Shown in pieces: positions 1-51,027 of a stretch of DNA of 51,027 nucleotides. Location of the stretch: NCBI GenBank assembly GCA_020161215.1, contig JAIUOM010000014.1, positions 1 to 51,027 of the forward strand, written 5' to 3'. The translations under genes and the position numbers were made by a program. Every line of letters starts with the position of its first letter. Positions within the stretch are counted from its first letter, which is position 1. Below the pieces are notes generated by a model, which saw only the letters and a list, made by a program, of their open reading frames with translations, did not search any database and had not been told where the DNA came from. The DNA comes from Pseudomonadota bacterium. Lineage in GTDB: Bacteria > Pseudomonadota > Gammaproteobacteria > Burkholderiales > Burkholderiaceae_C.

Positions 1-2
1 AG

Positions 3-869
3 ACTTTGGCGCGCCAGCTGGACGTGCCCTTCGTCATGGCCGACGCCACCACGCTGACCGAGGCCGGCTACGTGGGCGAGGACGTCGAGAACATCATCAG
101 CAAGCTGCTGCAAAGCTGCAACTACGATGTCGAGCGCGCCCAGCGCGGCATCGTCTACATCGACGAAATCGACAAGATCAGCCGCAAGGCCGACAACCCC
201 AGCATCACGCGCGACGTGTCGGGCGAGGGCGTGCAGCAGGCGCTGCTCAAGCTGATCGAGGGCACCCTGGCCAGCATCCCGCCGCAGGGCGGGCGCAAGC
301 ACCCGAACCAGGATTTCCTGCAGATCGACACCACCAATATCCTGTTCATCTGCGGCGGGGCCTTCGCTGGCCTCGAGAAGGTGATCGAGGCGCGCACCGA
401 ATCGTCGGGCATCGGCTTTGGCGCCGCCGTGCGCAGCAAGCAGCAACGCTCGCTGTCCGAGGTGTTCCGCGAGGTCGAGCCCGAGGATTTGATCAAGTTC
501 GGCATCATTCCCGAGTTGGTCGGCCGCATGCCGGTGGTCGCCACCCTGACCGAGCTGACCGAGGACGCGCTGGTGCAGATCCTCACCGAGCCGAAGAACG
601 CCCTGGTCAAGCAGTTTGGCCGCCTGCTGCAGATGGAAGGCGCCGAGCTGGAAATCCGCCCGTCGGCGCTGAAGGCCATCGCCCGCAAGGCGTTGGAGCG
701 CAAGACCGGCGCGCGCGGTCTGCGCTCGATCCTGGAGCAGGCGCTGATCGACACCATGTTCGAGCTGCCGCACACCGCCAACGTGGCCAAGGTGGTGCTT
801 GACGAGACCACCATCGAGGACAACCAGCGCCCGCTGCTGGTCTACCGCGAGGCCGCCAAGAAAGCCTGA
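3..869 (+). CDS. clpX: ATP-dependent Clp protease ATP-binding subunit ClpX (5' end missing)
   Basis: This is the C-terminal two thirds of ClpX, the hexameric AAA+ unfoldase that feeds substrates to the ClpP protease in the cytoplasm. The reading frame is already open at the left edge, so the zinc-binding domain and Walker A lie outside the window. Visible landmarks are the sequence [17 protein letters not shown], the Walker B stretch VYIDEIDKI, the ClpP-docking IGF loop (SGIGFGA, near base 410) and a C-terminal small domain with [10 protein letters not shown]. It ends with TGA and is followed by lon in the same direction, the common clpX-lon order. No frameshift or missing motif is seen in the part present. 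Confidence 0.97.
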
Positions 870-916
870 TTACTGGCTTTTTCCGCCTTTGGCCGGCGTG
901 GCCTCTTCCTGACCAG

Positions 917-933
917 CTATTGAATCAATAGCG
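917..933. repeat. Short palindrome in the clpX-lon spacer
   Basis: GCTATTGA and TCAATAGC form a perfect 8-bp inverted repeat around one central base, 48 bp after the clpX stop. There is no T-run, so it is a poor intrinsic terminator. It could be a protein site or part of a dispersed intergenic repeat. The function is unknown. Confidence 0.4.
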
Positions 934-1000
934 CGCCACGCCGTTTCACCCACTGCCCTGGGGGAAACCCCCGGCCAGGCCCCCACGGCCCGATGTTCCG

Positions 1001-1029
1001 GTTGAAAATGGGGGCCTGAGCCGCCATGT
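1001..1029 (+). promoter_or_regulatory. Probable sigma-32 (heat-shock) promoter of lon
   Basis: GTTGAAA at 1001-1007 matches the sigma-32 -35 consensus CTTGAAA in six of seven positions. CGCCATGT at 1022-1029 matches the -10 consensus CCCCATNT except at one position. The spacer is 14 bases. A transcript starting near 1036 would leave a short leader with the GAGGA ribosome site at 1045-1049 before the lon ATG. lon is a classic heat-shock gene, which supports the reading. The call rests on motif matching only. Confidence 0.55.
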
Positions 1030-1055
1030 GGGGCTGAATCACCCGAGGATTTTGA

Positions 1056-3518
1056 ATGTCCGGAGCCACCCCCTTGCCCACCACCCCGATCGACCTGCCG
1101 CTGCTGCCCCTGCGCGACGTGGTGGTGTTTCCCCACATGGTCATCCCGCTGTTCGTGGGTCGGCCCAAGAGCATCAAGGCCCTGGAAACGGCCATGGCCG
1201 CCGACCGCCGCATCATGCTGGTGGCGCAAAAAACCGCCGCCAAGGACGAGCCCTCGGTCAACGACATGTTCGAGGTGGGCTGCGTGTCCACCATCCTGCA
1301 GATGCTCAAGCTGCCCGACGGCACGGTGAAGGTGCTGGTGGAAGGCCAGCAGCGCGCCACCGTCACCCACATCGAGGACGGCGAGGCGCATTTCGTGGCC
1401 ACCGTCACGCCGCTGGAGGCCGAGGGTACCGAGAAGGACAACGCCGAGGTCGAGGCGCTGCGCCGCGCCGTGATGCAGCAGTTTGACCAGTACGTCAAGC
1501 TCAACAAGAAGATCCCGCCCGAGATCCTCACCTCCATCGCCGCCATCGACGAGCCTGGCCGTCTGGCCGACACCATTGCCGCGCACCTGCCGCTCAAGCT
1601 GGAGGCCAAGCAGCTGGTGCTGGACCTGGTGAGCGTGAAGGAGCGCCTCGAAAACCTGTTCGAGCAGCTCGAGCGCGAGGTCGACATCCTGAACGTCGAC
1701 AAGCGTATCCGCGGCCGCGTCAAGCGCCAGATGGAGAAGAACCAGCGCGACTTCTACCTGAACGAGCAGGTCAAGGCCATCCAGAAGGAGCTCGGCGAAG
1801 GCGAGGAGGGCGCCGACGTCGAGGAGATCGAAAAGAAGATCAAGGCCGCCCGCATGCCCAAGGAGGCGCGCAAGAAGGCCGAGGGCGAGCTGAAGAAGCT
1901 CAAGCTCATGTCGCCCATGTCGGCCGAGGCCACCGTGGTGCGCAACTACATCGACGTGCTGGTCGGCCTGCCCTGGAGCAAGAAGACCAAGATCAAGCAC
2001 GACCTGGCCTTTGCCGAGAACGTGCTAAACGAAGACCACTATGGCCTGGAAAAGGTCAAGGACCGCATCCTCGAGTACCTTGCCGTGCAGCAGCGCGTGG
2101 ACAAGGTCAAGGCGCCGATCCTGTGCCTGGTCGGCCCACCCGGCGTGGGCAAGACCTCGCTGGGCCAGTCGGTCGCCAAGGCCACCGGCCGCAAGTACGT
2201 GCGCATGGCCCTGGGTGGCATGCGCGACGAGGCCGAGATCCGTGGCCACCGCCGCACCTACATCGGCGCCATGCCGGGCAAGGTGCTGCAAAGCCTGAAC
2301 AAGGCGGGCACGCGCAACCCGCTGTTCCTGCTGGACGAGATCGACAAGCTGGGCATGGACTTCCGGGGCGATCCTTCCAGCGCGCTGCTGGAGGTGCTGG
2401 ACCCGGAGCAGAACCACACTTTCTCCGACCACTACGTCGAGGTCGATTTCGACCTGTCGGACGTGATGTTCGTGGCCACCAGCAACTCGATGAACATTCC
2501 GCCGGCCTTGCTGGACCGCATGGAAGTCATTCGCCTGTCGGGCTACACCGAGGACGAGAAGACCAACATCGCCATCAAGTACTTGCTGCCCAAGCAGATG
2601 AAGAACAACGGCGTGAAGGACGAGGAGCTGGCGGTGGAGGAATCCGCCGTGCGCGACATCGTGCGCTACTACACGCGTGAGGCAGGCGTGCGCTCGCTGG
2701 AGCGCGAGCTGTCCAAGATCTGCCGCAAGGTGGTGAAAAGCCTGCAGCTGAAAGAAATGCAGCCGCAGGTCAAGGTCACCTCGGACAACCTGAACGACTT
2801 CCTGGGCGTGCGCAAGTTCACCTACGGCCGCGCCGAGCAGCAAAACCAGGTCGGCCAGGTGGTCGGTCTGGCCTGGACCGAGGTGGGGGGCGATCTGCTC
2901 ACCATCGAGGCCGCCACCATGCCCGGCAAGGGCAATGTGCAGCGCACCGGCCAACTGGGCGACGTGATGAAGGAATCGGTCGAGGCCGCGCGCACCGTGG
3001 TGCGTTCACGCGCGCGCCTGTTGGGCCTGAAGGACGAGGTGTTCGAAAAGCGCGACATCCACATCCACGTGCCCGACGGCGCCACGCCCAAGGACGGCCC
3101 CAGCGCCGGCGCGGCGATGACCACGGCCATCGTCTCGGCGCTCACTGGCATCCCGGTGCGCGGCGAGGTGGCCATGACCGGCGAGATCACCTTGCGCGGC
3201 GAGGTCACCGCCATCGGCGGCCTGAAGGAAAAGCTGCTGGCCGCCCTGCGCGGCGGCATCAAGACCGTGCTGATCCCCGAGGAGAACGTCAAGGACTTGC
3301 AGGAGATCCCGGCCAACGTGAAGGAAGGCCTGAAGATCATTCCCGTGAAGTGGATCGACAAGGTGCTGGAAATCGCCCTGGAGCGCCAGCCGGCGCCCCT
3401 GACCGAGGACGAGGTGACCCCGGCCGACACCCCCGCGGCCGAGGCCGCACCGGTGGTGGCCGCCGCCGCCGTGGCCAAGAAATCGGTCGGTCAGCGGCGC
3501 GGTGCGGTCAAGCACTGA
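1056..3518 (+). CDS. lon: Lon protease (endopeptidase La)
   Basis: This is the ATP-dependent serine protease that degrades misfolded and regulatory proteins in the cytoplasm. At 820 residues it has the family's usual length. The N-terminal substrate-binding domain begins [22 protein letters not shown]. The Walker A motif GPPGVGKTS is near residue 359 and the Walker B stretch is [10 protein letters not shown]. The catalytic dyad is Ser683 in [11 protein letters not shown] and Lys726 in GGLKEK, with the 43-residue spacing seen in E. coli Lon. The ATG is preceded by GAGGA six bases upstream. The C-terminal tail after residue 780 is Ala/Val-rich and unconserved. The gene is intact and chromosomal, upstream of the tRNA used by the mobile element. 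Confidence 0.98.
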
Positions 3519-3588
3519 AGGTGTCTCGAAGGGCGGCAAAAAAGTCTAAAAAATTTGCAGCCCCTTCCCAAAACAGGCAAAAGCGGTA

Positions 3589-3594
3589 TATACT
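3589..3594 (+). promoter_or_regulatory. Likely -10 box of the tRNA-Gly promoter
   Basis: TATACT lies 14 bases before the mature tRNA start, after an A-rich stretch. No good -35 element sits at ideal spacing, so only the -10 is called. Independent transcription of the tRNA is plausible because lon ends about 90 bp upstream. Confidence 0.4.
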
Positions 3595-3608
3595 GCAAGG
3601 CTTGCAAC

Positions 3609-3684
3609 GCGGGAATAGCTCAGTTGGTAGAGCGCAACCTTGCCAAGGTTGAGGTCGCGAGTTCGAGCCTCGTTTCCCGCTCCA
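3609..3684 (+). tRNA. tRNA-Gly (anticodon GCC)
   Basis: A complete cloverleaf is visible. The acceptor arms GCGGGAA and TTCCCGC pair and are followed by T and an encoded CCA at 3682-3684. The anticodon arm CAACC/GGTTG encloses the loop TTGCCAA, giving anticodon GCC at 3642-3644. The T-arm contains GTTCGAG. This isoacceptor is the classical insertion target of ICEclc-type elements, and an integrase gene starts 225 bp downstream. The element's att core restores the 3' end, so the tRNA stays functional. Confidence 0.98.
3667..3684 (+). other. Attachment-site core (element/chromosome junction) at the tRNA-Gly 3' end
   Basis: The last 18 bases of the tRNA gene, GCCTCGTTTCCCGCTCCA, differ by one base from the 18-bp core I recall for ICEclc at tRNA-Gly(GCC). 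Together with the adjacent ICEclc-type integrase this marks the left boundary of the mobile element. No second copy of the core was noticed in the window, as expected if the other junction lies past the right edge. Confidence 0.85.
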
Positions 3685-3726
3685 ATTTATGATCTACAGA
3701 CTTCCACTGGGGTCTGTAAGTCGTTG

Positions 3727-3752
3727 AAAAAAGGAGCTTCGGCTCCTTTTTT
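3727..3752 (+). terminator. Intrinsic terminator after tRNA-Gly
   Basis: GGAGC (3733-3737), a TTCG tetraloop and GCTCC (3742-3746) form a stable hairpin flanked by six A and six T residues. It lies 43 bp after the tRNA and inside the element, so the element supplies the tRNA terminator and shields the integrase from read-through. Confidence 0.85.
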
Positions 3753-3883
3753 CATTCCAGCAAAAGCCACGGAAATCCACCGACAGCCAGCGTTTTTGAG
3801 GCCAAAAACAAGGCCAAAGAATACGGGTGGTTCCGGTGCCGGGTTCTTGCTGGGGTTGGATCGGGATGACCAGCAGCATCGGG

Positions 3884-3902
3884 CCTAAGTCCAAGACTTA
3901 GG
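3884..3902 (+). promoter_or_regulatory. Perfect hairpin covering the integrase Shine-Dalgarno
   Basis: CCTAAGTC (3884-3891) and GACTTAGG (3895-3902) are a perfect 8-bp inverted repeat with a CAA loop. The right arm overlaps the AGGAG ribosome site at 3899-3903 that serves the integrase ATG at 3910. In RNA the stem would hide the ribosome site. In DNA it could be an operator. Confidence 0.6.
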
Positions 3903-3909
3903 AGCTTCG

Positions 3910-5844
3910 ATGATGGCACTCTCTGATCTGACTGTGCGGCAAGCCAAGGCCGCTGACAAAGCCTACAGCCTCCCCGACACCGATGGCCTCGGCCTGGTGG
4001 TTGCCCCTACCGGCGGCAAATCATGGCACCTGCGCTACTACTGGCTCGGCAAGCAAAAGCGCATCTCCCTGGGCAACTACCCCGAGATCGGCCTGCGCGA
4101 AGCGCGTACCTTGCGCGACGAAGCCCGGGCGCTCCTGGCCAAGGGCATCAACCCCCACACCGACCGCAAGCAGAAGCGGCACGCGGTCAAGCTGGCGGCC
4201 GATTACACCTTCAAGGCCGTCTTCGATGCCTGGGTCGAGCATCGCCGCAAGGAACTCAAGGAAGGTCGCCAAAGCACCCTCTCGCAGATCCTGCGGATTT
4301 TCGGCAAGGACGTGCTGCCCACCCTTGGCAAGATGTCGATCTACGACATTCGCCGGCCCCAGCTTCTGGGCGTCCTGGCAAGGATCGAGGAACGCAAGGC
4401 CTTCACCACAGCAGAAAAGGTCCGCACCTGGTTGAGTCAGTTGTTCCGCTATGCCCTCGTGATCGTCGAGGGGCTGGAAGCCAATCCGGCCTCCGACCTG
4501 GATGTGGTGGCGGAGCCCAAGCCCCCGGTGAGCCACAACCCGTACCTGCATCTGCCCGAGCTGCCAAACTTCCTCCAGAAGCTCCGGCGCTACAACCCGC
4601 GTGGCTGGCAAACCCAGCTCGGCATCCGGCTACTGTTCCTGACCGGTGTGCGCACCGGTGAGTTGCGGCTGGCAACCCCGGATCAGTTCGACCTGGACCG
4701 CGGCCTGTGGATCATCCCGCCGCAGATCGTCAAGCAGCTTCAGGACGAGATGCGCAAGGCCGGCAAGCGCCCCCAGGACGTGCCGCCCTACATCGTGCCG
4801 CTGTCCCTTCAGGCCATCGAGATCGTGCGCTACCTCTTGGGGGTGATGCGGCCCGCCCAGGTTCATCTGCTCACACACCGCAGCGAACTTAAGAAGCGCG
4901 TCAGCGAGAACACCCTCAATGCCGCCCTGAAGCGGATGGGCTACGAGGACCAACTGACCGGCCACGGCATCCGCGGGACCATCTCGACGGCGCTCAACGA
5001 GATCGGTTATCCCAAGATTTGGGTGGACGCTCAGCTCTCGCACTCCGACCCGAACAAGGTGAGTTCGGCCTATAACCACGCCAAGTACGTAGAACCGCGA
5101 CGTCGGATGATGCAGGACTGGGCCGATCGCCTCGACCTGCTCGAGCAGGGTCAGGTGGAAGCCGCCAGTGCTCACCTCACCATTCGTATCGAAGGGGTGC
5201 CGGCGATGGCAGAAGACGAGCCTGTTGCCGCCGCCGCTGTGTTCCCTGAAGGCTCTGTGCCGCCTGTAGTGGCTGCTCCCATCGTCGTGACTCCGAACGA
5301 CGCCGGAAGCACGTTCCAGCGACTGTCGCAGGTGCCTCCGGCGCCCACGCGGGCGCCGGAACCGGAAGTGTCCGCAATTCAGCGCGAGCGCGAGGAAATG
5401 CTTGCTATGTACGAGTCACCGAGCTGTCTGCCAGTGCCGCTGTTCGGCAAGCTGGCTGGGAAGTCCAAGGATCAGATCAACCGCGAGTTGAAGGCCGGCA
5501 AGCTGCTATCCATCAGTTTGGGCAACCGCGGGCAGCGCGTTCCCGACTGGCAACTGGTGCCGCTCAAGCACAAGCTGGCGCAGGTGCTCATGAACCAACG
5601 CCCGCACGCGGATTCGTGGGACCTGTACCGCATGCTGACCCAGCCGCACCCGGACCTGGGTGATCGCGCGGCCATTGATGCGGTCACGATGACCAACGTG
5701 CCCGCGATTGTCCGGGTCATCATGGGCGACTACCGGCACCATGCGGATGCGCCCGAGACTGTTGCTCCGCGGCCCATCCCTGAGGATGTGGGGCAGAGCG
5801 CCCGTCGGCTGGTGGATAGCACAGTGGTCTTTGAAGGGGCCTAA
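3910..5844 (+). CDS. int: ICE integrase, P4-type tyrosine recombinase (IntB13-like)
   Basis: This is the site-specific recombinase that integrates and excises the element at tRNA-Gly. At 644 residues it is close to the long ICEclc-type integrases. The N-terminal DUF4102-type DNA-binding part (MALSDLTVRQAKAADKAYSL) is followed by a core-binding domain and a catalytic domain. Catalytic residues visible are Arg248 (TGVRTGELR), His352 and Arg355 (HGIR), His378 (LSHSDP) and Tyr388 (AYNH). The roughly 230 residues after the tyrosine form the extra C-terminal region typical of this subfamily. The start codon is doubled (ATGATG) and the first has an AGGAG site seven bases upstream, inside a hairpin. 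The gene appears intact. Confidence 0.95.
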   Translation: MMALSDLTVRQAKAADKAYSLPDTDGLGLVVAPTGGKSWHLRYYWLGKQKRISLGNYPEIGLREARTLRDEARALLAKGINPHTDRKQKRHAVKLAADYTFKAVFDAWVEHRRKELKEGRQSTLSQILRIFGKDVLPTLGKMSIYDIRRPQLLGVLARIEERKAFTTAEKVRTWLSQLFRYALVIVEGLEANPASDLDVVAEPKPPVSHNPYLHLPELPNFLQKLRRYNPRGWQTQLGIRLLFLTGVRTGELRLATPDQFDLDRGLWIIPPQIVKQLQDEMRKAGKRPQDVPPYIVPLSLQAIEIVRYLLGVMRPAQVHLLTHRSELKKRVSENTLNAALKRMGYEDQLTGHGIRGTISTALNEIGYPKIWVDAQLSHSDPNKVSSAYNHAKYVEPRRRMMQDWADRLDLLEQGQVEAASAHLTIRIEGVPAMAEDEPVAAAAVFPEGSVPPVVAAPIVVTPNDAGSTFQRLSQVPPAPTRAPEPEVSAIQREREEMLAMYESPSCLPVPLFGKLAGKSKDQINRELKAGKLLSISLGNRGQRVPDWQLVPLKHKLAQVLMNQRPHADSWDLYRMLTQPHPDLGDRAAIDAVTMTNVPAIVRVIMGDYRHHADAPETVAPRPIPEDVGQSARRLVDSTVVFEGA

Positions 5845-5886
5845 CCCTTGCGCTTCAACCCATGGTCGGGGTGAGGCGCCCGGGGG

Positions 5887-6536
5887 TCACCCACTACGCG
5901 AACCAATTTGCAGCGCTCTGCGCTCGTACCGCTCAGCAACGGGATCAGCACGCGCGTAGGCTCGTTGCAGGTACGTCACGACCGGGTAGGGGCCACCAAC
6001 GAGCGGTCGCATGCGGATTCCCAACCCGTGAGCACGCGCGATGCGCGGTTGCGCAGATAGCCCAACGCTGTATCCGCCGGCAACCCACAGTGCCGCCATC
6101 TCGAACGAAGTCACCCACTGTATGTTGTTCTGATCCACCGGCATGAGGGAGGCCTGCCTCTCATCCAGCAGGGGGCAAGCCTCCGCCTGCCAACGATAGA
6201 CGGGGTACGCTTGGAGATCGGCGATGGTGAGTTTCTCCTGGTCAAGAAAGAAAAACCGCGGCGGCATGGCTACGGCCATGTTCTCGGCCCACACGGGTTG
6301 CGTGCTGAGGGCCGGTCGCTGATCCCCTGAAGCGACATCCCTGCGTCGTAGCGGCCTTCATGAAGGCCCTGAAGCAAAACGTCACTTGAAACCTCGAAGA
6401 AAGTGAGAGTGACGTCTGGCTCTTCCGCGCGTTGCCGCGCCAAAAGCGCTGATAGTTGTGATGAAGGTACGCCCGGCGCTACCGCAAGCCTGAAACCGGG
6501 GGAAGAATTGGTGGCGTCGTGCATGAGAGCACCCAA
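5887..6536 (-). pseudogene. LysR-family regulator remnant (HTH lost, frameshifted)
   Basis: Two minus-strand reading frames together encode a LysR effector-binding domain. The first (6536 to about 6310) reads FRLAVAPGVPSSQLSALL and on to YDAGMSLQGIS. The second (6294 to 5887) continues with WAENMAVAMPPRFFFL and ends in a typical MAALWVAGGYSVGL region. The switch of frame lies near 6305-6325, and restoring one base would join them. The N-terminal winged helix-turn-helix is absent, so the product cannot bind DNA as a normal LysR protein. It resembles the effector domain of the intact LysR gene at 6936-7826 in layout, suggesting related regulators. Confidence 0.75.
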
Positions 6537-6575
6537 GGAGAAAGTTGGTCAAAACAAGCCAATGTGATACGCATG

Positions 6576-6600
6576 GGTTAAATTTAACGTGGTTAAATTT
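6576..6600. repeat. Two 10-bp direct repeats upstream of the small Xre regulator
   Basis: GGTTAAATTT occurs at 6576-6585 and again at 6591-6600, a 15-bp period, in an AT-rich patch within GC-rich DNA. The repeats end 37 bp before the GTG of the helix-turn-helix gene and could be its operator or promoter elements. Confidence 0.5.
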
Positions 6601-6636
6601 CAGTGACTGTTCAACGCATTCTGCTAATGCAGAAGC

Positions 6637-6912
6637 GTGCAGTTCAATGGGGTCGCCCCAAGCACAACCAGATATGAAGCCGAGCCAGCCTTGGCGTTCG
6701 GCAACGCTGTGCGCGCCTTTCGCTTGGAACTGAGTGTTGCTCAGGAAGAACTGGCCGCACTAGCCGGAGTTGAGCGTTGGCATATGGGCAAGATTGGGCG
6801 GGGGGAACACTTACCCGCGTTGGCCTTGGTACTGAAAATTGCAGCCGTGCTCAAGATAAGCGGCACCGAACTGATGGCCGCGACCGAGCACAACATGCAG
6901 CTCCGCTGCTGA
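6637..6912 (+). CDS. Small Xre/Cro-type helix-turn-helix regulator
   Basis: The 91-residue protein is essentially one HTH_3 domain: AFGNAVRAFRLELSVAQEEL, then ALAGVERWHMGKIGRGEHLP and ALALVLKIAAVLKISGTEL. Such proteins are DNA-binding repressors or activators, often of mobile-element genes. The start is uncertain. GTG at 6637 gives the full frame, but no strong ribosome site is seen and a later start would still retain the domain. It lies between a broken and an intact LysR gene, so its target is not evident. The repeats at 6576-6600 may be its binding sites. Confidence 0.75.
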   Translation: MQFNGVAPSTTRYEAEPALAFGNAVRAFRLELSVAQEELAALAGVERWHMGKIGRGEHLPALALVLKIAAVLKISGTELMAATEHNMQLRC

Positions 6913-6935
6913 GTCTTAGGGCTGGTTTCCGCGAA

Positions 6936-7826
6936 TTAAGTGCCCAAACCTTCGCGCAGGCGAAAAATAAATCGTTCCAGTGAGGCTGTCACATCGCCGC
7001 TGTCGGATCGGAGTAAATAGGTCGTAATGACCGCCGATTCCACGGCCAAGGGGCGGACTACGACATCGGGCCGCTGGCTGACTGGTACTTTACTTGCTGC
7101 CATGAAGCCGACACCATAACCGGCACCGACCAGCGTGAGCATCATCTCCAGTGAGGTCGCACGTTCAACGACGTTTTGCCGGTGTTCCAGAGGTCCAAGG
7201 AGTCGTGCCAATACGCGGCAGTAGCCCTCGCAGACCCGTGGGTCGCACAAGACGAGCGGATGGCCATCGAGCTCATGGAGGGGCACTTCCTTATGAGCGA
7301 GCAGTTCGTGCCGGGCCGGCACGGCTATTACCAGGGGATCTCGCCAAATCGGCTCGGCAATGATGCCCTCGCCGACATCTGCTGTGTGCGCGAAGCCGAT
7401 CATGAAGTCGCCAGAGCGTAGGCCGCGCAACTGGTCCGCCAACGGAACTTCGGACAGGCGTACTTCGATTTCCGGTTCCTCGGCTCGGCAACGGGCCAAG
7501 AACTCCGAGAACCGAGGATCGGTCGCACCATCGGAGACCGCGATACGCAGGCTGCCACGCGCACCTGCTGCGACGGCCTTAGCATTCTCTCGCGCCTGTT
7601 CGAGAACGGTGAACAGCCGGCGGGTATCTTGCAGGAAGGCGGATCCAGCTGCAGTCAGCTTCGTCCCTCTGCGGTCTCGATCGAAGAGAACAACCCCCAG
7701 ATCCTCCTCCAGTTCTTTGATCGCTCGGGACAATGGCGGTTGTTCGATATGTAGGCGCTCAGCCGCGTGGCTGAAGTGAAGTTCCTCTGCCAAGACGGCA
7801 AAATAGCGAAGGTGTCTCAATTCCAC
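6936..7826 (-). CDS. LysR-type transcriptional regulator
   Basis: This is a complete LysR protein: a winged helix-turn-helix (ELRHLRYFAVLAEELHFSHA, then AERLHIEQPPLSRAIKELEE) followed by an effector-binding domain starting near GSLRIAVSDGA. The start chosen is GTG at 7826, which reads VELRHLRYF as in many family members and has AAGGAAA seven bases upstream. An in-frame ATG at 7883 would add 19 atypical residues. The helix-turn-helix resembles regulators of aromatic or chloroaromatic catabolism, but no such genes are adjacent. The upstream DNA leads into an IS3-family element, so its former target may have been lost. Confidence 0.88.
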   Translation of the reverse strand: MELRHLRYFAVLAEELHFSHAAERLHIEQPPLSRAIKELEEDLGVVLFDRDRRGTKLTAAGSAFLQDTRRLFTVLEQARENAKAVAAGARGSLRIAVSDGATDPRFSEFLARCRAEEPEIEVRLSEVPLADQLRGLRSGDFMIGFAHTADVGEGIIAEPIWRDPLVIAVPARHELLAHKEVPLHELDGHPLVLCDPRVCEGYCRVLARLLGPLEHRQNVVERATSLEMMLTLVGAGYGVGFMAASKVPVSQRPDVVVRPLAVESAVITTYLLRSDSGDVTASLERFIFRLREGLGT

Positions 7827-8288
7827 TTCAACTTTCCTTGGTAAGGTAATCGCCTTCGCCAGGCTGGAAGAGGCGCTTTCCATCGACCCAAAGCGTCCTT
7901 CTTTGGTAGGGGCGGGGTAATGGCCTCCAATGAGATTAGGCTGAGCAACTACCAGTTAGCCTCCGGCCGCTTCATCGGATGCTCCCAGATTCCCTATGCG
8001 TCGAACATCCACGACCAAGACATAAAAGCTATGCAGCGGATGTATGGGCAAGGGGGCTAACCTACCCCGCCTTCACATACCTCACGCACATCGAACGACG
8101 TGCATCCGTGGAGCGGAATGGCCTTAAGGCACTCTGCGTCATCTGTCGTTCCAAGCGTCCTGTAAGTGTGTCCAGGCGTCCAAAACCTTGAACCCGCGTC
8201 GCACAGCCGTTCCGTTTTGAGTTCGGATTAGTGGGTGTGTCCGTCGTGACCAGTACCAGTAAGTGACGGTGCTTGTCTGTCGCACCTT
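7827..8288. other. Spacer between LysR gene and IS3-family element; no gene recognised
   Basis: About 460 bp without a convincing coding frame. It should contain the LysR promoter. A minus-strand open frame at 8062-8298 has a composition unlike a protein and no recognisable domain, so I do not call it. Confidence 0.5.
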
Positions 8289-8315
8289 TGGAGTGCATAA
8301 GCCCCAGCCCGGAGA

Positions 8316-8672
8316 ATGCCGGGAGGGGAGCATGAATTGAACGAGAAGCAAACGAGAGCGAAGTACACGCTGGAGTTCAAGCAGGAGGCAGTGCGGCAGG
8401 TCAAGGCCGGGCGTGCTGCGTCGGCCGTGGCCACGACGCTGGGCATGCCCAAGGCGAGCCTGACGAACTGGGTGCGGGCCGATGCGAAGGGCCAGTTGGA
8501 GGTGAGGTCCGAAGGCAAGGCCACAACACTGACGGTCACGCCCGAGCAGGCGGAGATTGCGCGGTTGAAGGCGCAGGTAGCGCGGCTGACGATGGAGCGC
8601 GACATCGCAAAAAAAGCCGCGGCGTACTTTGCGCAGGACGTGCTGCAAGGTACGCCTGGATTTTCTGGATGA
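8316..8672 (+). CDS. IS3-family transposase OrfA
   Basis: The 118-residue protein has a helix-turn-helix (YTLEFKQEAVRQVKAGRAAS, then VATTLGMPKASLTNWVR) and a C-terminal leucine-zipper-like helix (EIARLKAQVARLTMERDIAK). It binds the IS ends. A run of seven A followed by G at 8609-8616 is a classical -1 slippery site. The -1 frame stays open into OrfB, so an OrfAB fusion transposase is expected. The stop overlaps the OrfB ATG (ATGA). The ATG at 8316 lies within the left terminal region, and TTG at 8337 behind GGGAGGGGAG is an alternative start. Confidence 0.88.
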   Translation: MPGGEHELNEKQTRAKYTLEFKQEAVRQVKAGRAASAVATTLGMPKASLTNWVRADAKGQLEVRSEGKATTLTVTPEQAEIARLKAQVARLTMERDIAKKAAAYFAQDVLQGTPGFSG

Positions 8673-9538
8673 AGGGGCGCTGGCCGATCACATTGATGTG
8701 CGAGGTTCTGCAGGTCAGCGCCAGCGGATATTTCCGCTGGGATGCGTCGAGGCGCGATACCAAGCACGCAGGGCGCAGGCTGCACAGCGATGAGGCCTTG
8801 TTGGCTCACATCCGGGCCATCCACGAGCAGTTGCGCGGTGAATATGGCTGGCCGCGCATGCATCGCGAACTGCTGGCCCGCGGCCTGCGCGTGGGCAAAG
8901 AGCGGGTGCGCCGGTTGATGCAGCGCCACGGCATCCGGGCCAAGGGTAGGCGCAAGTTCGTGGTGACCACCGACAGCGCGCACCGCTTGCCAGTCGCCCC
9001 GGACCTGGTGCAGCGCCGCTTCACGCCGGCAGCGCCCAAAGTGGTGTGGAGCGGCGACATCACGTACATCGCTACCGACGAGGGATGGCTGTACCTGGCG
9101 GCCGTGCTGGACCTGCACAGCCGCCAGGTGGTGGGCTGGAGCCTGCAGGCGTACATGCAGACCTCGCTGGTCAAGGATGCGTTGCTGATGGCTTGCTTTC
9201 GCCGTCGACCTGCCGCAGGCCTGATCTTTCACAGCGACAGGGGCAGCCAGTACTGCAGCCAGGATTTTCAGGACACTCTGGGCGCCCGGGGCATACGCAG
9301 TTCGATGTCACGCAAGGGCAATTGGTGGGACAACGCTCCCACAGAGAGCCTGTGGGGACGGTTGAAGACGGCCTGCGTGCACGGCCAGCGGTTTGCCACT
9401 CGCATGCAGGCAAGGCAGGCCGTCATGGACTGGATCGCCTTCTACAACCACTCGCGGCTACATTCAGCACTGGGCTACCTCAGTCCGATGCAGTTCGAAC
9501 AACGCTGGTTGGCGGCGCAGCGCAAATCTGCCGCTTGA
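8669..9538 (+). CDS. IS3-family transposase OrfB (DDE integrase core)
   Basis: The 289-residue catalytic subunit carries an HTH_21 region (LRGEYGWPRMHRELLARGL) and the rve core. The DDE triad is visible as WSGDITYI, IFHSDRGSQY and NAPTESLWGRLK. The C-terminal FYNHSRLHSALGYLSPMQFE is typical of the family. It is normally made as OrfAB by -1 frameshifting in OrfA. The frame is intact, so the copy may be active. Confidence 0.94.
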   Translation: MKGRWPITLMCEVLQVSASGYFRWDASRRDTKHAGRRLHSDEALLAHIRAIHEQLRGEYGWPRMHRELLARGLRVGKERVRRLMQRHGIRAKGRRKFVVTTDSAHRLPVAPDLVQRRFTPAAPKVVWSGDITYIATDEGWLYLAAVLDLHSRQVVGWSLQAYMQTSLVKDALLMACFRRRPAAGLIFHSDRGSQYCSQDFQDTLGARGIRSSMSRKGNWWDNAPTESLWGRLKTACVHGQRFATRMQARQAVMDWIAFYNHSRLHSALGYLSPMQFEQRWLAAQRKSAA

Positions 9539-9546
9539 TGATCGGG

Positions 9547-11415
9547 CTACGCACTCCGGTTTTCAGGGGCAACCTCACTCAGGACAAGATATGGATTGTT
9601 TGGTGGCACGTCATGAAAGAGCCCACCTGCATCCTCCAGAAGATAGCCGTGCAGCCTCCGAACCTTACGCGGACCGGTAACCTCGCAGGTCCAGATGTTC
9701 AAGCCGCTCGGCTGCTTCCTATGCAACTGAAGTTTCTCGAAGCGCTTTTGTACCCACTGCCAATCCTGTTGGCCCGCGTGCCTAGCTAGCAAGCTCACTT
9801 TCGGATGTTCTTGCGCATAGCGTTGGAACACACCAGGGCTGACCAAGTACGCAGTGCCACTCACCGTATGCACGAGTGCCTTTGCATCATTGATGATGAG
9901 CTGCCGCGCGGCGATCCCGTATTTCAGCCACGCCACGAAATGCTCCCCGGATGGCTTCACTGCCGACGAAGCTGACGCAGGCATGTGTACAGGTGGCTGA
10001 AGAGATATTGTTGTGGTCACTGGCATGGGAGCGTCGAAAACCTGCCCCGGGATCTCCTCCGCATCTTGGCCGGCGCCGGAAGCGTCGCCCAAGCCCACCA
10101 TCGCCAGCATGTCCTCCATGACGTTGAGCACGGGCTGGGCCGCAGGCGACGAAACGGTGGCGGTACTACTGCCTGCCCAAGGCGGAGGCTCTTGACTTTC
10201 CTGAGCCGGTTTCGCCACGGCAGTAGGTGGGATGGCTGGCGTGCCGGCATCGCTTTCCGCGGAGGCCGCGCCGATCTCGACCGAACCTGCAAAGGGCACT
10301 GGCCGTTCGCCAGAGTCCCAGATCAGCGCGGGAGTGAGACGCAGCAGGGAGAACGAGTGGGTCCAGCCGGTCGTGCTGGTCACGGTTGCGCGCCAGACCG
10401 CTTTGCCGTCCGATGTAGGCTGCAGCATGCCGTGATCCTGCAGCACGTTGAACACGGCGGTGTTGTTCGCAGGGATGCCATCGATGCCCTGGGATAGCAG
10501 GTGCGCGCGTAGCTTGTCGGAGACCGTCTTGCTCACCAGCCATAGCGCGTCCTCGGTGAGCCAGCCATCGGAGGCCTCGGGCTGGTTCAGCTTCAACTCT
10601 TCCTTGAGTAGGTAGCGCAGCCCATCAAGCAGCTTGCGTTGCAGCGCATGCTTGGGCGCGGCCGTGGCGCGGGCCGGATCACCACCCAGTTCCTGGGCGA
10701 CCGAAGCGCGGTCGGCCTGCACGACAAGTTCGCCCAGTATCCCGGCGTGTTCGTACTGGCCGGCCAGTACGTACAGCAGCGGCCCCCATAGGGCGGGATA
10801 GCCACTGAGCCAGTCCAGGAGATGGGCATCTAGCAGTTGGTGGTAGAGCAGTCCCGTCGCGGCACTGTGTAGTCGGTACTCGCGATCGTCACGGTAGCGG
10901 AATCGGTACGGCTGGTGCAGTGGACCATGCCACGGGTGCCAGGTGCTGCCGTCGACCAGCTTGACGTGCAGATCGACGGCGATCTTGCCGATGTCGTGCA
11001 GCAGAGCGGCATAGGCGACAGCGGCGGTCCAGGCCTCGGACTGCACCGCTTGATCTTCGGGGCTGGCGCCGATGGGCAGCAGATGGGACTGCCGCAGCTT
11101 TAGGCTGTAGGCGACGATCTCCAGGCCGTGGTCCAGCATGCCGCCCGGGTAGGCATGGTGGTGGCTCTCCGACGCGGGGAATTGCTGGACCAGTTCGGCG
11201 TAGCGCTCCAGGGGCGCGCGGTACAAGGTGGTGAATTGCGTGCGCGACAGCGACGTGCGCTGCCAGATGTGTTCCAGCAGCTTCTGTCGGCGTGGCGTCG
11301 CCAGCAGAGATGCGGCCGGTTCTGGTCGCAGCAGCCCTTTCGGGGGATTGGTGACGGGGGTTGGCGGTGGAGCGGCGGCGACCGAGGCCCGTTTTCGCTG
11401 GAACAGTGAGAGCAT
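9547..11415 (-). CDS. traI: MobH-type relaxase TraI (TIGR03760)
   Basis: This relaxase nicks the transfer origin and pilots single-stranded DNA during conjugation. At 622 residues it fits the ICE_TraI family. The N-terminal TraI domain contains the three-histidine motif (HHH at 85-87, in ESHHHAYPGGMLDHG) and an HD-hydrolase signature (LLHDIGKIAVD, 139-149), the hallmarks of MobH. A low-complexity Pro/Ala linker follows near residues 390-480, then a C-terminal domain (EHFVAWLKYGIAARQLIIND). The last residues (SEVAPENRSA) are encoded by the right end of the IS3 element, so the natural C-terminus was replaced. The essential domains are untouched. An inverted repeat upstream may mark oriT. Confidence 0.92.
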   Translation of the reverse strand: MLSLFQRKRASVAAAPPPTPVTNPPKGLLRPEPAASLLATPRRQKLLEHIWQRTSLSRTQFTTLYRAPLERYAELVQQFPASESHHHAYPGGMLDHGLEIVAYSLKLRQSHLLPIGASPEDQAVQSEAWTAAVAYAALLHDIGKIAVDLHVKLVDGSTWHPWHGPLHQPYRFRYRDDREYRLHSAATGLLYHQLLDAHLLDWLSGYPALWGPLLYVLAGQYEHAGILGELVVQADRASVAQELGGDPARATAAPKHALQRKLLDGLRYLLKEELKLNQPEASDGWLTEDALWLVSKTVSDKLRAHLLSQGIDGIPANNTAVFNVLQDHGMLQPTSDGKAVWRATVTSTTGWTHSFSLLRLTPALIWDSGERPVPFAGSVEIGAASAESDAGTPAIPPTAVAKPAQESQEPPPWAGSSTATVSSPAAQPVLNVMEDMLAMVGLGDASGAGQDAEEIPGQVFDAPMPVTTTISLQPPVHMPASASSAVKPSGEHFVAWLKYGIAARQLIINDAKALVHTVSGTAYLVSPGVFQRYAQEHPKVSLLARHAGQQDWQWVQKRFEKLQLHRKQPSGLNIWTCEVTGPRKVRRLHGYLLEDAGGLFHDVPPNNPYLVLSEVAPENRSA

Positions 11416-11508
11416 GTATGTCCTCTGTTGGCGGGCCGACCGGGAGGCCTTTTTGCCTTTTCGAGGTAGAGCCTTTCCTCTTGCGCCCCATTCCCTTGTC
11501 CTTTCGGC

Positions 11509-11527
11509 CCTTTGGCCCTTTGGCCTT
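11509..11527. repeat. Tandem GGCCCTTT repeats upstream of traI
   Basis: An 8-bp unit resembling GGCCCTTT is repeated about three times in a pyrimidine-rich stretch of the traI leader. Such runs are prone to slippage. A role in oriT or promoter function is possible but unproven. Confidence 0.5.
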
Positions 11528-11568
11528 TAACCATTTGGGTATAGGGTGCGGCGCATCGATCGTCCATC

Positions 11569-11677
11569 GTCAATGTGGGGTGCAGGCGGTCGGATTGATG
11601 CGTGAAGGCGGGCTGTTCCCACCCTACGATGGGCCGATTCTTGGACCCGGGAGGACGCCATGAGGCCCCACATTGAC
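11569..11677. promoter_or_regulatory. 12-bp inverted repeat in the traI/prlF intergenic region, oriT candidate
   Basis: GTCAATGTGGGG (11569-11580) and CCCCACATTGAC (11666-11677) are perfect inverted repeats separated by 85 bp. They lie between the divergently transcribed relaxase and prlF genes. Relaxase genes usually lie close to their oriT, which typically has such repeats. It could also be a shared operator. Confidence 0.45.
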
Positions 11678-11679
11678 AA

Positions 11680-11714
11680 CGTAAGGAATTTTCCTTACGA
11701 TTCAGACATCGTAA
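11680..11714 (+). promoter_or_regulatory. Overlapping palindromes in the prlF-yhaV promoter
   Basis: CGTAAGGAA-TT-TTCCTTACG (11680-11699) is a perfect palindrome. Its right arm also pairs with a third half-site: TTACGAT (11695-11701) and ATCGTAA (11708-11714). The cluster ends 15 bp before the prlF ATG, with the AGGAG ribosome site in between. AbrB-type antitoxins repress their own operons through such symmetric sites, so these are likely PrlF operators. Confidence 0.7.
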
Positions 11715-11728
11715 TCAGGAGAGTCGCC

Positions 11729-12046
11729 ATGCCTGCCATCCACGAAATCGCCACGCTCACCTCCAAAGGCCAGATCACGCTGCCCAAGCCCATCCGTCAG
11801 GCGCTCGGTGTCGATGTCGGCGGCAAGCTCGCGTTCGACCTGCGGGGCAGCGAAGTCGTCGTTACCCGTGTCGATGCCGAGCACGAGGACCCTGCCATCG
11901 GCGCGTTCCTCAGCCTGCTGGCGCGCGACATTGAAGCGGGTCGGAACATCCAGGGCCTGCCCGAGGATCTGGCTCGCGCCATGCTGGAGCATGCAGGTCA
12001 CGATGTGAACCTGGGTGAGGAGATCGACGGGGCAGTGGAACTCTGA
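11729..12046 (+). CDS. prlF: Type II antitoxin PrlF (AbrB/SpoVT fold)
   Basis: The 105-residue protein begins with a swapped-hairpin AbrB DNA-binding domain (ATLTSKGQITLPKPIRQALG, then VDVGGKLAFDLRGSEVVVTR). Its acidic C-terminal tail would wrap the toxin. It neutralises YhaV and autorepresses the operon. The ATG has AGGAG eight bases upstream. The stop overlaps the toxin start (TGATG), ensuring coupled translation. Within an ICE such a pair usually stabilises the element by killing cells that lose it. Confidence 0.92.
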   Translation: MPAIHEIATLTSKGQITLPKPIRQALGVDVGGKLAFDLRGSEVVVTRVDAEHEDPAIGAFLSLLARDIEAGRNIQGLPEDLARAMLEHAGHDVNLGEEIDGAVEL

Positions 12047-12504
12047 TGCAACGGCATGGCTGGGCGCTGCTGTTTCACGACTGCGTGATCGAGCAGTTGC
12101 AGAAGCTGCATGCGGCCGCACGACGAGCGCAGGAGAACGACCCGAAGGGATTCGAGTCCAACGCCAACGTCAAGCTCTTTCGGGCCTTGAGCCAGTTGAT
12201 GATGGATGTGGTGCCCGGTGATCCCGCACGCGACGAATACCGCCAGGGCAACACCCTGGGGCCTGCCCACCGCCACTGGCGAAGGGCCAAGATCGGGAGG
12301 CGGTTCCGGTTGTTCTTCCGGTACGACTCCAAGGCGAAAGTCATCGTCTACGCCTGGGTCAACGATGAGCAAACTCTGCGGTCTTCCGGGAGTAAGTCAG
12401 ACCCCTATGCCGTGTTCGAGAAAATGCTCGGGCGCGGAAATCCGCCAGACGATTGGAACGCACTGGTGCGGGCAAGCAAGCAGAACTGGAGCAAACTGGA
12501 ATAG
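12046..12504 (+). CDS. yhaV: Type II toxin YhaV (RelE-superfamily ribonuclease)
   Basis: At 152 residues this matches YhaV, a ribosome-associated mRNA interferase. Typical stretches are GWALLFHDCVIEQLQKL, QGNTLGPAHRHWRRAKIG, RRFRLFFRYDSKAKVIVYAW and VNDEQTLR. It starts at the ATG that overlaps the prlF stop. The basic, aromatic-rich C-terminus (NWNALVRASKQNW-like) is preserved, so the toxin looks functional. Its partner is PrlF just upstream. Confidence 0.93.
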   Translation: MQRHGWALLFHDCVIEQLQKLHAAARRAQENDPKGFESNANVKLFRALSQLMMDVVPGDPARDEYRQGNTLGPAHRHWRRAKIGRRFRLFFRYDSKAKVIVYAWVNDEQTLRSSGSKSDPYAVFEKMLGRGNPPDDWNALVRASKQNWSKLE

Positions 12505-12530
12505 CTATCCCCATGTAGCAGGAGACGACC

Positions 12531-12905
12531 ATGAGCACGACGACAACACGCATCAGCACCGCGGAACGGCTTGGCCGTAGCTTCGGCCGTGGATGGCGTG
12601 CCTATGCGCGCGGTGAGCGCCGAGTGCCGAGATGGCTGGTCTCCAAGGGCATGCCGGTGGCTGGTGCTACCGCGCTGCTATGGATAGTCAAGCTGGCTGC
12701 GCTGGGACTGCTGCTCTACGTCGCCTTCTGGTTCGCAGTCGTGTTGCTGGGGGTGGCGGCGGCGGGGTGGGCAATGGATCAGCAACATCCCGCTGAATAT
12801 GACTACGAGTTGCAGTACCCGACCATCGAGGAATTGCGGGCTGCACCAGGCTACGATCCCAACCTACACAACGATACATCCCACGAGATGTACCAAGACG
12901 ACTGA
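12531..12905 (+). CDS. DUF3742 family membrane protein
   Basis: The 124-residue protein has a basic N-terminus (SFGRGWRAYARGERRVPRWL), one or two hydrophobic segments near residues 45-80 (ALLWIVKLAALGLLLYVAFW, FAVVLLGVAAAGWA), then an acidic tail (PTIEELRAAPGYDPNLHND). DUF3742 proteins are common accessory genes of this ICE class, next to the traI or traG region. Their role is not established. AGGAG lies before the ATG. It is co-directional with prlF-yhaV, 26 bp downstream, and its end faces the TraG-like gene. Confidence 0.85.
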   Translation: MSTTTTRISTAERLGRSFGRGWRAYARGERRVPRWLVSKGMPVAGATALLWIVKLAALGLLLYVAFWFAVVLLGVAAAGWAMDQQHPAEYDYELQYPTIEELRAAPGYDPNLHNDTSHEMYQDD

Positions 12906-12922
12906 TACCGAAGGTGCATTGA

Positions 12923-14443
12923 TTACCTGAGCTTGCCGCCTGAGATGGTTCCAGCTCCTTTACCTCCCGCGCTGCCTGCATCTTTTGTTGCAGTGGCGAA
13001 GGTATTGGCGATCGCGCCAGCACGGACGCCCACCCAGGTGAGCGCACCGATCCAGAACGTAGGAAGTACCAGGAACATCGTCGCCATCACGAAATTGAGC
13101 AGCATGTCTCCAAAGGCATTGTTCAACCCCATTACAGGGTCGAAGTTTGAGTGCGGGCGGTTCCACCCGAAGCCCCAACCATAAAGCGCATCGAGGATGG
13201 TGCTGTCGATCCAGCGTGCGAGTTGGAACCAGAAATCGACGAAGAACAAGGAAAACTGAACGACGCTGATTGTGATGACTGCCTTCAGCTCGTAGGTCCC
13301 GATGACCAACACCAATGGAATGCAGATGACTAAGGCCATCTTGAGCAGTGATAGGGCCATTGGAAGGGCTTGACGCACCACGTCCATAGCCGGGAAAAAG
13401 CCCATCGATCCCATCGCCATGCCTACGTCGCCGGCCGCGCGCGTGATGACGTTCGGCAAGGTCTTGTCGATCTGGCCCCCGTAGTCCGTATAGACGCTAC
13501 CCTGGTTCAACTTCTGTTGCCTCGGCGACGCGATGGTGCGGATCACGGAGTCGTCCACCTCGGCGCGGCTCAGGAACCCGGCCCAGCCCGCCAGCCGCGT
13601 GAGCAGGCTCGGGTCCACTTGGCCCAGCAGTCGTGCGCGCAGGCCGTTGCTACCGTCGGCCCACCATTGCCTGCAGGTCGGATAGCCACCGCCGCTGGAT
13701 ATCTGAGCCAGCCCAGCATCACGGTTGCTGTCATAAGGCCAGTCATCGCGCGGCGTGCTCGACCGATAGTTGTCGTAGAAGCCGGCTGTGTCCGTGAAGA
13801 AGCGTGAGCCGATCCAGGTGACATCATGCATCTGCGCCTCGTCGAGTTGCGGGCGCTGCATGAACAGCTTGGCGCGTGCCGGTCCGTAGCAGTCGTGCGT
13901 GAAATCAGCGACCTCCTGAGCCAGCACGGGGTCGTCGATGCGCGTGGCGTCGATCTCCATCCTCATCTGCCGTAAATCAGTGCCGCAAGGGATCGCCGCC
14001 ACGGAAGCACCCGTGACCGCACGCGAGAGCGCGTGCATGAAGGCCCACCACACCGGCAGCTTGGCGCTTTGGTTGTTGAGCGTCGAGAAGGACTGCGACC
14101 AGCCTGTGTCGGTCGGCTGCGGCACGCTGACCTGGCACTGCGCCGAGCGTGAGCTGTCGTACCGGATGGTGTTCAGATCGACGTCGATGAAAGGGATGCC
14201 GGCGAACATCACCACCACGATGGCGACGAACACCCGGTTCTCGATGCGCGCAGCCGACAGCACGCCCTTGTTGCCTTCGTCCGCGCCTTCGGAGCGGGCC
14301 TTGAGCCATTCCTGCACGATGATCGCGACGAAAGGCAGCGCAAACACCCCGCTGGACACCAGCACGGCCCAGATCCCGTTATGGACGATCCAGGACACGA
14401 GGGTGAGGTAGTACTCCAGGTAGTCGGTCGTCAAAAGCGTCAT
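12923..14443 (-). CDS. traG: TraG N-terminal-like conjugation membrane protein
   Basis: The 506-residue inner-membrane protein of the mating-pair machinery resembles the TraG_N domain of F-type systems, which acts in mating-pair stabilisation. Hydrophobic segments occur at the N-terminus (YYLTLVSWIVHNGIWAVLV, ALPFVAIIVQEWL, VFVAIVVVMFAGIPF) and in the C-terminal half (ALSLLKMALVICIPLVLVIG, ITISVVQFSLFFVDFWFQ, FVMATMFLVLPTFWIGALTW). The central hydrophilic part has several cysteines and is probably periplasmic. It is the last gene of the leftward TIGR03755-03757 cluster. The tail is Gly-rich (SAGGKGAGTISGGK). Confidence 0.9.
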   Translation of the reverse strand: MTLLTTDYLEYYLTLVSWIVHNGIWAVLVSSGVFALPFVAIIVQEWLKARSEGADEGNKGVLSAARIENRVFVAIVVVMFAGIPFIDVDLNTIRYDSSRSAQCQVSVPQPTDTGWSQSFSTLNNQSAKLPVWWAFMHALSRAVTGASVAAIPCGTDLRQMRMEIDATRIDDPVLAQEVADFTHDCYGPARAKLFMQRPQLDEAQMHDVTWIGSRFFTDTAGFYDNYRSSTPRDDWPYDSNRDAGLAQISSGGGYPTCRQWWADGSNGLRARLLGQVDPSLLTRLAGWAGFLSRAEVDDSVIRTIASPRQQKLNQGSVYTDYGGQIDKTLPNVITRAAGDVGMAMGSMGFFPAMDVVRQALPMALSLLKMALVICIPLVLVIGTYELKAVITISVVQFSLFFVDFWFQLARWIDSTILDALYGWGFGWNRPHSNFDPVMGLNNAFGDMLLNFVMATMFLVLPTFWIGALTWVGVRAGAIANTFATATKDAGSAGGKGAGTISGGKLR

Positions 14444-14458
14444 GGCCTGAATCTCCCC

Positions 14459-14827
14459 TCAGCCCTGCATCAGCAGACTGGCTTCCAGCACCATGATGGC
14501 GACGACACCGGCGATCTCGCTGCGCACCAGGCGGCGCCGCGCCTGCCTGTCTGCGCCGTTCTGGTCCTCGCGCGCGAGCAGCCGGCGGCGCATCCAGATC
14601 CATCCGGAGGCCGTCGCGCCGTACAGGCACAGCCGCCACACCAGGAAGTAGCCCGCGGTTGCGGTCAGCCACTGCTCCCAGCCGGCAACGCTGCCGACGA
14701 GATAGATGCCGACGACGTTGGCCCCCACGGCAGCCGCGACAAGCACCACCGTCCACAGCAACGCCTTCGCCGCACGCCGGCTGAACAGCCAGCGTGGGTG
14801 CAGCCAGGTCGCACGCATCGGGCTCAC
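14459..14827 (-). CDS. Conserved ICE membrane protein (122 aa, function unknown)
   Basis: A small hydrophobic protein with about three membrane segments (ALLWTVVLVAAAVGANVVGI, WLTATAGYFLVWRLCLYG, IAGVVAIMVLEASLLMQ) separated by Arg-rich loops. A GTG start at 14827 overlaps the stop of the upstream gene by four bases (GTGA), indicating translational coupling. An ATG at 14818 is the alternative. It sits between the TIGR03755 and TraG-like genes, where this ICE class usually has a short hypothetical gene. I do not recognise a functional domain. Confidence 0.82.
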   Translation of the reverse strand: MSPMRATWLHPRWLFSRRAAKALLWTVVLVAAAVGANVVGIYLVGSVAGWEQWLTATAGYFLVWRLCLYGATASGWIWMRRRLLAREDQNGADRQARRRLVRSEIAGVVAIMVLEASLLMQG

Positions 14828-16206
14828 GGCCGGCCTCCCGGGTTGCCCCTCTGCAACTGGTCGAGGCGGTCGGGCACCGGATCGCCCTCATAGATACCGC
14901 GCGAGCCGGCGGCGCGGGTGCCGTGGCGCTGGATGATGGCCATCGGCGAGTTGTTGGCCAGCTCGCGGCGCAGCTCCAGTTCGGTCTTGAGGTTGCGGAC
15001 CTCCTGATCGAGCGTGTTGCTCTCGTGGTTCACCGCCTCGACGGCCAACTGGTTGGCTGCCACGTTGGGCTCCTTCTTGCCGGTCAGCAGGGTCCGCTGG
15101 AGCAACAGGGCCTTCTCCAGCACCGAGGACAGCGCCACTTCCGATGCCAGGCGCCGTGCCAGCAGATCCTGGTCCGGCTCGTCGCGCAGGGCTTCGATCA
15201 CGCCGCGCGTGATGGGCAGCGAGCTGCTGCCGGCCGTGCGCAGGTTCTCGAACGTCGTGTTGCGCGTCCCCGAGATCAGCGCCTGCAAGGTTTCCAGCTT
15301 CGCCTCGTACTCCTCCTGGATCAGCGGCGTCAGTCCGACGCCGGGCACAGTCTCGGTCTTGGTGCAGGAGTCGCACGTGCGCTGCACCTGTTCCCCGAGA
15401 ACCCGCGTCGCCCATTCGATCGCCTGCTGCGGCGAGGTCCAGGTCTGGCACGACAGGCTCGCGCAACTGGCTGCTGAGATGGACGACGTGTCGGTCACGC
15501 CGCGGCCGTTGACGAGGTTGTAACCCGCGCGGGTAACGTCGCCGACCACCCGGACGGCAGGTTGGCCCGCGCCGCCGGCATTGCTGCCGCCCACCCAGGG
15601 CACGCCGTCGTTGCCGCGGCGCGTTTCGGCCTGCTCGATGGCCGACACGGCGTCCGTGCTCGCAACCGCATCACGCAGCGCCATGCCTTCGGCCATCTGG
15701 CTCCAGCCCAACTGGCCGCCAGCCGTGTCGGCCATCTTCTCGGCCATGGCGCGACACGTCAGCTTCGAGCGGTCGAAGTCCAGCCGCGCCTGCAGCACGC
15801 CATTGGTCAGCAAGTTGTACAGGCCCGGATCGGCGCGCTGGATGATCAGCGCAGGCAGGGATGCCACGGCGCTCGTGGCGCTCTGGATCACGTTGCCCAT
15901 GATCTGCTGAAATCCATTCGTGATGCCGTTGAGCTGATTGCGCAGCGTGGTCTGAATGCTCATGTCGCCGCAGATCAGGTTGCTGTTCCAGCCCACGCCG
16001 ACCCCGATCGAGCGCATGCCGGCCGCACGGCCCATGGAGACCGCGCTGCCGCCGCCGATCGAGTACATGACGTCATCGCCGATGACGGGGCCGCTGGCCT
16101 GGAAACCGACAGGCTGCGCCAACGCCAGGCCGCAGCACAGGGCGAGCGCACCAGCCAGCAGGCGGCGCACCTTGGTGGAGAGGTTCGTCAGTTCAGGACG
16201 CTTCAT
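14824..16206 (-). CDS. Integrating conjugative element protein TIGR03755 (PFL_4711 family)
   Basis: The 460-residue exported protein has a signal peptide (RRLLAGALALCCGLALAQPV). The N-terminal half is Gly-rich (MYSIGGGSAVSMGRAAGMRS) and resembles F-type TraH/TraU-region periplasmic components. A cluster of cysteines (CASLSCQTW, CDSCTKTE) suggests disulfide bonds, consistent with the thiol-disulfide protein encoded upstream. The C-terminal region (about 370-440) is a long charged helix. The ATG at 16206 precedes the signal peptide directly. A longer frame upstream is an unlikely extension. Confidence 0.9.
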   Translation of the reverse strand: MKRPELTNLSTKVRRLLAGALALCCGLALAQPVGFQASGPVIGDDVMYSIGGGSAVSMGRAAGMRSIGVGVGWNSNLICGDMSIQTTLRNQLNGITNGFQQIMGNVIQSATSAVASLPALIIQRADPGLYNLLTNGVLQARLDFDRSKLTCRAMAEKMADTAGGQLGWSQMAEGMALRDAVASTDAVSAIEQAETRRGNDGVPWVGGSNAGGAGQPAVRVVGDVTRAGYNLVNGRGVTDTSSISAASCASLSCQTWTSPQQAIEWATRVLGEQVQRTCDSCTKTETVPGVGLTPLIQEEYEAKLETLQALISGTRNTTFENLRTAGSSSLPITRGVIEALRDEPDQDLLARRLASEVALSSVLEKALLLQRTLLTGKKEPNVAANQLAVEAVNHESNTLDQEVRNLKTELELRRELANNSPMAIIQRHGTRAAGSRGIYEGDPVPDRLDQLQRGNPGGRP

Positions 16207-16216
16207 CGCCGTCCCC

Positions 16217-17164
16217 TCATTGGAAATCGACGCTGCCGAGGAACACTTGGCCCCGGCGTTCGCAGCAGGCATAGGGCCGCCAGAGCGCCCAGGCGTAATC
16301 ACCTTGCTGGGCCTGCGTCAGGGTGCCGCTGCGCGGGAAGACCGTGCAGGACGAGGACAGGACGGGTGTGAGTTCCTGCCACTTGCCCGTCGAGGCGTCG
16401 CCTTCGACCAGTTCGCCAGCCGGCCAGTAGCCGGGCCGCGAGTTCGCGAGCAGCGGCTGGTACACGTGCAACTGCCCGCGGCGCGTGACGACATCGCCCG
16501 CACGCTGGGCCACCACGGCACCGGCCTTGTGGTCGTCCGTCTGGTGCAGGAAACCGCCGCGTGGATAGACATTGCCCCAGAGGTTCAAGGTCGAGCGCGC
16601 GCCGATCTCGCGCATGCCCGGGACCAGCGCTTCCGGGTAGGCCATCTCGGGCACGTTGTAGCGCCAGGCCAGTGTGTCCAGGGTGCTGAGCAGATACGGC
16701 ATGAAGGCCGTGCCTGCGCCTTCGCAGAAGTAACCCGACGACGAAGCGAACTCACTGATCACCTGTCCGCCCGGATGGCCGATGACGTCCGCGTTCTTGA
16801 ATTTGGCGAGATTGTTTTCGTGATCTTCGTTGGTCGTGCCGTCGCCCCCAGCCTCGGCGGAAGCGTTCGGCGGACTCATCGAGCGCACCTCCGTCCACGG
16901 GTTCTCTCCAGTGTTGCTGTAGCTGGAGACGACCGCATCGGGCACGTAATGGCGCACCTTGACGGACGTGCGCACCGTGCAGCCTGTCCAGGTGCAGTAG
17001 AGCCAGTAGCAGATGCCCACCACCCGGTACTCCAGGCAGTCCGGCGACATGACGGACGAGACGATGGTGGCGGTGTTCAAGGCGTAGCTGCCCGTCGCGC
17101 TGGCCAGCAGCAACGAGGCCACGGCGACGCGCAAGCGGCGGGGAAGGTCGAATGGACGATGCAT
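16217..17164 (-). CDS. Integrating conjugative element protein TIGR03756 (TraU-like)
   Basis: The 315-residue protein is secreted to the periplasm, with signal peptide LRVAVASLLLASATGSYALN. It resembles TraU of F-like type IV secretion: cysteine-rich start (SPDCLEYRVVGICYWLYCTW), then a motif KVRHYVPDAVVSSY and a C-terminal CCERRGQVFLGSVDF. Many cysteines imply disulfide formation. The ATG at 17164 overlaps the TGA of the preceding gene by one base, and a GTG one codon earlier is also possible. It forms a unit with TIGR03757 upstream and TIGR03755 downstream. Confidence 0.9.
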   Translation of the reverse strand: MHRPFDLPRRLRVAVASLLLASATGSYALNTATIVSSVMSPDCLEYRVVGICYWLYCTWTGCTVRTSVKVRHYVPDAVVSSYSNTGENPWTEVRSMSPPNASAEAGGDGTTNEDHENNLAKFKNADVIGHPGGQVISEFASSSGYFCEGAGTAFMPYLLSTLDTLAWRYNVPEMAYPEALVPGMREIGARSTLNLWGNVYPRGGFLHQTDDHKAGAVVAQRAGDVVTRRGQLHVYQPLLANSRPGYWPAGELVEGDASTGKWQELTPVLSSSCTVFPRSGTLTQAQQGDYAWALWRPYACCERRGQVFLGSVDFQ

Positions 17165-17601
17165 CACGGGTGCTCCTTGCGGTATCGGGCGATGCGTGCC
17201 AGCGCCTGGTCCAGGTTGGCCTCGCCATAGACCACGTAGCGTTGGTCCACCACGACCGCCGGGAGGGTTGTGATGCCAAGGCTCCAGGCATCGGCGACGC
17301 CCTGATAGGCAGTTTGCAGACGGCGTTGAAGGGACGGACCTCCTGCCTTCAGGCGACGGCGCAGGATGGACTCGGCCTGTTGCAGATCATTGGGCAAGCC
17401 CGCCGCCAGTTCCGCCTCGATGCGTCGGGCTGCATCCAGCTCGATCACGCGCGTGGGTGAGTGCGTACCCTGCAGCGGCGCTCCGGACTCGGTGATGGCC
17501 CAGATTTCCTGGGCGACGGAAGCGCCCGACCACAGTAGAGTCGCCGCGAAGACCAACGCGGGTCTGGACGTACGTGGATGCGTGGACGCGAAGGGGAGCA
17601 T
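17164..17601 (-). CDS. Integrating conjugative element protein TIGR03757 (TrbC-like, thioredoxin-fold)
   Basis: The 145-residue exported protein has signal peptide ALVFAATLLWSGASVAQEIW and a mature domain with LGITTLPAVVVDQRYVVYG, reminiscent of the thioredoxin fold of TrbC. Catalytic Cys residues are absent, as is usual. It is the first gene of the leftward unit TIGR03757-03756-03755-hypothetical-TraG. The promoter should lie in 17602-17800, which it shares with the divergent HU-like gene. Confidence 0.88.
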   Translation of the reverse strand: MLPFASTHPRTSRPALVFAATLLWSGASVAQEIWAITESGAPLQGTHSPTRVIELDAARRIEAELAAGLPNDLQQAESILRRRLKAGGPSLQRRLQTAYQGVADAWSLGITTLPAVVVDQRYVVYGEANLDQALARIARYRKEHP

Positions 17602-17816
17602 GGCGGGGTTCCAAAAGATGGATGACCCCGGTAGTCCAAATCAAAGCGCTGTTGCAGGCCATGAACAATGCGCAGCGCGGCGTGCCCCTATTGGTCCTGG
17701 TGACAACACATGCGGCTTGACCGCAGAGCTGCTGCAGGCGCTGTTGGAAGGAAAGGCGCAGTTTGCGATCGGATATAAACCGAGGACCGCAACCTTCAAA
17801 CCATACCTTCGATATG

Positions 17817-18125
17817 AATCGCGTCCAACTCGTTGAAATCCTCGCTGCCAAGAACGACCTGTCCAAGGCTGCTGCCAATGCGGTTCTCGAGACCTTGATC
17901 GACACCGTTCAGACGGCCGTGAAGAAAGGCGACGCCGTTCAACTCGTTGGCTTTGGCACCTTCAAGTCCGCCAAGCGCGCGGCGCGCAGCGGCAAGAACC
18001 CGTCCACCGGAGCCGCCCTGAAGATCCCGGCTGCGACCGTGCCGAAATTCGTTGCGGGCGCCAAGTTCAAAGCCGTAGTCGATCCTAAGGCCGCCAAGCG
18101 CAAGGCCGAGAAGGCTGGCAAGTAA
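17817..18125 (+). CDS. HU/IHF-family DNA-binding protein
   Basis: The 102-residue histone-like protein has the expected N-terminus (MNRVQLVEILAAKNDLSKAA), the core VQLVGFGTFKSAKRAARSGKNP and the beta-arm with the conserved proline (NPSTGAALKIPAATVPKFVAG). It ends in a Lys/Ala-rich tail (AKRKAEKAGK) longer than in housekeeping HU. The ATG at 17817 aligns with HU starts. No strong ribosome site is visible. It is encoded against the transfer genes on both sides, divergent from TIGR03757. Such element-borne HU may help integrase, relaxase or regulatory nucleoprotein complexes. Confidence 0.92.
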   Translation, partial: NRVQLVEILAAKNDLSKAAANAVLETLIDTVQTAVKKGDAVQLVGFGTFKSAKRAARSGKNPSTGAALKIPAATVPKFVAGAKFKAVVDPKAAKRKAEKAGK

Positions 18126-18185
18126 GCCCGCCATGGATACTCCGATTGATCTCCACCCAATCCACCGGCGACGGTGCTATCGACC

Positions 18186-18668
18186 ATGACTGCGTTCTCT
18201 GAATCGTTCCGATCGGAAGTTGCGCGCATTGCGCGCAAAGAGAACAAGGGGGAGATGAGCTCCCTGCGCAAGACGGCAACGAACCAGCGCGCAGAGATCG
18301 CGACGCTCAAGCGCGACCTCAAGGACTTGGCAGGGCAGGTGCGCAGCTTGGCCAAGGCATTGCAAAAATCCCTGACAGCGGCCGAGCGCCAACAACCCCG
18401 GCGGCAGTCCCCGGATTCGTCCGCAGGGACGCCGGCGGCTGCGAACCGAAGAGGCCGCGCGTTCGTCTTCAGCCATGAGGCGCTGGTCGCCAAGCGGCAG
18501 GCGTTTCACATGACCCAGAAAGAGATGGCGCAGCTGCTCGGCGTGTCGTCGCTGAGCGTCTACAAATGGGAAACCGGTCGGGTCACGCCTCGCGAGGCGC
18601 AACTCGTGCGCGTGCGCGAAGTGCTCCAGATGGGCGTGCGCGAAGCCCGCAGGCAGATTCCGGAGTGA
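18186..18668 (+). CDS. Coiled-coil plus helix-turn-helix DNA-binding protein
   Basis: The 160-residue protein has an N-terminal predicted coiled coil (TATNQRAEIATLKRDLKDLA, then GQVRSLAKALQKSL), a Pro/Arg/Ser linker and a C-terminal Xre-like domain (LVAKRQAFHMTQKEMAQLLG, then VSSLSVYKWETGRVTPREA). The W-E-x-G-x-x-x-P signature is the usual third-helix region of HTH_3/MqsA-type domains. It lies 60 bp after the HU-like gene in the same direction, probably as an operon. It is a good candidate for an element-specific regulator; the target is unknown. The end faces the thioredoxin-like gene. Confidence 0.88.
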   Translation: MTAFSESFRSEVARIARKENKGEMSSLRKTATNQRAEIATLKRDLKDLAGQVRSLAKALQKSLTAAERQQPRRQSPDSSAGTPAAANRRGRAFVFSHEALVAKRQAFHMTQKEMAQLLGVSSLSVYKWETGRVTPREAQLVRVREVLQMGVREARRQIPE

Positions 18669-18697
18669 AGGCCGCGGATCGCCTTCCGACAGGTTGG

Positions 18698-19489
18698 CTA
18701 TCGCGGCATGTCGCCATCGCCGTCGGCGTGGGCTGGTGGGTCCACGGAATCCGTGGGCTTGGCTTCGCCGGGATCGCGGGTGACGAGCATGTCGATCGCC
18801 GACAGCAGTGAATCGCCCGGCACCGGGCCAGGCAGCACCAGGCTCCTGCCGCTCGTGCGATCGACCAGTCGCAGCGAAGGCGTCGCCGTGATGCCCGACG
18901 CAGTGGCTTCCCCTGCCTGTGCCTGCACGGCCCGCGCGGAATGCTCGCTGCGCATGCACGCCTTCAGATCCTCGGACATGCCGGGAAACGCCTCCAGGTC
19001 CGCCACGCCCTGGCCGTTGCCGCGCGTGTTGGCATAGACCCACTGGACCGCCGTCCAGAACGCCTCGTGTCCTGTGGCCTGGCCGGCGCATTCGACCAGG
19101 CGCGCCTCCTGGCTCGCGGCGGGTTCATGGATGGACAGCGGCATGTGGTGCCACTGCAGGCTCACGTCCCGGTGTGCATTGATCCACTGCCGAAGCTGCG
19201 GTGCGTACGCCTTGCAGTACGGGCATTCCAGATCGGCGTAGAAGATGATGTTGAAACGCGCCTCCGGACTGCCCAACCGCCAGGGAGGATCGGCCTCCTG
19301 CGTGATGCTGGCCTGGGGCGAAGGCTGCGGTGCGGGCTCGCCGGGCGCCCTGAACATGAGCCAGATCAGCGGCGCCGCGACCAGCCCGGCGATCAGGGCC
19401 CAATGCCAGCGATGCCAGCGATGCCACCGGCGCGGGCGCCTGCGGAAGGCTTGCACCTGGACTGGAATGGAAGGACGTTTCTGCTTCAT
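18698..19489 (-). CDS. Membrane-anchored DsbA/DsbG-like thiol-disulfide protein of the ICE
   Basis: The 263-residue protein has an Arg/Trp/His-rich cytoplasmic start with a triple HRW repeat (residues 23-31), one membrane anchor (ALIAGLVAAPLIWLMF) and a periplasmic thioredoxin domain with active site CPYC (Cys89, Cys92 in FYADLECPYCKAY). The cis-Pro loop is probably SGITATPSLRLVD. It likely oxidises or isomerises disulfides in the Cys-rich TIGR03755/03756 proteins. It follows the VirB4/TraC gene after a short gap in the same direction. Confidence 0.88.
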   Translation of the reverse strand: MKQKRPSIPVQVQAFRRRPRRWHRWHRWHWALIAGLVAAPLIWLMFRAPGEPAPQPSPQASITQEADPPWRLGSPEARFNIIFYADLECPYCKAYAPQLRQWINAHRDVSLQWHHMPLSIHEPAASQEARLVECAGQATGHEAFWTAVQWVYANTRGNGQGVADLEAFPGMSEDLKACMRSEHSARAVQAQAGEATASGITATPSLRLVDRTSGRSLVLPGPVPGDSLLSAIDMLVTRDPGEAKPTDSVDPPAHADGDGDMPR

Positions 19490-19504
19490 GGCACGCTCCG
19501 GCGA

Positions 19505-22396
19505 TCACTGCGGCAGGTCCAGCGCTGGCGATTCGATGCCGCGCGCCTGGTCGATCTTCTCGGCCACCTTGAACGCTGCTTCCAGTTCGCTGATGCCGTA
19601 CTGCTGCATGAGCTGGTAGCGCTCGGCCTTCTCTTCGGGTTCGGTTTGCGCGAGCGCGAGATAGAGGCTCGGCGGCACGGCGCGGAACAGCACTTCCATG
19701 CTCTTGGAGAGGATGACGCCCTCGGTGAACTTGCCGGCCTCCTTCCTGGAGGAGAGCATCAGCGCTTTCTGTGCGGGCGAGAGTTCGCGGAAGCGCGCGA
19801 TCTTCTCCACCTCGTCCGGCGGCATCGACAGGCACACCCACCACTCGATCATGTTGAGCATGGGTTCTGCGGCGCGGGGCAGGTCGTCGATGTTCTGCGT
19901 CGCGAGCCAGAACCACGCGCCGAGCTTGCGCCACATCTTCGTGATCTTCACGACGTAGGGCGCGAGCAGCGGGTTCTTGGTGATGATGTGCCCCTCATCG
20001 GTGACGTTGATGATCGGGCGGCCCAGGTACTGATCGCGCTCGGCAATGTTGTTCACCGTGCTGATCAGACTGATGTAGGCGATGGAGAGCTGCGCGTTGT
20101 AGCCTTCGCGCGCATAGGTCGCGAGATCCACCAGGGTGATGTCGGCCTCGGGCCAAGGCGTCCCGTCGCGGTCGAACATCTCGCCGTCCGTACCTTGGCA
20201 GAACATGTCCATCGCATCCGCCATTTCCAGCAGCCGCACGCGCCGCATCTCGGGCAGCGTGCTGTCGTTGCCCCGCGCGCGCAGCGCATCGCGCACGTCG
20301 CGCGTGAGCACCGTGCGCTTCTCAGCACTCTCGCCGTGGCAGCGCTCGGCAGCATCCAGAATGCACTGGCGGATCAGCGAGCGATCGGCCCGGGTCATTC
20401 GGGCTTCTTCCTTGTCTTCGCCACCCGTGATCATCAGCCGCGCGGTGATCTCCAACTCGCCCAGCACATCGCGCTGCTCGTCCGGCTCCATGGTCGAGGC
20501 ATCGGGTGGCAGGTCTTCGTCCAGCGCATCGGCATCGAGCGTCTGCACGTCGCTGGGCGTTTCGATCAGCCGGCGTGCATCGGCGAATGGTGCCAGGGTC
20601 ACGCCCGAGCCGGGTGCCAGCTTCACGCGGTTGACCGTCAGACCCAGGCGCCTGGCGAAGTCACTGAACAAGCCGAAACTGTTGCCAGCCTCCACGATGA
20701 AGAGACGCGGCCGGTAGATGGCCGTGACCTGGTTCAGCAGATTGTTGAGCGTGGCGCTCTTGCCGGAGCCGGTCGGGCCGAAGAGGAACAGATGGGCGTT
20801 CATCTGCCGGTCCAGGCGGTTGAGCGGGTCGAAGGTGATCGGACCGCCGCCGCGGTTGAACATCGTGATGCCGGGGTGCCCCGTGCCCTGGGCGCGGCCC
20901 CACACCGGCGACAGGTTCGCCGCGTGCTGCGCGAACATCAGTTGCGTGTACCACTTCTTGCGATCCTGGCTGGGGTTGTAGCAACACGGCAGCCAGCGCA
21001 GGTAGCTGTTGAGCGGTGCCACCTCGTCGTCCTCGCGCACGGGCTGCAGGCCGGCGTTGAGCATCACATTCGCCAGATCCAGTCCGCGCCGGTCCAGCTC
21101 TGCTTCGTCGCGTCCGCGCAAATAGAACGCCAGCGTTCCCCGGTAGAGCTTGTGCGCGCTGCCGATGAGGGAGCGGGCCTCGTGCACGTCCTTGAGCGTC
21201 TGCTCCGACGCCAACGTCTCGCCGACGGCCTTTCTCGCCAGGTGGTTGAGGTCCGATTCGAGGACATCCTGCGGTGTGGCGACCATCGTCAGACACATCA
21301 GGGTGTCTTCAGGCATCTGGTCGAACAGCGTGTTGATGGCATCCCCTTTGCGGATCTCGCCGGTTAGGTGCCCCGTGCCGGGCGGCATGCGCAGTCGATC
21401 GGTGATCAGCACGCGGTGCGGCATGCCGTCGAAATACCAGGTGCCATGCGCCACGTCGGAGCGCGGCTGGCCAAAGAACAGCCGCTGGCTGAAATCTCGC
21501 CCGCTCACCAATTCAATCTCGCCGTCTTCGGTCTCGTCTGGATAGCGCGCCAGCGCATAGAAGCGCTCCCGGTCCTCGGCCCTAGGCCCGAGCAGTGTGG
21601 GGCGCGGGTTGAACCACCGCAGCAGCCAGTCGTGGACGTCGGCCGCGGCCATGCGCCGGGCCTGAATGCCGGCGTTCGCCAAGCCACCGCTCAGGCGGTC
21701 GCAGACGATGCCCAGCATCTGCTCCGGCGTCTGGCCACGGCGGCTTGTCTGGCCCTGTCCATGCCCGGTCACGCGGCGATAGACCACCATGCGCACGCGC
21801 CGCGTCTGGCCGCGCCAACGCAGCCGCGTGACCACCGTGTCCTCGAACAGGCCACCCGGCTTGGCTACCGCGCGCAGGTGGTGGCCGAAGAAGCGAAGGT
21901 AGAACTCGGTGAAGGCCGTGCCGCGGGCGCGCGGCTGCACGTAGTCGCGCAGGTTCTCCATGTACTGGTCGAAGCTGGGTTCGTCCTGCGCATAGAGCTG
22001 CAGCACCCAGGGGTGCTCGTCCAGTTCATCGAAGCTGTCCTGCAGCGCGTTTTCGAGCGCATCGCGGGCATGCGCGAGCCAGCCGGGTTCCCGGCCCTCG
22101 GTGCCCAGCGGCACCAGTTCGTAGAAGGCCGCCACCGATTGCCCGTCCTCCAGCAGCATGGACTTCGACTCGGGCAGGAACTCCACCCAGGGCAGCAACT
22201 CCACGAACGACGGCGCGACGTCATAGAGCGCCTGTTCGTTCGCCACGGTCGCCGGCCGGCGGCCCTGGACCGCCGACCCGGGTTCGGGGATGCCGGCCTG
22301 ACGCAAGGCCTCGACATGGCGCTGCCAGCCGTCCGGCTGCTCTTCACCGCCAGCGCCGGATGCGGCCAGCTTCGGCCAGGGGAATTTCCAGCGCAT
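19505..22396 (-). CDS. traC: Conjugative ATPase TraC/VirB4 (TIGR03744)
   Basis: This is the large cytoplasmic ATPase (963 residues) that powers the type IV secretion channel. The Walker A motif LFGPTGSGKSATLNNLL lies near residue 540 and the Walker B region IINVTDEGHI near residue 795, followed by WLATQNIDDLPRAAEPML. Its length is normal for the PFGI-1-type subfamily. The ATG overlaps the stop of the lipoprotein gene upstream (TGATG), so the two are translationally coupled. Confidence 0.95.
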   Translation of the reverse strand: MRWKFPWPKLAASGAGGEEQPDGWQRHVEALRQAGIPEPGSAVQGRRPATVANEQALYDVAPSFVELLPWVEFLPESKSMLLEDGQSVAAFYELVPLGTEGREPGWLAHARDALENALQDSFDELDEHPWVLQLYAQDEPSFDQYMENLRDYVQPRARGTAFTEFYLRFFGHHLRAVAKPGGLFEDTVVTRLRWRGQTRRVRMVVYRRVTGHGQGQTSRRGQTPEQMLGIVCDRLSGGLANAGIQARRMAAADVHDWLLRWFNPRPTLLGPRAEDRERFYALARYPDETEDGEIELVSGRDFSQRLFFGQPRSDVAHGTWYFDGMPHRVLITDRLRMPPGTGHLTGEIRKGDAINTLFDQMPEDTLMCLTMVATPQDVLESDLNHLARKAVGETLASEQTLKDVHEARSLIGSAHKLYRGTLAFYLRGRDEAELDRRGLDLANVMLNAGLQPVREDDEVAPLNSYLRWLPCCYNPSQDRKKWYTQLMFAQHAANLSPVWGRAQGTGHPGITMFNRGGGPITFDPLNRLDRQMNAHLFLFGPTGSGKSATLNNLLNQVTAIYRPRLFIVEAGNSFGLFSDFARRLGLTVNRVKLAPGSGVTLAPFADARRLIETPSDVQTLDADALDEDLPPDASTMEPDEQRDVLGELEITARLMITGGEDKEEARMTRADRSLIRQCILDAAERCHGESAEKRTVLTRDVRDALRARGNDSTLPEMRRVRLLEMADAMDMFCQGTDGEMFDRDGTPWPEADITLVDLATYAREGYNAQLSIAYISLISTVNNIAERDQYLGRPIINVTDEGHIITKNPLLAPYVVKITKMWRKLGAWFWLATQNIDDLPRAAEPMLNMIEWWVCLSMPPDEVEKIARFRELSPAQKALMLSSRKEAGKFTEGVILSKSMEVLFRAVPPSLYLALAQTEPEEKAERYQLMQQYGISELEAAFKVAEKIDQARGIESPALDLPQ

Positions 22397-22836
22397 CAGT
22401 AGTCCTCCACCCGCTCGCCCGGCATGGCGTACTGGATGCGCTGGTACAGCGGGAAGACCGTCGTGTAGCCCGGCACGGGGACGGGGTCCGTGCCTGTAAG
22501 GTGCGGGTACACATACATCACGAGATCGGGATTCGGCAGACGCTGGAACTGGCGACGGACCTCATTGCGCGCGGTGCGCGTGTAGCGCATCTGTTCGGCG
22601 GGCGCGGCCTGCACGTCCGCTTCGGTCAGCGGACGGCGCAGGCTCTGGCGCGCATCCAGAAACTGCCTGCGTGCGACCTGACCGGTGCCACCGCCGCCGC
22701 TACCTGTTTCCTGCTGCCAGATGTCCATCATCGTGCGGTCGCTATGGGTCAGCAGTTCTTCCTTGCTGGTGGCGCAGCCACTGAGTACGGCGACGGCGAG
22801 GGCCAGCGCCAGACCCTTATTCAAGTTCGAGAGCAT
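22396..22836 (-). CDS. Conjugative transfer region lipoprotein TIGR03751
   Basis: The 146-residue outer-membrane-type lipoprotein has a signal sequence LALALAVAVLSGCATSKEEL with lipobox LSGC at the predicted modified Cys. It is a TraV/VirB7-like component of the channel. The C-terminal half contains PNPDLVMYVYPHLTGTDPVP. Its 5' end overlaps the TIGR03752 gene by 20 bp, and its stop overlaps the traC start. Confidence 0.9.
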   Translation of the reverse strand: MLSNLNKGLALALAVAVLSGCATSKEELLTHSDRTMMDIWQQETGSGGGGTGQVARRQFLDARQSLRRPLTEADVQAAPAEQMRYTRTARNEVRRQFQRLPNPDLVMYVYPHLTGTDPVPVPGYTTVFPLYQRIQYAMPGERVEDY

Positions 22837-24238
22837 GGCTTTCTCCTGCGCGGTGATCGACCTTGCGGCCTTCGGGATCGAAGTCGATGGCGAGCGGTTT
22901 TTCGAGGTGGATAGCGACCTTGGCGCCGGGCTGAACGTACACCGCCGCGAACGCCTGGCCGTAGAGCTTGTTGACCCAGTTCGACATTTCCTGGACGCCA
23001 CCGGCGAGAATCCGGCCCACGGCTTCCTGACCGCTGATGCCCACGGTGCCGATGGAGCCGTCCGAGCCGACGTAGGACATCTGGCCGCTGTCGCTTTCGA
23101 TGAGCGAAGCCACGCCGGCACCAGCCGCCGTGATCAGGGCCTGCGAACCGAGGTACTGCTGGGCGTTGCTGCGCCGCTCCCCACTGACGCAGGGAATGCC
23201 ATAGGGATCGCTGATCCAGCCCAGGCCATCGCGTTGCTGGTTGTTCTGCTGGTTGCCCTCGCGATCCTCGGGAATGGTGCGGATGGTTCCGTCATGAAAG
23301 ACAAAGGTGATGCTGCGCACCTGGCCGCGCACGCACGACAGTGTCCAGTCGCCCGAGGCGGTGCCGCTGAACACGGCACCCGCCACATCGGGAATGTCGA
23401 TGCCGTTGGCCGTGAGGTTGTCCGGTCCGACCAACACCTTGAAGGGGTACGGGTCGTTCACCGTGCCGTCGATCGGCACACGGCCGATCAGGGCCGTCAT
23501 CGCCACCGACCCCATGAGGGTGGAGTTCGTCGGAACCGTATAAACAGCCTTGGCGGTCTTGACCCCGGCGGCGCGCGCGCCCGCGTTCGCGACGGTTTCC
23601 GCCGTGGTTTCCAGCGTGCGCTGCGCCGGGCCGAAGCTCGTGGGGAAGCTCATGGCACCACTGGACGAGGCGCGGCCCTCGGCCTTCTTCGCGTCGTCCG
23701 GTTCCACCCACCGCACACCGCCTTCCATCCCGGCCACTTCGCCGTCGCCATCGCCGTCACGCAGCCCCAGGCCCACTGGCAGGTCGGCGTGGCCGCCGCC
23801 GCGACCACCGATGCTGTCCAGGCGCCGCTGCAAGTCCGCGAGCAGGCCCTCGGTCTGCTGACGCTCGCTCGCGGCCTGCTGCTGGTCGCGGCGCAGGTTG
23901 GAGCGCTCGGATTCGAGCGCGGAATTGATGCGCTGGTCGATCGAGTTCTCACGCTGGCGCAGGCGCTGGTTCTCCTCGCGCTGGGACTTGTTGTCGGACA
24001 GCGCGGTCTGAAGCTCGGTGCGCAGTTGCTTCACCTGTGCCACCAGCGTGGCCACGGTATCGCGGGGGGTATCGCCCTCGATGCCCAGCGCCTTCATCTC
24101 TTCGGGCGTGAGCCGGCTTCCCGTTTCCGTCGGGGAGGGGGCCGAGGCCTCGCCGCCCGAGAACAGCCGGATGCCGATGAACAGCACCAGGAGCGCCACG
24201 GGAATCATCAGCCATTTCAGGAGTCCGTTACTGCGCAT
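22817..24238 (-). CDS. TraB/VirB10-like conjugation protein TIGR03752 (PFL_4705 family)
   Basis: The 473-residue protein has an N-terminal inner-membrane anchor (LLKWLMIPVALLVLFIGIRLF), a long coiled coil (about residues 60-140: TLVAQVKQLRTELQTALSDN and the following Arg/Gln-rich heptads), a Gly-rich hinge and a C-terminal domain with VPTNSTLMGSVAMTALIGRVP. This is the architecture of TraB, the scaffold linking both membranes in the secretion channel. The start overlaps the end of the TIGR03749 gene by 11 bp. The stop is inside the lipoprotein gene. Confidence 0.92.
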   Translation of the reverse strand: MRSNGLLKWLMIPVALLVLFIGIRLFSGGEASAPSPTETGSRLTPEEMKALGIEGDTPRDTVATLVAQVKQLRTELQTALSDNKSQREENQRLRQRENSIDQRINSALESERSNLRRDQQQAASERQQTEGLLADLQRRLDSIGGRGGGHADLPVGLGLRDGDGDGEVAGMEGGVRWVEPDDAKKAEGRASSSGAMSFPTSFGPAQRTLETTAETVANAGARAAGVKTAKAVYTVPTNSTLMGSVAMTALIGRVPIDGTVNDPYPFKVLVGPDNLTANGIDIPDVAGAVFSGTASGDWTLSCVRGQVRSITFVFHDGTIRTIPEDREGNQQNNQQRDGLGWISDPYGIPCVSGERRSNAQQYLGSQALITAAGAGVASLIESDSGQMSYVGSDGSIGTVGISGQEAVGRILAGGVQEMSNWVNKLYGQAFAAVYVQPGAKVAIHLEKPLAIDFDPEGRKVDHRAGESHALELE

Positions 24239-25151
24239 GGCGAGCCTCCTTGTTGTCGGTGGCTTCGGCTTCCGGATGCGGCAGATTTGCGGCGGGGTCG
24301 AAGCGGTGGATCGCCGGCAGCAGCGACTGCGCCAGGCCGCGCCCGCGCGTCACCAGGTACAGGACGGTCGTGTCCTCGGGCGTTCCGCGCGGGCCGAGTG
24401 TCTCGTGCTGGAAGGTGGCCGTGAGGAAATCGCCTTGCAGAACGCGCGGGTCGAGGGTGATCCAGCTACTGCTGCCGTTGGTGAGGCGCGCGGCGGTGAC
24501 CCACTGATCCTCCAGGCGCCAGGAGGCGAGCGCGGCCGCACGCACCGGCAGCGACGGCATCAGCGTGCCCAGGTCCAGGTCGCGGCGCAGGTTCACCCGC
24601 ATCACGCCCGGCAGCGGCTCGACCGTGCGCAGCGGCGCATAGAGGTTCTGCGCGGCGAAGCGCGTCAGCACGACCGGGACAGGGGTTTCGCGCCGCGCCG
24701 TCCGCGCGCCTGCCTGATCCTGGGCGAGCGTCGGGGGCGCGTCGGCACCCTGCGGCTGATCGCCATAGCGCGCCGGAGTGCTGTGGCCCTCGACGATGCG
24801 CACCGGCTCCAGTTCGGCTTCGCCGTCCTTGGCCGGCTCGGCAGCGATGTCCAGCAGGATCAAGGCGCCCGTGTCGGCGTCTTGCAGTTGCAGCCGCGTG
24901 GGTTCGATCGGCTCACTGGCGCGCAGGTACACCGCGCCGCCCGCGCTCTGCACGCGCAGGCGTTCGCCCACGCCGGCCGGCACGCCCACGCGGACGTTCC
25001 GGTCGATGAACACGATGCGTTCCTGGCCGACACGCAACGGCACCGCCAGCGGCATGCGTTCCCAGCGCAGGATCTCCAACGCATGGGCGGGTGCTGCGAC
25101 CACGACCAGCAGTCCCAGCAGCGTGAGTACAGGGTGCTTCATGGGCTTCAT
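24228..25151 (-). CDS. TraK-like conjugation protein TIGR03749 (PFL_4704 family)
   Basis: The 307-residue periplasmic protein has signal peptide HPVLTLLGLLVVVAAPAHA, followed by EILRWERMPLAVPLRVGQER, the beta-rich start typical of TraK/VirB9-type secretin-like components. The middle contains low-complexity charged segments. It starts at ATG 25151, overlapping the stop of TIGR03746 by four bases (ATGA). Signal-peptide cleavage is expected after AHA. The coupling and order match the usual 03746-03749-03752-03751 series. Confidence 0.9.
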   Translation of the reverse strand: MKPMKHPVLTLLGLLVVVAAPAHALEILRWERMPLAVPLRVGQERIVFIDRNVRVGVPAGVGERLRVQSAGGAVYLRASEPIEPTRLQLQDADTGALILLDIAAEPAKDGEAELEPVRIVEGHSTPARYGDQPQGADAPPTLAQDQAGARTARRETPVPVVLTRFAAQNLYAPLRTVEPLPGVMRVNLRRDLDLGTLMPSLPVRAAALASWRLEDQWVTAARLTNGSSSWITLDPRVLQGDFLTATFQHETLGPRGTPEDTTVLYLVTRGRGLAQSLLPAIHRFDPAANLPHPEAEATDNKEARHAQ

Positions 25152-25840
25152 GGGGTGGGTCCTCCTTGGGGCGCTGGCGGAGACAGGCCGCCAGAGGCCG
25201 GGCGCGTCGGCTCCGGGGTGTTGATGCGCTGGGGCGTGCCGTCGTAGCAGTCGAGCGCCAGGCCGAACGGGTTGCGCGAGGGATCGACGTCCACCCGCGT
25301 GACCTTGATGGGGTAGCGCACCAGGGCGCGCTTGACCTGCTCGGCGCCGTAGTACTCGTCGGCGCTGATGTCCAGCGTCACCACCCAGTCGCGGTCGGAG
25401 ACGACGCGCACGCGGGCGGTGGGGTCGTCGCCATAGCCGCGGCCGGGGATCTCATAAATCCCGCGCACGCGCTGCCGCAGCTCGCCCGTGGAGCGGCGGT
25501 AGTCGTAGTCCGCCCGCAGGAAGGCCTGGCAGGATGGGGTGAGGTACGGCGAGAGCGTGTGGAGATTACGCGCGTAGTCCTCTTCGCCATTCGTCGGCCA
25601 GCGGTTGAGGGTCTGGAACACGTAGAACGTGAACGCATAGACCGATTCGGGCGGAACTTCCCACCACTTGCGGGTACTGCCGGAGCGCAGGTCAGGCGGG
25701 ACGTGGATGGTCAGGTCGCGCGGAGCACTCCACCAGCCGCCACCCATGACCAGGGCGATGATGACCAATGCGCCCGCGCCCAGCCTCAGCGTCTTGATGT
25801 GCGCCTGCAGGTGGATGATCTCGTTCTTGAATCGGCTCAT
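25148..25840 (-). CDS. TraE-like conjugation protein TIGR03746 (PFL_4703 family)
   Basis: The 230-residue protein has an N-terminal amphipathic start (MSRFKNEIIHLQAHIKTLRL), one membrane anchor (GAGALVIIALVMGGGWWSA) and a periplasmic domain (PPESVYAFTFYVFQTLNRWP, ARVRVVSDRDWVVTLDISAD). This is the layout of TraE/VirB8-like channel subunits. The start codon overlaps the stop of TIGR03750 by four bases. The Pro-rich end (PASGGLSPPAPQGGPTP) is unconserved. Confidence 0.9.
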   Translation of the reverse strand: MSRFKNEIIHLQAHIKTLRLGAGALVIIALVMGGGWWSAPRDLTIHVPPDLRSGSTRKWWEVPPESVYAFTFYVFQTLNRWPTNGEEDYARNLHTLSPYLTPSCQAFLRADYDYRRSTGELRQRVRGIYEIPGRGYGDDPTARVRVVSDRDWVVTLDISADEYYGAEQVKRALVRYPIKVTRVDVDPSRNPFGLALDCYDGTPQRINTPEPTRPASGGLSPPAPQGGPTP

Positions 25841-26235
25841 CGAGCGCTCCTGCGTGTGGTCCAGAAGCCCGAGCGCGAAATCAGCACGTGGCCACCTACC
25901 CAGCCGGCCGCGAGCGGATGGCGTGTCGCGATGCGCCACTGAAGCTGCCGGTACAGCCATGTGTCGGGACGGCCGCGCTTGAGCCGACGCAGGATGCCGC
26001 CCCCGATGAACACGCCGAGGGCCACGCCCAGGACGACGAACGTCGGCGCAATGGCGATCGTGCGGAACACCCAGGACAGCGGCGCGCCGACCAGCAGGCC
26101 GGCGGCGCCGGACAGGCCGCAGCAGATCCACAGCTCGTCGGCGGTGAGGCCGCGCACGACCACTGGATGGCGGTTGAGCCGGTGCGGAAGGAACGTGACC
26201 GTCCCGTCCGCACGGACGTGCTGCTGCTCGGACAT
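25837..26235 (-). CDS. TraL-like conjugation protein TIGR03750
   Basis: The 132-residue inner-membrane protein resembles TraL/VirB3: RLNRHPVVVRGLTADELWIC is followed by two adjacent membrane segments (GLSGAAGLLVGAPLSWVF and IAPTFVVLGVALGVFIGGGI) and a basic C-terminal half (LKRGRPDTWLYRQLQWRIA). Its stop overlaps the ATG of TIGR03746, and it follows TIGR03745 closely. It is part of the core channel operon. Confidence 0.9.
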   Translation of the reverse strand: MSEQQHVRADGTVTFLPHRLNRHPVVVRGLTADELWICCGLSGAAGLLVGAPLSWVFRTIAIAPTFVVLGVALGVFIGGGILRRLKRGRPDTWLYRQLQWRIATRHPLAAGWVGGHVLISRSGFWTTRRSAR

Positions 26236-26246
26236 ACCGACCTCGC

Positions 26247-26606
26247 TTACAGGATGCCGGTGGCTTCGGTGAGCAGCCAGATGCCGATCACGAGCAGGAC
26301 GGCGCCAATGGCGACCGTGAGGCCAAACTGGCCCCAGGTCTTGCGGCCGGTGTGGATTTCCGCGTAGGTGCCGTAGGCGTGGTAGCAGACGCCGATGAAC
26401 ATGGACGCCACCACGAGCAGGGCCACGAGCATGATGATGTCGTAGCCGTAGTTGCGGATCGTTTCCATGATGCCGTTGCCGGCGCCGCGCGTAGGGTTCT
26501 CCAACTGGGGCAGGCCTTGTGCGAACGACAGCGCGGGCAGCGCGGTGGCGCCCAGGGCCACGGCGGCGCGCTGGGCAAGACGGGAAGTGAGGATGCGGCT
26601 TTGCAT
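26247..26606 (-). CDS. Conjugation membrane protein TIGR03745 (VirB2/pilin-like)
   Basis: The 119-residue protein has a leader (LAQRAAVALGATALPALSFA) and two hydrophobic segments (GYDIIMLVALLVVASMFIGV, FGLTVAIGAVLLVIGIWLL) with a short loop (HAYGTYAEIHTGRKTW). That architecture resembles VirB2-type pilin precursors, though the family role is not proven. It lies in the core operon between the TIGR03758 and TIGR03750 genes. Confidence 0.88.
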   Translation of the reverse strand: MQSRILTSRLAQRAAVALGATALPALSFAQGLPQLENPTRGAGNGIMETIRNYGYDIIMLVALLVVASMFIGVCYHAYGTYAEIHTGRKTWGQFGLTVAIGAVLLVIGIWLLTEATGIL

Positions 26607-26631
26607 GGTCAGGCCTTTCAGGTCAGGAAGA

Positions 26632-26865
26632 TCAAGAGAGAAGGAAGAAACTCAGGACGAGGTACATCGCGACGAAGCGGATGCAGACCCCGAGGAACTG
26701 GCGCTGGTTGAGGCGGCTCTCGGACCACCCCACGTAGGCCGTTCGGATGGCCCAGACGCCCCAGACGAGCAGGACCGCGAACACGACGCCGACCAGGACG
26801 GTCGCCATCGTGGAAGGCGCGATGCCGCTGTTGGCTTGAAATGCCGAGACCTGGGCGCCGTTCAT
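26632..26865 (-). CDS. Small conjugation membrane protein TIGR03758
   Basis: The 77-residue protein has two membrane helices (IAPSTMATVLVGVVFAVLLV, and FLGVCIRFVAMYLVLSFFLL). It overlaps the preceding RAQPRD gene by four bases (ATGA). The family is diagnostic for this ICE class; its role is unknown but it is always in the channel operon. Confidence 0.88.
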   Translation of the reverse strand: MNGAQVSAFQANSGIAPSTMATVLVGVVFAVLLVWGVWAIRTAYVGWSESRLNQRQFLGVCIRFVAMYLVLSFFLLS

Positions 26866-27242
26866 GGCTTGCCCCCCGCAGTCGTCGGCAATGGCTCAGT
26901 AGCCCGTTCGGTGCGGTAGTCGCCGGCCAGTTCGGGGGGCTCGCGCGGCTGGGCGCGCGACGGTGTGAGATGGGCCTGGATGCCAGCGCGCACGCGCGCC
27001 AGGTCAGCCAGCAGCCGCGGGTAATCGAAGTGGTAGCGCTCGCCCGGAATGACGGAGGTATGCGCGGCGCTGTGGACGACGGCGTGCTCCAGCGCGTCGA
27101 GCTGGCGCAGTGCGGCGACCAGCTCCTGGCGCTGCGCCGGGGACTCGGCCAAGGCCATCGGGGACTGACCCATCAGGAGGGCCGCCACGAGAAAAGTGGG
27201 CACGCCGCGATGCGCGGCGTGCAGCCAGGTTGAAACCACCAT
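26862..27242 (-). CDS. RAQPRD family integrative conjugative element protein (TIGR01690)
   Basis: The 126-residue exported protein has signal peptide FLVAALLMGQSPMALAESPA and a helical mature part (LVAALRQLDALEHAVVHSAA) with the family segment YHFDYPRLLADLARVRAGI. The Pro/Arg-rich end contains AQPREPPELAGDY. This is now the first transfer gene after the cargo. In related elements the TIGR03747/TraD genes precede it, so the 22-kb cargo separates it from its former neighbours. A promoter upstream at 27243 onward must have been supplied or retained. Confidence 0.88.
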   Translation of the reverse strand: MVVSTWLHAAHRGVPTFLVAALLMGQSPMALAESPAQRQELVAALRQLDALEHAVVHSAAHTSVIPGERYHFDYPRLLADLARVRAGIQAHLTPSRAQPREPPELAGDYRTERATEPLPTTAGGKP

Positions 27243-28161
27243 CGCGCCATTCCTGTGTGATCAGCAATGGCTCGATCGTGGAGGTCAGCACGACTTCAGA
27301 CCGCAAACAATAGGAACTTGCAGGTGGCCGATTGATGGTCTTGCGTGCTCGCTCTGGCAGCGGCAGGGGACGTTATAAGTATTTACGGATGAATCCCCCG
27401 TCTCGACGTCGCAGAAGTTGCCCTAGAAGGTATTCGAAACTGGTCAAGGCCAGTTGACCACTTTCATTCCATCTCGGAAGTAGGACGCGTCCCGCCGCAA
27501 TGGGCGGGCATCCACCCCGGAGACGCAGCCGTTGACGATGCGCGATCAAGCACCATCGCCTGCATGGAGATTCTGGTGAACGCGCCTTGCGTCTTGAAGC
27601 AACCGAATCGTGACGAAGCATGGTGCGCTTCGCAGTAGCGGCCGGAGAAACGCCTGCGCCAGATGCCCGCCTCCGCACCTGTGAACGCCGAGACCGTTCC
27701 CACGGCAAACAGCACGATGACCAGCCAGCTCCATACCGGGTCCTTGGAGCCATCGCGGAACATGTCTCGTGCGCGCTGCGCGCGGAAGGATGCGCTCCTG
27801 CTGTGGGTCGGCGCCGTCCACCCCTCGGTTGCCCCGCATGGCCGCAGGCCGCCCTTGCATCAGGATGCGCCGAGTAGTACGACGCCAACCGTCAGCAGAA
27901 GCCATCCAGCCAGGCGCCACCGGCCCAAGGGTTCGCGCAACACCAGCATCCCCAACTCCCTCTGTCAGTGTGGCCTGTATTGGGGCTGGATGTACGGCTT
28001 GATGACTTCTAACTGTGCCCCGCCGCGCACTGCTTTCACTACAACACCCTAGGCGATGCTGATGGTCGAAACGATGAAGCGGTTCTTCGAAAGGGCCGGA
28101 CCCAAGGCGTCCGATCAACGAGCACTTGGTGCGCGGGCCGTCGTGCCCGAGCCATAACCGC
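27243..28161. other. Cargo boundary region; transporter C-terminal remnant, no intact gene
   Basis: About 900 bp between RAQPRD and the glutaredoxin gene. On the minus strand 27960-27880 encodes LREPLGRWRLAGWLLLTVGV followed by VLLGAS and a stop, which looks like the last 30 residues of an EamA/DMT-type transporter. A frame at 27464-27763 contains a hydrophobic stretch (VWSWLVIVLFAVGTVSAFTG) of unknown origin. Neither is a whole gene. The area appears to be debris at an insertion boundary. The promoter of RAQPRD should also lie here. Confidence 0.5.
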
Positions 28162-28434
28162 TCAACTCGAAGGAGGATTGGTCGCGAGAAGTTTGTCAAG
28201 CTCTCCGTTGGCTTCGAGTTCGGCAAGGTCGTCGGAGCCCCCGACATGCGTACCATTGATGAATATCTGCGGCACGGTGTCTCGGCCAGACGCTTCCGTC
28301 ATGGCCTGCCGGTGAGCTGGGTTTGCATCAATATCAAGTTCCTTCCATTGCACTCCTTTTTCCTTTAGGAGCGTCTTGGCCCGTCGGCAGTACGGGCACC
28401 AACCCGTTGTGTAAAGCAGTACATCAGGTTTCAC
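28162..28434 (-). CDS. grxC: Glutaredoxin 3-type (GrxC)
   Basis: The 90-residue protein has the glutaredoxin active site TGWCPYCRRAKTLLKEKG (Cys14, Cys17), the cis-Pro TVPQIFINGTHVGGSDDL and the usual GSH-binding GG. It reduces disulfides and glutathionylated proteins in the cytoplasm using glutathione. It lies downstream of the minus-strand redox operon that ends at 28682, separated by an msrA remnant on the other strand. It could be transcribed with that operon or alone. Confidence 0.95.
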   Translation of the reverse strand: MKPDVLLYTTGWCPYCRRAKTLLKEKGVQWKELDIDANPAHRQAMTEASGRDTVPQIFINGTHVGGSDDLAELEANGELDKLLATNPPSS

Positions 28435-28552
28435 ATTGCATCTCCGATAATCAATGCTTAAGAGTGAGCTTTTCGCACCTCAGCCCAAGGAGAAGGTGAA
28501 CGCTTTAGCGGCGGCATCGAATCCATCACTCTCATACCCGCGTGGCAGTGAA

Positions 28553-28672
28553 TTTAAAATGCTCGGTACTGTAGATGGATGCCATCGGTGCACAAAAGGG
28601 GTGTTCCAAGCTTTGCGCGGCGTAGCCCAGGGCAATTGCGCGTCCTACCAGATCAACCGCCCGCTTGCGTGA
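28553..28672 (+). pseudogene. msrA fragment (5' part only)
   Basis: The reading frame encodes DGCHRCTKGVFQALRGV, clearly the active-site segment GGCHWCTEGVFQALRGV of the MsrA-like gene at 43993. DNA identity is high over about 50 bp (28575-28625 against 44020-44070). The rest of the gene is absent and W in the active-site motif has become R. It is not functional. It lies at the far end of the redox island from the intact copy and in the same orientation. Confidence 0.8.
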
Positions 28673-28681
28673 CTGGCAAGC

Positions 28682-29290
28682 TCAGCCATAGCGCTCTTCC
28701 CTGAACGGGTCACCGCGCATGTGGTAGCCGTGCAGCTCCCAGAACCCCGCTTCTTCCTCAGTCGTGAACTCAAGGCTACTCAGCCACTTGGCTGATTTCC
28801 AGAAATACAAGTGCGGCACCAACAGGCGTGCAGGTCCGCCGTGCTCGTGCGTCAGGGGTTTGTCGTCGAAGTGGGTGGCGACCATGGCGCGCCCTTGCGT
28901 CAAGTCCGCCAGCGGCAGGTTGGTGCTGTAGCCGTCCTGCGAGTGTGCAAGCACCCAGGGGGTGGGTGCTTGCACGCCGGCTGCGGCGAGAAGGTCGTCC
29001 ACTGTGACGCCACGCCATCGCGTGTCGAACTTGGACCAGGTGGTCACGCAGTGAATGTCGACCACCTGCTCGCTCTGCGGCAGAGCCTTGAATTCGGCCA
29101 GAGTCCATTGGGCCACCAGTCGCGGGCCGACTTTCATGGTCAGCACCCATTCGTCATCGCTGCGCGGGCGCGGTGAAGGCCCATGGGTGAGGACTGGGAA
29201 ACCTTCAGTCAGAGACTGTCCCGGCGGCAAGCGACCCCCGTGGTTGTCGACGCCGCGGTTTCGGCCAAGAAAAGATCGATTGATCGGCAT
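28682..29290 (-). CDS. Cytosolic sulfite-oxidase-fold molybdoenzyme (copy 1)
   Basis: The 202-residue protein consists of one oxidoreductase molybdopterin-binding domain. The Mo-ligand cysteine is likely Cys81 in DIHCVTTWSKFDTRW. Later segments are HEHGGPARLLVPHLYFWKSA and GFWELHGYHMRGDP. No Tat or Sec signal is present, so unlike MsrP or sulfite dehydrogenases it should be cytoplasmic. It is about 70 percent similar by eye to the second copy at 34626. The start lies 15 bp after the flavoprotein gene, so they are cotranscribed. Substrate unknown; methionine sulfoxide or another S-oxide is a reasonable guess from context. Confidence 0.88.
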   Translation of the reverse strand: MPINRSFLGRNRGVDNHGGRLPPGQSLTEGFPVLTHGPSPRPRSDDEWVLTMKVGPRLVAQWTLAEFKALPQSEQVVDIHCVTTWSKFDTRWRGVTVDDLLAAAGVQAPTPWVLAHSQDGYSTNLPLADLTQGRAMVATHFDDKPLTHEHGGPARLLVPHLYFWKSAKWLSSLEFTTEEEAGFWELHGYHMRGDPFREERYG

Positions 29291-29305
29291 CTTCGCTCCC
29301 TCTAT

Positions 29306-30700
29306 TTAATTCACCACCAAGAGCTTGCGGCGGTCGATGATGGTAGGCAGGAATTCAGTGACGGTGGGGTGCACTGGCAGCGCCTCACGCACCGTGCGCC
29401 AGGTGCCCTGGCTGGCCATCACTAGGCCAATGGATTGAATGATCTCGTCGGCCTGGATGCCCAGCATCGTGGCACCCAGGAACAGGCCGCTGTCTTCATC
29501 GATCAGCAGCTTGATCACGCCCACGGTTTCACTCTCTTCCTTCGCCCGGCTCACGTCCTTCATCGCGTGCACGGCCTGCGAAATACGTCGACCCTCTTTT
29601 TCCACTAGGCGCTTGGCCTCGGCTTCGTACAGCCCCACGTGTGCCAGTGGTGGATCGGTGAACATGGCATAAATGCTGTTGCGCGCGTCGGCGCTACGTT
29701 GCCCGCCCGCGAGGTTCTCGGCCAGAACCTCCTGATCGTGGTAGCTGGTGTGGGTGAAGGCCCCGCGCTGGTTGATGTCCCCCAGCGCCCAGATGCCTGG
29801 TACGTCGGTCTCGAGCCGATCGTTGGTGGCGATGTAGCCACGCATGTTGGCCCTCAACCCCACGCTATCCAGCCCCAGATCGTCGGTGTTGGGCGCGCGG
29901 CCGGTAGCCACCAGCAGGTGGCTGCCGCCAATGATGCGACCGTCGGCCAGTTGAACACAGGTGCCGCCCTCGGTTTCCCCCGGTTTGACTGCCGCAATAG
30001 ACACGCCGATGTAAACGTCGATGTCCTCGGCCTGCAGCATCTCGGTGACTGCAGCGGACACGTCGGCGTCTTCCCGTCCAGTCAAGCGCGGCCCCGTCTC
30101 GATGATGGCGACCTCGCTGCCGAGGCGGCGAAAGATCTGCGCCATCTCAAGGCTTATGTACCCGCCTCCGATGATCACCAACTTGCGGGGCAGCTCGCGC
30201 AACGCCAACAGTCCCTCGCTATCAAGGTACGGGTTTTCTGCCAGACCCGGAATTGGCGGCACGGAGGGGCGCGTACCCGTGTTCAGGATGATTTGAGGCG
30301 CGCGCAAAATGTGTTCGCCCGCCCGCACCAGGAACTCGCCACCATCGCGACCCGTTAGCCGGCCGTGGGCCTTAATGATGCGCAGGCCCTGCAACCCGCC
30401 GAGCCAGCTCTCGAGTCCGGATCGCGCTTGGTCGACCCTATCTTGCATGCGTTGCATGGCGACGGCGAAGTCGACGTTCACCGTGCCCACATTCACTCCG
30501 AACTCGGCAGCGCGACGGGCCAGGTAGGCCACTCGCGCCGACTTGCGCAAAGTCTTGGTGGGTGTACAGCCTCGGTTGACGCAAGTGCCGCCAAGGTCGC
30601 GGGCCTCCACCAGCGCGACATTGCGGCCGCGCTCTACGAGCTTGGCCGCCAGAAACGGCCCGGCTTGCCCTGCACCGATGACGATGGTATCGAAGTTCAT
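29306..30700 (-). CDS. FAD-dependent pyridine nucleotide-disulfide oxidoreductase (MerA/LpdA-like)
   Basis: The 464-residue class I flavoprotein starts with an FAD site (IVIGAGQAGPFLAAKL) and has the redox-active pair Cys40/Cys45 in GGTCVNRGCTPTKTL. The NAD(P) Rossmann motif is KLVIIGGGYISLEMAQIFRR. The C-terminal acid-base dyad is HPTVTEF. There is no HMA domain and no extra C-terminal Cys pair, so it is not a mercuric reductase. RclA-type copper/hypochlorite reductases share the fold but differ in the active-site context. The ATG overlaps the stop of the thioredoxin-MsrB gene by one base (TGATG), suggesting it may reduce that partner. Confidence 0.9.
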   Translation of the reverse strand: MNFDTIVIGAGQAGPFLAAKLVERGRNVALVEARDLGGTCVNRGCTPTKTLRKSARVAYLARRAAEFGVNVGTVNVDFAVAMQRMQDRVDQARSGLESWLGGLQGLRIIKAHGRLTGRDGGEFLVRAGEHILRAPQIILNTGTRPSVPPIPGLAENPYLDSEGLLALRELPRKLVIIGGGYISLEMAQIFRRLGSEVAIIETGPRLTGREDADVSAAVTEMLQAEDIDVYIGVSIAAVKPGETEGGTCVQLADGRIIGGSHLLVATGRAPNTDDLGLDSVGLRANMRGYIATNDRLETDVPGIWALGDINQRGAFTHTSYHDQEVLAENLAGGQRSADARNSIYAMFTDPPLAHVGLYEAEAKRLVEKEGRRISQAVHAMKDVSRAKEESETVGVIKLLIDEDSGLFLGATMLGIQADEIIQSIGLVMASQGTWRTVREALPVHPTVTEFLPTIIDRRKLLVVN

Positions 30701-31671
30701 CAGGACTTGACCAACGCCGCGGCGTTCATGCAGTAGCGCAGGCCACTGGGTTCGGGCCCATCGGGGAAAACATGGCCCAGGTGTGCGTCGCACACATTGC
30801 AGGTGGTCTCGATGCGCGTCATGCCATGGCTCGAATCGTAGTGATGCGCGATCAGCCCGGGCGCAAGCGCCTGCCTGAAGCTGGGCCAACCACTCTTGCT
30901 TCGGAATTTGCTCGAAGCGTCGAACAACTCGGTGCCGCAGCACACGCATCCGTAAAGACCGGGTTCGAACAAGGCACACATGGTCGAGCTGTGCGCAGGT
31001 TCGGTTCCCTTTTGCCGCGTGATGCGGTACTGCTCGGGCGTCAGGCGCTGGCGCCATTCGACATCGTCGAGCTCGAACCGCCGTGGCGGAGGTGGATTGT
31101 TGCCTTTCGCGTGCTGGATGACATCTAGCCAGGTGATGGTTCCTGCATCCGGCGTGGGCAAAGGCGGCGCCGACTCGGCGCGTTTGAGCTCGGCAATGAG
31201 TTTGTCGGCGTCGATGCGGAAGTGGTTGTAAACAACCGAGCCACTGGGATCGACGAGGATGAACCAGGGCGTGCCGCCGTTGCGGTAGCGCTGCATCAGC
31301 ACCGAGCCGTCACCCACGCGACCGGCGCCGGCATCGTGGCCGAACGGTATCGGTAGTGCGTATTTGCGCTGGTTGACCGCTACCTGATCGAAGGTGTTGG
31401 ACTCAAAGTCCTCGAACACCGTCTGCACCGCCGCGAAGCTGACGAAGGGCGAGCCGCGAAAGGCCTCGACCACACGGATCAGCGAGGGGAATCCGGTCAG
31501 GTGGCAGCCTGGGCAGGCATCCTGGAAACAGAAGATCAGCTTGAAGGCGCCGCGCATCTTGTCCAGCCCGTAGTCGGCGAGCGGCTGGCCGGCGGCGTCG
31601 ATCCATTGCGTCACGCCCAGTTCGGGCGCGGGCTCCCCCATGATGCCTGCTTGCACGCTGTCGTCTTGCAT
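30700..31671 (-). CDS. Thioredoxin-like/MsrB fusion protein
   Basis: The 323-residue protein joins two domains. Residues 1-165 are an AhpC/TlpA-like thioredoxin fold with CxxC at Cys53/Cys56 (CFQDACPGCHLTGFP). After a Pro-rich linker (166-205), residues 206-320 are methionine-R-sulfoxide reductase B. Zinc ligands are Cys242/245 and Cys291/294, with [15 protein letters not shown] and catalytic Cys314 in RYCMNAA. MsrB repairs Met-R-sulfoxide in proteins, and the fused domain probably recycles it. The ATG is at 31671, where the protein begins MQDDSVQ; the longer frame upstream has no support. It follows selO by 49 bp. Confidence 0.92.
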   Translation of the reverse strand: MQDDSVQAGIMGEPAPELGVTQWIDAAGQPLADYGLDKMRGAFKLIFCFQDACPGCHLTGFPSLIRVVEAFRGSPFVSFAAVQTVFEDFESNTFDQVAVNQRKYALPIPFGHDAGAGRVGDGSVLMQRYRNGGTPWFILVDPSGSVVYNHFRIDADKLIAELKRAESAPPLPTPDAGTITWLDVIQHAKGNNPPPPRRFELDDVEWRQRLTPEQYRITRQKGTEPAHSSTMCALFEPGLYGCVCCGTELFDASSKFRSKSGWPSFRQALAPGLIAHHYDSSHGMTRIETTCNVCDAHLGHVFPDGPEPSGLRYCMNAAALVKS

Positions 31672-31720
31672 GGTTGTTCCTCCGGGTTGGGTTGAGTGGT
31701 TGCGCTCGGGAATCCGCCGT

Positions 31721-33292
31721 TCAGGTGCCGCAGAAGGTACGGTAGTTTTCCGTCTGCTCTGCAGGCGCGGGCTCGGCCAACGCGCTGTCTGCCGCATGCT
31801 CGTCGAAGGGGTGTTGCAGCACCCGCAGCAGGCGCTCGAAAGGTGCCAGGTCATCGCGCTCCACGGCCGCCGCCAGCGCCGATTCGACGTGGTGGTTGCG
31901 CGGGATATAGATCGGGTTGGCGCTCCGCAGGGCCGCCGCGAGTTCGTCCGGGCTCTTGCCGATCGCCAGAGTGCGCTCCCGCCAGCGCTTCAGCCAAAGT
32001 TCCAGCGCTGCGGCCGCCCCTCCGAACAGCGTTCTCAGCGGCGTGTTATTGCCTTGCGCAGCGTCGGCCAGGCGGGCAAACGCGAGCGTGAAGTCGATGC
32101 GGTGCCGGCGCAGCAGCGTCAGGTAGTCGTCGGCCAGCGCGCGGTCGCCCCCACTGGCGTCGTCCAGGCCCAGCTTGAGCCGCAGGACGGTCGTCCAATG
32201 AAAGTCAAAGTGTTCGGCAAACGCCTGTACAACCGCGCCGGCGCGTTGTTCGGCAGGCTCGCCATCAGCGTCGATCAGCGTCAGCAGTGCCTCGGCCAAG
32301 CGCGCCAAGTTCCACTGCGCAATCGCCGGTTGATTCCCATAGGCATAGCGGCCCGAAGTGTCGATCGAGCTGAATACGGCCTCGGGGTCGAAGTGCTCCA
32401 TGAAAGCGCAAGGGCCATAATCGATCGTCTCGCCGGAGATTGTCATGTTGTCGGTGTTCATGACGCCGTGAATGAAGCCCACGCCCATCCAGCGCGCGAC
32501 CAAAGACGCTTGGCGCTCGGCCACCGCCTGCAGCAGGCCCAGGTAGGGGTCGGGGGTGCCGGCCAGAGCTGCATCGTGACGCGCAATGGCGTAGTCGGCC
32601 AGCCGGCGCAGCAGGGCCTGGTCGTCTCTGGCCGCGATGTACTCGAAAGTGCCTACACGCAAGTGGCTTGCGGCCACGCGCGTCAGGATGGCGCCAGGCA
32701 GGAGCTGCTCGCGCTGTACGGTCGCGCCGGTGGCCACCGCGGCCAGTGCGCGCGTGGTCGGGATGCCCAGGGCGTGCATGGCCTCGCCCATCAGGTACTC
32801 GCGCAGCACGGGTCCGAGTGCGGCCTTGCCGTCACCGCGACGCGAGAATGGGGTTCGGCCCGATCCCTTCAGGGCAATGTCACGGCGTCGGCCGCAGCGG
32901 TCGATGAGTTCGCCCAGCAGCAGGGCGCGGCCATCACCGAGTTGCCGCGAGAAGCTGCCGAACTGGTGCCCAGCATAGGCCTGTGCCAGCGGTTGCGCCT
33001 GCGCGGGAACGGCATTGCCGGCGAGCACGGCGAGGCCGGCGGCCGAGGACATTTCATCTGCGTCCAGTCCGAGCTCGTCAGCCAGTTCGCGGTTCAGCCG
33101 CAGTAGCCGAGGCGCTGGCGAGCCTGCCGGATTCGATCTCGCATACAGGCCCTCAAGTTCACGCGCGTAGCTGTTGTCGAACGGCATGTGCAACGCTGCT
33201 GGCGATGCCGGGTCGGAGGGCTGATCGTTCGGGCCAGTCGCGGTGGTTTGCAATTCAGTCTCCAGGTTCAAGGTGTAATTGGCAGGCGGCAT
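31721..33292 (-). CDS. selO: Protein adenylyltransferase SelO (YdiU family)
   Basis: The pseudokinase-fold enzyme transfers AMP to Ser/Thr/Tyr of target proteins. Bacterial SelO is known to AMPylate redox proteins, including glutaredoxin in E. coli. Motifs visible are AYAGHQFGSFSRQLGDGRAL, DIALKGSGRTPFSRRGDGKA, GVGFIHGVMNTDNMTISGET and IDYGPCAFM. The C-terminal Cys is retained (TFCGT). The frame may start at ATG 33292, which overlaps the stop of the upstream gene (TGATG), giving 523 residues. ATG at 33187 (MPFDNSYAREL) fits the family better. It lies in the middle of the redox operon. Confidence 0.92.
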   Translation of the reverse strand: MPPANYTLNLETELQTTATGPNDQPSDPASPAALHMPFDNSYARELEGLYARSNPAGSPAPRLLRLNRELADELGLDADEMSSAAGLAVLAGNAVPAQAQPLAQAYAGHQFGSFSRQLGDGRALLLGELIDRCGRRRDIALKGSGRTPFSRRGDGKAALGPVLREYLMGEAMHALGIPTTRALAAVATGATVQREQLLPGAILTRVAASHLRVGTFEYIAARDDQALLRRLADYAIARHDAALAGTPDPYLGLLQAVAERQASLVARWMGVGFIHGVMNTDNMTISGETIDYGPCAFMEHFDPEAVFSSIDTSGRYAYGNQPAIAQWNLARLAEALLTLIDADGEPAEQRAGAVVQAFAEHFDFHWTTVLRLKLGLDDASGGDRALADDYLTLLRRHRIDFTLAFARLADAAQGNNTPLRTLFGGAAAALELWLKRWRERTLAIGKSPDELAAALRSANPIYIPRNHHVESALAAAVERDDLAPFERLLRVLQHPFDEHAADSALAEPAPAEQTENYRTFCGT

Positions 33293-33783
33293 CACTCGGC
33301 CTGAGACACTTCGCCGGCGCGGCCGAAGTCCCGCAACAGGAGCTCGTCATCGAGGCGGAAGTCGCTGTGAAGGACCTCCCCCAGTGGGTCGAAAACGATG
33401 AACCATGGTGTGCCGCGCGTCTCGAAATCCGCCATCAAGCTCGGATAGCGGTCCACGGCTGGGTCGTGACCGAACGGGATGGCCAACCCGTAGCGCCGCT
33501 GCGTCTCGCGCAAACGATCGAAAGTGTTTATTTCGGCAGCCGTGAACACGGTTTGCACGGCCGCGAAGCCGAAGCCCTGACCGGACAGTCCTTCAACCAT
33601 CGCCTTGAGGGTCGGAAATCCGTGGCTGTGACCACCCGGACACCCGTGCTGGAAGCAAAAGATCACCTTGAAGTCGTCTCCGAGATCGGCCAACTCGAGT
33701 GGCCGGCTCGGGTTGCCATGCGCGTCGATCCACTGCGGCACTCGCAACTGCGGGGTGTTGAGGTGGACTTGGTCGTTCGTCAT
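33292..33783 (-). CDS. Thioredoxin-like protein, one-Cys variant, first gene of the redox operon
   Basis: The 163-residue protein is a paralogue of the N-terminal domain of the thioredoxin-MsrB fusion: both share IFCFQ, then CPG, then H, then GFP, followed by AAVQTVF, IPFGHD and RGTPWFI. Here the CxxC became CPGG (Cys48, Gly51), so a resolving Cys is missing and the mechanism would be peroxiredoxin-like or glutathione-dependent. Cys43 is a possible partner. The ATG at 33783 fits family starts. Its stop overlaps the selO ATG. About 840 bp of non-coding DNA upstream should hold the operon promoter. Confidence 0.85.
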   Translation of the reverse strand: MTNDQVHLNTPQLRVPQWIDAHGNPSRPLELADLGDDFKVIFCFQHGCPGGHSHGFPTLKAMVEGLSGQGFGFAAVQTVFTAAEINTFDRLRETQRRYGLAIPFGHDPAVDRYPSLMADFETRGTPWFIVFDPLGEVLHSDFRLDDELLLRDFGRAGEVSQAE

Positions 33784-34625
33784 GGATTCCTTGAGTGAGA
33801 GTACGGTCCCTGATCGCACTGGATGAACGGGGCGAGCGCTCAAGCGCCTTTGGCCACGCGCTTGACCAGCTTTCACTGCGGGCGCGGGAAGTGACAGGTG
33901 TACTCGAACCCTGTGCACCACGTCCTGCAGGCCTTAGAAGCAACTTCGGGCGAGGATGGCAGTTTCTGTCGAGCTTATGTTGCGACTCCTTGTGGCCCAG
34001 ACCATGCAATCGAATTCGCACGCCGGACTGGGTTATCCAACCCGTGCCGCTGCAGGCGACGCAATGGCGTTGCACAGGCAGTATCCTTTGGATCTCGCTC
34101 ATTTGAACCGAAGGCCGGCGCGACAAGACGCCGGTGCGTCTTGATAAATACTCCGTGCGTCTGATTTTTTCTTCGTTGCCATGCTGAAGCTGGAGCAACC
34201 CGGGCTTGAGGGCTGCTTCGCGACCAACCCGCTATGAACGCGGGCGCTGCTCGTCCATTAGTGGCTAAGCAAGGTGTGTGACTCAGGGCGACGGGTTCGG
34301 CCACGCAGAGCGCCCCGAAGCTCAGGACGATAGGCGCTAAATGTCGGACTATCGGTAGCGCCAGCACCCCTACAGTTGATGATCAACGCATGCCATGGCG
34401 AATGGATCCATCGATGATCGTGTAGATACCGGCTTCCCCGGCTCGTGAGTCTGCGCGATCTTGGTTCACCATGTCCCGCTACCTCCCGCGCGGTCAAACA
34501 AGGCGGTATCCAGCGCGGCGGGTAAGGTGCAGGCTCCTCAGTGGCACAACGGACCAATTTGCCGCGCAATTTTGAGCAAAGAGCGTTAGCCTTGCTCTAA
34601 ACAACATGATGCAGGAGTCTTCAAC
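33784..34625. other. Long divergent spacer, no gene recognised
   Basis: About 840 bp between the leftward redox operon and the rightward molybdoenzyme-flavin reductase pair. It must hold both promoters. Open frames here lack recognisable domains and good ribosome sites. The stretch near 34375-34400 has the palindrome TTGATGATCAA. No regulator gene is present in it. Confidence 0.5.
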
Positions 34626-35234
34626 ATGGTCACACGCAAATTCATCGGGCGACGGCCCACTGCAGCCACTGCCGACCGCCTGCCGCCAGGGCAGTTCAAG
34701 ACAGATGGTTTTCCTGTGCTCTCGAAAGGACCGACGCCTCGTATCGACATGGCCGCTTGGCGGTTCACTCTGAGCAACGGTCCTCGACCCGTGAAAAGCT
34801 GGAGCTGGGACGAGTTCATGGCGCTGCCGCGCACCGTGTGGCAGGGCGACATCCACTGCGTCACGACGTGGTCCAAGTTCGACACGCGCTGGGAAGGCGT
34901 GACCATCGACGACCTACTGGCAGACGCCGGCCTAGCGGCTCCCACACCCTGGCTGCTGGCGCTGTCGCTAGACGATTACGACACCAACGTGCCTGTTGCC
35001 GATTTGCTCAGCGGCCGCGCCATGGTCGCCACGCATTATGAAGGCGAGCCGTTGGCGCCTGAGCACGGCGGTCCGGCCCGCTTGCTGGTACCGCACCTGT
35101 ACTTCTGGAAGAGCGCGAAGTGGATCAAAGGGCTCAAGTTCACCGCGCGCGACGAAGCCGGGTTCTGGGAGCTACGTGGCTATCACATGTACGGCGACCC
35201 CTGGCGGCAGCAACGTTATTCGAGCGATCGTTGA
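34626..35234 (+). CDS. Cytosolic sulfite-oxidase-fold molybdoenzyme (copy 2)
   Basis: The 202-residue single-domain protein has Mo-ligand Cys78 in DIHCVTTWSKFDTRW, followed by PEHGGPARLLVPHLYFWKSA and GFWELRGYHMYGDP. It is the paralogue of the gene at 28682-29290 and likewise has no export signal. Its stop overlaps the start of a flavin reductase gene (TGATG), so the two form a coupled pair, NAD(P)H oxidation serving the molybdenum centre. Substrate is not visible from sequence. In the methionine-sulfoxide-repair context an S- or N-oxide is the best guess. Confidence 0.88.
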   Translation: MVTRKFIGRRPTAATADRLPPGQFKTDGFPVLSKGPTPRIDMAAWRFTLSNGPRPVKSWSWDEFMALPRTVWQGDIHCVTTWSKFDTRWEGVTIDDLLADAGLAAPTPWLLALSLDDYDTNVPVADLLSGRAMVATHYEGEPLAPEHGGPARLLVPHLYFWKSAKWIKGLKFTARDEAGFWELRGYHMYGDPWRQQRYSSDR

Positions 35235-36022
35235 TGACGACCGGTGAGCAAAACGGCCCGTGGCGCGACGTCAAAATCGAGCGCATTGAGCAACTCACGC
35301 CGCGCATCAAGAGCTTATTTCTCGAACTGCCCGCATTGGCTTCTCACCGTGCGGGTCAACACGTCAATGTGCGGCTGACTGCTCCCGATGGTTATGCCGC
35401 GCAACGCAGCTATTCCATTGCATCGGTGCCTGGCGCCGATACCGTCGAGCTCATCATCGAGAAGCTCGACGATGGTGAGGTGTCGCCTTTTTTCCATGAC
35501 ATCGCTGAGGCGGGAGAAAGTATCGAAGTGCGTGGGCCGCTCGGTGGGCACTTCGTCTGGGGGCCGGCCGATGGCGGGCCGCTGTTGTTGATCGCGGGCG
35601 GTTCCGGCATCGCGCCGTTGATGGCGATGGTGCGCGCGTGGGCCGCGGACCTCACAGCGGGAATGGCGCAGGCAGGCGCCACGGCCGAACTGCAGCCGAT
35701 GTCTATGCACGTGCTGTTGGTCTGCTCCGCACGCACCCCGGCCGACCTACCCTTCCGTGCCGAGTTGCTCGCACTCGAAGCAGCTCGGCCCGAATTCACC
35801 TTCATCGCAGTGACCACGCGCGAGCCACCACCTCGGCCGACCGACCTGGGCCGACGGCTCGATGCTGCTGCCATCGCCAGCGTGCTCGGCCGCTGGGGTC
35901 ACGCGCCTCGTCACGTTTTCGTGTGTGGCGCCAATCGGTTCGTCGAAGCCGTGGCTAACGGACTGATTGATGCCGGCATACCAGCAGCTCATATAAAAAC
36001 TGAGCGGTACGGCGGCGCATAA
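35234..36022 (+). CDS. Ferredoxin-NADP reductase-like flavoprotein partner of the molybdoenzyme
   Basis: The 262-residue protein has the FNR fold: FAD motif RSYSIAS (residues 58-64), NAD(P) motif AGGSGIAPLMAM (121-132) and the terminal CGANRFVEAV. There is no 2Fe-2S domain, so electrons leave from FAD directly to the partner. It is translationally coupled to the molybdoenzyme, which replaces the usual haem membrane partner (MsrQ) of MsrP-type systems. The start is ATG 35234, overlapping the previous stop. A longer frame upstream is an artefact of the overlap. Confidence 0.9.
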   Translation: MTTGEQNGPWRDVKIERIEQLTPRIKSLFLELPALASHRAGQHVNVRLTAPDGYAAQRSYSIASVPGADTVELIIEKLDDGEVSPFFHDIAEAGESIEVRGPLGGHFVWGPADGGPLLLIAGGSGIAPLMAMVRAWAADLTAGMAQAGATAELQPMSMHVLLVCSARTPADLPFRAELLALEAARPEFTFIAVTTREPPPRPTDLGRRLDAAAIASVLGRWGHAPRHVFVCGANRFVEAVANGLIDAGIPAAHIKTERYGGA

Positions 36023-36141
36023 AGTTCGGGCTACGTCCGCGAGCAATGCGAGGCCCTTGCTCGACGCTCCCGGTGCTCTTGCGCGCGACGATCGGCCCGG
36101 AGGGGTGTATTGCCGTGCGCGGATCAGAAGATGCGCTGCCC

Positions 36142-37947
36142 TTATTTCTCCCGGCTGTCTCGCATCCCCGCAGCCCGATTGAACACAAGCGTGCCATCGT
36201 CGGCTGCTTTTGCATCCACTACGAAGTACCCGTGCCGCTCAAACTGGAACGCAGCACCGCCAAACTTCGCTACGGCCAATGACGGCTCTGCGAAGGCCGC
36301 GCATGTCACCAGGCTCTCCCTGTTCAGCTCGTCCAGCATTTCCCCGCTGCCCGGCTGTGGTGTGGCAAACAGCCGTTCATACAAGCGCACCTCGACCGGC
36401 ACCGCATCGGCAACCGCGACCCAGGTGATGTTGCCCTTCACCTTTACCGCATCCGCGCCGGGCGTGCCGCTCTTGGTATCGGGCACCAGCGTGGCCAGCA
36501 CTTCGACCAGCTTGCCGCCGGCGTCGCGCGTGGCACCCGTGCATACGATGGTGTGGCCGTATTTCAGGCGCACCTTGTTGCCTGGGAACAAGCGGAAGAA
36601 GCCCTTGGGTTGCACGTCCTCGTAGTCGGTACGTTCGATCCACACTTCGCGGCCGATCTTGAAGCGTCGTAGGCCGCCTTCGGGGTCGCGCGGGTTCACA
36701 GGAGCGGTGCAGTCGTCCAGCAAAGCGTCGCTGCCCATCAACTCGGCCCAGTTGGTGATGACGAGCTTCACCGGGTCGAGCACGGCCATTGCGCGCGTGG
36801 CAATGGGGTCGAGCGTGTCGCGGAGCGCCGCTTCTAGGCTCGCGTAGTCAATCCAGCCGCCGGACTTGGTCACGCCGCTGCGTTCGCAGAAAAGCTTGAG
36901 CGCTTCGGGTGTGTAGCCGCGGCGGCGGAGGCCCGCGATGGTGGGCATTCGCGGGTCATCCCAGCCATCGACGTGCCCGTCTTCGACCAGTTGGCGCAGC
37001 TTGCGCTTGCTGGTGATCACGTGCGTCACATTGAGCCGTGCGAATTCATATTGACGCGGATGCGGGCTGGCGATCAAGCCCCCTTCTGCCAAGCGGTAGA
37101 GCAGCCAGTCGTAGAACGGTCTCTGGTCTTCGAACTCCAACGTGGCAATCGAATGGGTGATCTGCTCCAACGCGTCCTCGATTGGATGTGCATAGGTGTA
37201 CATGGGATAGATGCACCACATATCGCCAGTGTTGTGGTGCGTGGCCCGGCGTATGCGGTAGAGCGCCGGGTCGCGCATGTTGATGTTGGGGTTGGCCATG
37301 TCGATCTTCGCGCGCAGCGTGGCGGCGCCGTCTTCGATCTCACCGTCGCGCATCTGCCGGAAGTACGCGAGGTTCTCGGCGGGGCTACGGGCACGGAACG
37401 GGCTGTCAATGCCTGGCGTGTTGAAGTCGCCGCGCGTGGCACGCATCTGGTCAGGCGTCTGCTCGTCCACGTAGGCGAGCCCGGCGGTGATCAGGTACTC
37501 GGCGGCGCGGTACATGAAGTCAAAGTAATCGCTGGCGAAGTATTCATGCGGCTGTGCGATGCCGGGCGCGTCGGGGCGGTCGGCCAAGTAGGTCTCATAA
37601 CCTAGCCACTTCACCGCGTCGCGGATGCCATCAACATATTCCTGCTCTTCCTTTTCAGGGTTGGTGTCATCGAAGCGCAGGTGACACACGCCGCCATATT
37701 CTTTGGCGAGCTCGAAGTTGAGCCAGATGCTCTTGGCGTGGCCAATGTGCAGGTAGCCGTTGGGTTCGGGCGGGAAGCGCGTGCGGACCTTGGCAGGGTC
37801 TTGCATGCCTTGCGCATGGTGTAGCGAGTCGCCGGGGCTGCCTCCCCATTTGCGCGCTGCATAGACGCCATGCTTAAGGTCGTTTTCGATGACGTGGCGT
37901 AGAAAATTACTTGGCTTGGTGGAATCTTTGTCTACGAGAGAAGTCAT
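36142..37947 (-). CDS. glnS: Glutaminyl-tRNA synthetase (GlnRS) on the mobile island
   Basis: The 601-residue class I synthetase charges tRNA-Gln. It has the HIGH motif at residues 67-70 (PPEPNGYLHIGHAKS), the tRNA-acceptor contacts RFDDTNPEKEEQEYV, the KMSKS equivalent VITSKRKLR and the two-barrel anticodon-binding domain (IGREVWIERTDYEDVQPKG, and the later KVRLKYGHTIVCTG). Length and N-terminal segment match betaproteobacterial GlnRS. It is complete, without frameshift. It is convergent with the flavin reductase gene and divergent from the hydrolase-OsmC gene. As every cell already has a GlnRS, this is an accessory copy; its purpose is unexplained. Confidence 0.95.
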   Translation of the reverse strand: MTSLVDKDSTKPSNFLRHVIENDLKHGVYAARKWGGSPGDSLHHAQGMQDPAKVRTRFPPEPNGYLHIGHAKSIWLNFELAKEYGGVCHLRFDDTNPEKEEQEYVDGIRDAVKWLGYETYLADRPDAPGIAQPHEYFASDYFDFMYRAAEYLITAGLAYVDEQTPDQMRATRGDFNTPGIDSPFRARSPAENLAYFRQMRDGEIEDGAATLRAKIDMANPNINMRDPALYRIRRATHHNTGDMWCIYPMYTYAHPIEDALEQITHSIATLEFEDQRPFYDWLLYRLAEGGLIASPHPRQYEFARLNVTHVITSKRKLRQLVEDGHVDGWDDPRMPTIAGLRRRGYTPEALKLFCERSGVTKSGGWIDYASLEAALRDTLDPIATRAMAVLDPVKLVITNWAELMGSDALLDDCTAPVNPRDPEGGLRRFKIGREVWIERTDYEDVQPKGFFRLFPGNKVRLKYGHTIVCTGATRDAGGKLVEVLATLVPDTKSGTPGADAVKVKGNITWVAVADAVPVEVRLYERLFATPQPGSGEMLDELNRESLVTCAAFAEPSLAVAKFGGAAFQFERHGYFVVDAKAADDGTLVFNRAAGMRDSREK

Positions 37948-38120
37948 CTGTTCATTCTAGTAACGCCCACGGTGTGTGGCCCGTTTCAGTTTTGTGAAGT
38001 GGACTCGTTGCCCAATTTCCAGGATTGTGAAGACTGGCGCGTGGATAGATTTCGTGTTGGAATCTTGAAGTCGCGGCCAGCCTGATAGCGGTTAAACGTG
38101 CGTATTAACTTCAGTGAAAC

Positions 38121-39353
38121 ATGATCAGCCATAAAGTTGAATTCCCTGGGAGCCTCGGCCATCTGCTGGCCGCACGGCTTGATCAACCAAACACTTTGCC
38201 AAGGGCGTGGGCTGTCTTCGCACACTGCTTCACGTGCTCCAAAGACTCGAAGGCGGCCGCCTACATTGCGCGTGCGTTGGTCGAGGCCGGGTTCGGCGTG
38301 CTTCGCTTCGATTTCACAGGGTTGGGTGGTAGCGGCGGTGACTTCGCAAACACCCATTTCAGTTCAAACGTCGGCGATCTGGTCTCGGCGGCCGACTGGC
38401 TGCGAAGTGAGCATGGCGCGCCAGCACTCCTCATCGGGCATTCGCTTGGCGGCGCAGCCGTTCTGGCCGCTGCACACCGCATTGCCGATGCTCGTGCAGT
38501 GGTGACGCTGGGCGCGCCCTTCGAACCGGCACATGTTGTGCACCATTTTGGCGAGGGTCTGGCTCTCATCGAGACCGACGGCGAGGCCCGTGTCACGCTT
38601 GCAGGCCGCGAGTTCACATTGCGGCGGGAGTTTCTTGACGACGTCGCCTCCCAGCCGCAGGCCGAGCGCATCCGTGCGTTGCGTCGGCCGCTGCTTGTGC
38701 TGCACGCGCCTGGCGACACGATCGTTGGAGTAGACAACGCACGCCGAATCTTCGAACAGGCGCTGCACCCCAAGTCCTTCGTCTCGCTCGACGATGCCGA
38801 CCATCTGCTCAATAGTCAGGGCGATGCCGCATACGCCGCCGGGCTCATCGCTGCCTGGGCGAAGCGGTACTTGCCGGCTCCAGCCCCTTCGAGCCCAGTT
38901 GCGTCAACACCCGAAGCGGGGCCGCTGCCCGTTGGCGCTGTACGAATCAGTGACCTGCCTGGCAACTTTGCCGTCAACGTTGAAGCAGGGCGCCACACGT
39001 TGGTGAGTGACGAACCAGTGGAGGTGGGCGGTGACGACCTCGGCATGGGGCCATACGACCTTCTGCTTGGTGGGCTAGGAGCTTGCACGGCGATGACGTT
39101 GCGCCTTTATGCTCGCCATAAAAAATGGCCCCTCGAGGATGTCCGGGTCACGTTGACCCACGCCAAGATCCACGCTGCGGACTGCGCGGAATGTGAGACC
39201 AAGGAAGGCAAGATCGACCGCATCGAGCGGACGGTGGAACTCGCGGGGCCACTCGATGCGCCGCAACGAGCTCGTTTGCTGGAGATCGCGGACAAATGCC
39301 CTGTGCACCGCACGCTCACCTCCGAGATTGAGGTCAAGACGCACTTGGCCTAG
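38121..39353 (+). CDS. Bifunctional alpha/beta hydrolase-OsmC protein
   Basis: The 410-residue protein fuses a serine hydrolase (nucleophile Ser108 in GHSLGG, Asp199 in APGDTIVG, His228 in DDADHLLN; residues 1-255) to an OsmC/Ohr domain (about 275-408) with the peroxidatic pair Cys322 ([11 protein letters not shown]) and Cys393 ([11 protein letters not shown]). OsmC domains reduce organic hydroperoxides; the hydrolase may release oxidised acyl groups. It is divergent from glnS, with a 173-bp spacer. The ATG precedes [10 protein letters not shown], and both domains are complete. Confidence 0.92.
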
Positions 39354-39577
39354 GGACTTGGCTGTTCCGCCGTGGGACAGACGAAGACAAAAGCGTGAAG
39401 CAATGCGTCTGCGCACGGCTGGTGCCGACGGTGAAGACAGTCTTCGACAAAGGAACCGAGCTCACGCGCAAGCAGTACACACGACATCCGACAAGAAAAA
39501 TCCGTTTGTACGTATTTTCCAGCCGATTGTTGCAATCGAGTCGGCCCACGCTGAGCGGTTTATCTTAGGATGCACTT

Positions 39578-39743
39578 CAGACGCGTGGCGACAGCCACCT
39601 GGGCCACGTGTTCCCCGACGGCCCCGCGGGACCGAGGGGGCCTGCGCTATTGCATCAACTCGGCGTCCTTGCGCTTCATCCCTCGAGACGAGATGGCTGC
39701 CGAGGGTTACGGCGCCTATCTCGACCAAGTGGAGAACGTTTGA
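39578..39743 (+). pseudogene. msrB remnant (N-terminus lost, frameshifted)
   Basis: Reading [13 protein letters not shown] in one frame and [20 protein letters not shown], then [16 protein letters not shown] and a stop in the next frame reconstructs the C-terminal third of MsrB, including the catalytic Cys. The frame shift lies in the run around 39620-39632. The first two thirds, including most zinc ligands, are missing. Its stop still overlaps the msrA start (TGATG), so a former msrB-msrA operon decayed while msrA survived. Confidence 0.85.
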
Positions 39744-40258
39744 TGAATCACGAAAAAGCCATCCTGGCCGGCGGTTGTTTCTGGGGAATGCAGGATCTCA
39801 TCCGCAAGCAGCCCGGCATCATCTCGACTCGCGTGGGTTACACCGGCGGCGATGTTCCGAACGCCACGTATCGCAATCACGGCACGCATGCCGAAGGGAT
39901 CGAGATCATCTTTGACCCCGAGCTGACGAGTTACCGGAAAATTCTGGAGTTCTTCTTCCAAATTCACGACCCGACGACGAAGAACCGTCAGGGCAATGAC
40001 CGTGGGCTCTCCTACCGGTCTGCCATCTACTACCTCGGCGTGGAGCAGAAGCACGTTGCCGAAGAGACGATCGCCGATGTGGATGCGTCCGGACTGTGGG
40101 GAGGCAAAGTGGTCACCGAGGTCGAGCCGGCCGGTGATTTCTGGCAGGCCGAGCCGGAGCACCAAGACTATCTGGAGAAGCTCCCGGGAGGCTATACATG
40201 CCACTTCCCACGTGCAGACTGGATCCTTCCAAAGCGCAAAAACGCTGACGAAAAGTAG
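39743..40258 (+). CDS. msrA: Peptide methionine-S-sulfoxide reductase MsrA
   Basis: The 171-residue protein has catalytic Cys12 in [11 protein letters not shown] and the conserved segments [38 protein letters not shown] and YRSAIYY. Cys153 in [11 protein letters not shown] is a possible resolving residue. It reduces Met-S-sulfoxide in proteins using thioredoxin. The ATG overlaps the stop of the msrB remnant by one base. Longer in-frame extension upstream is the remnant in another frame, not part of this protein. Confidence 0.94.
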
Positions 40259-40311
40259 GTAGCAGCCGGGACTGCATCGGAACAGGCTTCAATGCCGTGC
40301 TGCTGCGTCAT
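40193..40311 (+). repeat. Copy A of a degenerate duplication (msrA 3' end and downstream DNA)
   Basis: The last 65 bp of msrA and about 50 bp beyond resemble 41889-42000. Both share GCTATACNTG, the coding segment for YTCH and P-R, and a later block GACTGC, then CGGA, then AGGCTTCA, then TGCCGT. They lie in direct orientation about 1.7 kb apart. Confidence 0.65.
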
Positions 40312-40381
40312 CCACTGATGATGTTTGGGCCGCCGGATGCGACAAGGCCCTTCAGAATCTTGACCATTGAAAAGGATCCTC

Positions 40382-40801
40382 ATGTCCGATAACAGCTTCA
40401 CCTCCCGCTCCGTCACTCGAGAGGCCGCCGCCCGCCTCATCGCCCAGACCATCACCGCCGCTCAGCGCATCGGATTCGAACCGGTCGTCGCGATCGTCGA
40501 TGTGGCTGGCAACCTGAAGGCGTTTGAACGCAGCGATCGCAGTTCCTATCTTGCCGTCAACATTGCCATCGACAAGGCCTACACTGCGGCATCCTTTGGC
40601 CTGTCGACAGCCCAGTGGGTCGACCTTTTGGAAGATCGCGGCGCTTCGAACCTACGCCACGTTCCCCGCGTCATGGCCGCCGCTGGCGGGTTTCCGATCA
40701 TGGAGGACGGCGCGATTATTGGCGGGATCGGCATTTCCGGGGGAAGCTGGGCGCAGGACCAGGAAGCTGGCGAAGAAGCCCTTCGCAATTTTTCCAAGTG
40801 A
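40382..40801 (+). CDS. GlcG/HbpS family protein (haem-binding-like)
   Basis: The 139-residue protein has the family core: AARLIAQTITAAQRIGFEPV, VAIVDVAGNLKAFERSDRSS, IDKAYTAASFG and GGFPIMEDGAIIGGIGISGG. HbpS in Streptomyces binds haem and participates in redox sensing; many relatives are of unknown function. The ATG at 40382 has AAAAGGA six bases upstream and is preferred to an upstream in-frame start. It precedes a quinone-oxidoreductase-like gene by 28 bp in the same direction, probably as an operon. Confidence 0.88.
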   Translation: MSDNSFTSRSVTREAAARLIAQTITAAQRIGFEPVVAIVDVAGNLKAFERSDRSSYLAVNIAIDKAYTAASFGLSTAQWVDLLEDRGASNLRHVPRVMAAAGGFPIMEDGAIIGGIGISGGSWAQDQEAGEEALRNFSK

Positions 40802-40829
40802 CGTCGACACAATCCTAAAGGAAACACGC

Positions 40830-41849
40830 ATGAAAGCCATCGGATACAGGACTCCATCGCCAATCTCGGCCGCGGATGCCTTCGTCGACATCGAGTTGCC
40901 CAAGCCACAGCCAAAAGACCGTGACATTCTCGTCGAAGTAAAGGCCATTTCGGTCAATCCGGTCGATTACAAGGTCCGTGGTAGCACGCCGCCAGCTGAT
41001 GGCGCTGAATGGAAGGTGCTGGGCTGGGACGTTGCGGGAATCGTCGCGGCGGTCGGCCCCGATGTGACAGGTTTCAAGGTGGGAGAAGAGGTCTGGTATG
41101 CAGGCTCCATCACCCGGTCGGGGGCAAACGCCGAGTTCCATCTCGTCGATGAGCGTATCGTTGGTAAAAAGCCGTCAAAGATCGGCTGGGCCGACGCCGC
41201 GGCGCTCCCGCTGACATCGTTGACCGCATGGGAGGCCTTCTTTGACCGCCTGGATGTGAAGAAGCCGGTTCCCGGCGCCGCTGCCGCCATCCTGATCGTC
41301 GGCGGTGCTGGAGGGGTGGGATCAATCGCCGTTCAGATCGCACGTCAGTTCACTAGCCTCACCGTTATTGCGACGGCTTCGCGTCCTGAGACCAGGGATT
41401 TCGTCGCGTCGCTTGGTGCGCACCACGTGGTCGATCACTCGAAGCCGCTCGCTGACCAGGTTGCAGCATTGGGCATCGGCGCCCCCGCCTTTGTATTCTC
41501 AACGACGCAAACCGCTAAGCATGTCGACGACATCGCCGAATTGATCGCACCGCAGGGGCGTCTATGCCTGATTGACGATCCATCGGGCTTCGACATCATG
41601 AAGTTCAAGCGCAAGGCGGTATCGATCCATCACGAACTCATGTTTACGAGGTCCATCTTCCAGACTCCGGATATGGACGAACAGGGGCGAATCCTCGATG
41701 CGATGTCTAGCGCAGTCGATGATGGAAAGATCCGCTCAACTGCCACGCAGAACCTCGGTTCAATCAACGCCGAAAACCTCAAGAAGGCGCATGCGCAACT
41801 CGAAAGTGGAACGACCATTGGTAAGGTCGTGCTTGAAGGCTTTGCTTGA
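40830..41849 (+). CDS. Zinc-independent MDR-family NAD(P)H quinone/enone reductase
   Basis: The 339-residue medium-chain dehydrogenase has the GroES-like N-domain (VSVNPVDYKVRGSTPP-type segment, LGWDVAGIVAAVGPDVTGFK) and a Rossmann nucleotide site (ILIVGGAGGVGSIAVQIARQ). The catalytic- and structural-zinc cysteines of alcohol dehydrogenases are missing; only one Cys is present (RLCLID). It therefore resembles TIGR02817-type zinc-independent reductases of quinones or electrophilic enones. AAAGGA lies before the ATG. It is downstream of the HbpS-like gene in the same unit. Confidence 0.9.
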   Translation: MKAIGYRTPSPISAADAFVDIELPKPQPKDRDILVEVKAISVNPVDYKVRGSTPPADGAEWKVLGWDVAGIVAAVGPDVTGFKVGEEVWYAGSITRSGANAEFHLVDERIVGKKPSKIGWADAAALPLTSLTAWEAFFDRLDVKKPVPGAAAAILIVGGAGGVGSIAVQIARQFTSLTVIATASRPETRDFVASLGAHHVVDHSKPLADQVAALGIGAPAFVFSTTQTAKHVDDIAELIAPQGRLCLIDDPSGFDIMKFKRKAVSIHHELMFTRSIFQTPDMDEQGRILDAMSSAVDDGKIRSTATQNLGSINAENLKKAHAQLESGTTIGKVVLEGFA

Positions 41850-41869
41850 TCGAGAAAAGGGCGGGTCAT

Positions 41870-42000
41870 ATTCGAAGTTACTGAACGGCTATACCTGTCA
41901 CCTCCCCCGTAGAGGTTGGGTGCTTCCGAAGCGTCAGATCATTGGCGCTGCGCAGCACGCAGCCAAGACTGCAACGGAGAAGGCTTCACTGCCGTTGCAG
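41870..42000 (+). pseudogene. msrA 3'-end fragment (copy B of the duplication)
   Basis: The frame after the reductase stop reads SKLLNGYTCHLPRRGWVLPK, matching [20 protein letters not shown] of msrA at its C-terminus. The similarity continues into the msrA downstream DNA. No start or catalytic domain is present. Differences at about one base in four suggest an old duplication or a fragment from a related msrA. Confidence 0.75.
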
Positions 42001-42119
42001 TCGCGATGGCCCGTTAGCAGTCTTCGTGACTGCGGGTCTACCGATGCAGTCACTGAACCCCGGCCTTGATGGGTTGGTTAATACAAGTTCGTCGCCGTCG
42101 AAGCCCTAGGATAAAAGCC

Positions 42120-42821
42120 ATGTCAGACCTCTCATCCTTTCCGATCACGAGGCGCTGGCCAGCAGCTCATCCCGATTGCCTACAACTTTACGCAGCACCC
42201 ACGCCAAATGGAGTCAAGGTCTCGATCCTGCTGGAGGAAATCGGCTTGGCGTACGAGCCTCACCTCGTTGACATCTCAAAGAACGAGTCGAAGGACCCGG
42301 CGTTCGTATCGTTGAACCCAAACGGCCGCATACCGGCGATCATCGATCCGGCGGGCCCTGACGGCAGACCTATTGCCGTATGGGAATCCGGCGCGATCCT
42401 TCTCTACCTAGCCTACAAGACGGGCCAGCTAATCCCGAGTGCACCCACCAAACGTTACGAAACTCTGACCTGGGTGTTCTTCCACATGTCGGCCATCGGG
42501 CCGATTTTCGGTCAACTCGGATTCTTCGTGCGATTTGGCGGCAAGGACTACGAAGACAAGCGGCCTCGAAAGCGATTTACCGAAGGATCCAAGCGCCTTC
42601 TGGGAGTCTTGGGCCGCCAGCTGGAAGGACGCAACTGGATCGACGAATATTCGATTGCGGGCATTGCTACGCTCGGCACGGTGAATGCGCTGGTAGAATC
42701 GTATGATGCTGACGAGATACTTGGACTCAGCAATTACTCAAACAACCAAGCATGGCTCGGACGCCGGCTGGCTCGACCAGCAGTGCAGCGTGGCCAGCGC
42801 ATCCCTGCGAGGTCTGCATGA
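42120..42821 (+). CDS. Glutathione S-transferase family protein (YghU/YfcG-like)
   Basis: The 233-residue protein has an N-terminal thioredoxin-like GST domain (LQLYAAPTPNGVKVSILLEE, LNPNGRIPAIIDP, VWESGAILLYLA) and an all-helical C-domain (TWVFFHMSAIGPIFGQLGFF, NWIDEYSIAGIATLGTV, and ARPAVQRGQRIPARSA). Nu-class relatives act as disulfide-bond reductases with glutathione. ATG 42120 starts the family alignment; the upstream extension in frame lacks support. Its stop overlaps the corA start (ATGA), so the two are coupled. Base use is somewhat less GC-rich than the ICE core. Confidence 0.9.
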   Translation: MSDLSSFPITRRWPAAHPDCLQLYAAPTPNGVKVSILLEEIGLAYEPHLVDISKNESKDPAFVSLNPNGRIPAIIDPAGPDGRPIAVWESGAILLYLAYKTGQLIPSAPTKRYETLTWVFFHMSAIGPIFGQLGFFVRFGGKDYEDKRPRKRFTEGSKRLLGVLGRQLEGRNWIDEYSIAGIATLGTVNALVESYDADEILGLSNYSNNQAWLGRRLARPAVQRGQRIPARSA

Positions 42822-43786
42822 GCGTCATCGCCGCCTACTATTACAACAAAGGCAAGCGAATCCGGGAAATTGCGCTCGACGAGCGCTTCGAGCAGGATGA
42901 GGCGCGCTCGGGCTTCTGCTGGATCGCGCTTCGCGAGCCCAGCGCCGACGAACTTCACACGCTCCAGACGGCGTATCACCTCCATCCGTTGGCAGTCGAT
43001 AACGCGATGCACCCGCTTTGCCCGCCAAAGCTCGAGGTCTACAACGATGAGCTGTACATCGTCGCTCAAACAGCTGAGCTGGTCGGCGACAAGATCAGCT
43101 ATGGCAAGACGGCGATCTTCACCGGTCACAATCACCTCATCACCGCGCGGCATGGCAACGGTGGAGCGCTAGGCAACCTGCGGGGGCAGCTTGAGGCTTC
43201 GCCAACGCTCCTGGGAAAGGGTGTCGACTACGTGCTGCACGCGATCTTGCACCGTATCGTGGACCAGTATTTGCCCATCTTTGAAATGATCGAGGATGAC
43301 GTTCTGGAGATGGAGAGAAGATCGGTAGGCGACTTTCTTGGGCGAGAAGAAGTCGCCCGGATATTCAGCCTGAGAGGCGAACTCACGCGCTTCCAACGCA
43401 CGCTTGGCGCTATGGCCGAACTGGTCAGAAAGCTGGTCCGTGGACATTATCCCTGCATCAGTGCTGAAGTGAGACCGTACTTCGACGATGTTGCTGACCA
43501 CGTAGATCGTGTGCAGTCCATGGTCAATGGTCTCCTTCAGGTCCTGAGGACGGTCTTTGAATTCAGCAGCCTGCTGGAGGCGCAAAGGACGGGTGTGATC
43601 ACTCGCCAGTTTACGTCTTGGGCGGCAATACTGGCAGTTCCGGCGGCGATCGCTGGAATTTACGGCATGAACTTCAAGAACATGCCGGGGCTGGAGACAA
43701 CCTATGGATACCTCGTCGTGCTCGGGGTGATGACGGCGATCTGCCTGTTCCTGTTCGTGCGCTTCAAGAAGGCAAAGTGGCTATGA
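42818..43786 (+). CDS. corA: CorA-type Mg2+/divalent cation channel
   Basis: The 322-residue protein has the CorA cytoplasmic domain followed by two C-terminal membrane segments (FTSWAAILAVPAAIAGIYGM and TTYGYLVVLGVMTAICLFLF) with the signature Gly-Met-Asn (residues 283-285) in YGMNFKNMP. It is a pentameric inner-membrane ion channel for Mg2+ (and Co2+, Ni2+). The Lys/Arg-rich tail (FVRFKKAKWL) closes the pore base. Its ATG overlaps the GST stop by four bases. Why a channel accompanies redox genes is not clear; metal homeostasis under oxidant stress is one idea. Confidence 0.93.
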   Translation: MSVIAAYYYNKGKRIREIALDERFEQDEARSGFCWIALREPSADELHTLQTAYHLHPLAVDNAMHPLCPPKLEVYNDELYIVAQTAELVGDKISYGKTAIFTGHNHLITARHGNGGALGNLRGQLEASPTLLGKGVDYVLHAILHRIVDQYLPIFEMIEDDVLEMERRSVGDFLGREEVARIFSLRGELTRFQRTLGAMAELVRKLVRGHYPCISAEVRPYFDDVADHVDRVQSMVNGLLQVLRTVFEFSSLLEAQRTGVITRQFTSWAAILAVPAAIAGIYGMNFKNMPGLETTYGYLVVLGVMTAICLFLFVRFKKAKWL

Positions 43787-43992
43787 ATGCCGCATGTCGT
43801 GATCGTTTCGAGGTGAAGGCGACAACCTCCAATAATCTCAGAGGGCCAGAATGGTGAAACCGTGTTTGTTGAAAGCGCGAGTCGTTGCCTTGATGCTGAG
43901 GTCGTGGACCAAGTTGCGGTGCGATTCGCTCCTTTCATTCCTGGCGTTCAACTGGGCAAGCCTGCGTCAGAAATTGCGCTTATGCGCGGGAG

Positions 43993-44493
43993 GTGAATGT
44001 GGAGAAGCTCGCTTTTGGAGGTGGATGCCATTGGTGCACAGAAGGGGTATTCCAAGCGTTGCGTGGTGTCGAGAAGGTCGACCAGGGCTTTGTGCAATCG
44101 GACGCGCCGGCAGATACGTGGGCAGAAGGAGTGATCGTCACCTTCGACCCCTCGGTGATTCAGTTAGCCACGCTCTCCGAGGTGCATCTCAGAACTCATT
44201 CTGCTACCAGGGCCCGTTCACCTCGCAGCAAATACCGCAGTGCGATTTACATTTTCGAAGATCGCCAACGGCATGAGGCCGAGCTGGCGATAGCAGGCTT
44301 CGCCCACGAGTCTGGCGATGCGGTGCATACCGTCGTTCTTCCCTTTAGAAGTTTCAAGGCGTCGGACGAGCGTTACCGGAACTACTATCGAACCAACCCG
44401 AGTAGGCCTTTCTGCCGCCGATATATTGATCCTAAGCTTGATCTCATCAGACTTCACTTCTCAGAGGTCGCGCTCCCTGAAGTGCAGACCTAG
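43993..44493 (+). CDS. MsrA-like peptide methionine sulfoxide reductase (second subfamily)
   Basis: The 166-residue protein has the active site FGGGCHWCTEGVFQALRGV (Cys12, Cys15), KYRSAIYIF and the terminal RYRNYYRTNPSRPFCRRYID, with Cys141 as a likely resolving residue. It lacks the [13 protein letters not shown] block of typical MsrA (here LRTHSATRARSPRSK), placing it in a divergent MsrA subfamily. The start is GTG at 43993, preceded by GGGAGG. A fragment of a near-identical gene lies at 28553. Confidence 0.85.
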   Translation: MNVEKLAFGGGCHWCTEGVFQALRGVEKVDQGFVQSDAPADTWAEGVIVTFDPSVIQLATLSEVHLRTHSATRARSPRSKYRSAIYIFEDRQRHEAELAIAGFAHESGDAVHTVVLPFRSFKASDERYRNYYRTNPSRPFCRRYIDPKLDLIRLHFSEVALPEVQT

Positions 44494-44707
44494 ACGTGAA
44501 GGCTCGTCTCCAAGGAAGTTTGTGCTTGGGTTAGGTCGTTTACGACACGCCAAGCGCGTCGGACAATCTGTACGCATGCGCCGAGCGCGATCAGAGAAAG
44601 CGCTATCTCATTGCGTACTCGTCCTTGCAGGGTTCGGAGGTGAGAAGGCCACTCTGGCGGACGACCGGCCCGGCGGGTTCAGGATTTTCCCTCGGTAAGA
44701 TTCACAG

Positions 44708-46393
44708 ATGTTATTGGTTAAACAAGAACTGCTCGCGACGCTCGCGAACACGCTTGAATCCTTCTCGCCCGGCGCTGGAGCCAAAGCCGCCTTTGAGTCG
44801 CCCAAGGTGGCGGCGCACGGCGATTTCGTCAGCACGGCCGCCATGCAACTCGCCAAGCCGCTTGACCGCAAGCCTCGCGAACTCGCTGAAGAAGTGAGGG
44901 CCATGCTACTGGCCACACCCTCATTCGGGCAGTGGGTACAGGCGGTCGAGATCGCCGGCCCTGGCTTCTTGAACATCCACTTGAGGACGGCCGCCAAGCA
45001 GCAGGTCGTGCGCGAAGTGCTCGCCGCCGGCGATGCGTACGGTCGGCAGCCAGCTACCGGCGAAAAGGTGCTGGTGGAGTTTGTCTCGGCCAACCCGACC
45101 GGCCCGCTGCACGTGGGCCACGGCCGCCAAGCGGCATTGGGAGATGCCATTTGCAACCTGCGCGCCTCGCAGGGCGATGCGGTGTACCGTGAGTTCTATT
45201 ACAACGACGCCGGCGTGCAGATTCAGACGCTCGCCAGCAGCGTGCAGATGCGCGCCAGGGGCCTGAAGCCAGGCGACGCCGCCTGGCCAAGTGGCGAAAA
45301 GGCAGCGGCTTACAACGGTGACTACATTGCCGACATCGCCAAGGACTTCATGGCGAAGAAGACCGTGAAATCGGACGACCGCGCGTTCACCGCGAGCGGC
45401 GACGTCGATGACATCGATTCGATCCGTGAGTTCGCCGTTGCTTACCTGCGGCGGGAGCAAGACAGCGATCTGCAGGCGTTCCGCGTGCGCTTCGACAATT
45501 ACTACCTTGAGTCGAGCCTGTACTCCAGCGGACGTGTCGAGTCGACGGTGGTCAAGCTGGTGGCCGCCGGCAAGACGTACGAGCAGGACGGCGCGCTCTG
45601 GCTGAAGTCAACTGACTACGGCGACGATAAGGACCGCGTCATGAAGAAGGGCGACGGCACGTACACCTACTTCGTGCCCGACGTGGCGTACCACATTGCC
45701 AAGTGGGAGCGGGGCTTCCACACGGTCGTCAACATCCAGGGTACCGACCACCATGGCACCATCGCACGCGTTCGCGCCGGCCTGCAGGGCGTGGACGAAA
45801 GCATTCCGGCCGATTACCCGGACTATGTGCTGCACACAATGGTGCGCGTCATGAAGGGTGGCGAAGAGGTCAAGATAAGCAAGCGCGCAGGCAGCTATGT
45901 CACGCTGCGCGACTTGATCGAATGGACCAGTACCGACGCGGTCCGCTTCTTTCTGCTGAGCCGTAAGCCCGACACCGAATACACGTTCGACGTTGACCTT
46001 GCCGTGACGAAGAACAACGACAACCCGGTGTATTACGTGCAGTACGCGCATGCGCGCATCTGCTCGGTGTTAGCGAGTTGGGGCGGCGACGTGGCATCGC
46101 TGCACGATGTTGAACTGTTGGCACTTGAAAGCCCGGCCGCGCAGGCTCTCATGCTGCTACTCGCCAGATACCCCGAAATGCTGAGCGCGGCAGCGAAGGA
46201 TTTCTCGCCGCATGATGTCACGTTCTACTTACGCGAGCTGGCCGCTAGTTACCACAGCTACTACGACGCCGAGCGAATTCTTGTCGACGACGAGAGTGTC
46301 AAGAAGGCACGTTTGGCGCTTATCGCTGCTACCGCGCATGTGCTGCGCAATGGTCTCGCGATTCTCGGCGTCAGGGCGCCGAGCAAGATGTGA
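44708..46393 (+). CDS. argS: Arginyl-tRNA synthetase (ArgRS) on the mobile island
   Basis: The 561-residue class I synthetase charges tRNA-Arg. It has an Arg-specific N-terminal domain, the HIGH motif as HVGH (135-138, in [20 protein letters not shown]), the tRNA-binding and insertion segments and a KMSK equivalent KISK (389-392, [13 protein letters not shown]). A DALR anticodon-binding domain follows, ending [15 protein letters not shown]. It is complete and undamaged, 214 bp after the MsrA-like gene and before an IS5-family element. It is an accessory copy beyond the essential host enzyme, as glnS is at 36142. Confidence 0.95.
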
Positions 46394-46437
46394 GTGCAAC
46401 CATGAAACGTACGCAGCGCTGCGCGCCCTAAGAGCGG

Positions 46438-46818
46438 CTAACAAAACGACGGGATGGACCGCAGGCAGATGACGCAACAGGCCAGCGAGAGCAAGGCGAC
46501 ATGAATGTCGATGCGACGCTCGAAGCGAGTGCGCAGCTTGCCGAAAGCTGCCAACCAGGCGTGCGTGCGCTCGACCACCCAGCGATGGCGGCCAAGTCGG
46601 TCGTTGCTCTCGATGCCTTTGCGGGCGATGCGGTCCTTGATGCCACGGCGCTTGAGATGCGCGCGGCATCGCGCGTAGTCGTAACCCTTGTCCGCATGCA
46701 TCTTGCCCGGCCAGCGGCGCGGCCTGCCACGCTTGCCCGCGACCGCAGGCAAGGCGTCGATCAGTTCGTCGAACACCACCGAATCATGCCGATTGGCACC
46801 GGTAACGCAAAACATCAT
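46438..46818 (-). CDS. IS5-family transposase, C-terminal ORF
   Basis: The 126-residue frame carries the DDE_Tnp_1 half of the transposase (FCVTGANRHDSVVFDELIDA, LHADKGYDYARCRAHLKRRG-type segment, DRLGRHRWVVERTHAWLAAF). It begins at an ATG overlapping the stop of the first ORF. In related elements both are joined by -1 frameshifting at a C5G6 run, here 46897-46915, so a fused protein is expected. Confidence 0.9.
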   Translation of the reverse strand: MMFCVTGANRHDSVVFDELIDALPAVAGKRGRPRRWPGKMHADKGYDYARCRAHLKRRGIKDRIARKGIESNDRLGRHRWVVERTHAWLAAFGKLRTRFERRIDIHVALLSLACCVICLRSIPSFC

Positions 46819-47249
46819 CGGGATGCCTTGGCGGTCCGTGATGAGGTGGCGTTTGCTGCCCAGCTTGCCCCTGTCCGTGGGGTTGGGGCCTGTGTACGAG
46901 CCCCCCGGGGGTTCGGTACGCTCGCCCCGTCCATGATGAATCGACTGAAGTCCAGCTTGTCAGCATGGCGCAGTTCACCGAGCAACGCCAGGTGCAGACC
47001 GTGCCACACACCTGCCGCTTGCCAATCGCGCAGCCGCCGCCAGCAGGTCATGCCGCTGCCAAAGCCCAGCTCTTGCGGCAGATCCTCCCACGGGATGCCC
47101 GTACGCAGTACGAAGACGATGCCGTTGAGCGCCTGCTCGTCGCTCAGGCGGGGCCGTCCGCCCTTGGTCGACGGCGTCACCACCGGCAGCAATGGCGCCA
47201 GCTTCTTGTACAGCTCCGTGCTGATTTCCTTGTTCTTGTTTCTTCCCAT
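46815..47249 (-). CDS. IS5-family transposase, N-terminal ORF
   Basis: The 144-residue frame holds the DUF4096-type DNA-binding domain (LAPLLPVVTPSTKGGRPRLS, NGIVFVLRTGIPWEDLPQEL, GFGSGMTCWRRLRDWQAAGV) and the first catalytic Asp region (DFSRFIMDGASV). After NPRGARTQ the meaningful frame is the -1 frame, which reads PPGGSYTGPNPTDRGKLGSK and continues into the second ORF. The C5G6 run is the likely slippage site. Confidence 0.9.
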   Translation of the reverse strand: MGRNKNKEISTELYKKLAPLLPVVTPSTKGGRPRLSDEQALNGIVFVLRTGIPWEDLPQELGFGSGMTCWRRLRDWQAAGVWHGLHLALLGELRHADKLDFSRFIMDGASVPNPRGARTQAPTPRTGASWAANATSSRTAKASR

Positions 47250-47307
47250 GCGCTGCCAAACGCAGAACGCAGGTCAGCCGATGACTCGGTATTGTTAGCC
47301 GCTCTAA

Positions 47308-47576
47308 GTGCCGTCGAGCACAAACGCGTGATCCGGCCCGACCCCCCTTTCATGGTTGCAACCATCCGTGCCTTCGAAGGATCACCGTTCTCGGTGACGG
47401 CTACCGCATTGATCTTTGGGCACGCCATCGATGGTCGTTTCGGACCTTGCAACGCGATGCAAGCTACAAGGTGCGCGAGGTGGGCTATCGGATGGACGGC
47501 CAAGTCGCTTGCCCATACGCGATCACCAGAGCAGCGACGCCCAGAACGCCTGCGAAGTCCTGCCACTAGGCCAGGC
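47308..47576. other. Spacer with possible remnant continuing across the IS insertion
   Basis: The plus-strand frame AVEHKRVIRPDPPFMVATIR followed by AFEGSPFSVTATALIFGHAI has protein-like composition. If the IS is removed it joins in frame to ETYAALRAL before the IS. I do not recognise the family and there is no start codon with a ribosome site. It may be a decayed gene that the IS interrupted. Confidence 0.35.
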
Positions 47577-48212
47577 TCAAGATTTTCGGGTGATTGCAAC
47601 TCCTGCAGCGCGATCGATCTGCGGCTGCAGCGCGTCAAGGAATCCATCCATCGTCTGCTCACGCAGGTCAACGGCTTTCGCCCCGCCGCCCGCCACCACA
47701 CTTACGTCATCGATGCCGATAACCCCGAGGATGAGCCGAAGGTATTGCGTCGCGATGTCGCGATCCTTTATCGGCGATCCCTCGCTATACACGCCGCCAG
47801 AAGCAATCAACAAGGTCGCCTTCTTGCCTTTGACAAGGCCCCGCCCGTCAAAGCCGAGCGTCATGCCCTTGCGTACGATGTGATCCACCCACGCCTTGAG
47901 CGAGGCCGGGACGTTGTAGTTGTAGACCGGTGTCGAGATGACAAGGTGCTCAGCCACAAGGAGTTCGGCGACCAGTTCATCTGACAGTCGAAGCTCCTCC
48001 TTCATCGCTTGCGATTGATCTGCGGGCGGTGTGAAGTAGGCTTGGAGCCAAGGCGCTGTAACGAACGAGAGCCCGGGATTGGCGAGATCGCGATGCACGA
48101 TGTGGCCTTCCGGATTCGCGGTGCGCCATGCCGTAAGGAAGCGTTGGGTCATTTGACGCGATACGGACTGGTCGCCGCGTGGGCTGGTCTCGACAACGAG
48201 AAGCTTGTTCAT
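47577..48212 (-). CDS. azoR: FMN-dependent NADH-azoreductase (AzoR)
   Basis: The 211-residue flavodoxin-fold protein has the FMN segment [19 protein letters not shown] and the core [20 protein letters not shown], then VRKGMTLGF. AzoR enzymes reduce quinones and azo compounds with NADH and protect against thiol-specific stress. The ATG at 48212 starts [10 protein letters not shown]; the longer frame has no support. It is divergent from a LysR gene, the classic arrangement in which the regulator controls the neighbour. Confidence 0.92.
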
Positions 48213-48370
48213 TTGAGGGTTCTTTCTTTCGGAGCGGGTGAGCAATACGCGGGTTGCCGTTGAATGGGTGGCAAAGCTTCAGTAATTGCCGCGCAGGACA
48301 ACAAATGGAGTTGTGGCATTAATCTAGTCGCCATAAAGCTTCAGCGGAAGAGATGAAAATGTGATAGTTT

Positions 48371-48389
48371 CCATCTGTTTTTGAGATGG
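48371..48389 (+). promoter_or_regulatory. Inverted repeat in the azoR-lysR intergenic region
   Basis: CCATCT and AGATGG, separated by seven bases, form a symmetric site 4-22 bp before the LysR ATG. It probably contributes to autoregulation of the LysR gene and control of azoR. Confidence 0.55.
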
Positions 48390-48392
48390 ATA

Positions 48393-49289
48393 ATGATCGG
48401 TAGTCTTACCCTCGACCAGTTGCGCATCCTTGTGACCATTGCGGAGGCAGGTAGTTTTTCAGCCGCCGGTCGCGAACTTAGGCGTGCGCAGTCGGCAGTT
48501 AGCCAGGCCGTCAGCAATCTCGAGGCAATCCAGGGCGTTGAACTGTTTGACCGCCGAGGGCGCCGACCGCGCCTGACTGATGTGGGGCGTGTACTGGTCG
48601 ATCAAGCTCGGTCGGTGCTTGCAAGTGCCACTCGTTTCGAGGCCATTGCAGCCAGCACGCGCGCGGGTGTAGAGCCGGAGTTGACGATTGCGATCGATCC
48701 CTTGGTGCCAACCGCACCTCTGATTGACAGCTTGCGCACGCTGAGTGAAACCTTCCCCGATCTCCCGGTGCATTTTTCGACCGAAGGGCTGGGCGGTTCA
48801 TTGCGGCGGCTTCGCAGTGGTTCGGCAGCCATTGCCCTGTGCCTGCTGCTGCCTGGCGTTCCTGATGACATTGCTGCCTATCCGTTGCTGCGCGCTCGAA
48901 TGCATGCGGTCGTCGCGCCCGGCCATCCTCTTGCCTTGTTAGGACGTCCGGCGACAGAGAGCGATCTCGCGCCGTACGTCCAGTTGGTTTTGTCGGATCC
49001 GGTCGATCCAGGCAGCGCAAATTACGGCGTGGCCGGCACCAGACTTTGGCGATTTGTCGATCTCGGTCGTCGATTCGATTTTCTTTTGGCGGGATTCGGT
49101 TGGTGCCGCATGCCTGAGCACCTCGTGGCGCCATTGATCGCCGTCGGGGCACTCACGGCGATTGAGATTCACGAAGATCCGACGCCCCCGGAAGGTCTGA
49201 CGATCTACGCGGCGCACCGACGTGATCGTGCGCTAGGCGTGGCAGGACGATGGTTGCTCGACGAGTTGCGTCGAAACCTCGTCTCGTGA
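48393..49289 (+). CDS. LysR-type regulator, probable controller of azoR
   Basis: The 298-residue protein has the winged helix-turn-helix (LTLDQLRILVTIAEAGSFSA, AGRELRRAQSAVSQAVSNLE, then LFDRRGRRPRLTDVGRVLV) and an effector domain (EPELTIAIDPLVPTAPLIDS). ATG 48393 is preferred; an upstream TTG adds four residues without support. Divergent position relative to azoR suggests it senses quinones or another electrophile and activates azoR. No Cys-rich sensor region is obvious. Confidence 0.92.
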   Translation: MIGSLTLDQLRILVTIAEAGSFSAAGRELRRAQSAVSQAVSNLEAIQGVELFDRRGRRPRLTDVGRVLVDQARSVLASATRFEAIAASTRAGVEPELTIAIDPLVPTAPLIDSLRTLSETFPDLPVHFSTEGLGGSLRRLRSGSAAIALCLLLPGVPDDIAAYPLLRARMHAVVAPGHPLALLGRPATESDLAPYVQLVLSDPVDPGSANYGVAGTRLWRFVDLGRRFDFLLAGFGWCRMPEHLVAPLIAVGALTAIEIHEDPTPPEGLTIYAAHRRDRALGVAGRWLLDELRRNLVS

Positions 49290-49301
49290 TCAAGGAACAC
49301 C

Positions 49302-49460
49302 GGAAAGCCACCCTTCGCGAACGCCTGCGTACCGGCTGCCAGTGGAAATTCTTGCCCAGTGAGTGGCCCAAGTGGCAACGGGCAACGGTGCATTCCTACT
49401 TCGCCAAATGGAGCAAGCCTGACGAGACGGGCATCCGTGTGCTGGGGCGGGCTTTAAGAA
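49302..49460 (+). pseudogene. IS5/IS4-type transposase fragment
   Basis: The frame RLRTGCQWKFLPSEWPKWQR, then ATVHSYFAKW resembles the N-terminal part of IS5-family transposases (GCQWRxLPxxFPxWxTVxxYFxxW). There is no start and no catalytic domain. It marks the right border of the cargo, just before the transfer module resumes. Confidence 0.7.
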
Positions 49461-49545
49461 AATCGGTTGGCGCGGCCCCCACGAGACTGGGGCACTGCCC
49501 GAGCCGGGCGATCAGTTGGTAGCGCAGTCTACTTACACGGAAAAA

Positions 49546-50307
49546 CTATAGGTACTTCTTGAAGCTACCCGCAGTCAGACTCAACGCCACCCCCAGCAAG
49601 GCAGCGCTCGGCAGCAGGATCAGGAGCGGATGCACCGAGATCGGAAGCGCCAGGTAGGTAACCCAGGGCAGCACGGCCAGCGGCATCAAGCTCGCTTTTG
49701 CGCGGTGGTAGATGAAGCCCGATTCGCGGCCCGCGCCAAACCGGCGCACATCGCGCCGCACCAGGCCGTCGATCAGCCCGACGAACGCTGCCGTGAAGAT
49801 CAACGGCAGCGTGAGCAACAGAACCAGCAGACGAACGAGGAAGGTCAGCGTCGTGAACGCGGCGGCGATCAGGTAGCGCTCGGTCCAGACATAGACCTGG
49901 CTGATGAAATACCGGAAGTTCCGCACCCCGCCATGGTCCTTCCCCTGGCTGGGCGCACGGGCGCGCTCGGCGGTCTGGCTCATGCGTTCCAGCAGTCCCG
50001 AGCGCACGAACACCCATTCGTAGCCGGTATCCACCAACTCGTGCGCAGTGCGCCCCGGCTCCTGCACGACCACGCTGCGCGTGAAGTGGTTGGACAGGTG
50101 CCCCAGCTCGTACTGCAACATCTGTTGGGCATGGCGCCAGCCCTGGTCTTTCCAGAACAAGTGCATGCCGACGCACTCCACCACGATGGAGAACAGCAGC
50201 GAGCCGATCAGCACCCCGAGCAGCCGGAACGGCAAGGTGATAGTGCCGACGATCAAACCTTGACGCTGGTTCTGCTCCCGCTGCGCGGTCGAGGCGGCAT
50301 CTTTCAT
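49546..50307 (-). CDS. Integrating conjugative element membrane protein TIGR03747
   Basis: The 253-residue inner-membrane protein has about four hydrophobic segments (LLGVLIGSLLFSIVVECVGM, AAAFTTLTFLVRLLVLLLTL, LIFTAAFVGLIDGLV, ISVHPLLILLPSAALLGVAL) and the central HFTRSVVVQEPGRTAHELVD. The ATG overlaps the stop of traD by four bases. The pair is constant in this ICE class. It would be followed by RAQPRD in elements without cargo; here the redox island starts right after its stop. Confidence 0.9.
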   Translation of the reverse strand: MKDAASTAQREQNQRQGLIVGTITLPFRLLGVLIGSLLFSIVVECVGMHLFWKDQGWRHAQQMLQYELGHLSNHFTRSVVVQEPGRTAHELVDTGYEWVFVRSGLLERMSQTAERARAPSQGKDHGGVRNFRYFISQVYVWTERYLIAAAFTTLTFLVRLLVLLLTLPLIFTAAFVGLIDGLVRRDVRRFGAGRESGFIYHRAKASLMPLAVLPWVTYLALPISVHPLLILLPSAALLGVALSLTAGSFKKYL

Positions 50308-51027
50308 GACGAGGCCTCGTTCGCGGCGCTGTCGTCAGCGCCGGTGGCCGGCGCGACAGATTCGACCGGCTTGGCCGGCCCGGCGTCATCGAGCAGATCG
50401 TCGGGCAAGGCCGCATCCTGCAACGCCGGGGAACTCGTGAACTCCCACCATTGGGTCGCATCGGTGTAGCTCTGGCGCATGTAGCCCGCGAGCTGCTGCA
50501 GATCCTGCGGCATCACTTCGTCTGGGTCCGGTGCCGGCAGCGGCATCCGGATTTTCCAGAGCTGGCCGCCCTGCAGCAGCGCGAAGCACTGGCCCTTGGG
50601 CAGGCCGACGACCTGGGAGGGTTCGATCATCGGCACGCTCGACATGCTGATGCGGTCCTGGGTGTTGGACGTGAAGTCCGTCGCGCCGCGGATGTCCGAA
50701 CTGTCCGTCGCACCCGAGACGATGGTGGTGGTATAGACCTCGACCTTCGGCAGTTGCCGGGTCAGCAGTTCGGCGGTGGCTGTCTCCCGAATCCGCAGCA
50801 TGAACAGGTTGTTGAAGTTGCCGATCACCTGACCGGCCTTCGCGCGGTTGCCAATGCGGGCTTCGATATCGGAGAGCGTCTGCGTGTAGGCGGTGACTTG
50901 GAGCCCGGCGCCGCCGCCCTTGTTGATCAGCGGAATGAACTCGTCACCCATGAGTTCGTTGAATTCATCGGCGTGGACGTTGATCGGCACGCGCGCGCCG
51001 GCCGATGCATCGGGTAAGCCATCATCG
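50304..51027 (-). CDS. traD: Conjugative coupling protein TraD (TIGR03743; N-terminal part outside window)
   Basis: This is the C-terminal 240 codons of the coupling ATPase that brings the relaxase-DNA complex to the secretion channel. The Walker B-proximal segment (PINVHADEFNELMGDEFIPL), the sensor region (GLQVTAYTQTLSDIEARIGN) and NNLFMLRIRETATAELLTRQ are visible. The frame is open to the right edge, so Walker A and membrane segments lie beyond. The acidic tail (PDDLLDDAGPAKPVESVAP) is typical. Its stop overlaps the TIGR03747 start. Confidence 0.93.
   Translation of the reverse strand, partial: DDGLPDASAGARVPINVHADEFNELMGDEFIPLINKGGGAGLQVTAYTQTLSDIEARIGNRAKAGQVIGNFNNLFMLRIRETATAELLTRQLPKVEVYTTTIVSGATDSSDIRGATDFTSNTQDRISMSSVPMIEPSQVVGLPKGQCFALLQGGQLWKIRMPLPAPDPDEVMPQDLQQLAGYMRQSYTDATQWWEFTSSPALQDAALPDDLLDDAGPAKPVESVAPATGADDSAANEASS

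What the first reader, a model, noticed from the sequence alone, without database searches (positions are those of the whole stretch)
36142..46393. Two complete aminoacyl-tRNA synthetases (GlnRS and ArgRS) inside a redox island
Seen: full-length glnS and argS with intact HIGH/KMSKS motifs, each next to redox genes. Known: both are essential enzymes that need bound tRNA for amino-acid activation, a property shared only with GluRS and some LysRS. Inference: either oxidant-tolerant spare synthetases, or replacements resistant to an inhibitor, or a way to keep translation accurate when host copies are oxidised. A mobile element carrying two such genes is hard to explain as chance.
Basis: partly seen in the sequence, partly recalled or inferred. 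Interest (0 to 1): 0.85.

Follow-up and report, generated by a model that had tools for sequence, protein, structure and literature searches.

The report
Oxidant-proofed spare tRNA-charging enzyme
A mobile DNA element carrying defences against bleach-like oxidants also carries a second copy of an essential tRNA-charging enzyme in which one otherwise unchanging, oxidisable cysteine of the active site has been replaced, and separately assembled islands made the same change, which suggests that this enzyme is a weak spot of protein synthesis under oxidant attack.

Summary
glnS (36142-37947, -) and argS (44708-46393, +) are complete, under purifying selection, and lie in a redox cargo inside an integrative conjugative element. 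The host keeps its own glnS and argS elsewhere (72% and 77% identical), so both are extra copies; both descend from a Variovorax-like donor. Related redox islands on plasmids and in other Burkholderiales genomes carry the same pair, or a GlnRS captured separately from another donor, usually next to an RclR-like regulator. Seven of 72,556 plasmids match that regulator (two only in part) and all seven carry such a GlnRS.

Key new result: GlnRS residue 268 (E. coli Cys229) is Cys in 130 of 130 distinct GlnRS outside these islands, but Ala in all 16 island genes read. The change arose at least twice independently (AU p = 6e-5), perhaps three times. It is the only near-invariant column changed in all three island lineages. 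Mobile GlnRS outside such islands (two Cupriavidus plasmids, one E. coli phage-plasmid) keep Cys.

Best reading: an oxidant-insensitive bypass GlnRS, acting like mupirocin-resistant IleRS but against reactive chlorine or similar oxidants. Tolerance is inferred, not shown. ArgRS shows no such signature; its role is open.

The parts
36142..37947 (-). glnS, extra glutaminyl-tRNA synthetase (601 aa), Variovorax-like
   Evidence: TIGR00440 over cut-off; second copy in host at 72%; tree
37144..37146 (-). codon 268 of glnS (E. coli Cys229): Ala here, Cys in 130 of 130 distinct non-island GlnRS
44708..46393 (+). argS, extra arginyl-tRNA synthetase (561 aa), Variovorax-like
   Evidence: TIGR00456 over cut-off; second copy in host at 77%; tree
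28682..29290 (-). sulfite-oxidase-like molybdopterin protein 1
   Evidence: PF00174; weak match to solved sulfite oxidases
29306..30700 (-). RclA/MerA-like flavoprotein disulfide reductase (the open frame runs on to 31057)
   Evidence: below the RclA family cut-off
30700..31300 (-). MsrB (SelR domain; start approximate, within open frame 30700-31854)
   Evidence: PF01641; msrB at the same place in pB1A
31721..33295 (-). SelO/YdiU protein adenylyltransferase
   Evidence: PF02696
33292..33921 (-). thioredoxin-like (TlpA-like) protein
   Evidence: 64% to the TlpA-like protein of pOS401; no Pfam hit
34626..35234 (+). sulfite-oxidase-like molybdopterin protein 2
   Evidence: PF00174
35225..36022 (+). 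FAD/NAD(P)H reductase
   Evidence: 83% in pB1A
38121..39353 (+). alpha/beta hydrolase-OsmC fusion, divergent from glnS (173 bp apart)
   Evidence: PF02566 and hydrolase domains
39608..40258 (+). MsrA
   Evidence: TIGR00401 over cut-off
42066..42821 (+). glutathione S-transferase-like
42752..43786 (+). CorA-like metal transporter
   Evidence: PF01544
43993..44493 (+). second MsrA-like protein, upstream of argS in every island with this argS that was read
   Evidence: PF01625; 82-87% in pB1A, pOS401, G248, G364
3609..3684 (+). tRNA-Gly(gcc), likely insertion site of the element
3910..5844 (+). tyrosine integrase
   Evidence: PF00589 and PF13356
9547..11415 (-). relaxase, PFGI-1 class / MobH
   Evidence: TIGR03760 and NF041494 over cut-off
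12923..27242 (-). conjugative transfer genes (TIGR03755, 03756, 03744, 03752, 03746, TraG_N, DUF3438, DUF2976, RAQPRD)
50304..50990 (-). TraD/TraG C-terminal part at the contig end; the element runs on
   Evidence: PF12696

Best explanation
The element carries a defence island against reactive chlorine or similar oxidants that includes bypass copies of essential enzymes. Shown: glnS and argS are extra, intact, constrained copies on an ICE and the host keeps its own; GlnRS entered such islands from at least two different donors, probably three; each time the same otherwise invariant active-site Cys (E. coli Cys229) became Ala. Inferred: in ordinary GlnRS this thiol is oxidised by HOCl or related oxidants, which blocks or distorts glutamine charging; the Ala enzyme cannot be hit there, so glutaminyl-tRNA supply, and with it synthesis of repair enzymes, continues while MsrA/MsrB, the RclA-like reductase, SelO, ergothioneine and thiol systems mend the rest. 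In type B and C islands glnS is divergent from an RclR-like regulator and is therefore probably oxidant-induced (not tested). The ArgRS copy presumably serves the same end as spare supply, by means that its sequence does not reveal.
For: Residue 268 is Cys in 130 of 130 distinct non-island GlnRS and Ala in 8 of 8 distinct island sequences; all 16 island genes read carry the Ala motif. Of 134 columns conserved at 99% or more it is the only one changed in lineages A, B and C. One clade of A+B is rejected, p = 6e-5. Cys to Ala needs two base changes, and the surrounding bases follow each lineage's own relatives. The other GlnRS copy of five island-bearing genomes is Cys. Mobile GlnRS outside such islands keep Cys. 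All 7 plasmids that match the RclR-like gene carry a GlnRS. Donor-lineage copies have no such redox neighbourhood in the 20 kb read. The site is the C229R site of a structure with a bound glutaminyl-adenylate analogue. Precedent: hypochlorite oxidises an editing-site Cys of ThrRS (PMC4041444).
Against: No activity, oxidation or induction data. Four other near-invariant Cys are kept. The independence of type C is not firm (p 0.054 and 0.074). ArgRS shows no Cys change. Some islands lack GlnRS (P. aeruginosa CP140112 and C. thiooxydans CP083939 in the stretches read). The RclA-like protein is far below the RclA family cut-off (288 against 740 bits), so the oxidant is not fixed. No RclR-like gene was found in the window.
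Confidence: 0.65

Rival explanations
1. Specificity change: the residue lies in the amino-acid pocket, and Ala helps GlnRS reject a glutamine look-alike that accumulates under oxidants, for instance free methionine sulfoxide.
For: C229R is a known engineered pocket mutant (title; its use for glutamine/glutamate choice is recalled); the islands are rich in methionine sulfoxide reductases.
Against: Loss of a thiol is the simplest chemistry; in type A and B no other near-invariant column changed in all members. No sign of misuse of methionine sulfoxide was sought or found in print.
Confidence: 0.12
2. Plain spare dosage: extra GlnRS and ArgRS make up for oxidised or aggregated enzyme, and the Cys to Ala change is a neutral result of relaxed constraint.
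For: Explains ArgRS, which has no residue signature; the genes travel with stress genes.
Against: The same two-base change in at least two lineages, under purifying selection (dN/dS 0.09-0.17), while other near-invariant columns stay fixed.
Confidence: 0.12
3. Tolerance to oxidised tRNA: oxidants strip sulfur from thiolated tRNA bases (s2U34 of tRNA-Gln, s2C32 of some tRNA-Arg), and the island enzymes charge such tRNAs better.
For: Would tie GlnRS and ArgRS together. The 2-thio group is described as an identity element for GlnRS (PMC3980101, passages) and s2U is desulfurised by oxidation (PMC11594727, abstract start in the listing). That some tRNA-Arg carry s2C32 is recalled.
Against: The convergent residue is in the catalytic domain, not the anticodon-binding part; no shared change was found in the anticodon-binding part.
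Confidence: 0.07
4. Resistance to a natural inhibitor of GlnRS and ArgRS rather than to oxidants.
For: Same logic as known resistant duplicate synthetases (recalled).
Against: The cargo is oxidant repair, with chlorite dismutase in two relatives; no biosynthesis gene cluster was seen in the window.
Confidence: 0.03

Closest known systems
Drug-resistant duplicate synthetases on mobile DNA (for example MupA/IleRS2; recalled, not tested)
   Same: Second, altered copy of an essential synthetase on a mobile element beside the sensitive host copy.
   Different: The presumed threat is an oxidant rather than an antibiotic; the change removes an oxidisable Cys; it arose repeatedly from different donors.
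Reactive-chlorine resistance genes (RclR/RclA, Msr systems, chlorite-dismutase neighbourhoods)
   Same: RclR-like regulator, RclA-like reductase, MsrA/MsrB, sulfite-oxidase-like proteins; chlorite dismutase in two relatives; Cld neighbourhoods with Msr systems are in print (PMC9751292, passages).
   Different: Adds GlnRS and ArgRS, SelO and ergothioneine genes; the RclA-like protein is below the RclA cut-off; the window itself has no RclR-like gene.
PFGI-1-class / ICEclc-like ICEs (the ICEclc link is recalled)
   Same: tRNA-Gly next to a tyrosine integrase; PFGI-1-class relaxase and matching transfer genes over cut-off.
   Different: Oxidant-defence cargo with two synthetases; right end not seen.
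ThrRS oxidation at editing-site Cys182 (PMC4041444)
   Same: Hypochlorite oxidises one Cys of a synthetase.
   Different: Other enzyme and site; no replacement gene is described in the passages seen.

Membership tests
Bacterial GlnRS (TIGR00440) | score over curated cut-off, catalytic and anticodon domains, HIGH and KMSKS-type motifs | tested here: met
Bacterial GlnRS (TIGR00440) | Cys at the E. coli Cys229 position | tested here: not met
   Ala; Cys in 130 of 130 non-island sequences. Not part of the formal definition.
Bacterial ArgRS (TIGR00456) | score over curated cut-off, all domains | tested here: met
Resistant duplicate synthetase (target bypass) | extra copy on mobile DNA while the host copy remains | tested here: met
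Resistant duplicate synthetase (target bypass) | altered residue at the presumed target site | tested here: met
   GlnRS only; ArgRS: none found
Resistant duplicate synthetase (target bypass) | measured tolerance of enzyme or cell | not testable with these tools
   needs bench work
RclA (reactive chlorine resistance reductase) | NF040477 over cut-off | tested here: not met
   288.5 bits against 740
RclR-regulated island | RclR-like AraC/cupin regulator beside glnS | tested here: not met
   none found in the window; met in types B and C
PFGI-1-class ICE | PFGI-1-class relaxase and transfer genes | tested here: met
   TIGR03760, 03744, 03746, 03752, 03755, 03756 over cut-off
PFGI-1-class ICE | both ends with attachment repeats | tested here: inconclusive
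   no second exact copy of the tRNA 3' end in the window; the contig ends inside the element

The most novel reading that the evidence does not exclude
Cys229 of ordinary GlnRS is a conserved redox brake: oxidants modify it and stop glutamine charging, and with it translation, as a regulated response. The islands carry a brake-less GlnRS that lets the cell keep making repair proteins during oxidant attack, and GlnRS (with ArgRS) is the oxidant-sensitive gate of bacterial translation.
Probability: 0.2. Interest if true: 0.92.

Novelty: new variant of a known kind. Interest (0 to 1): 0.82.

Why it matters
If true, evolution has repeatedly marked GlnRS, and one cysteine in it, as a limiting target of bleach-like oxidants in bacteria. 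That turns the general idea that translation fails under such oxidants into a one-residue test, and it adds oxidants to the threats that bacteria answer by carrying an insensitive duplicate synthetase.

Tried and rejected
Relocation of the host genes: rejected, host copies are present. Foreign contig: unlikely, lon is single-copy and genus-typical. One old island GlnRS spread everywhere: rejected for A and B, not firmly for C. A short patch copied between islands: unlikely, the bases around the codon resemble each lineage's own relatives (read by eye). General Cys/Met depletion: absent in type A, modest in B and C. ArgRS Cys signature: looked for and absent; invariant columns changed in all five island ArgRS are 361, 365 and 369 (29 of 29 outside) and 469 (28 of 29). 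Shared promoter motif: intergenic regions were printed, no motif analysis was made. RclA-like protein in 399 order genomes: only the window's own at E <= 1e-150, with at most 4 candidates scored per genome. The GlnRS model (mean pLDDT 76, pTM 0.68) served only for the fold and the PDB titles; no distances were measured. A first-look idea that the second MsrA-like gene is degenerate was dropped: it is conserved at 82-87%.

Rows dropped: 155 extracted GlnRS rows gave 138 distinct. The first GlnRS tree used 101 of these (37 left out), the second 57 rows with four extra copies added, the AU tree 41. One search used hand-picked donor sets (40 non-island sequences); searches used all 138. Genomes G226 and G292 with a second ArgRS match and several genomes with two GlnRS matches that may be split hits were not examined for that.
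Full report
What is there. The window is a whole contig (C33, 51,027 bases) of a 4.52 Mb genome, 98.1% complete and 2.95% contaminated. The contig of a same-genus genome (G015:C283, 10,135 bases) has the same length and GlnRS as a record named Ottowia, so the genus is probably Ottowia. At the left, lon and tRNA-Gly(gcc) are followed by a tyrosine integrase and PFGI-1-class conjugation genes. Between these and a TraD/TraG part at the contig end lies a redox cargo (28.7-46.4 kb) that holds glnS and argS. The flanking lon is single-copy in the assembly and 92% identical to that of two same-genus genomes, so the contig belongs to this host.

Both synthetases are extra copies. The assembly has a second glnS on C58 and a second argS on C100, 72.3% and 76.7% identical to the island versions. 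Island copies in different records differ with dN/dS 0.09-0.17, so they are kept as working proteins.

The pair recurs. Of 397 family genomes at least 90% complete, the window's own, G248 and G364 are the only ones with a GlnRS at 91% or more and an ArgRS at 92% or more, in each case beside another copy. Comamonas aquatica plasmid pB1A carries both (90.5% and 92.5%); Comamonadaceae OS-4 plasmid pOS401 carries the ArgRS (92.0%) with a different GlnRS (66.8%). Gene order around both genes is largely shared. In the trees the five island ArgRS form one clade (100/100) inside genus g125, and the island GlnRS of this type (A) form one clade (99) next to Variovorax boronicumulans and among the same g125 genomes. 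Both therefore came from one donor lineage. Around the donor-type genes read (G398 glnS and argS; V. boronicumulans and Variovorax YR216 glnS) no such redox island lies within about 10 kb on either side; the only match of the island gene set was a GST at 58% beside the V. boronicumulans copy.

GlnRS was captured more than once. A second type (B) is nested in another part of the Comamonadaceae. In pOS401 it lies 69 bp from, and divergent to, an AraC/cupin regulator annotated RclR, which is followed by msrA, a thioredoxin-like gene, selO, msrB, osmC, DUF427, rclA-like, sulfite-oxidase-like, reductase, egtB, egtD, MOSC and zntB genes. Type B was read in pOS401, two Comamonas testosteroni and two Achromobacter plasmids, pB1A, and genomes G231, G244, G292, G048 and G248. 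Arrangement varies: in C. testosteroni R5-28 the rclA part lies about 38 kb from glnS, in A. denitrificans a Tn3 element sits between glnS and rclR, in A. insolitus one sits after msrA. A third type (C), on an Aquincola plasmid, is again divergent from an RclR-like gene (52%).

Association on plasmids. At E <= 1e-60 the RclR-like protein matches 7 of 72,556 records, two of them (MT011984, CP079746) over residues 1-198 of 283 only. All 7 hold a GlnRS, and all 7 GlnRS carry the Ala motif. Of 9 plasmids with the RclA-like protein at 60% identity or more, these 7 do; in C. thiooxydans CP083939 and P. aeruginosa CP140112 no glnS lies in the 41 and 26 kb read, and neither is among the 40 records listed for GlnRS, which include all at 60% or more.

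The convergent residue. Among 138 distinct GlnRS, window position 268 is Cys in 129 of 129 sequences outside islands and in the Cupriavidus plasmid copy, and Ala in 8 of 8 distinct island sequences of types A, B and C. Counting genes read, 16 of 16 island GlnRS have the Ala motif: 8 on seven plasmids, 8 in seven genomes, with G203 left out because its contig has the length of the Aquincola plasmid. Of 134 columns conserved at 99% or more in the 130 non-island sequences, this is the only one changed in all three lineages: type B changes no other, type A one other in part of its members, type C eight others. If changes fell at random on those columns, type B's single change would hit this one with chance about 1 in 134, and type C's nine would include it with chance about 9 in 134 (my estimate). 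The AU test, trait residue masked in 37 of 41 rows, rejects A+B as one clade (p = 6e-5) and A+B+C (p about 1e-43); A+C (0.054) and B+C (0.074) are not firmly rejected, C having a long branch. The bases around the codon resemble each lineage's own relatives, and Cys to Ala needs two base changes.

Controls. The Ala motif hits 8 of 379 family genomes, each time in an extra GlnRS, and 1 of 378 phylum genomes, the window's own. The other GlnRS of five island-bearing genomes (G000, G231, G203, G248, G364) is Cys. Mobile GlnRS outside such islands keep Cys: two Cupriavidus plasmids (redox-flavoured neighbours such as lpdA and DsbA-like genes, but no RclR/Msr island in the stretch read) and the one E. 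coli phage-plasmid read, of 139 plasmid records with 80% or more of a GlnRS.

Where the residue is. It aligns with E. coli Cys229: chain 2rd2 has Arg there, and its title names it the C229R mutant with a bound glutaminyl-adenylate analogue. That this mutant was made to study glutamine/glutamate choice is recalled. The model of the window GlnRS matches GlnRS structures but is of moderate quality.

How it most likely works. In ordinary GlnRS this thiol is a point of attack for HOCl-like oxidants, and the Ala enzyme is a bypass. Precedent: hypochlorite oxidises the editing-site Cys182 of ThrRS (PMC4041444, abstract and passages). The ArgRS copy has no comparable signature: both conserved Cys are kept, Cys number equals that of its donors, Met is not reduced, and the invariant columns changed in all five copies (361, 365, 369, 469) are not sulfur residues. 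It may be spare supply, or something the sequence does not show.

Against. There is no activity, oxidation or induction evidence. The RclA-like protein is far below the family cut-off, so the oxidant is open. Four other near-invariant Cys are kept. Some islands do without GlnRS. No RclR-like gene was found in the window. Type C is one sequence.

Known or not. Ten searches of the paper library, some aimed at tRNA thiolation or GlnRS biochemistry rather than islands, listed no paper whose title or abstract start ties GlnRS or ArgRS genes to such islands or reports this residue change. The library lacks most subscription journals and preprints, so this is not proof. A paper on chlorite-dismutase neighbourhoods reports Msr systems and mobility genes there; the word synthetase does not occur in its main text (PMC9751292, passages).

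Noticed in passing
L204 (NZ_CP148392) 9007-10668; Many roughly 90 kb E. coli and Salmonella plasmids, the one read being phage-like, carry a complete glnS; the one read keeps Cys229. Why a phage-plasmid carries GlnRS is unexplained.
   Followed up: partly
L123 and L205, glnS at 12001: Two large Cupriavidus plasmids carry a Cys-type GlnRS beside lpdA and DsbA-like genes but without an RclR/Msr island in the stretch read.
   Followed up: partly
G000:C58:19244-19432 and G015:C283:5022-5354: Short GlnRS C-terminal fragments lie about 0.4-0.9 kb downstream of the housekeeping glnS in several same-genus genomes, some with stops.
   Followed up: no
L126 12001-13767: The Aquincola island GlnRS has a very long branch (0.9-1.2 changes per column), so fast evolution or altered function.
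   Followed up: no
L202 12351-13399; L227 20604-21654: Chlorite dismutase family and cupin genes were brought into the type B island by a Tn3-type element in two Achromobacter plasmids.
   Followed up: no
window 45788-45814 (ArgRS residues 361-369): Island ArgRS share changes at 361, 365 and 369, invariant in 29 of 29 other ArgRS compared.
   Followed up: partly
G365:C89 and G378:C85: Single GlnRS at 82% and 80% to the window, higher than listed genus mates (72-74%); perhaps replaced housekeeping copies. Both keep Cys.
   Followed up: no
window 11660-12504 and 8669-9538: PrlF/YhaV toxin-antitoxin pair and an rve-type transposase within the element.
   Followed up: no
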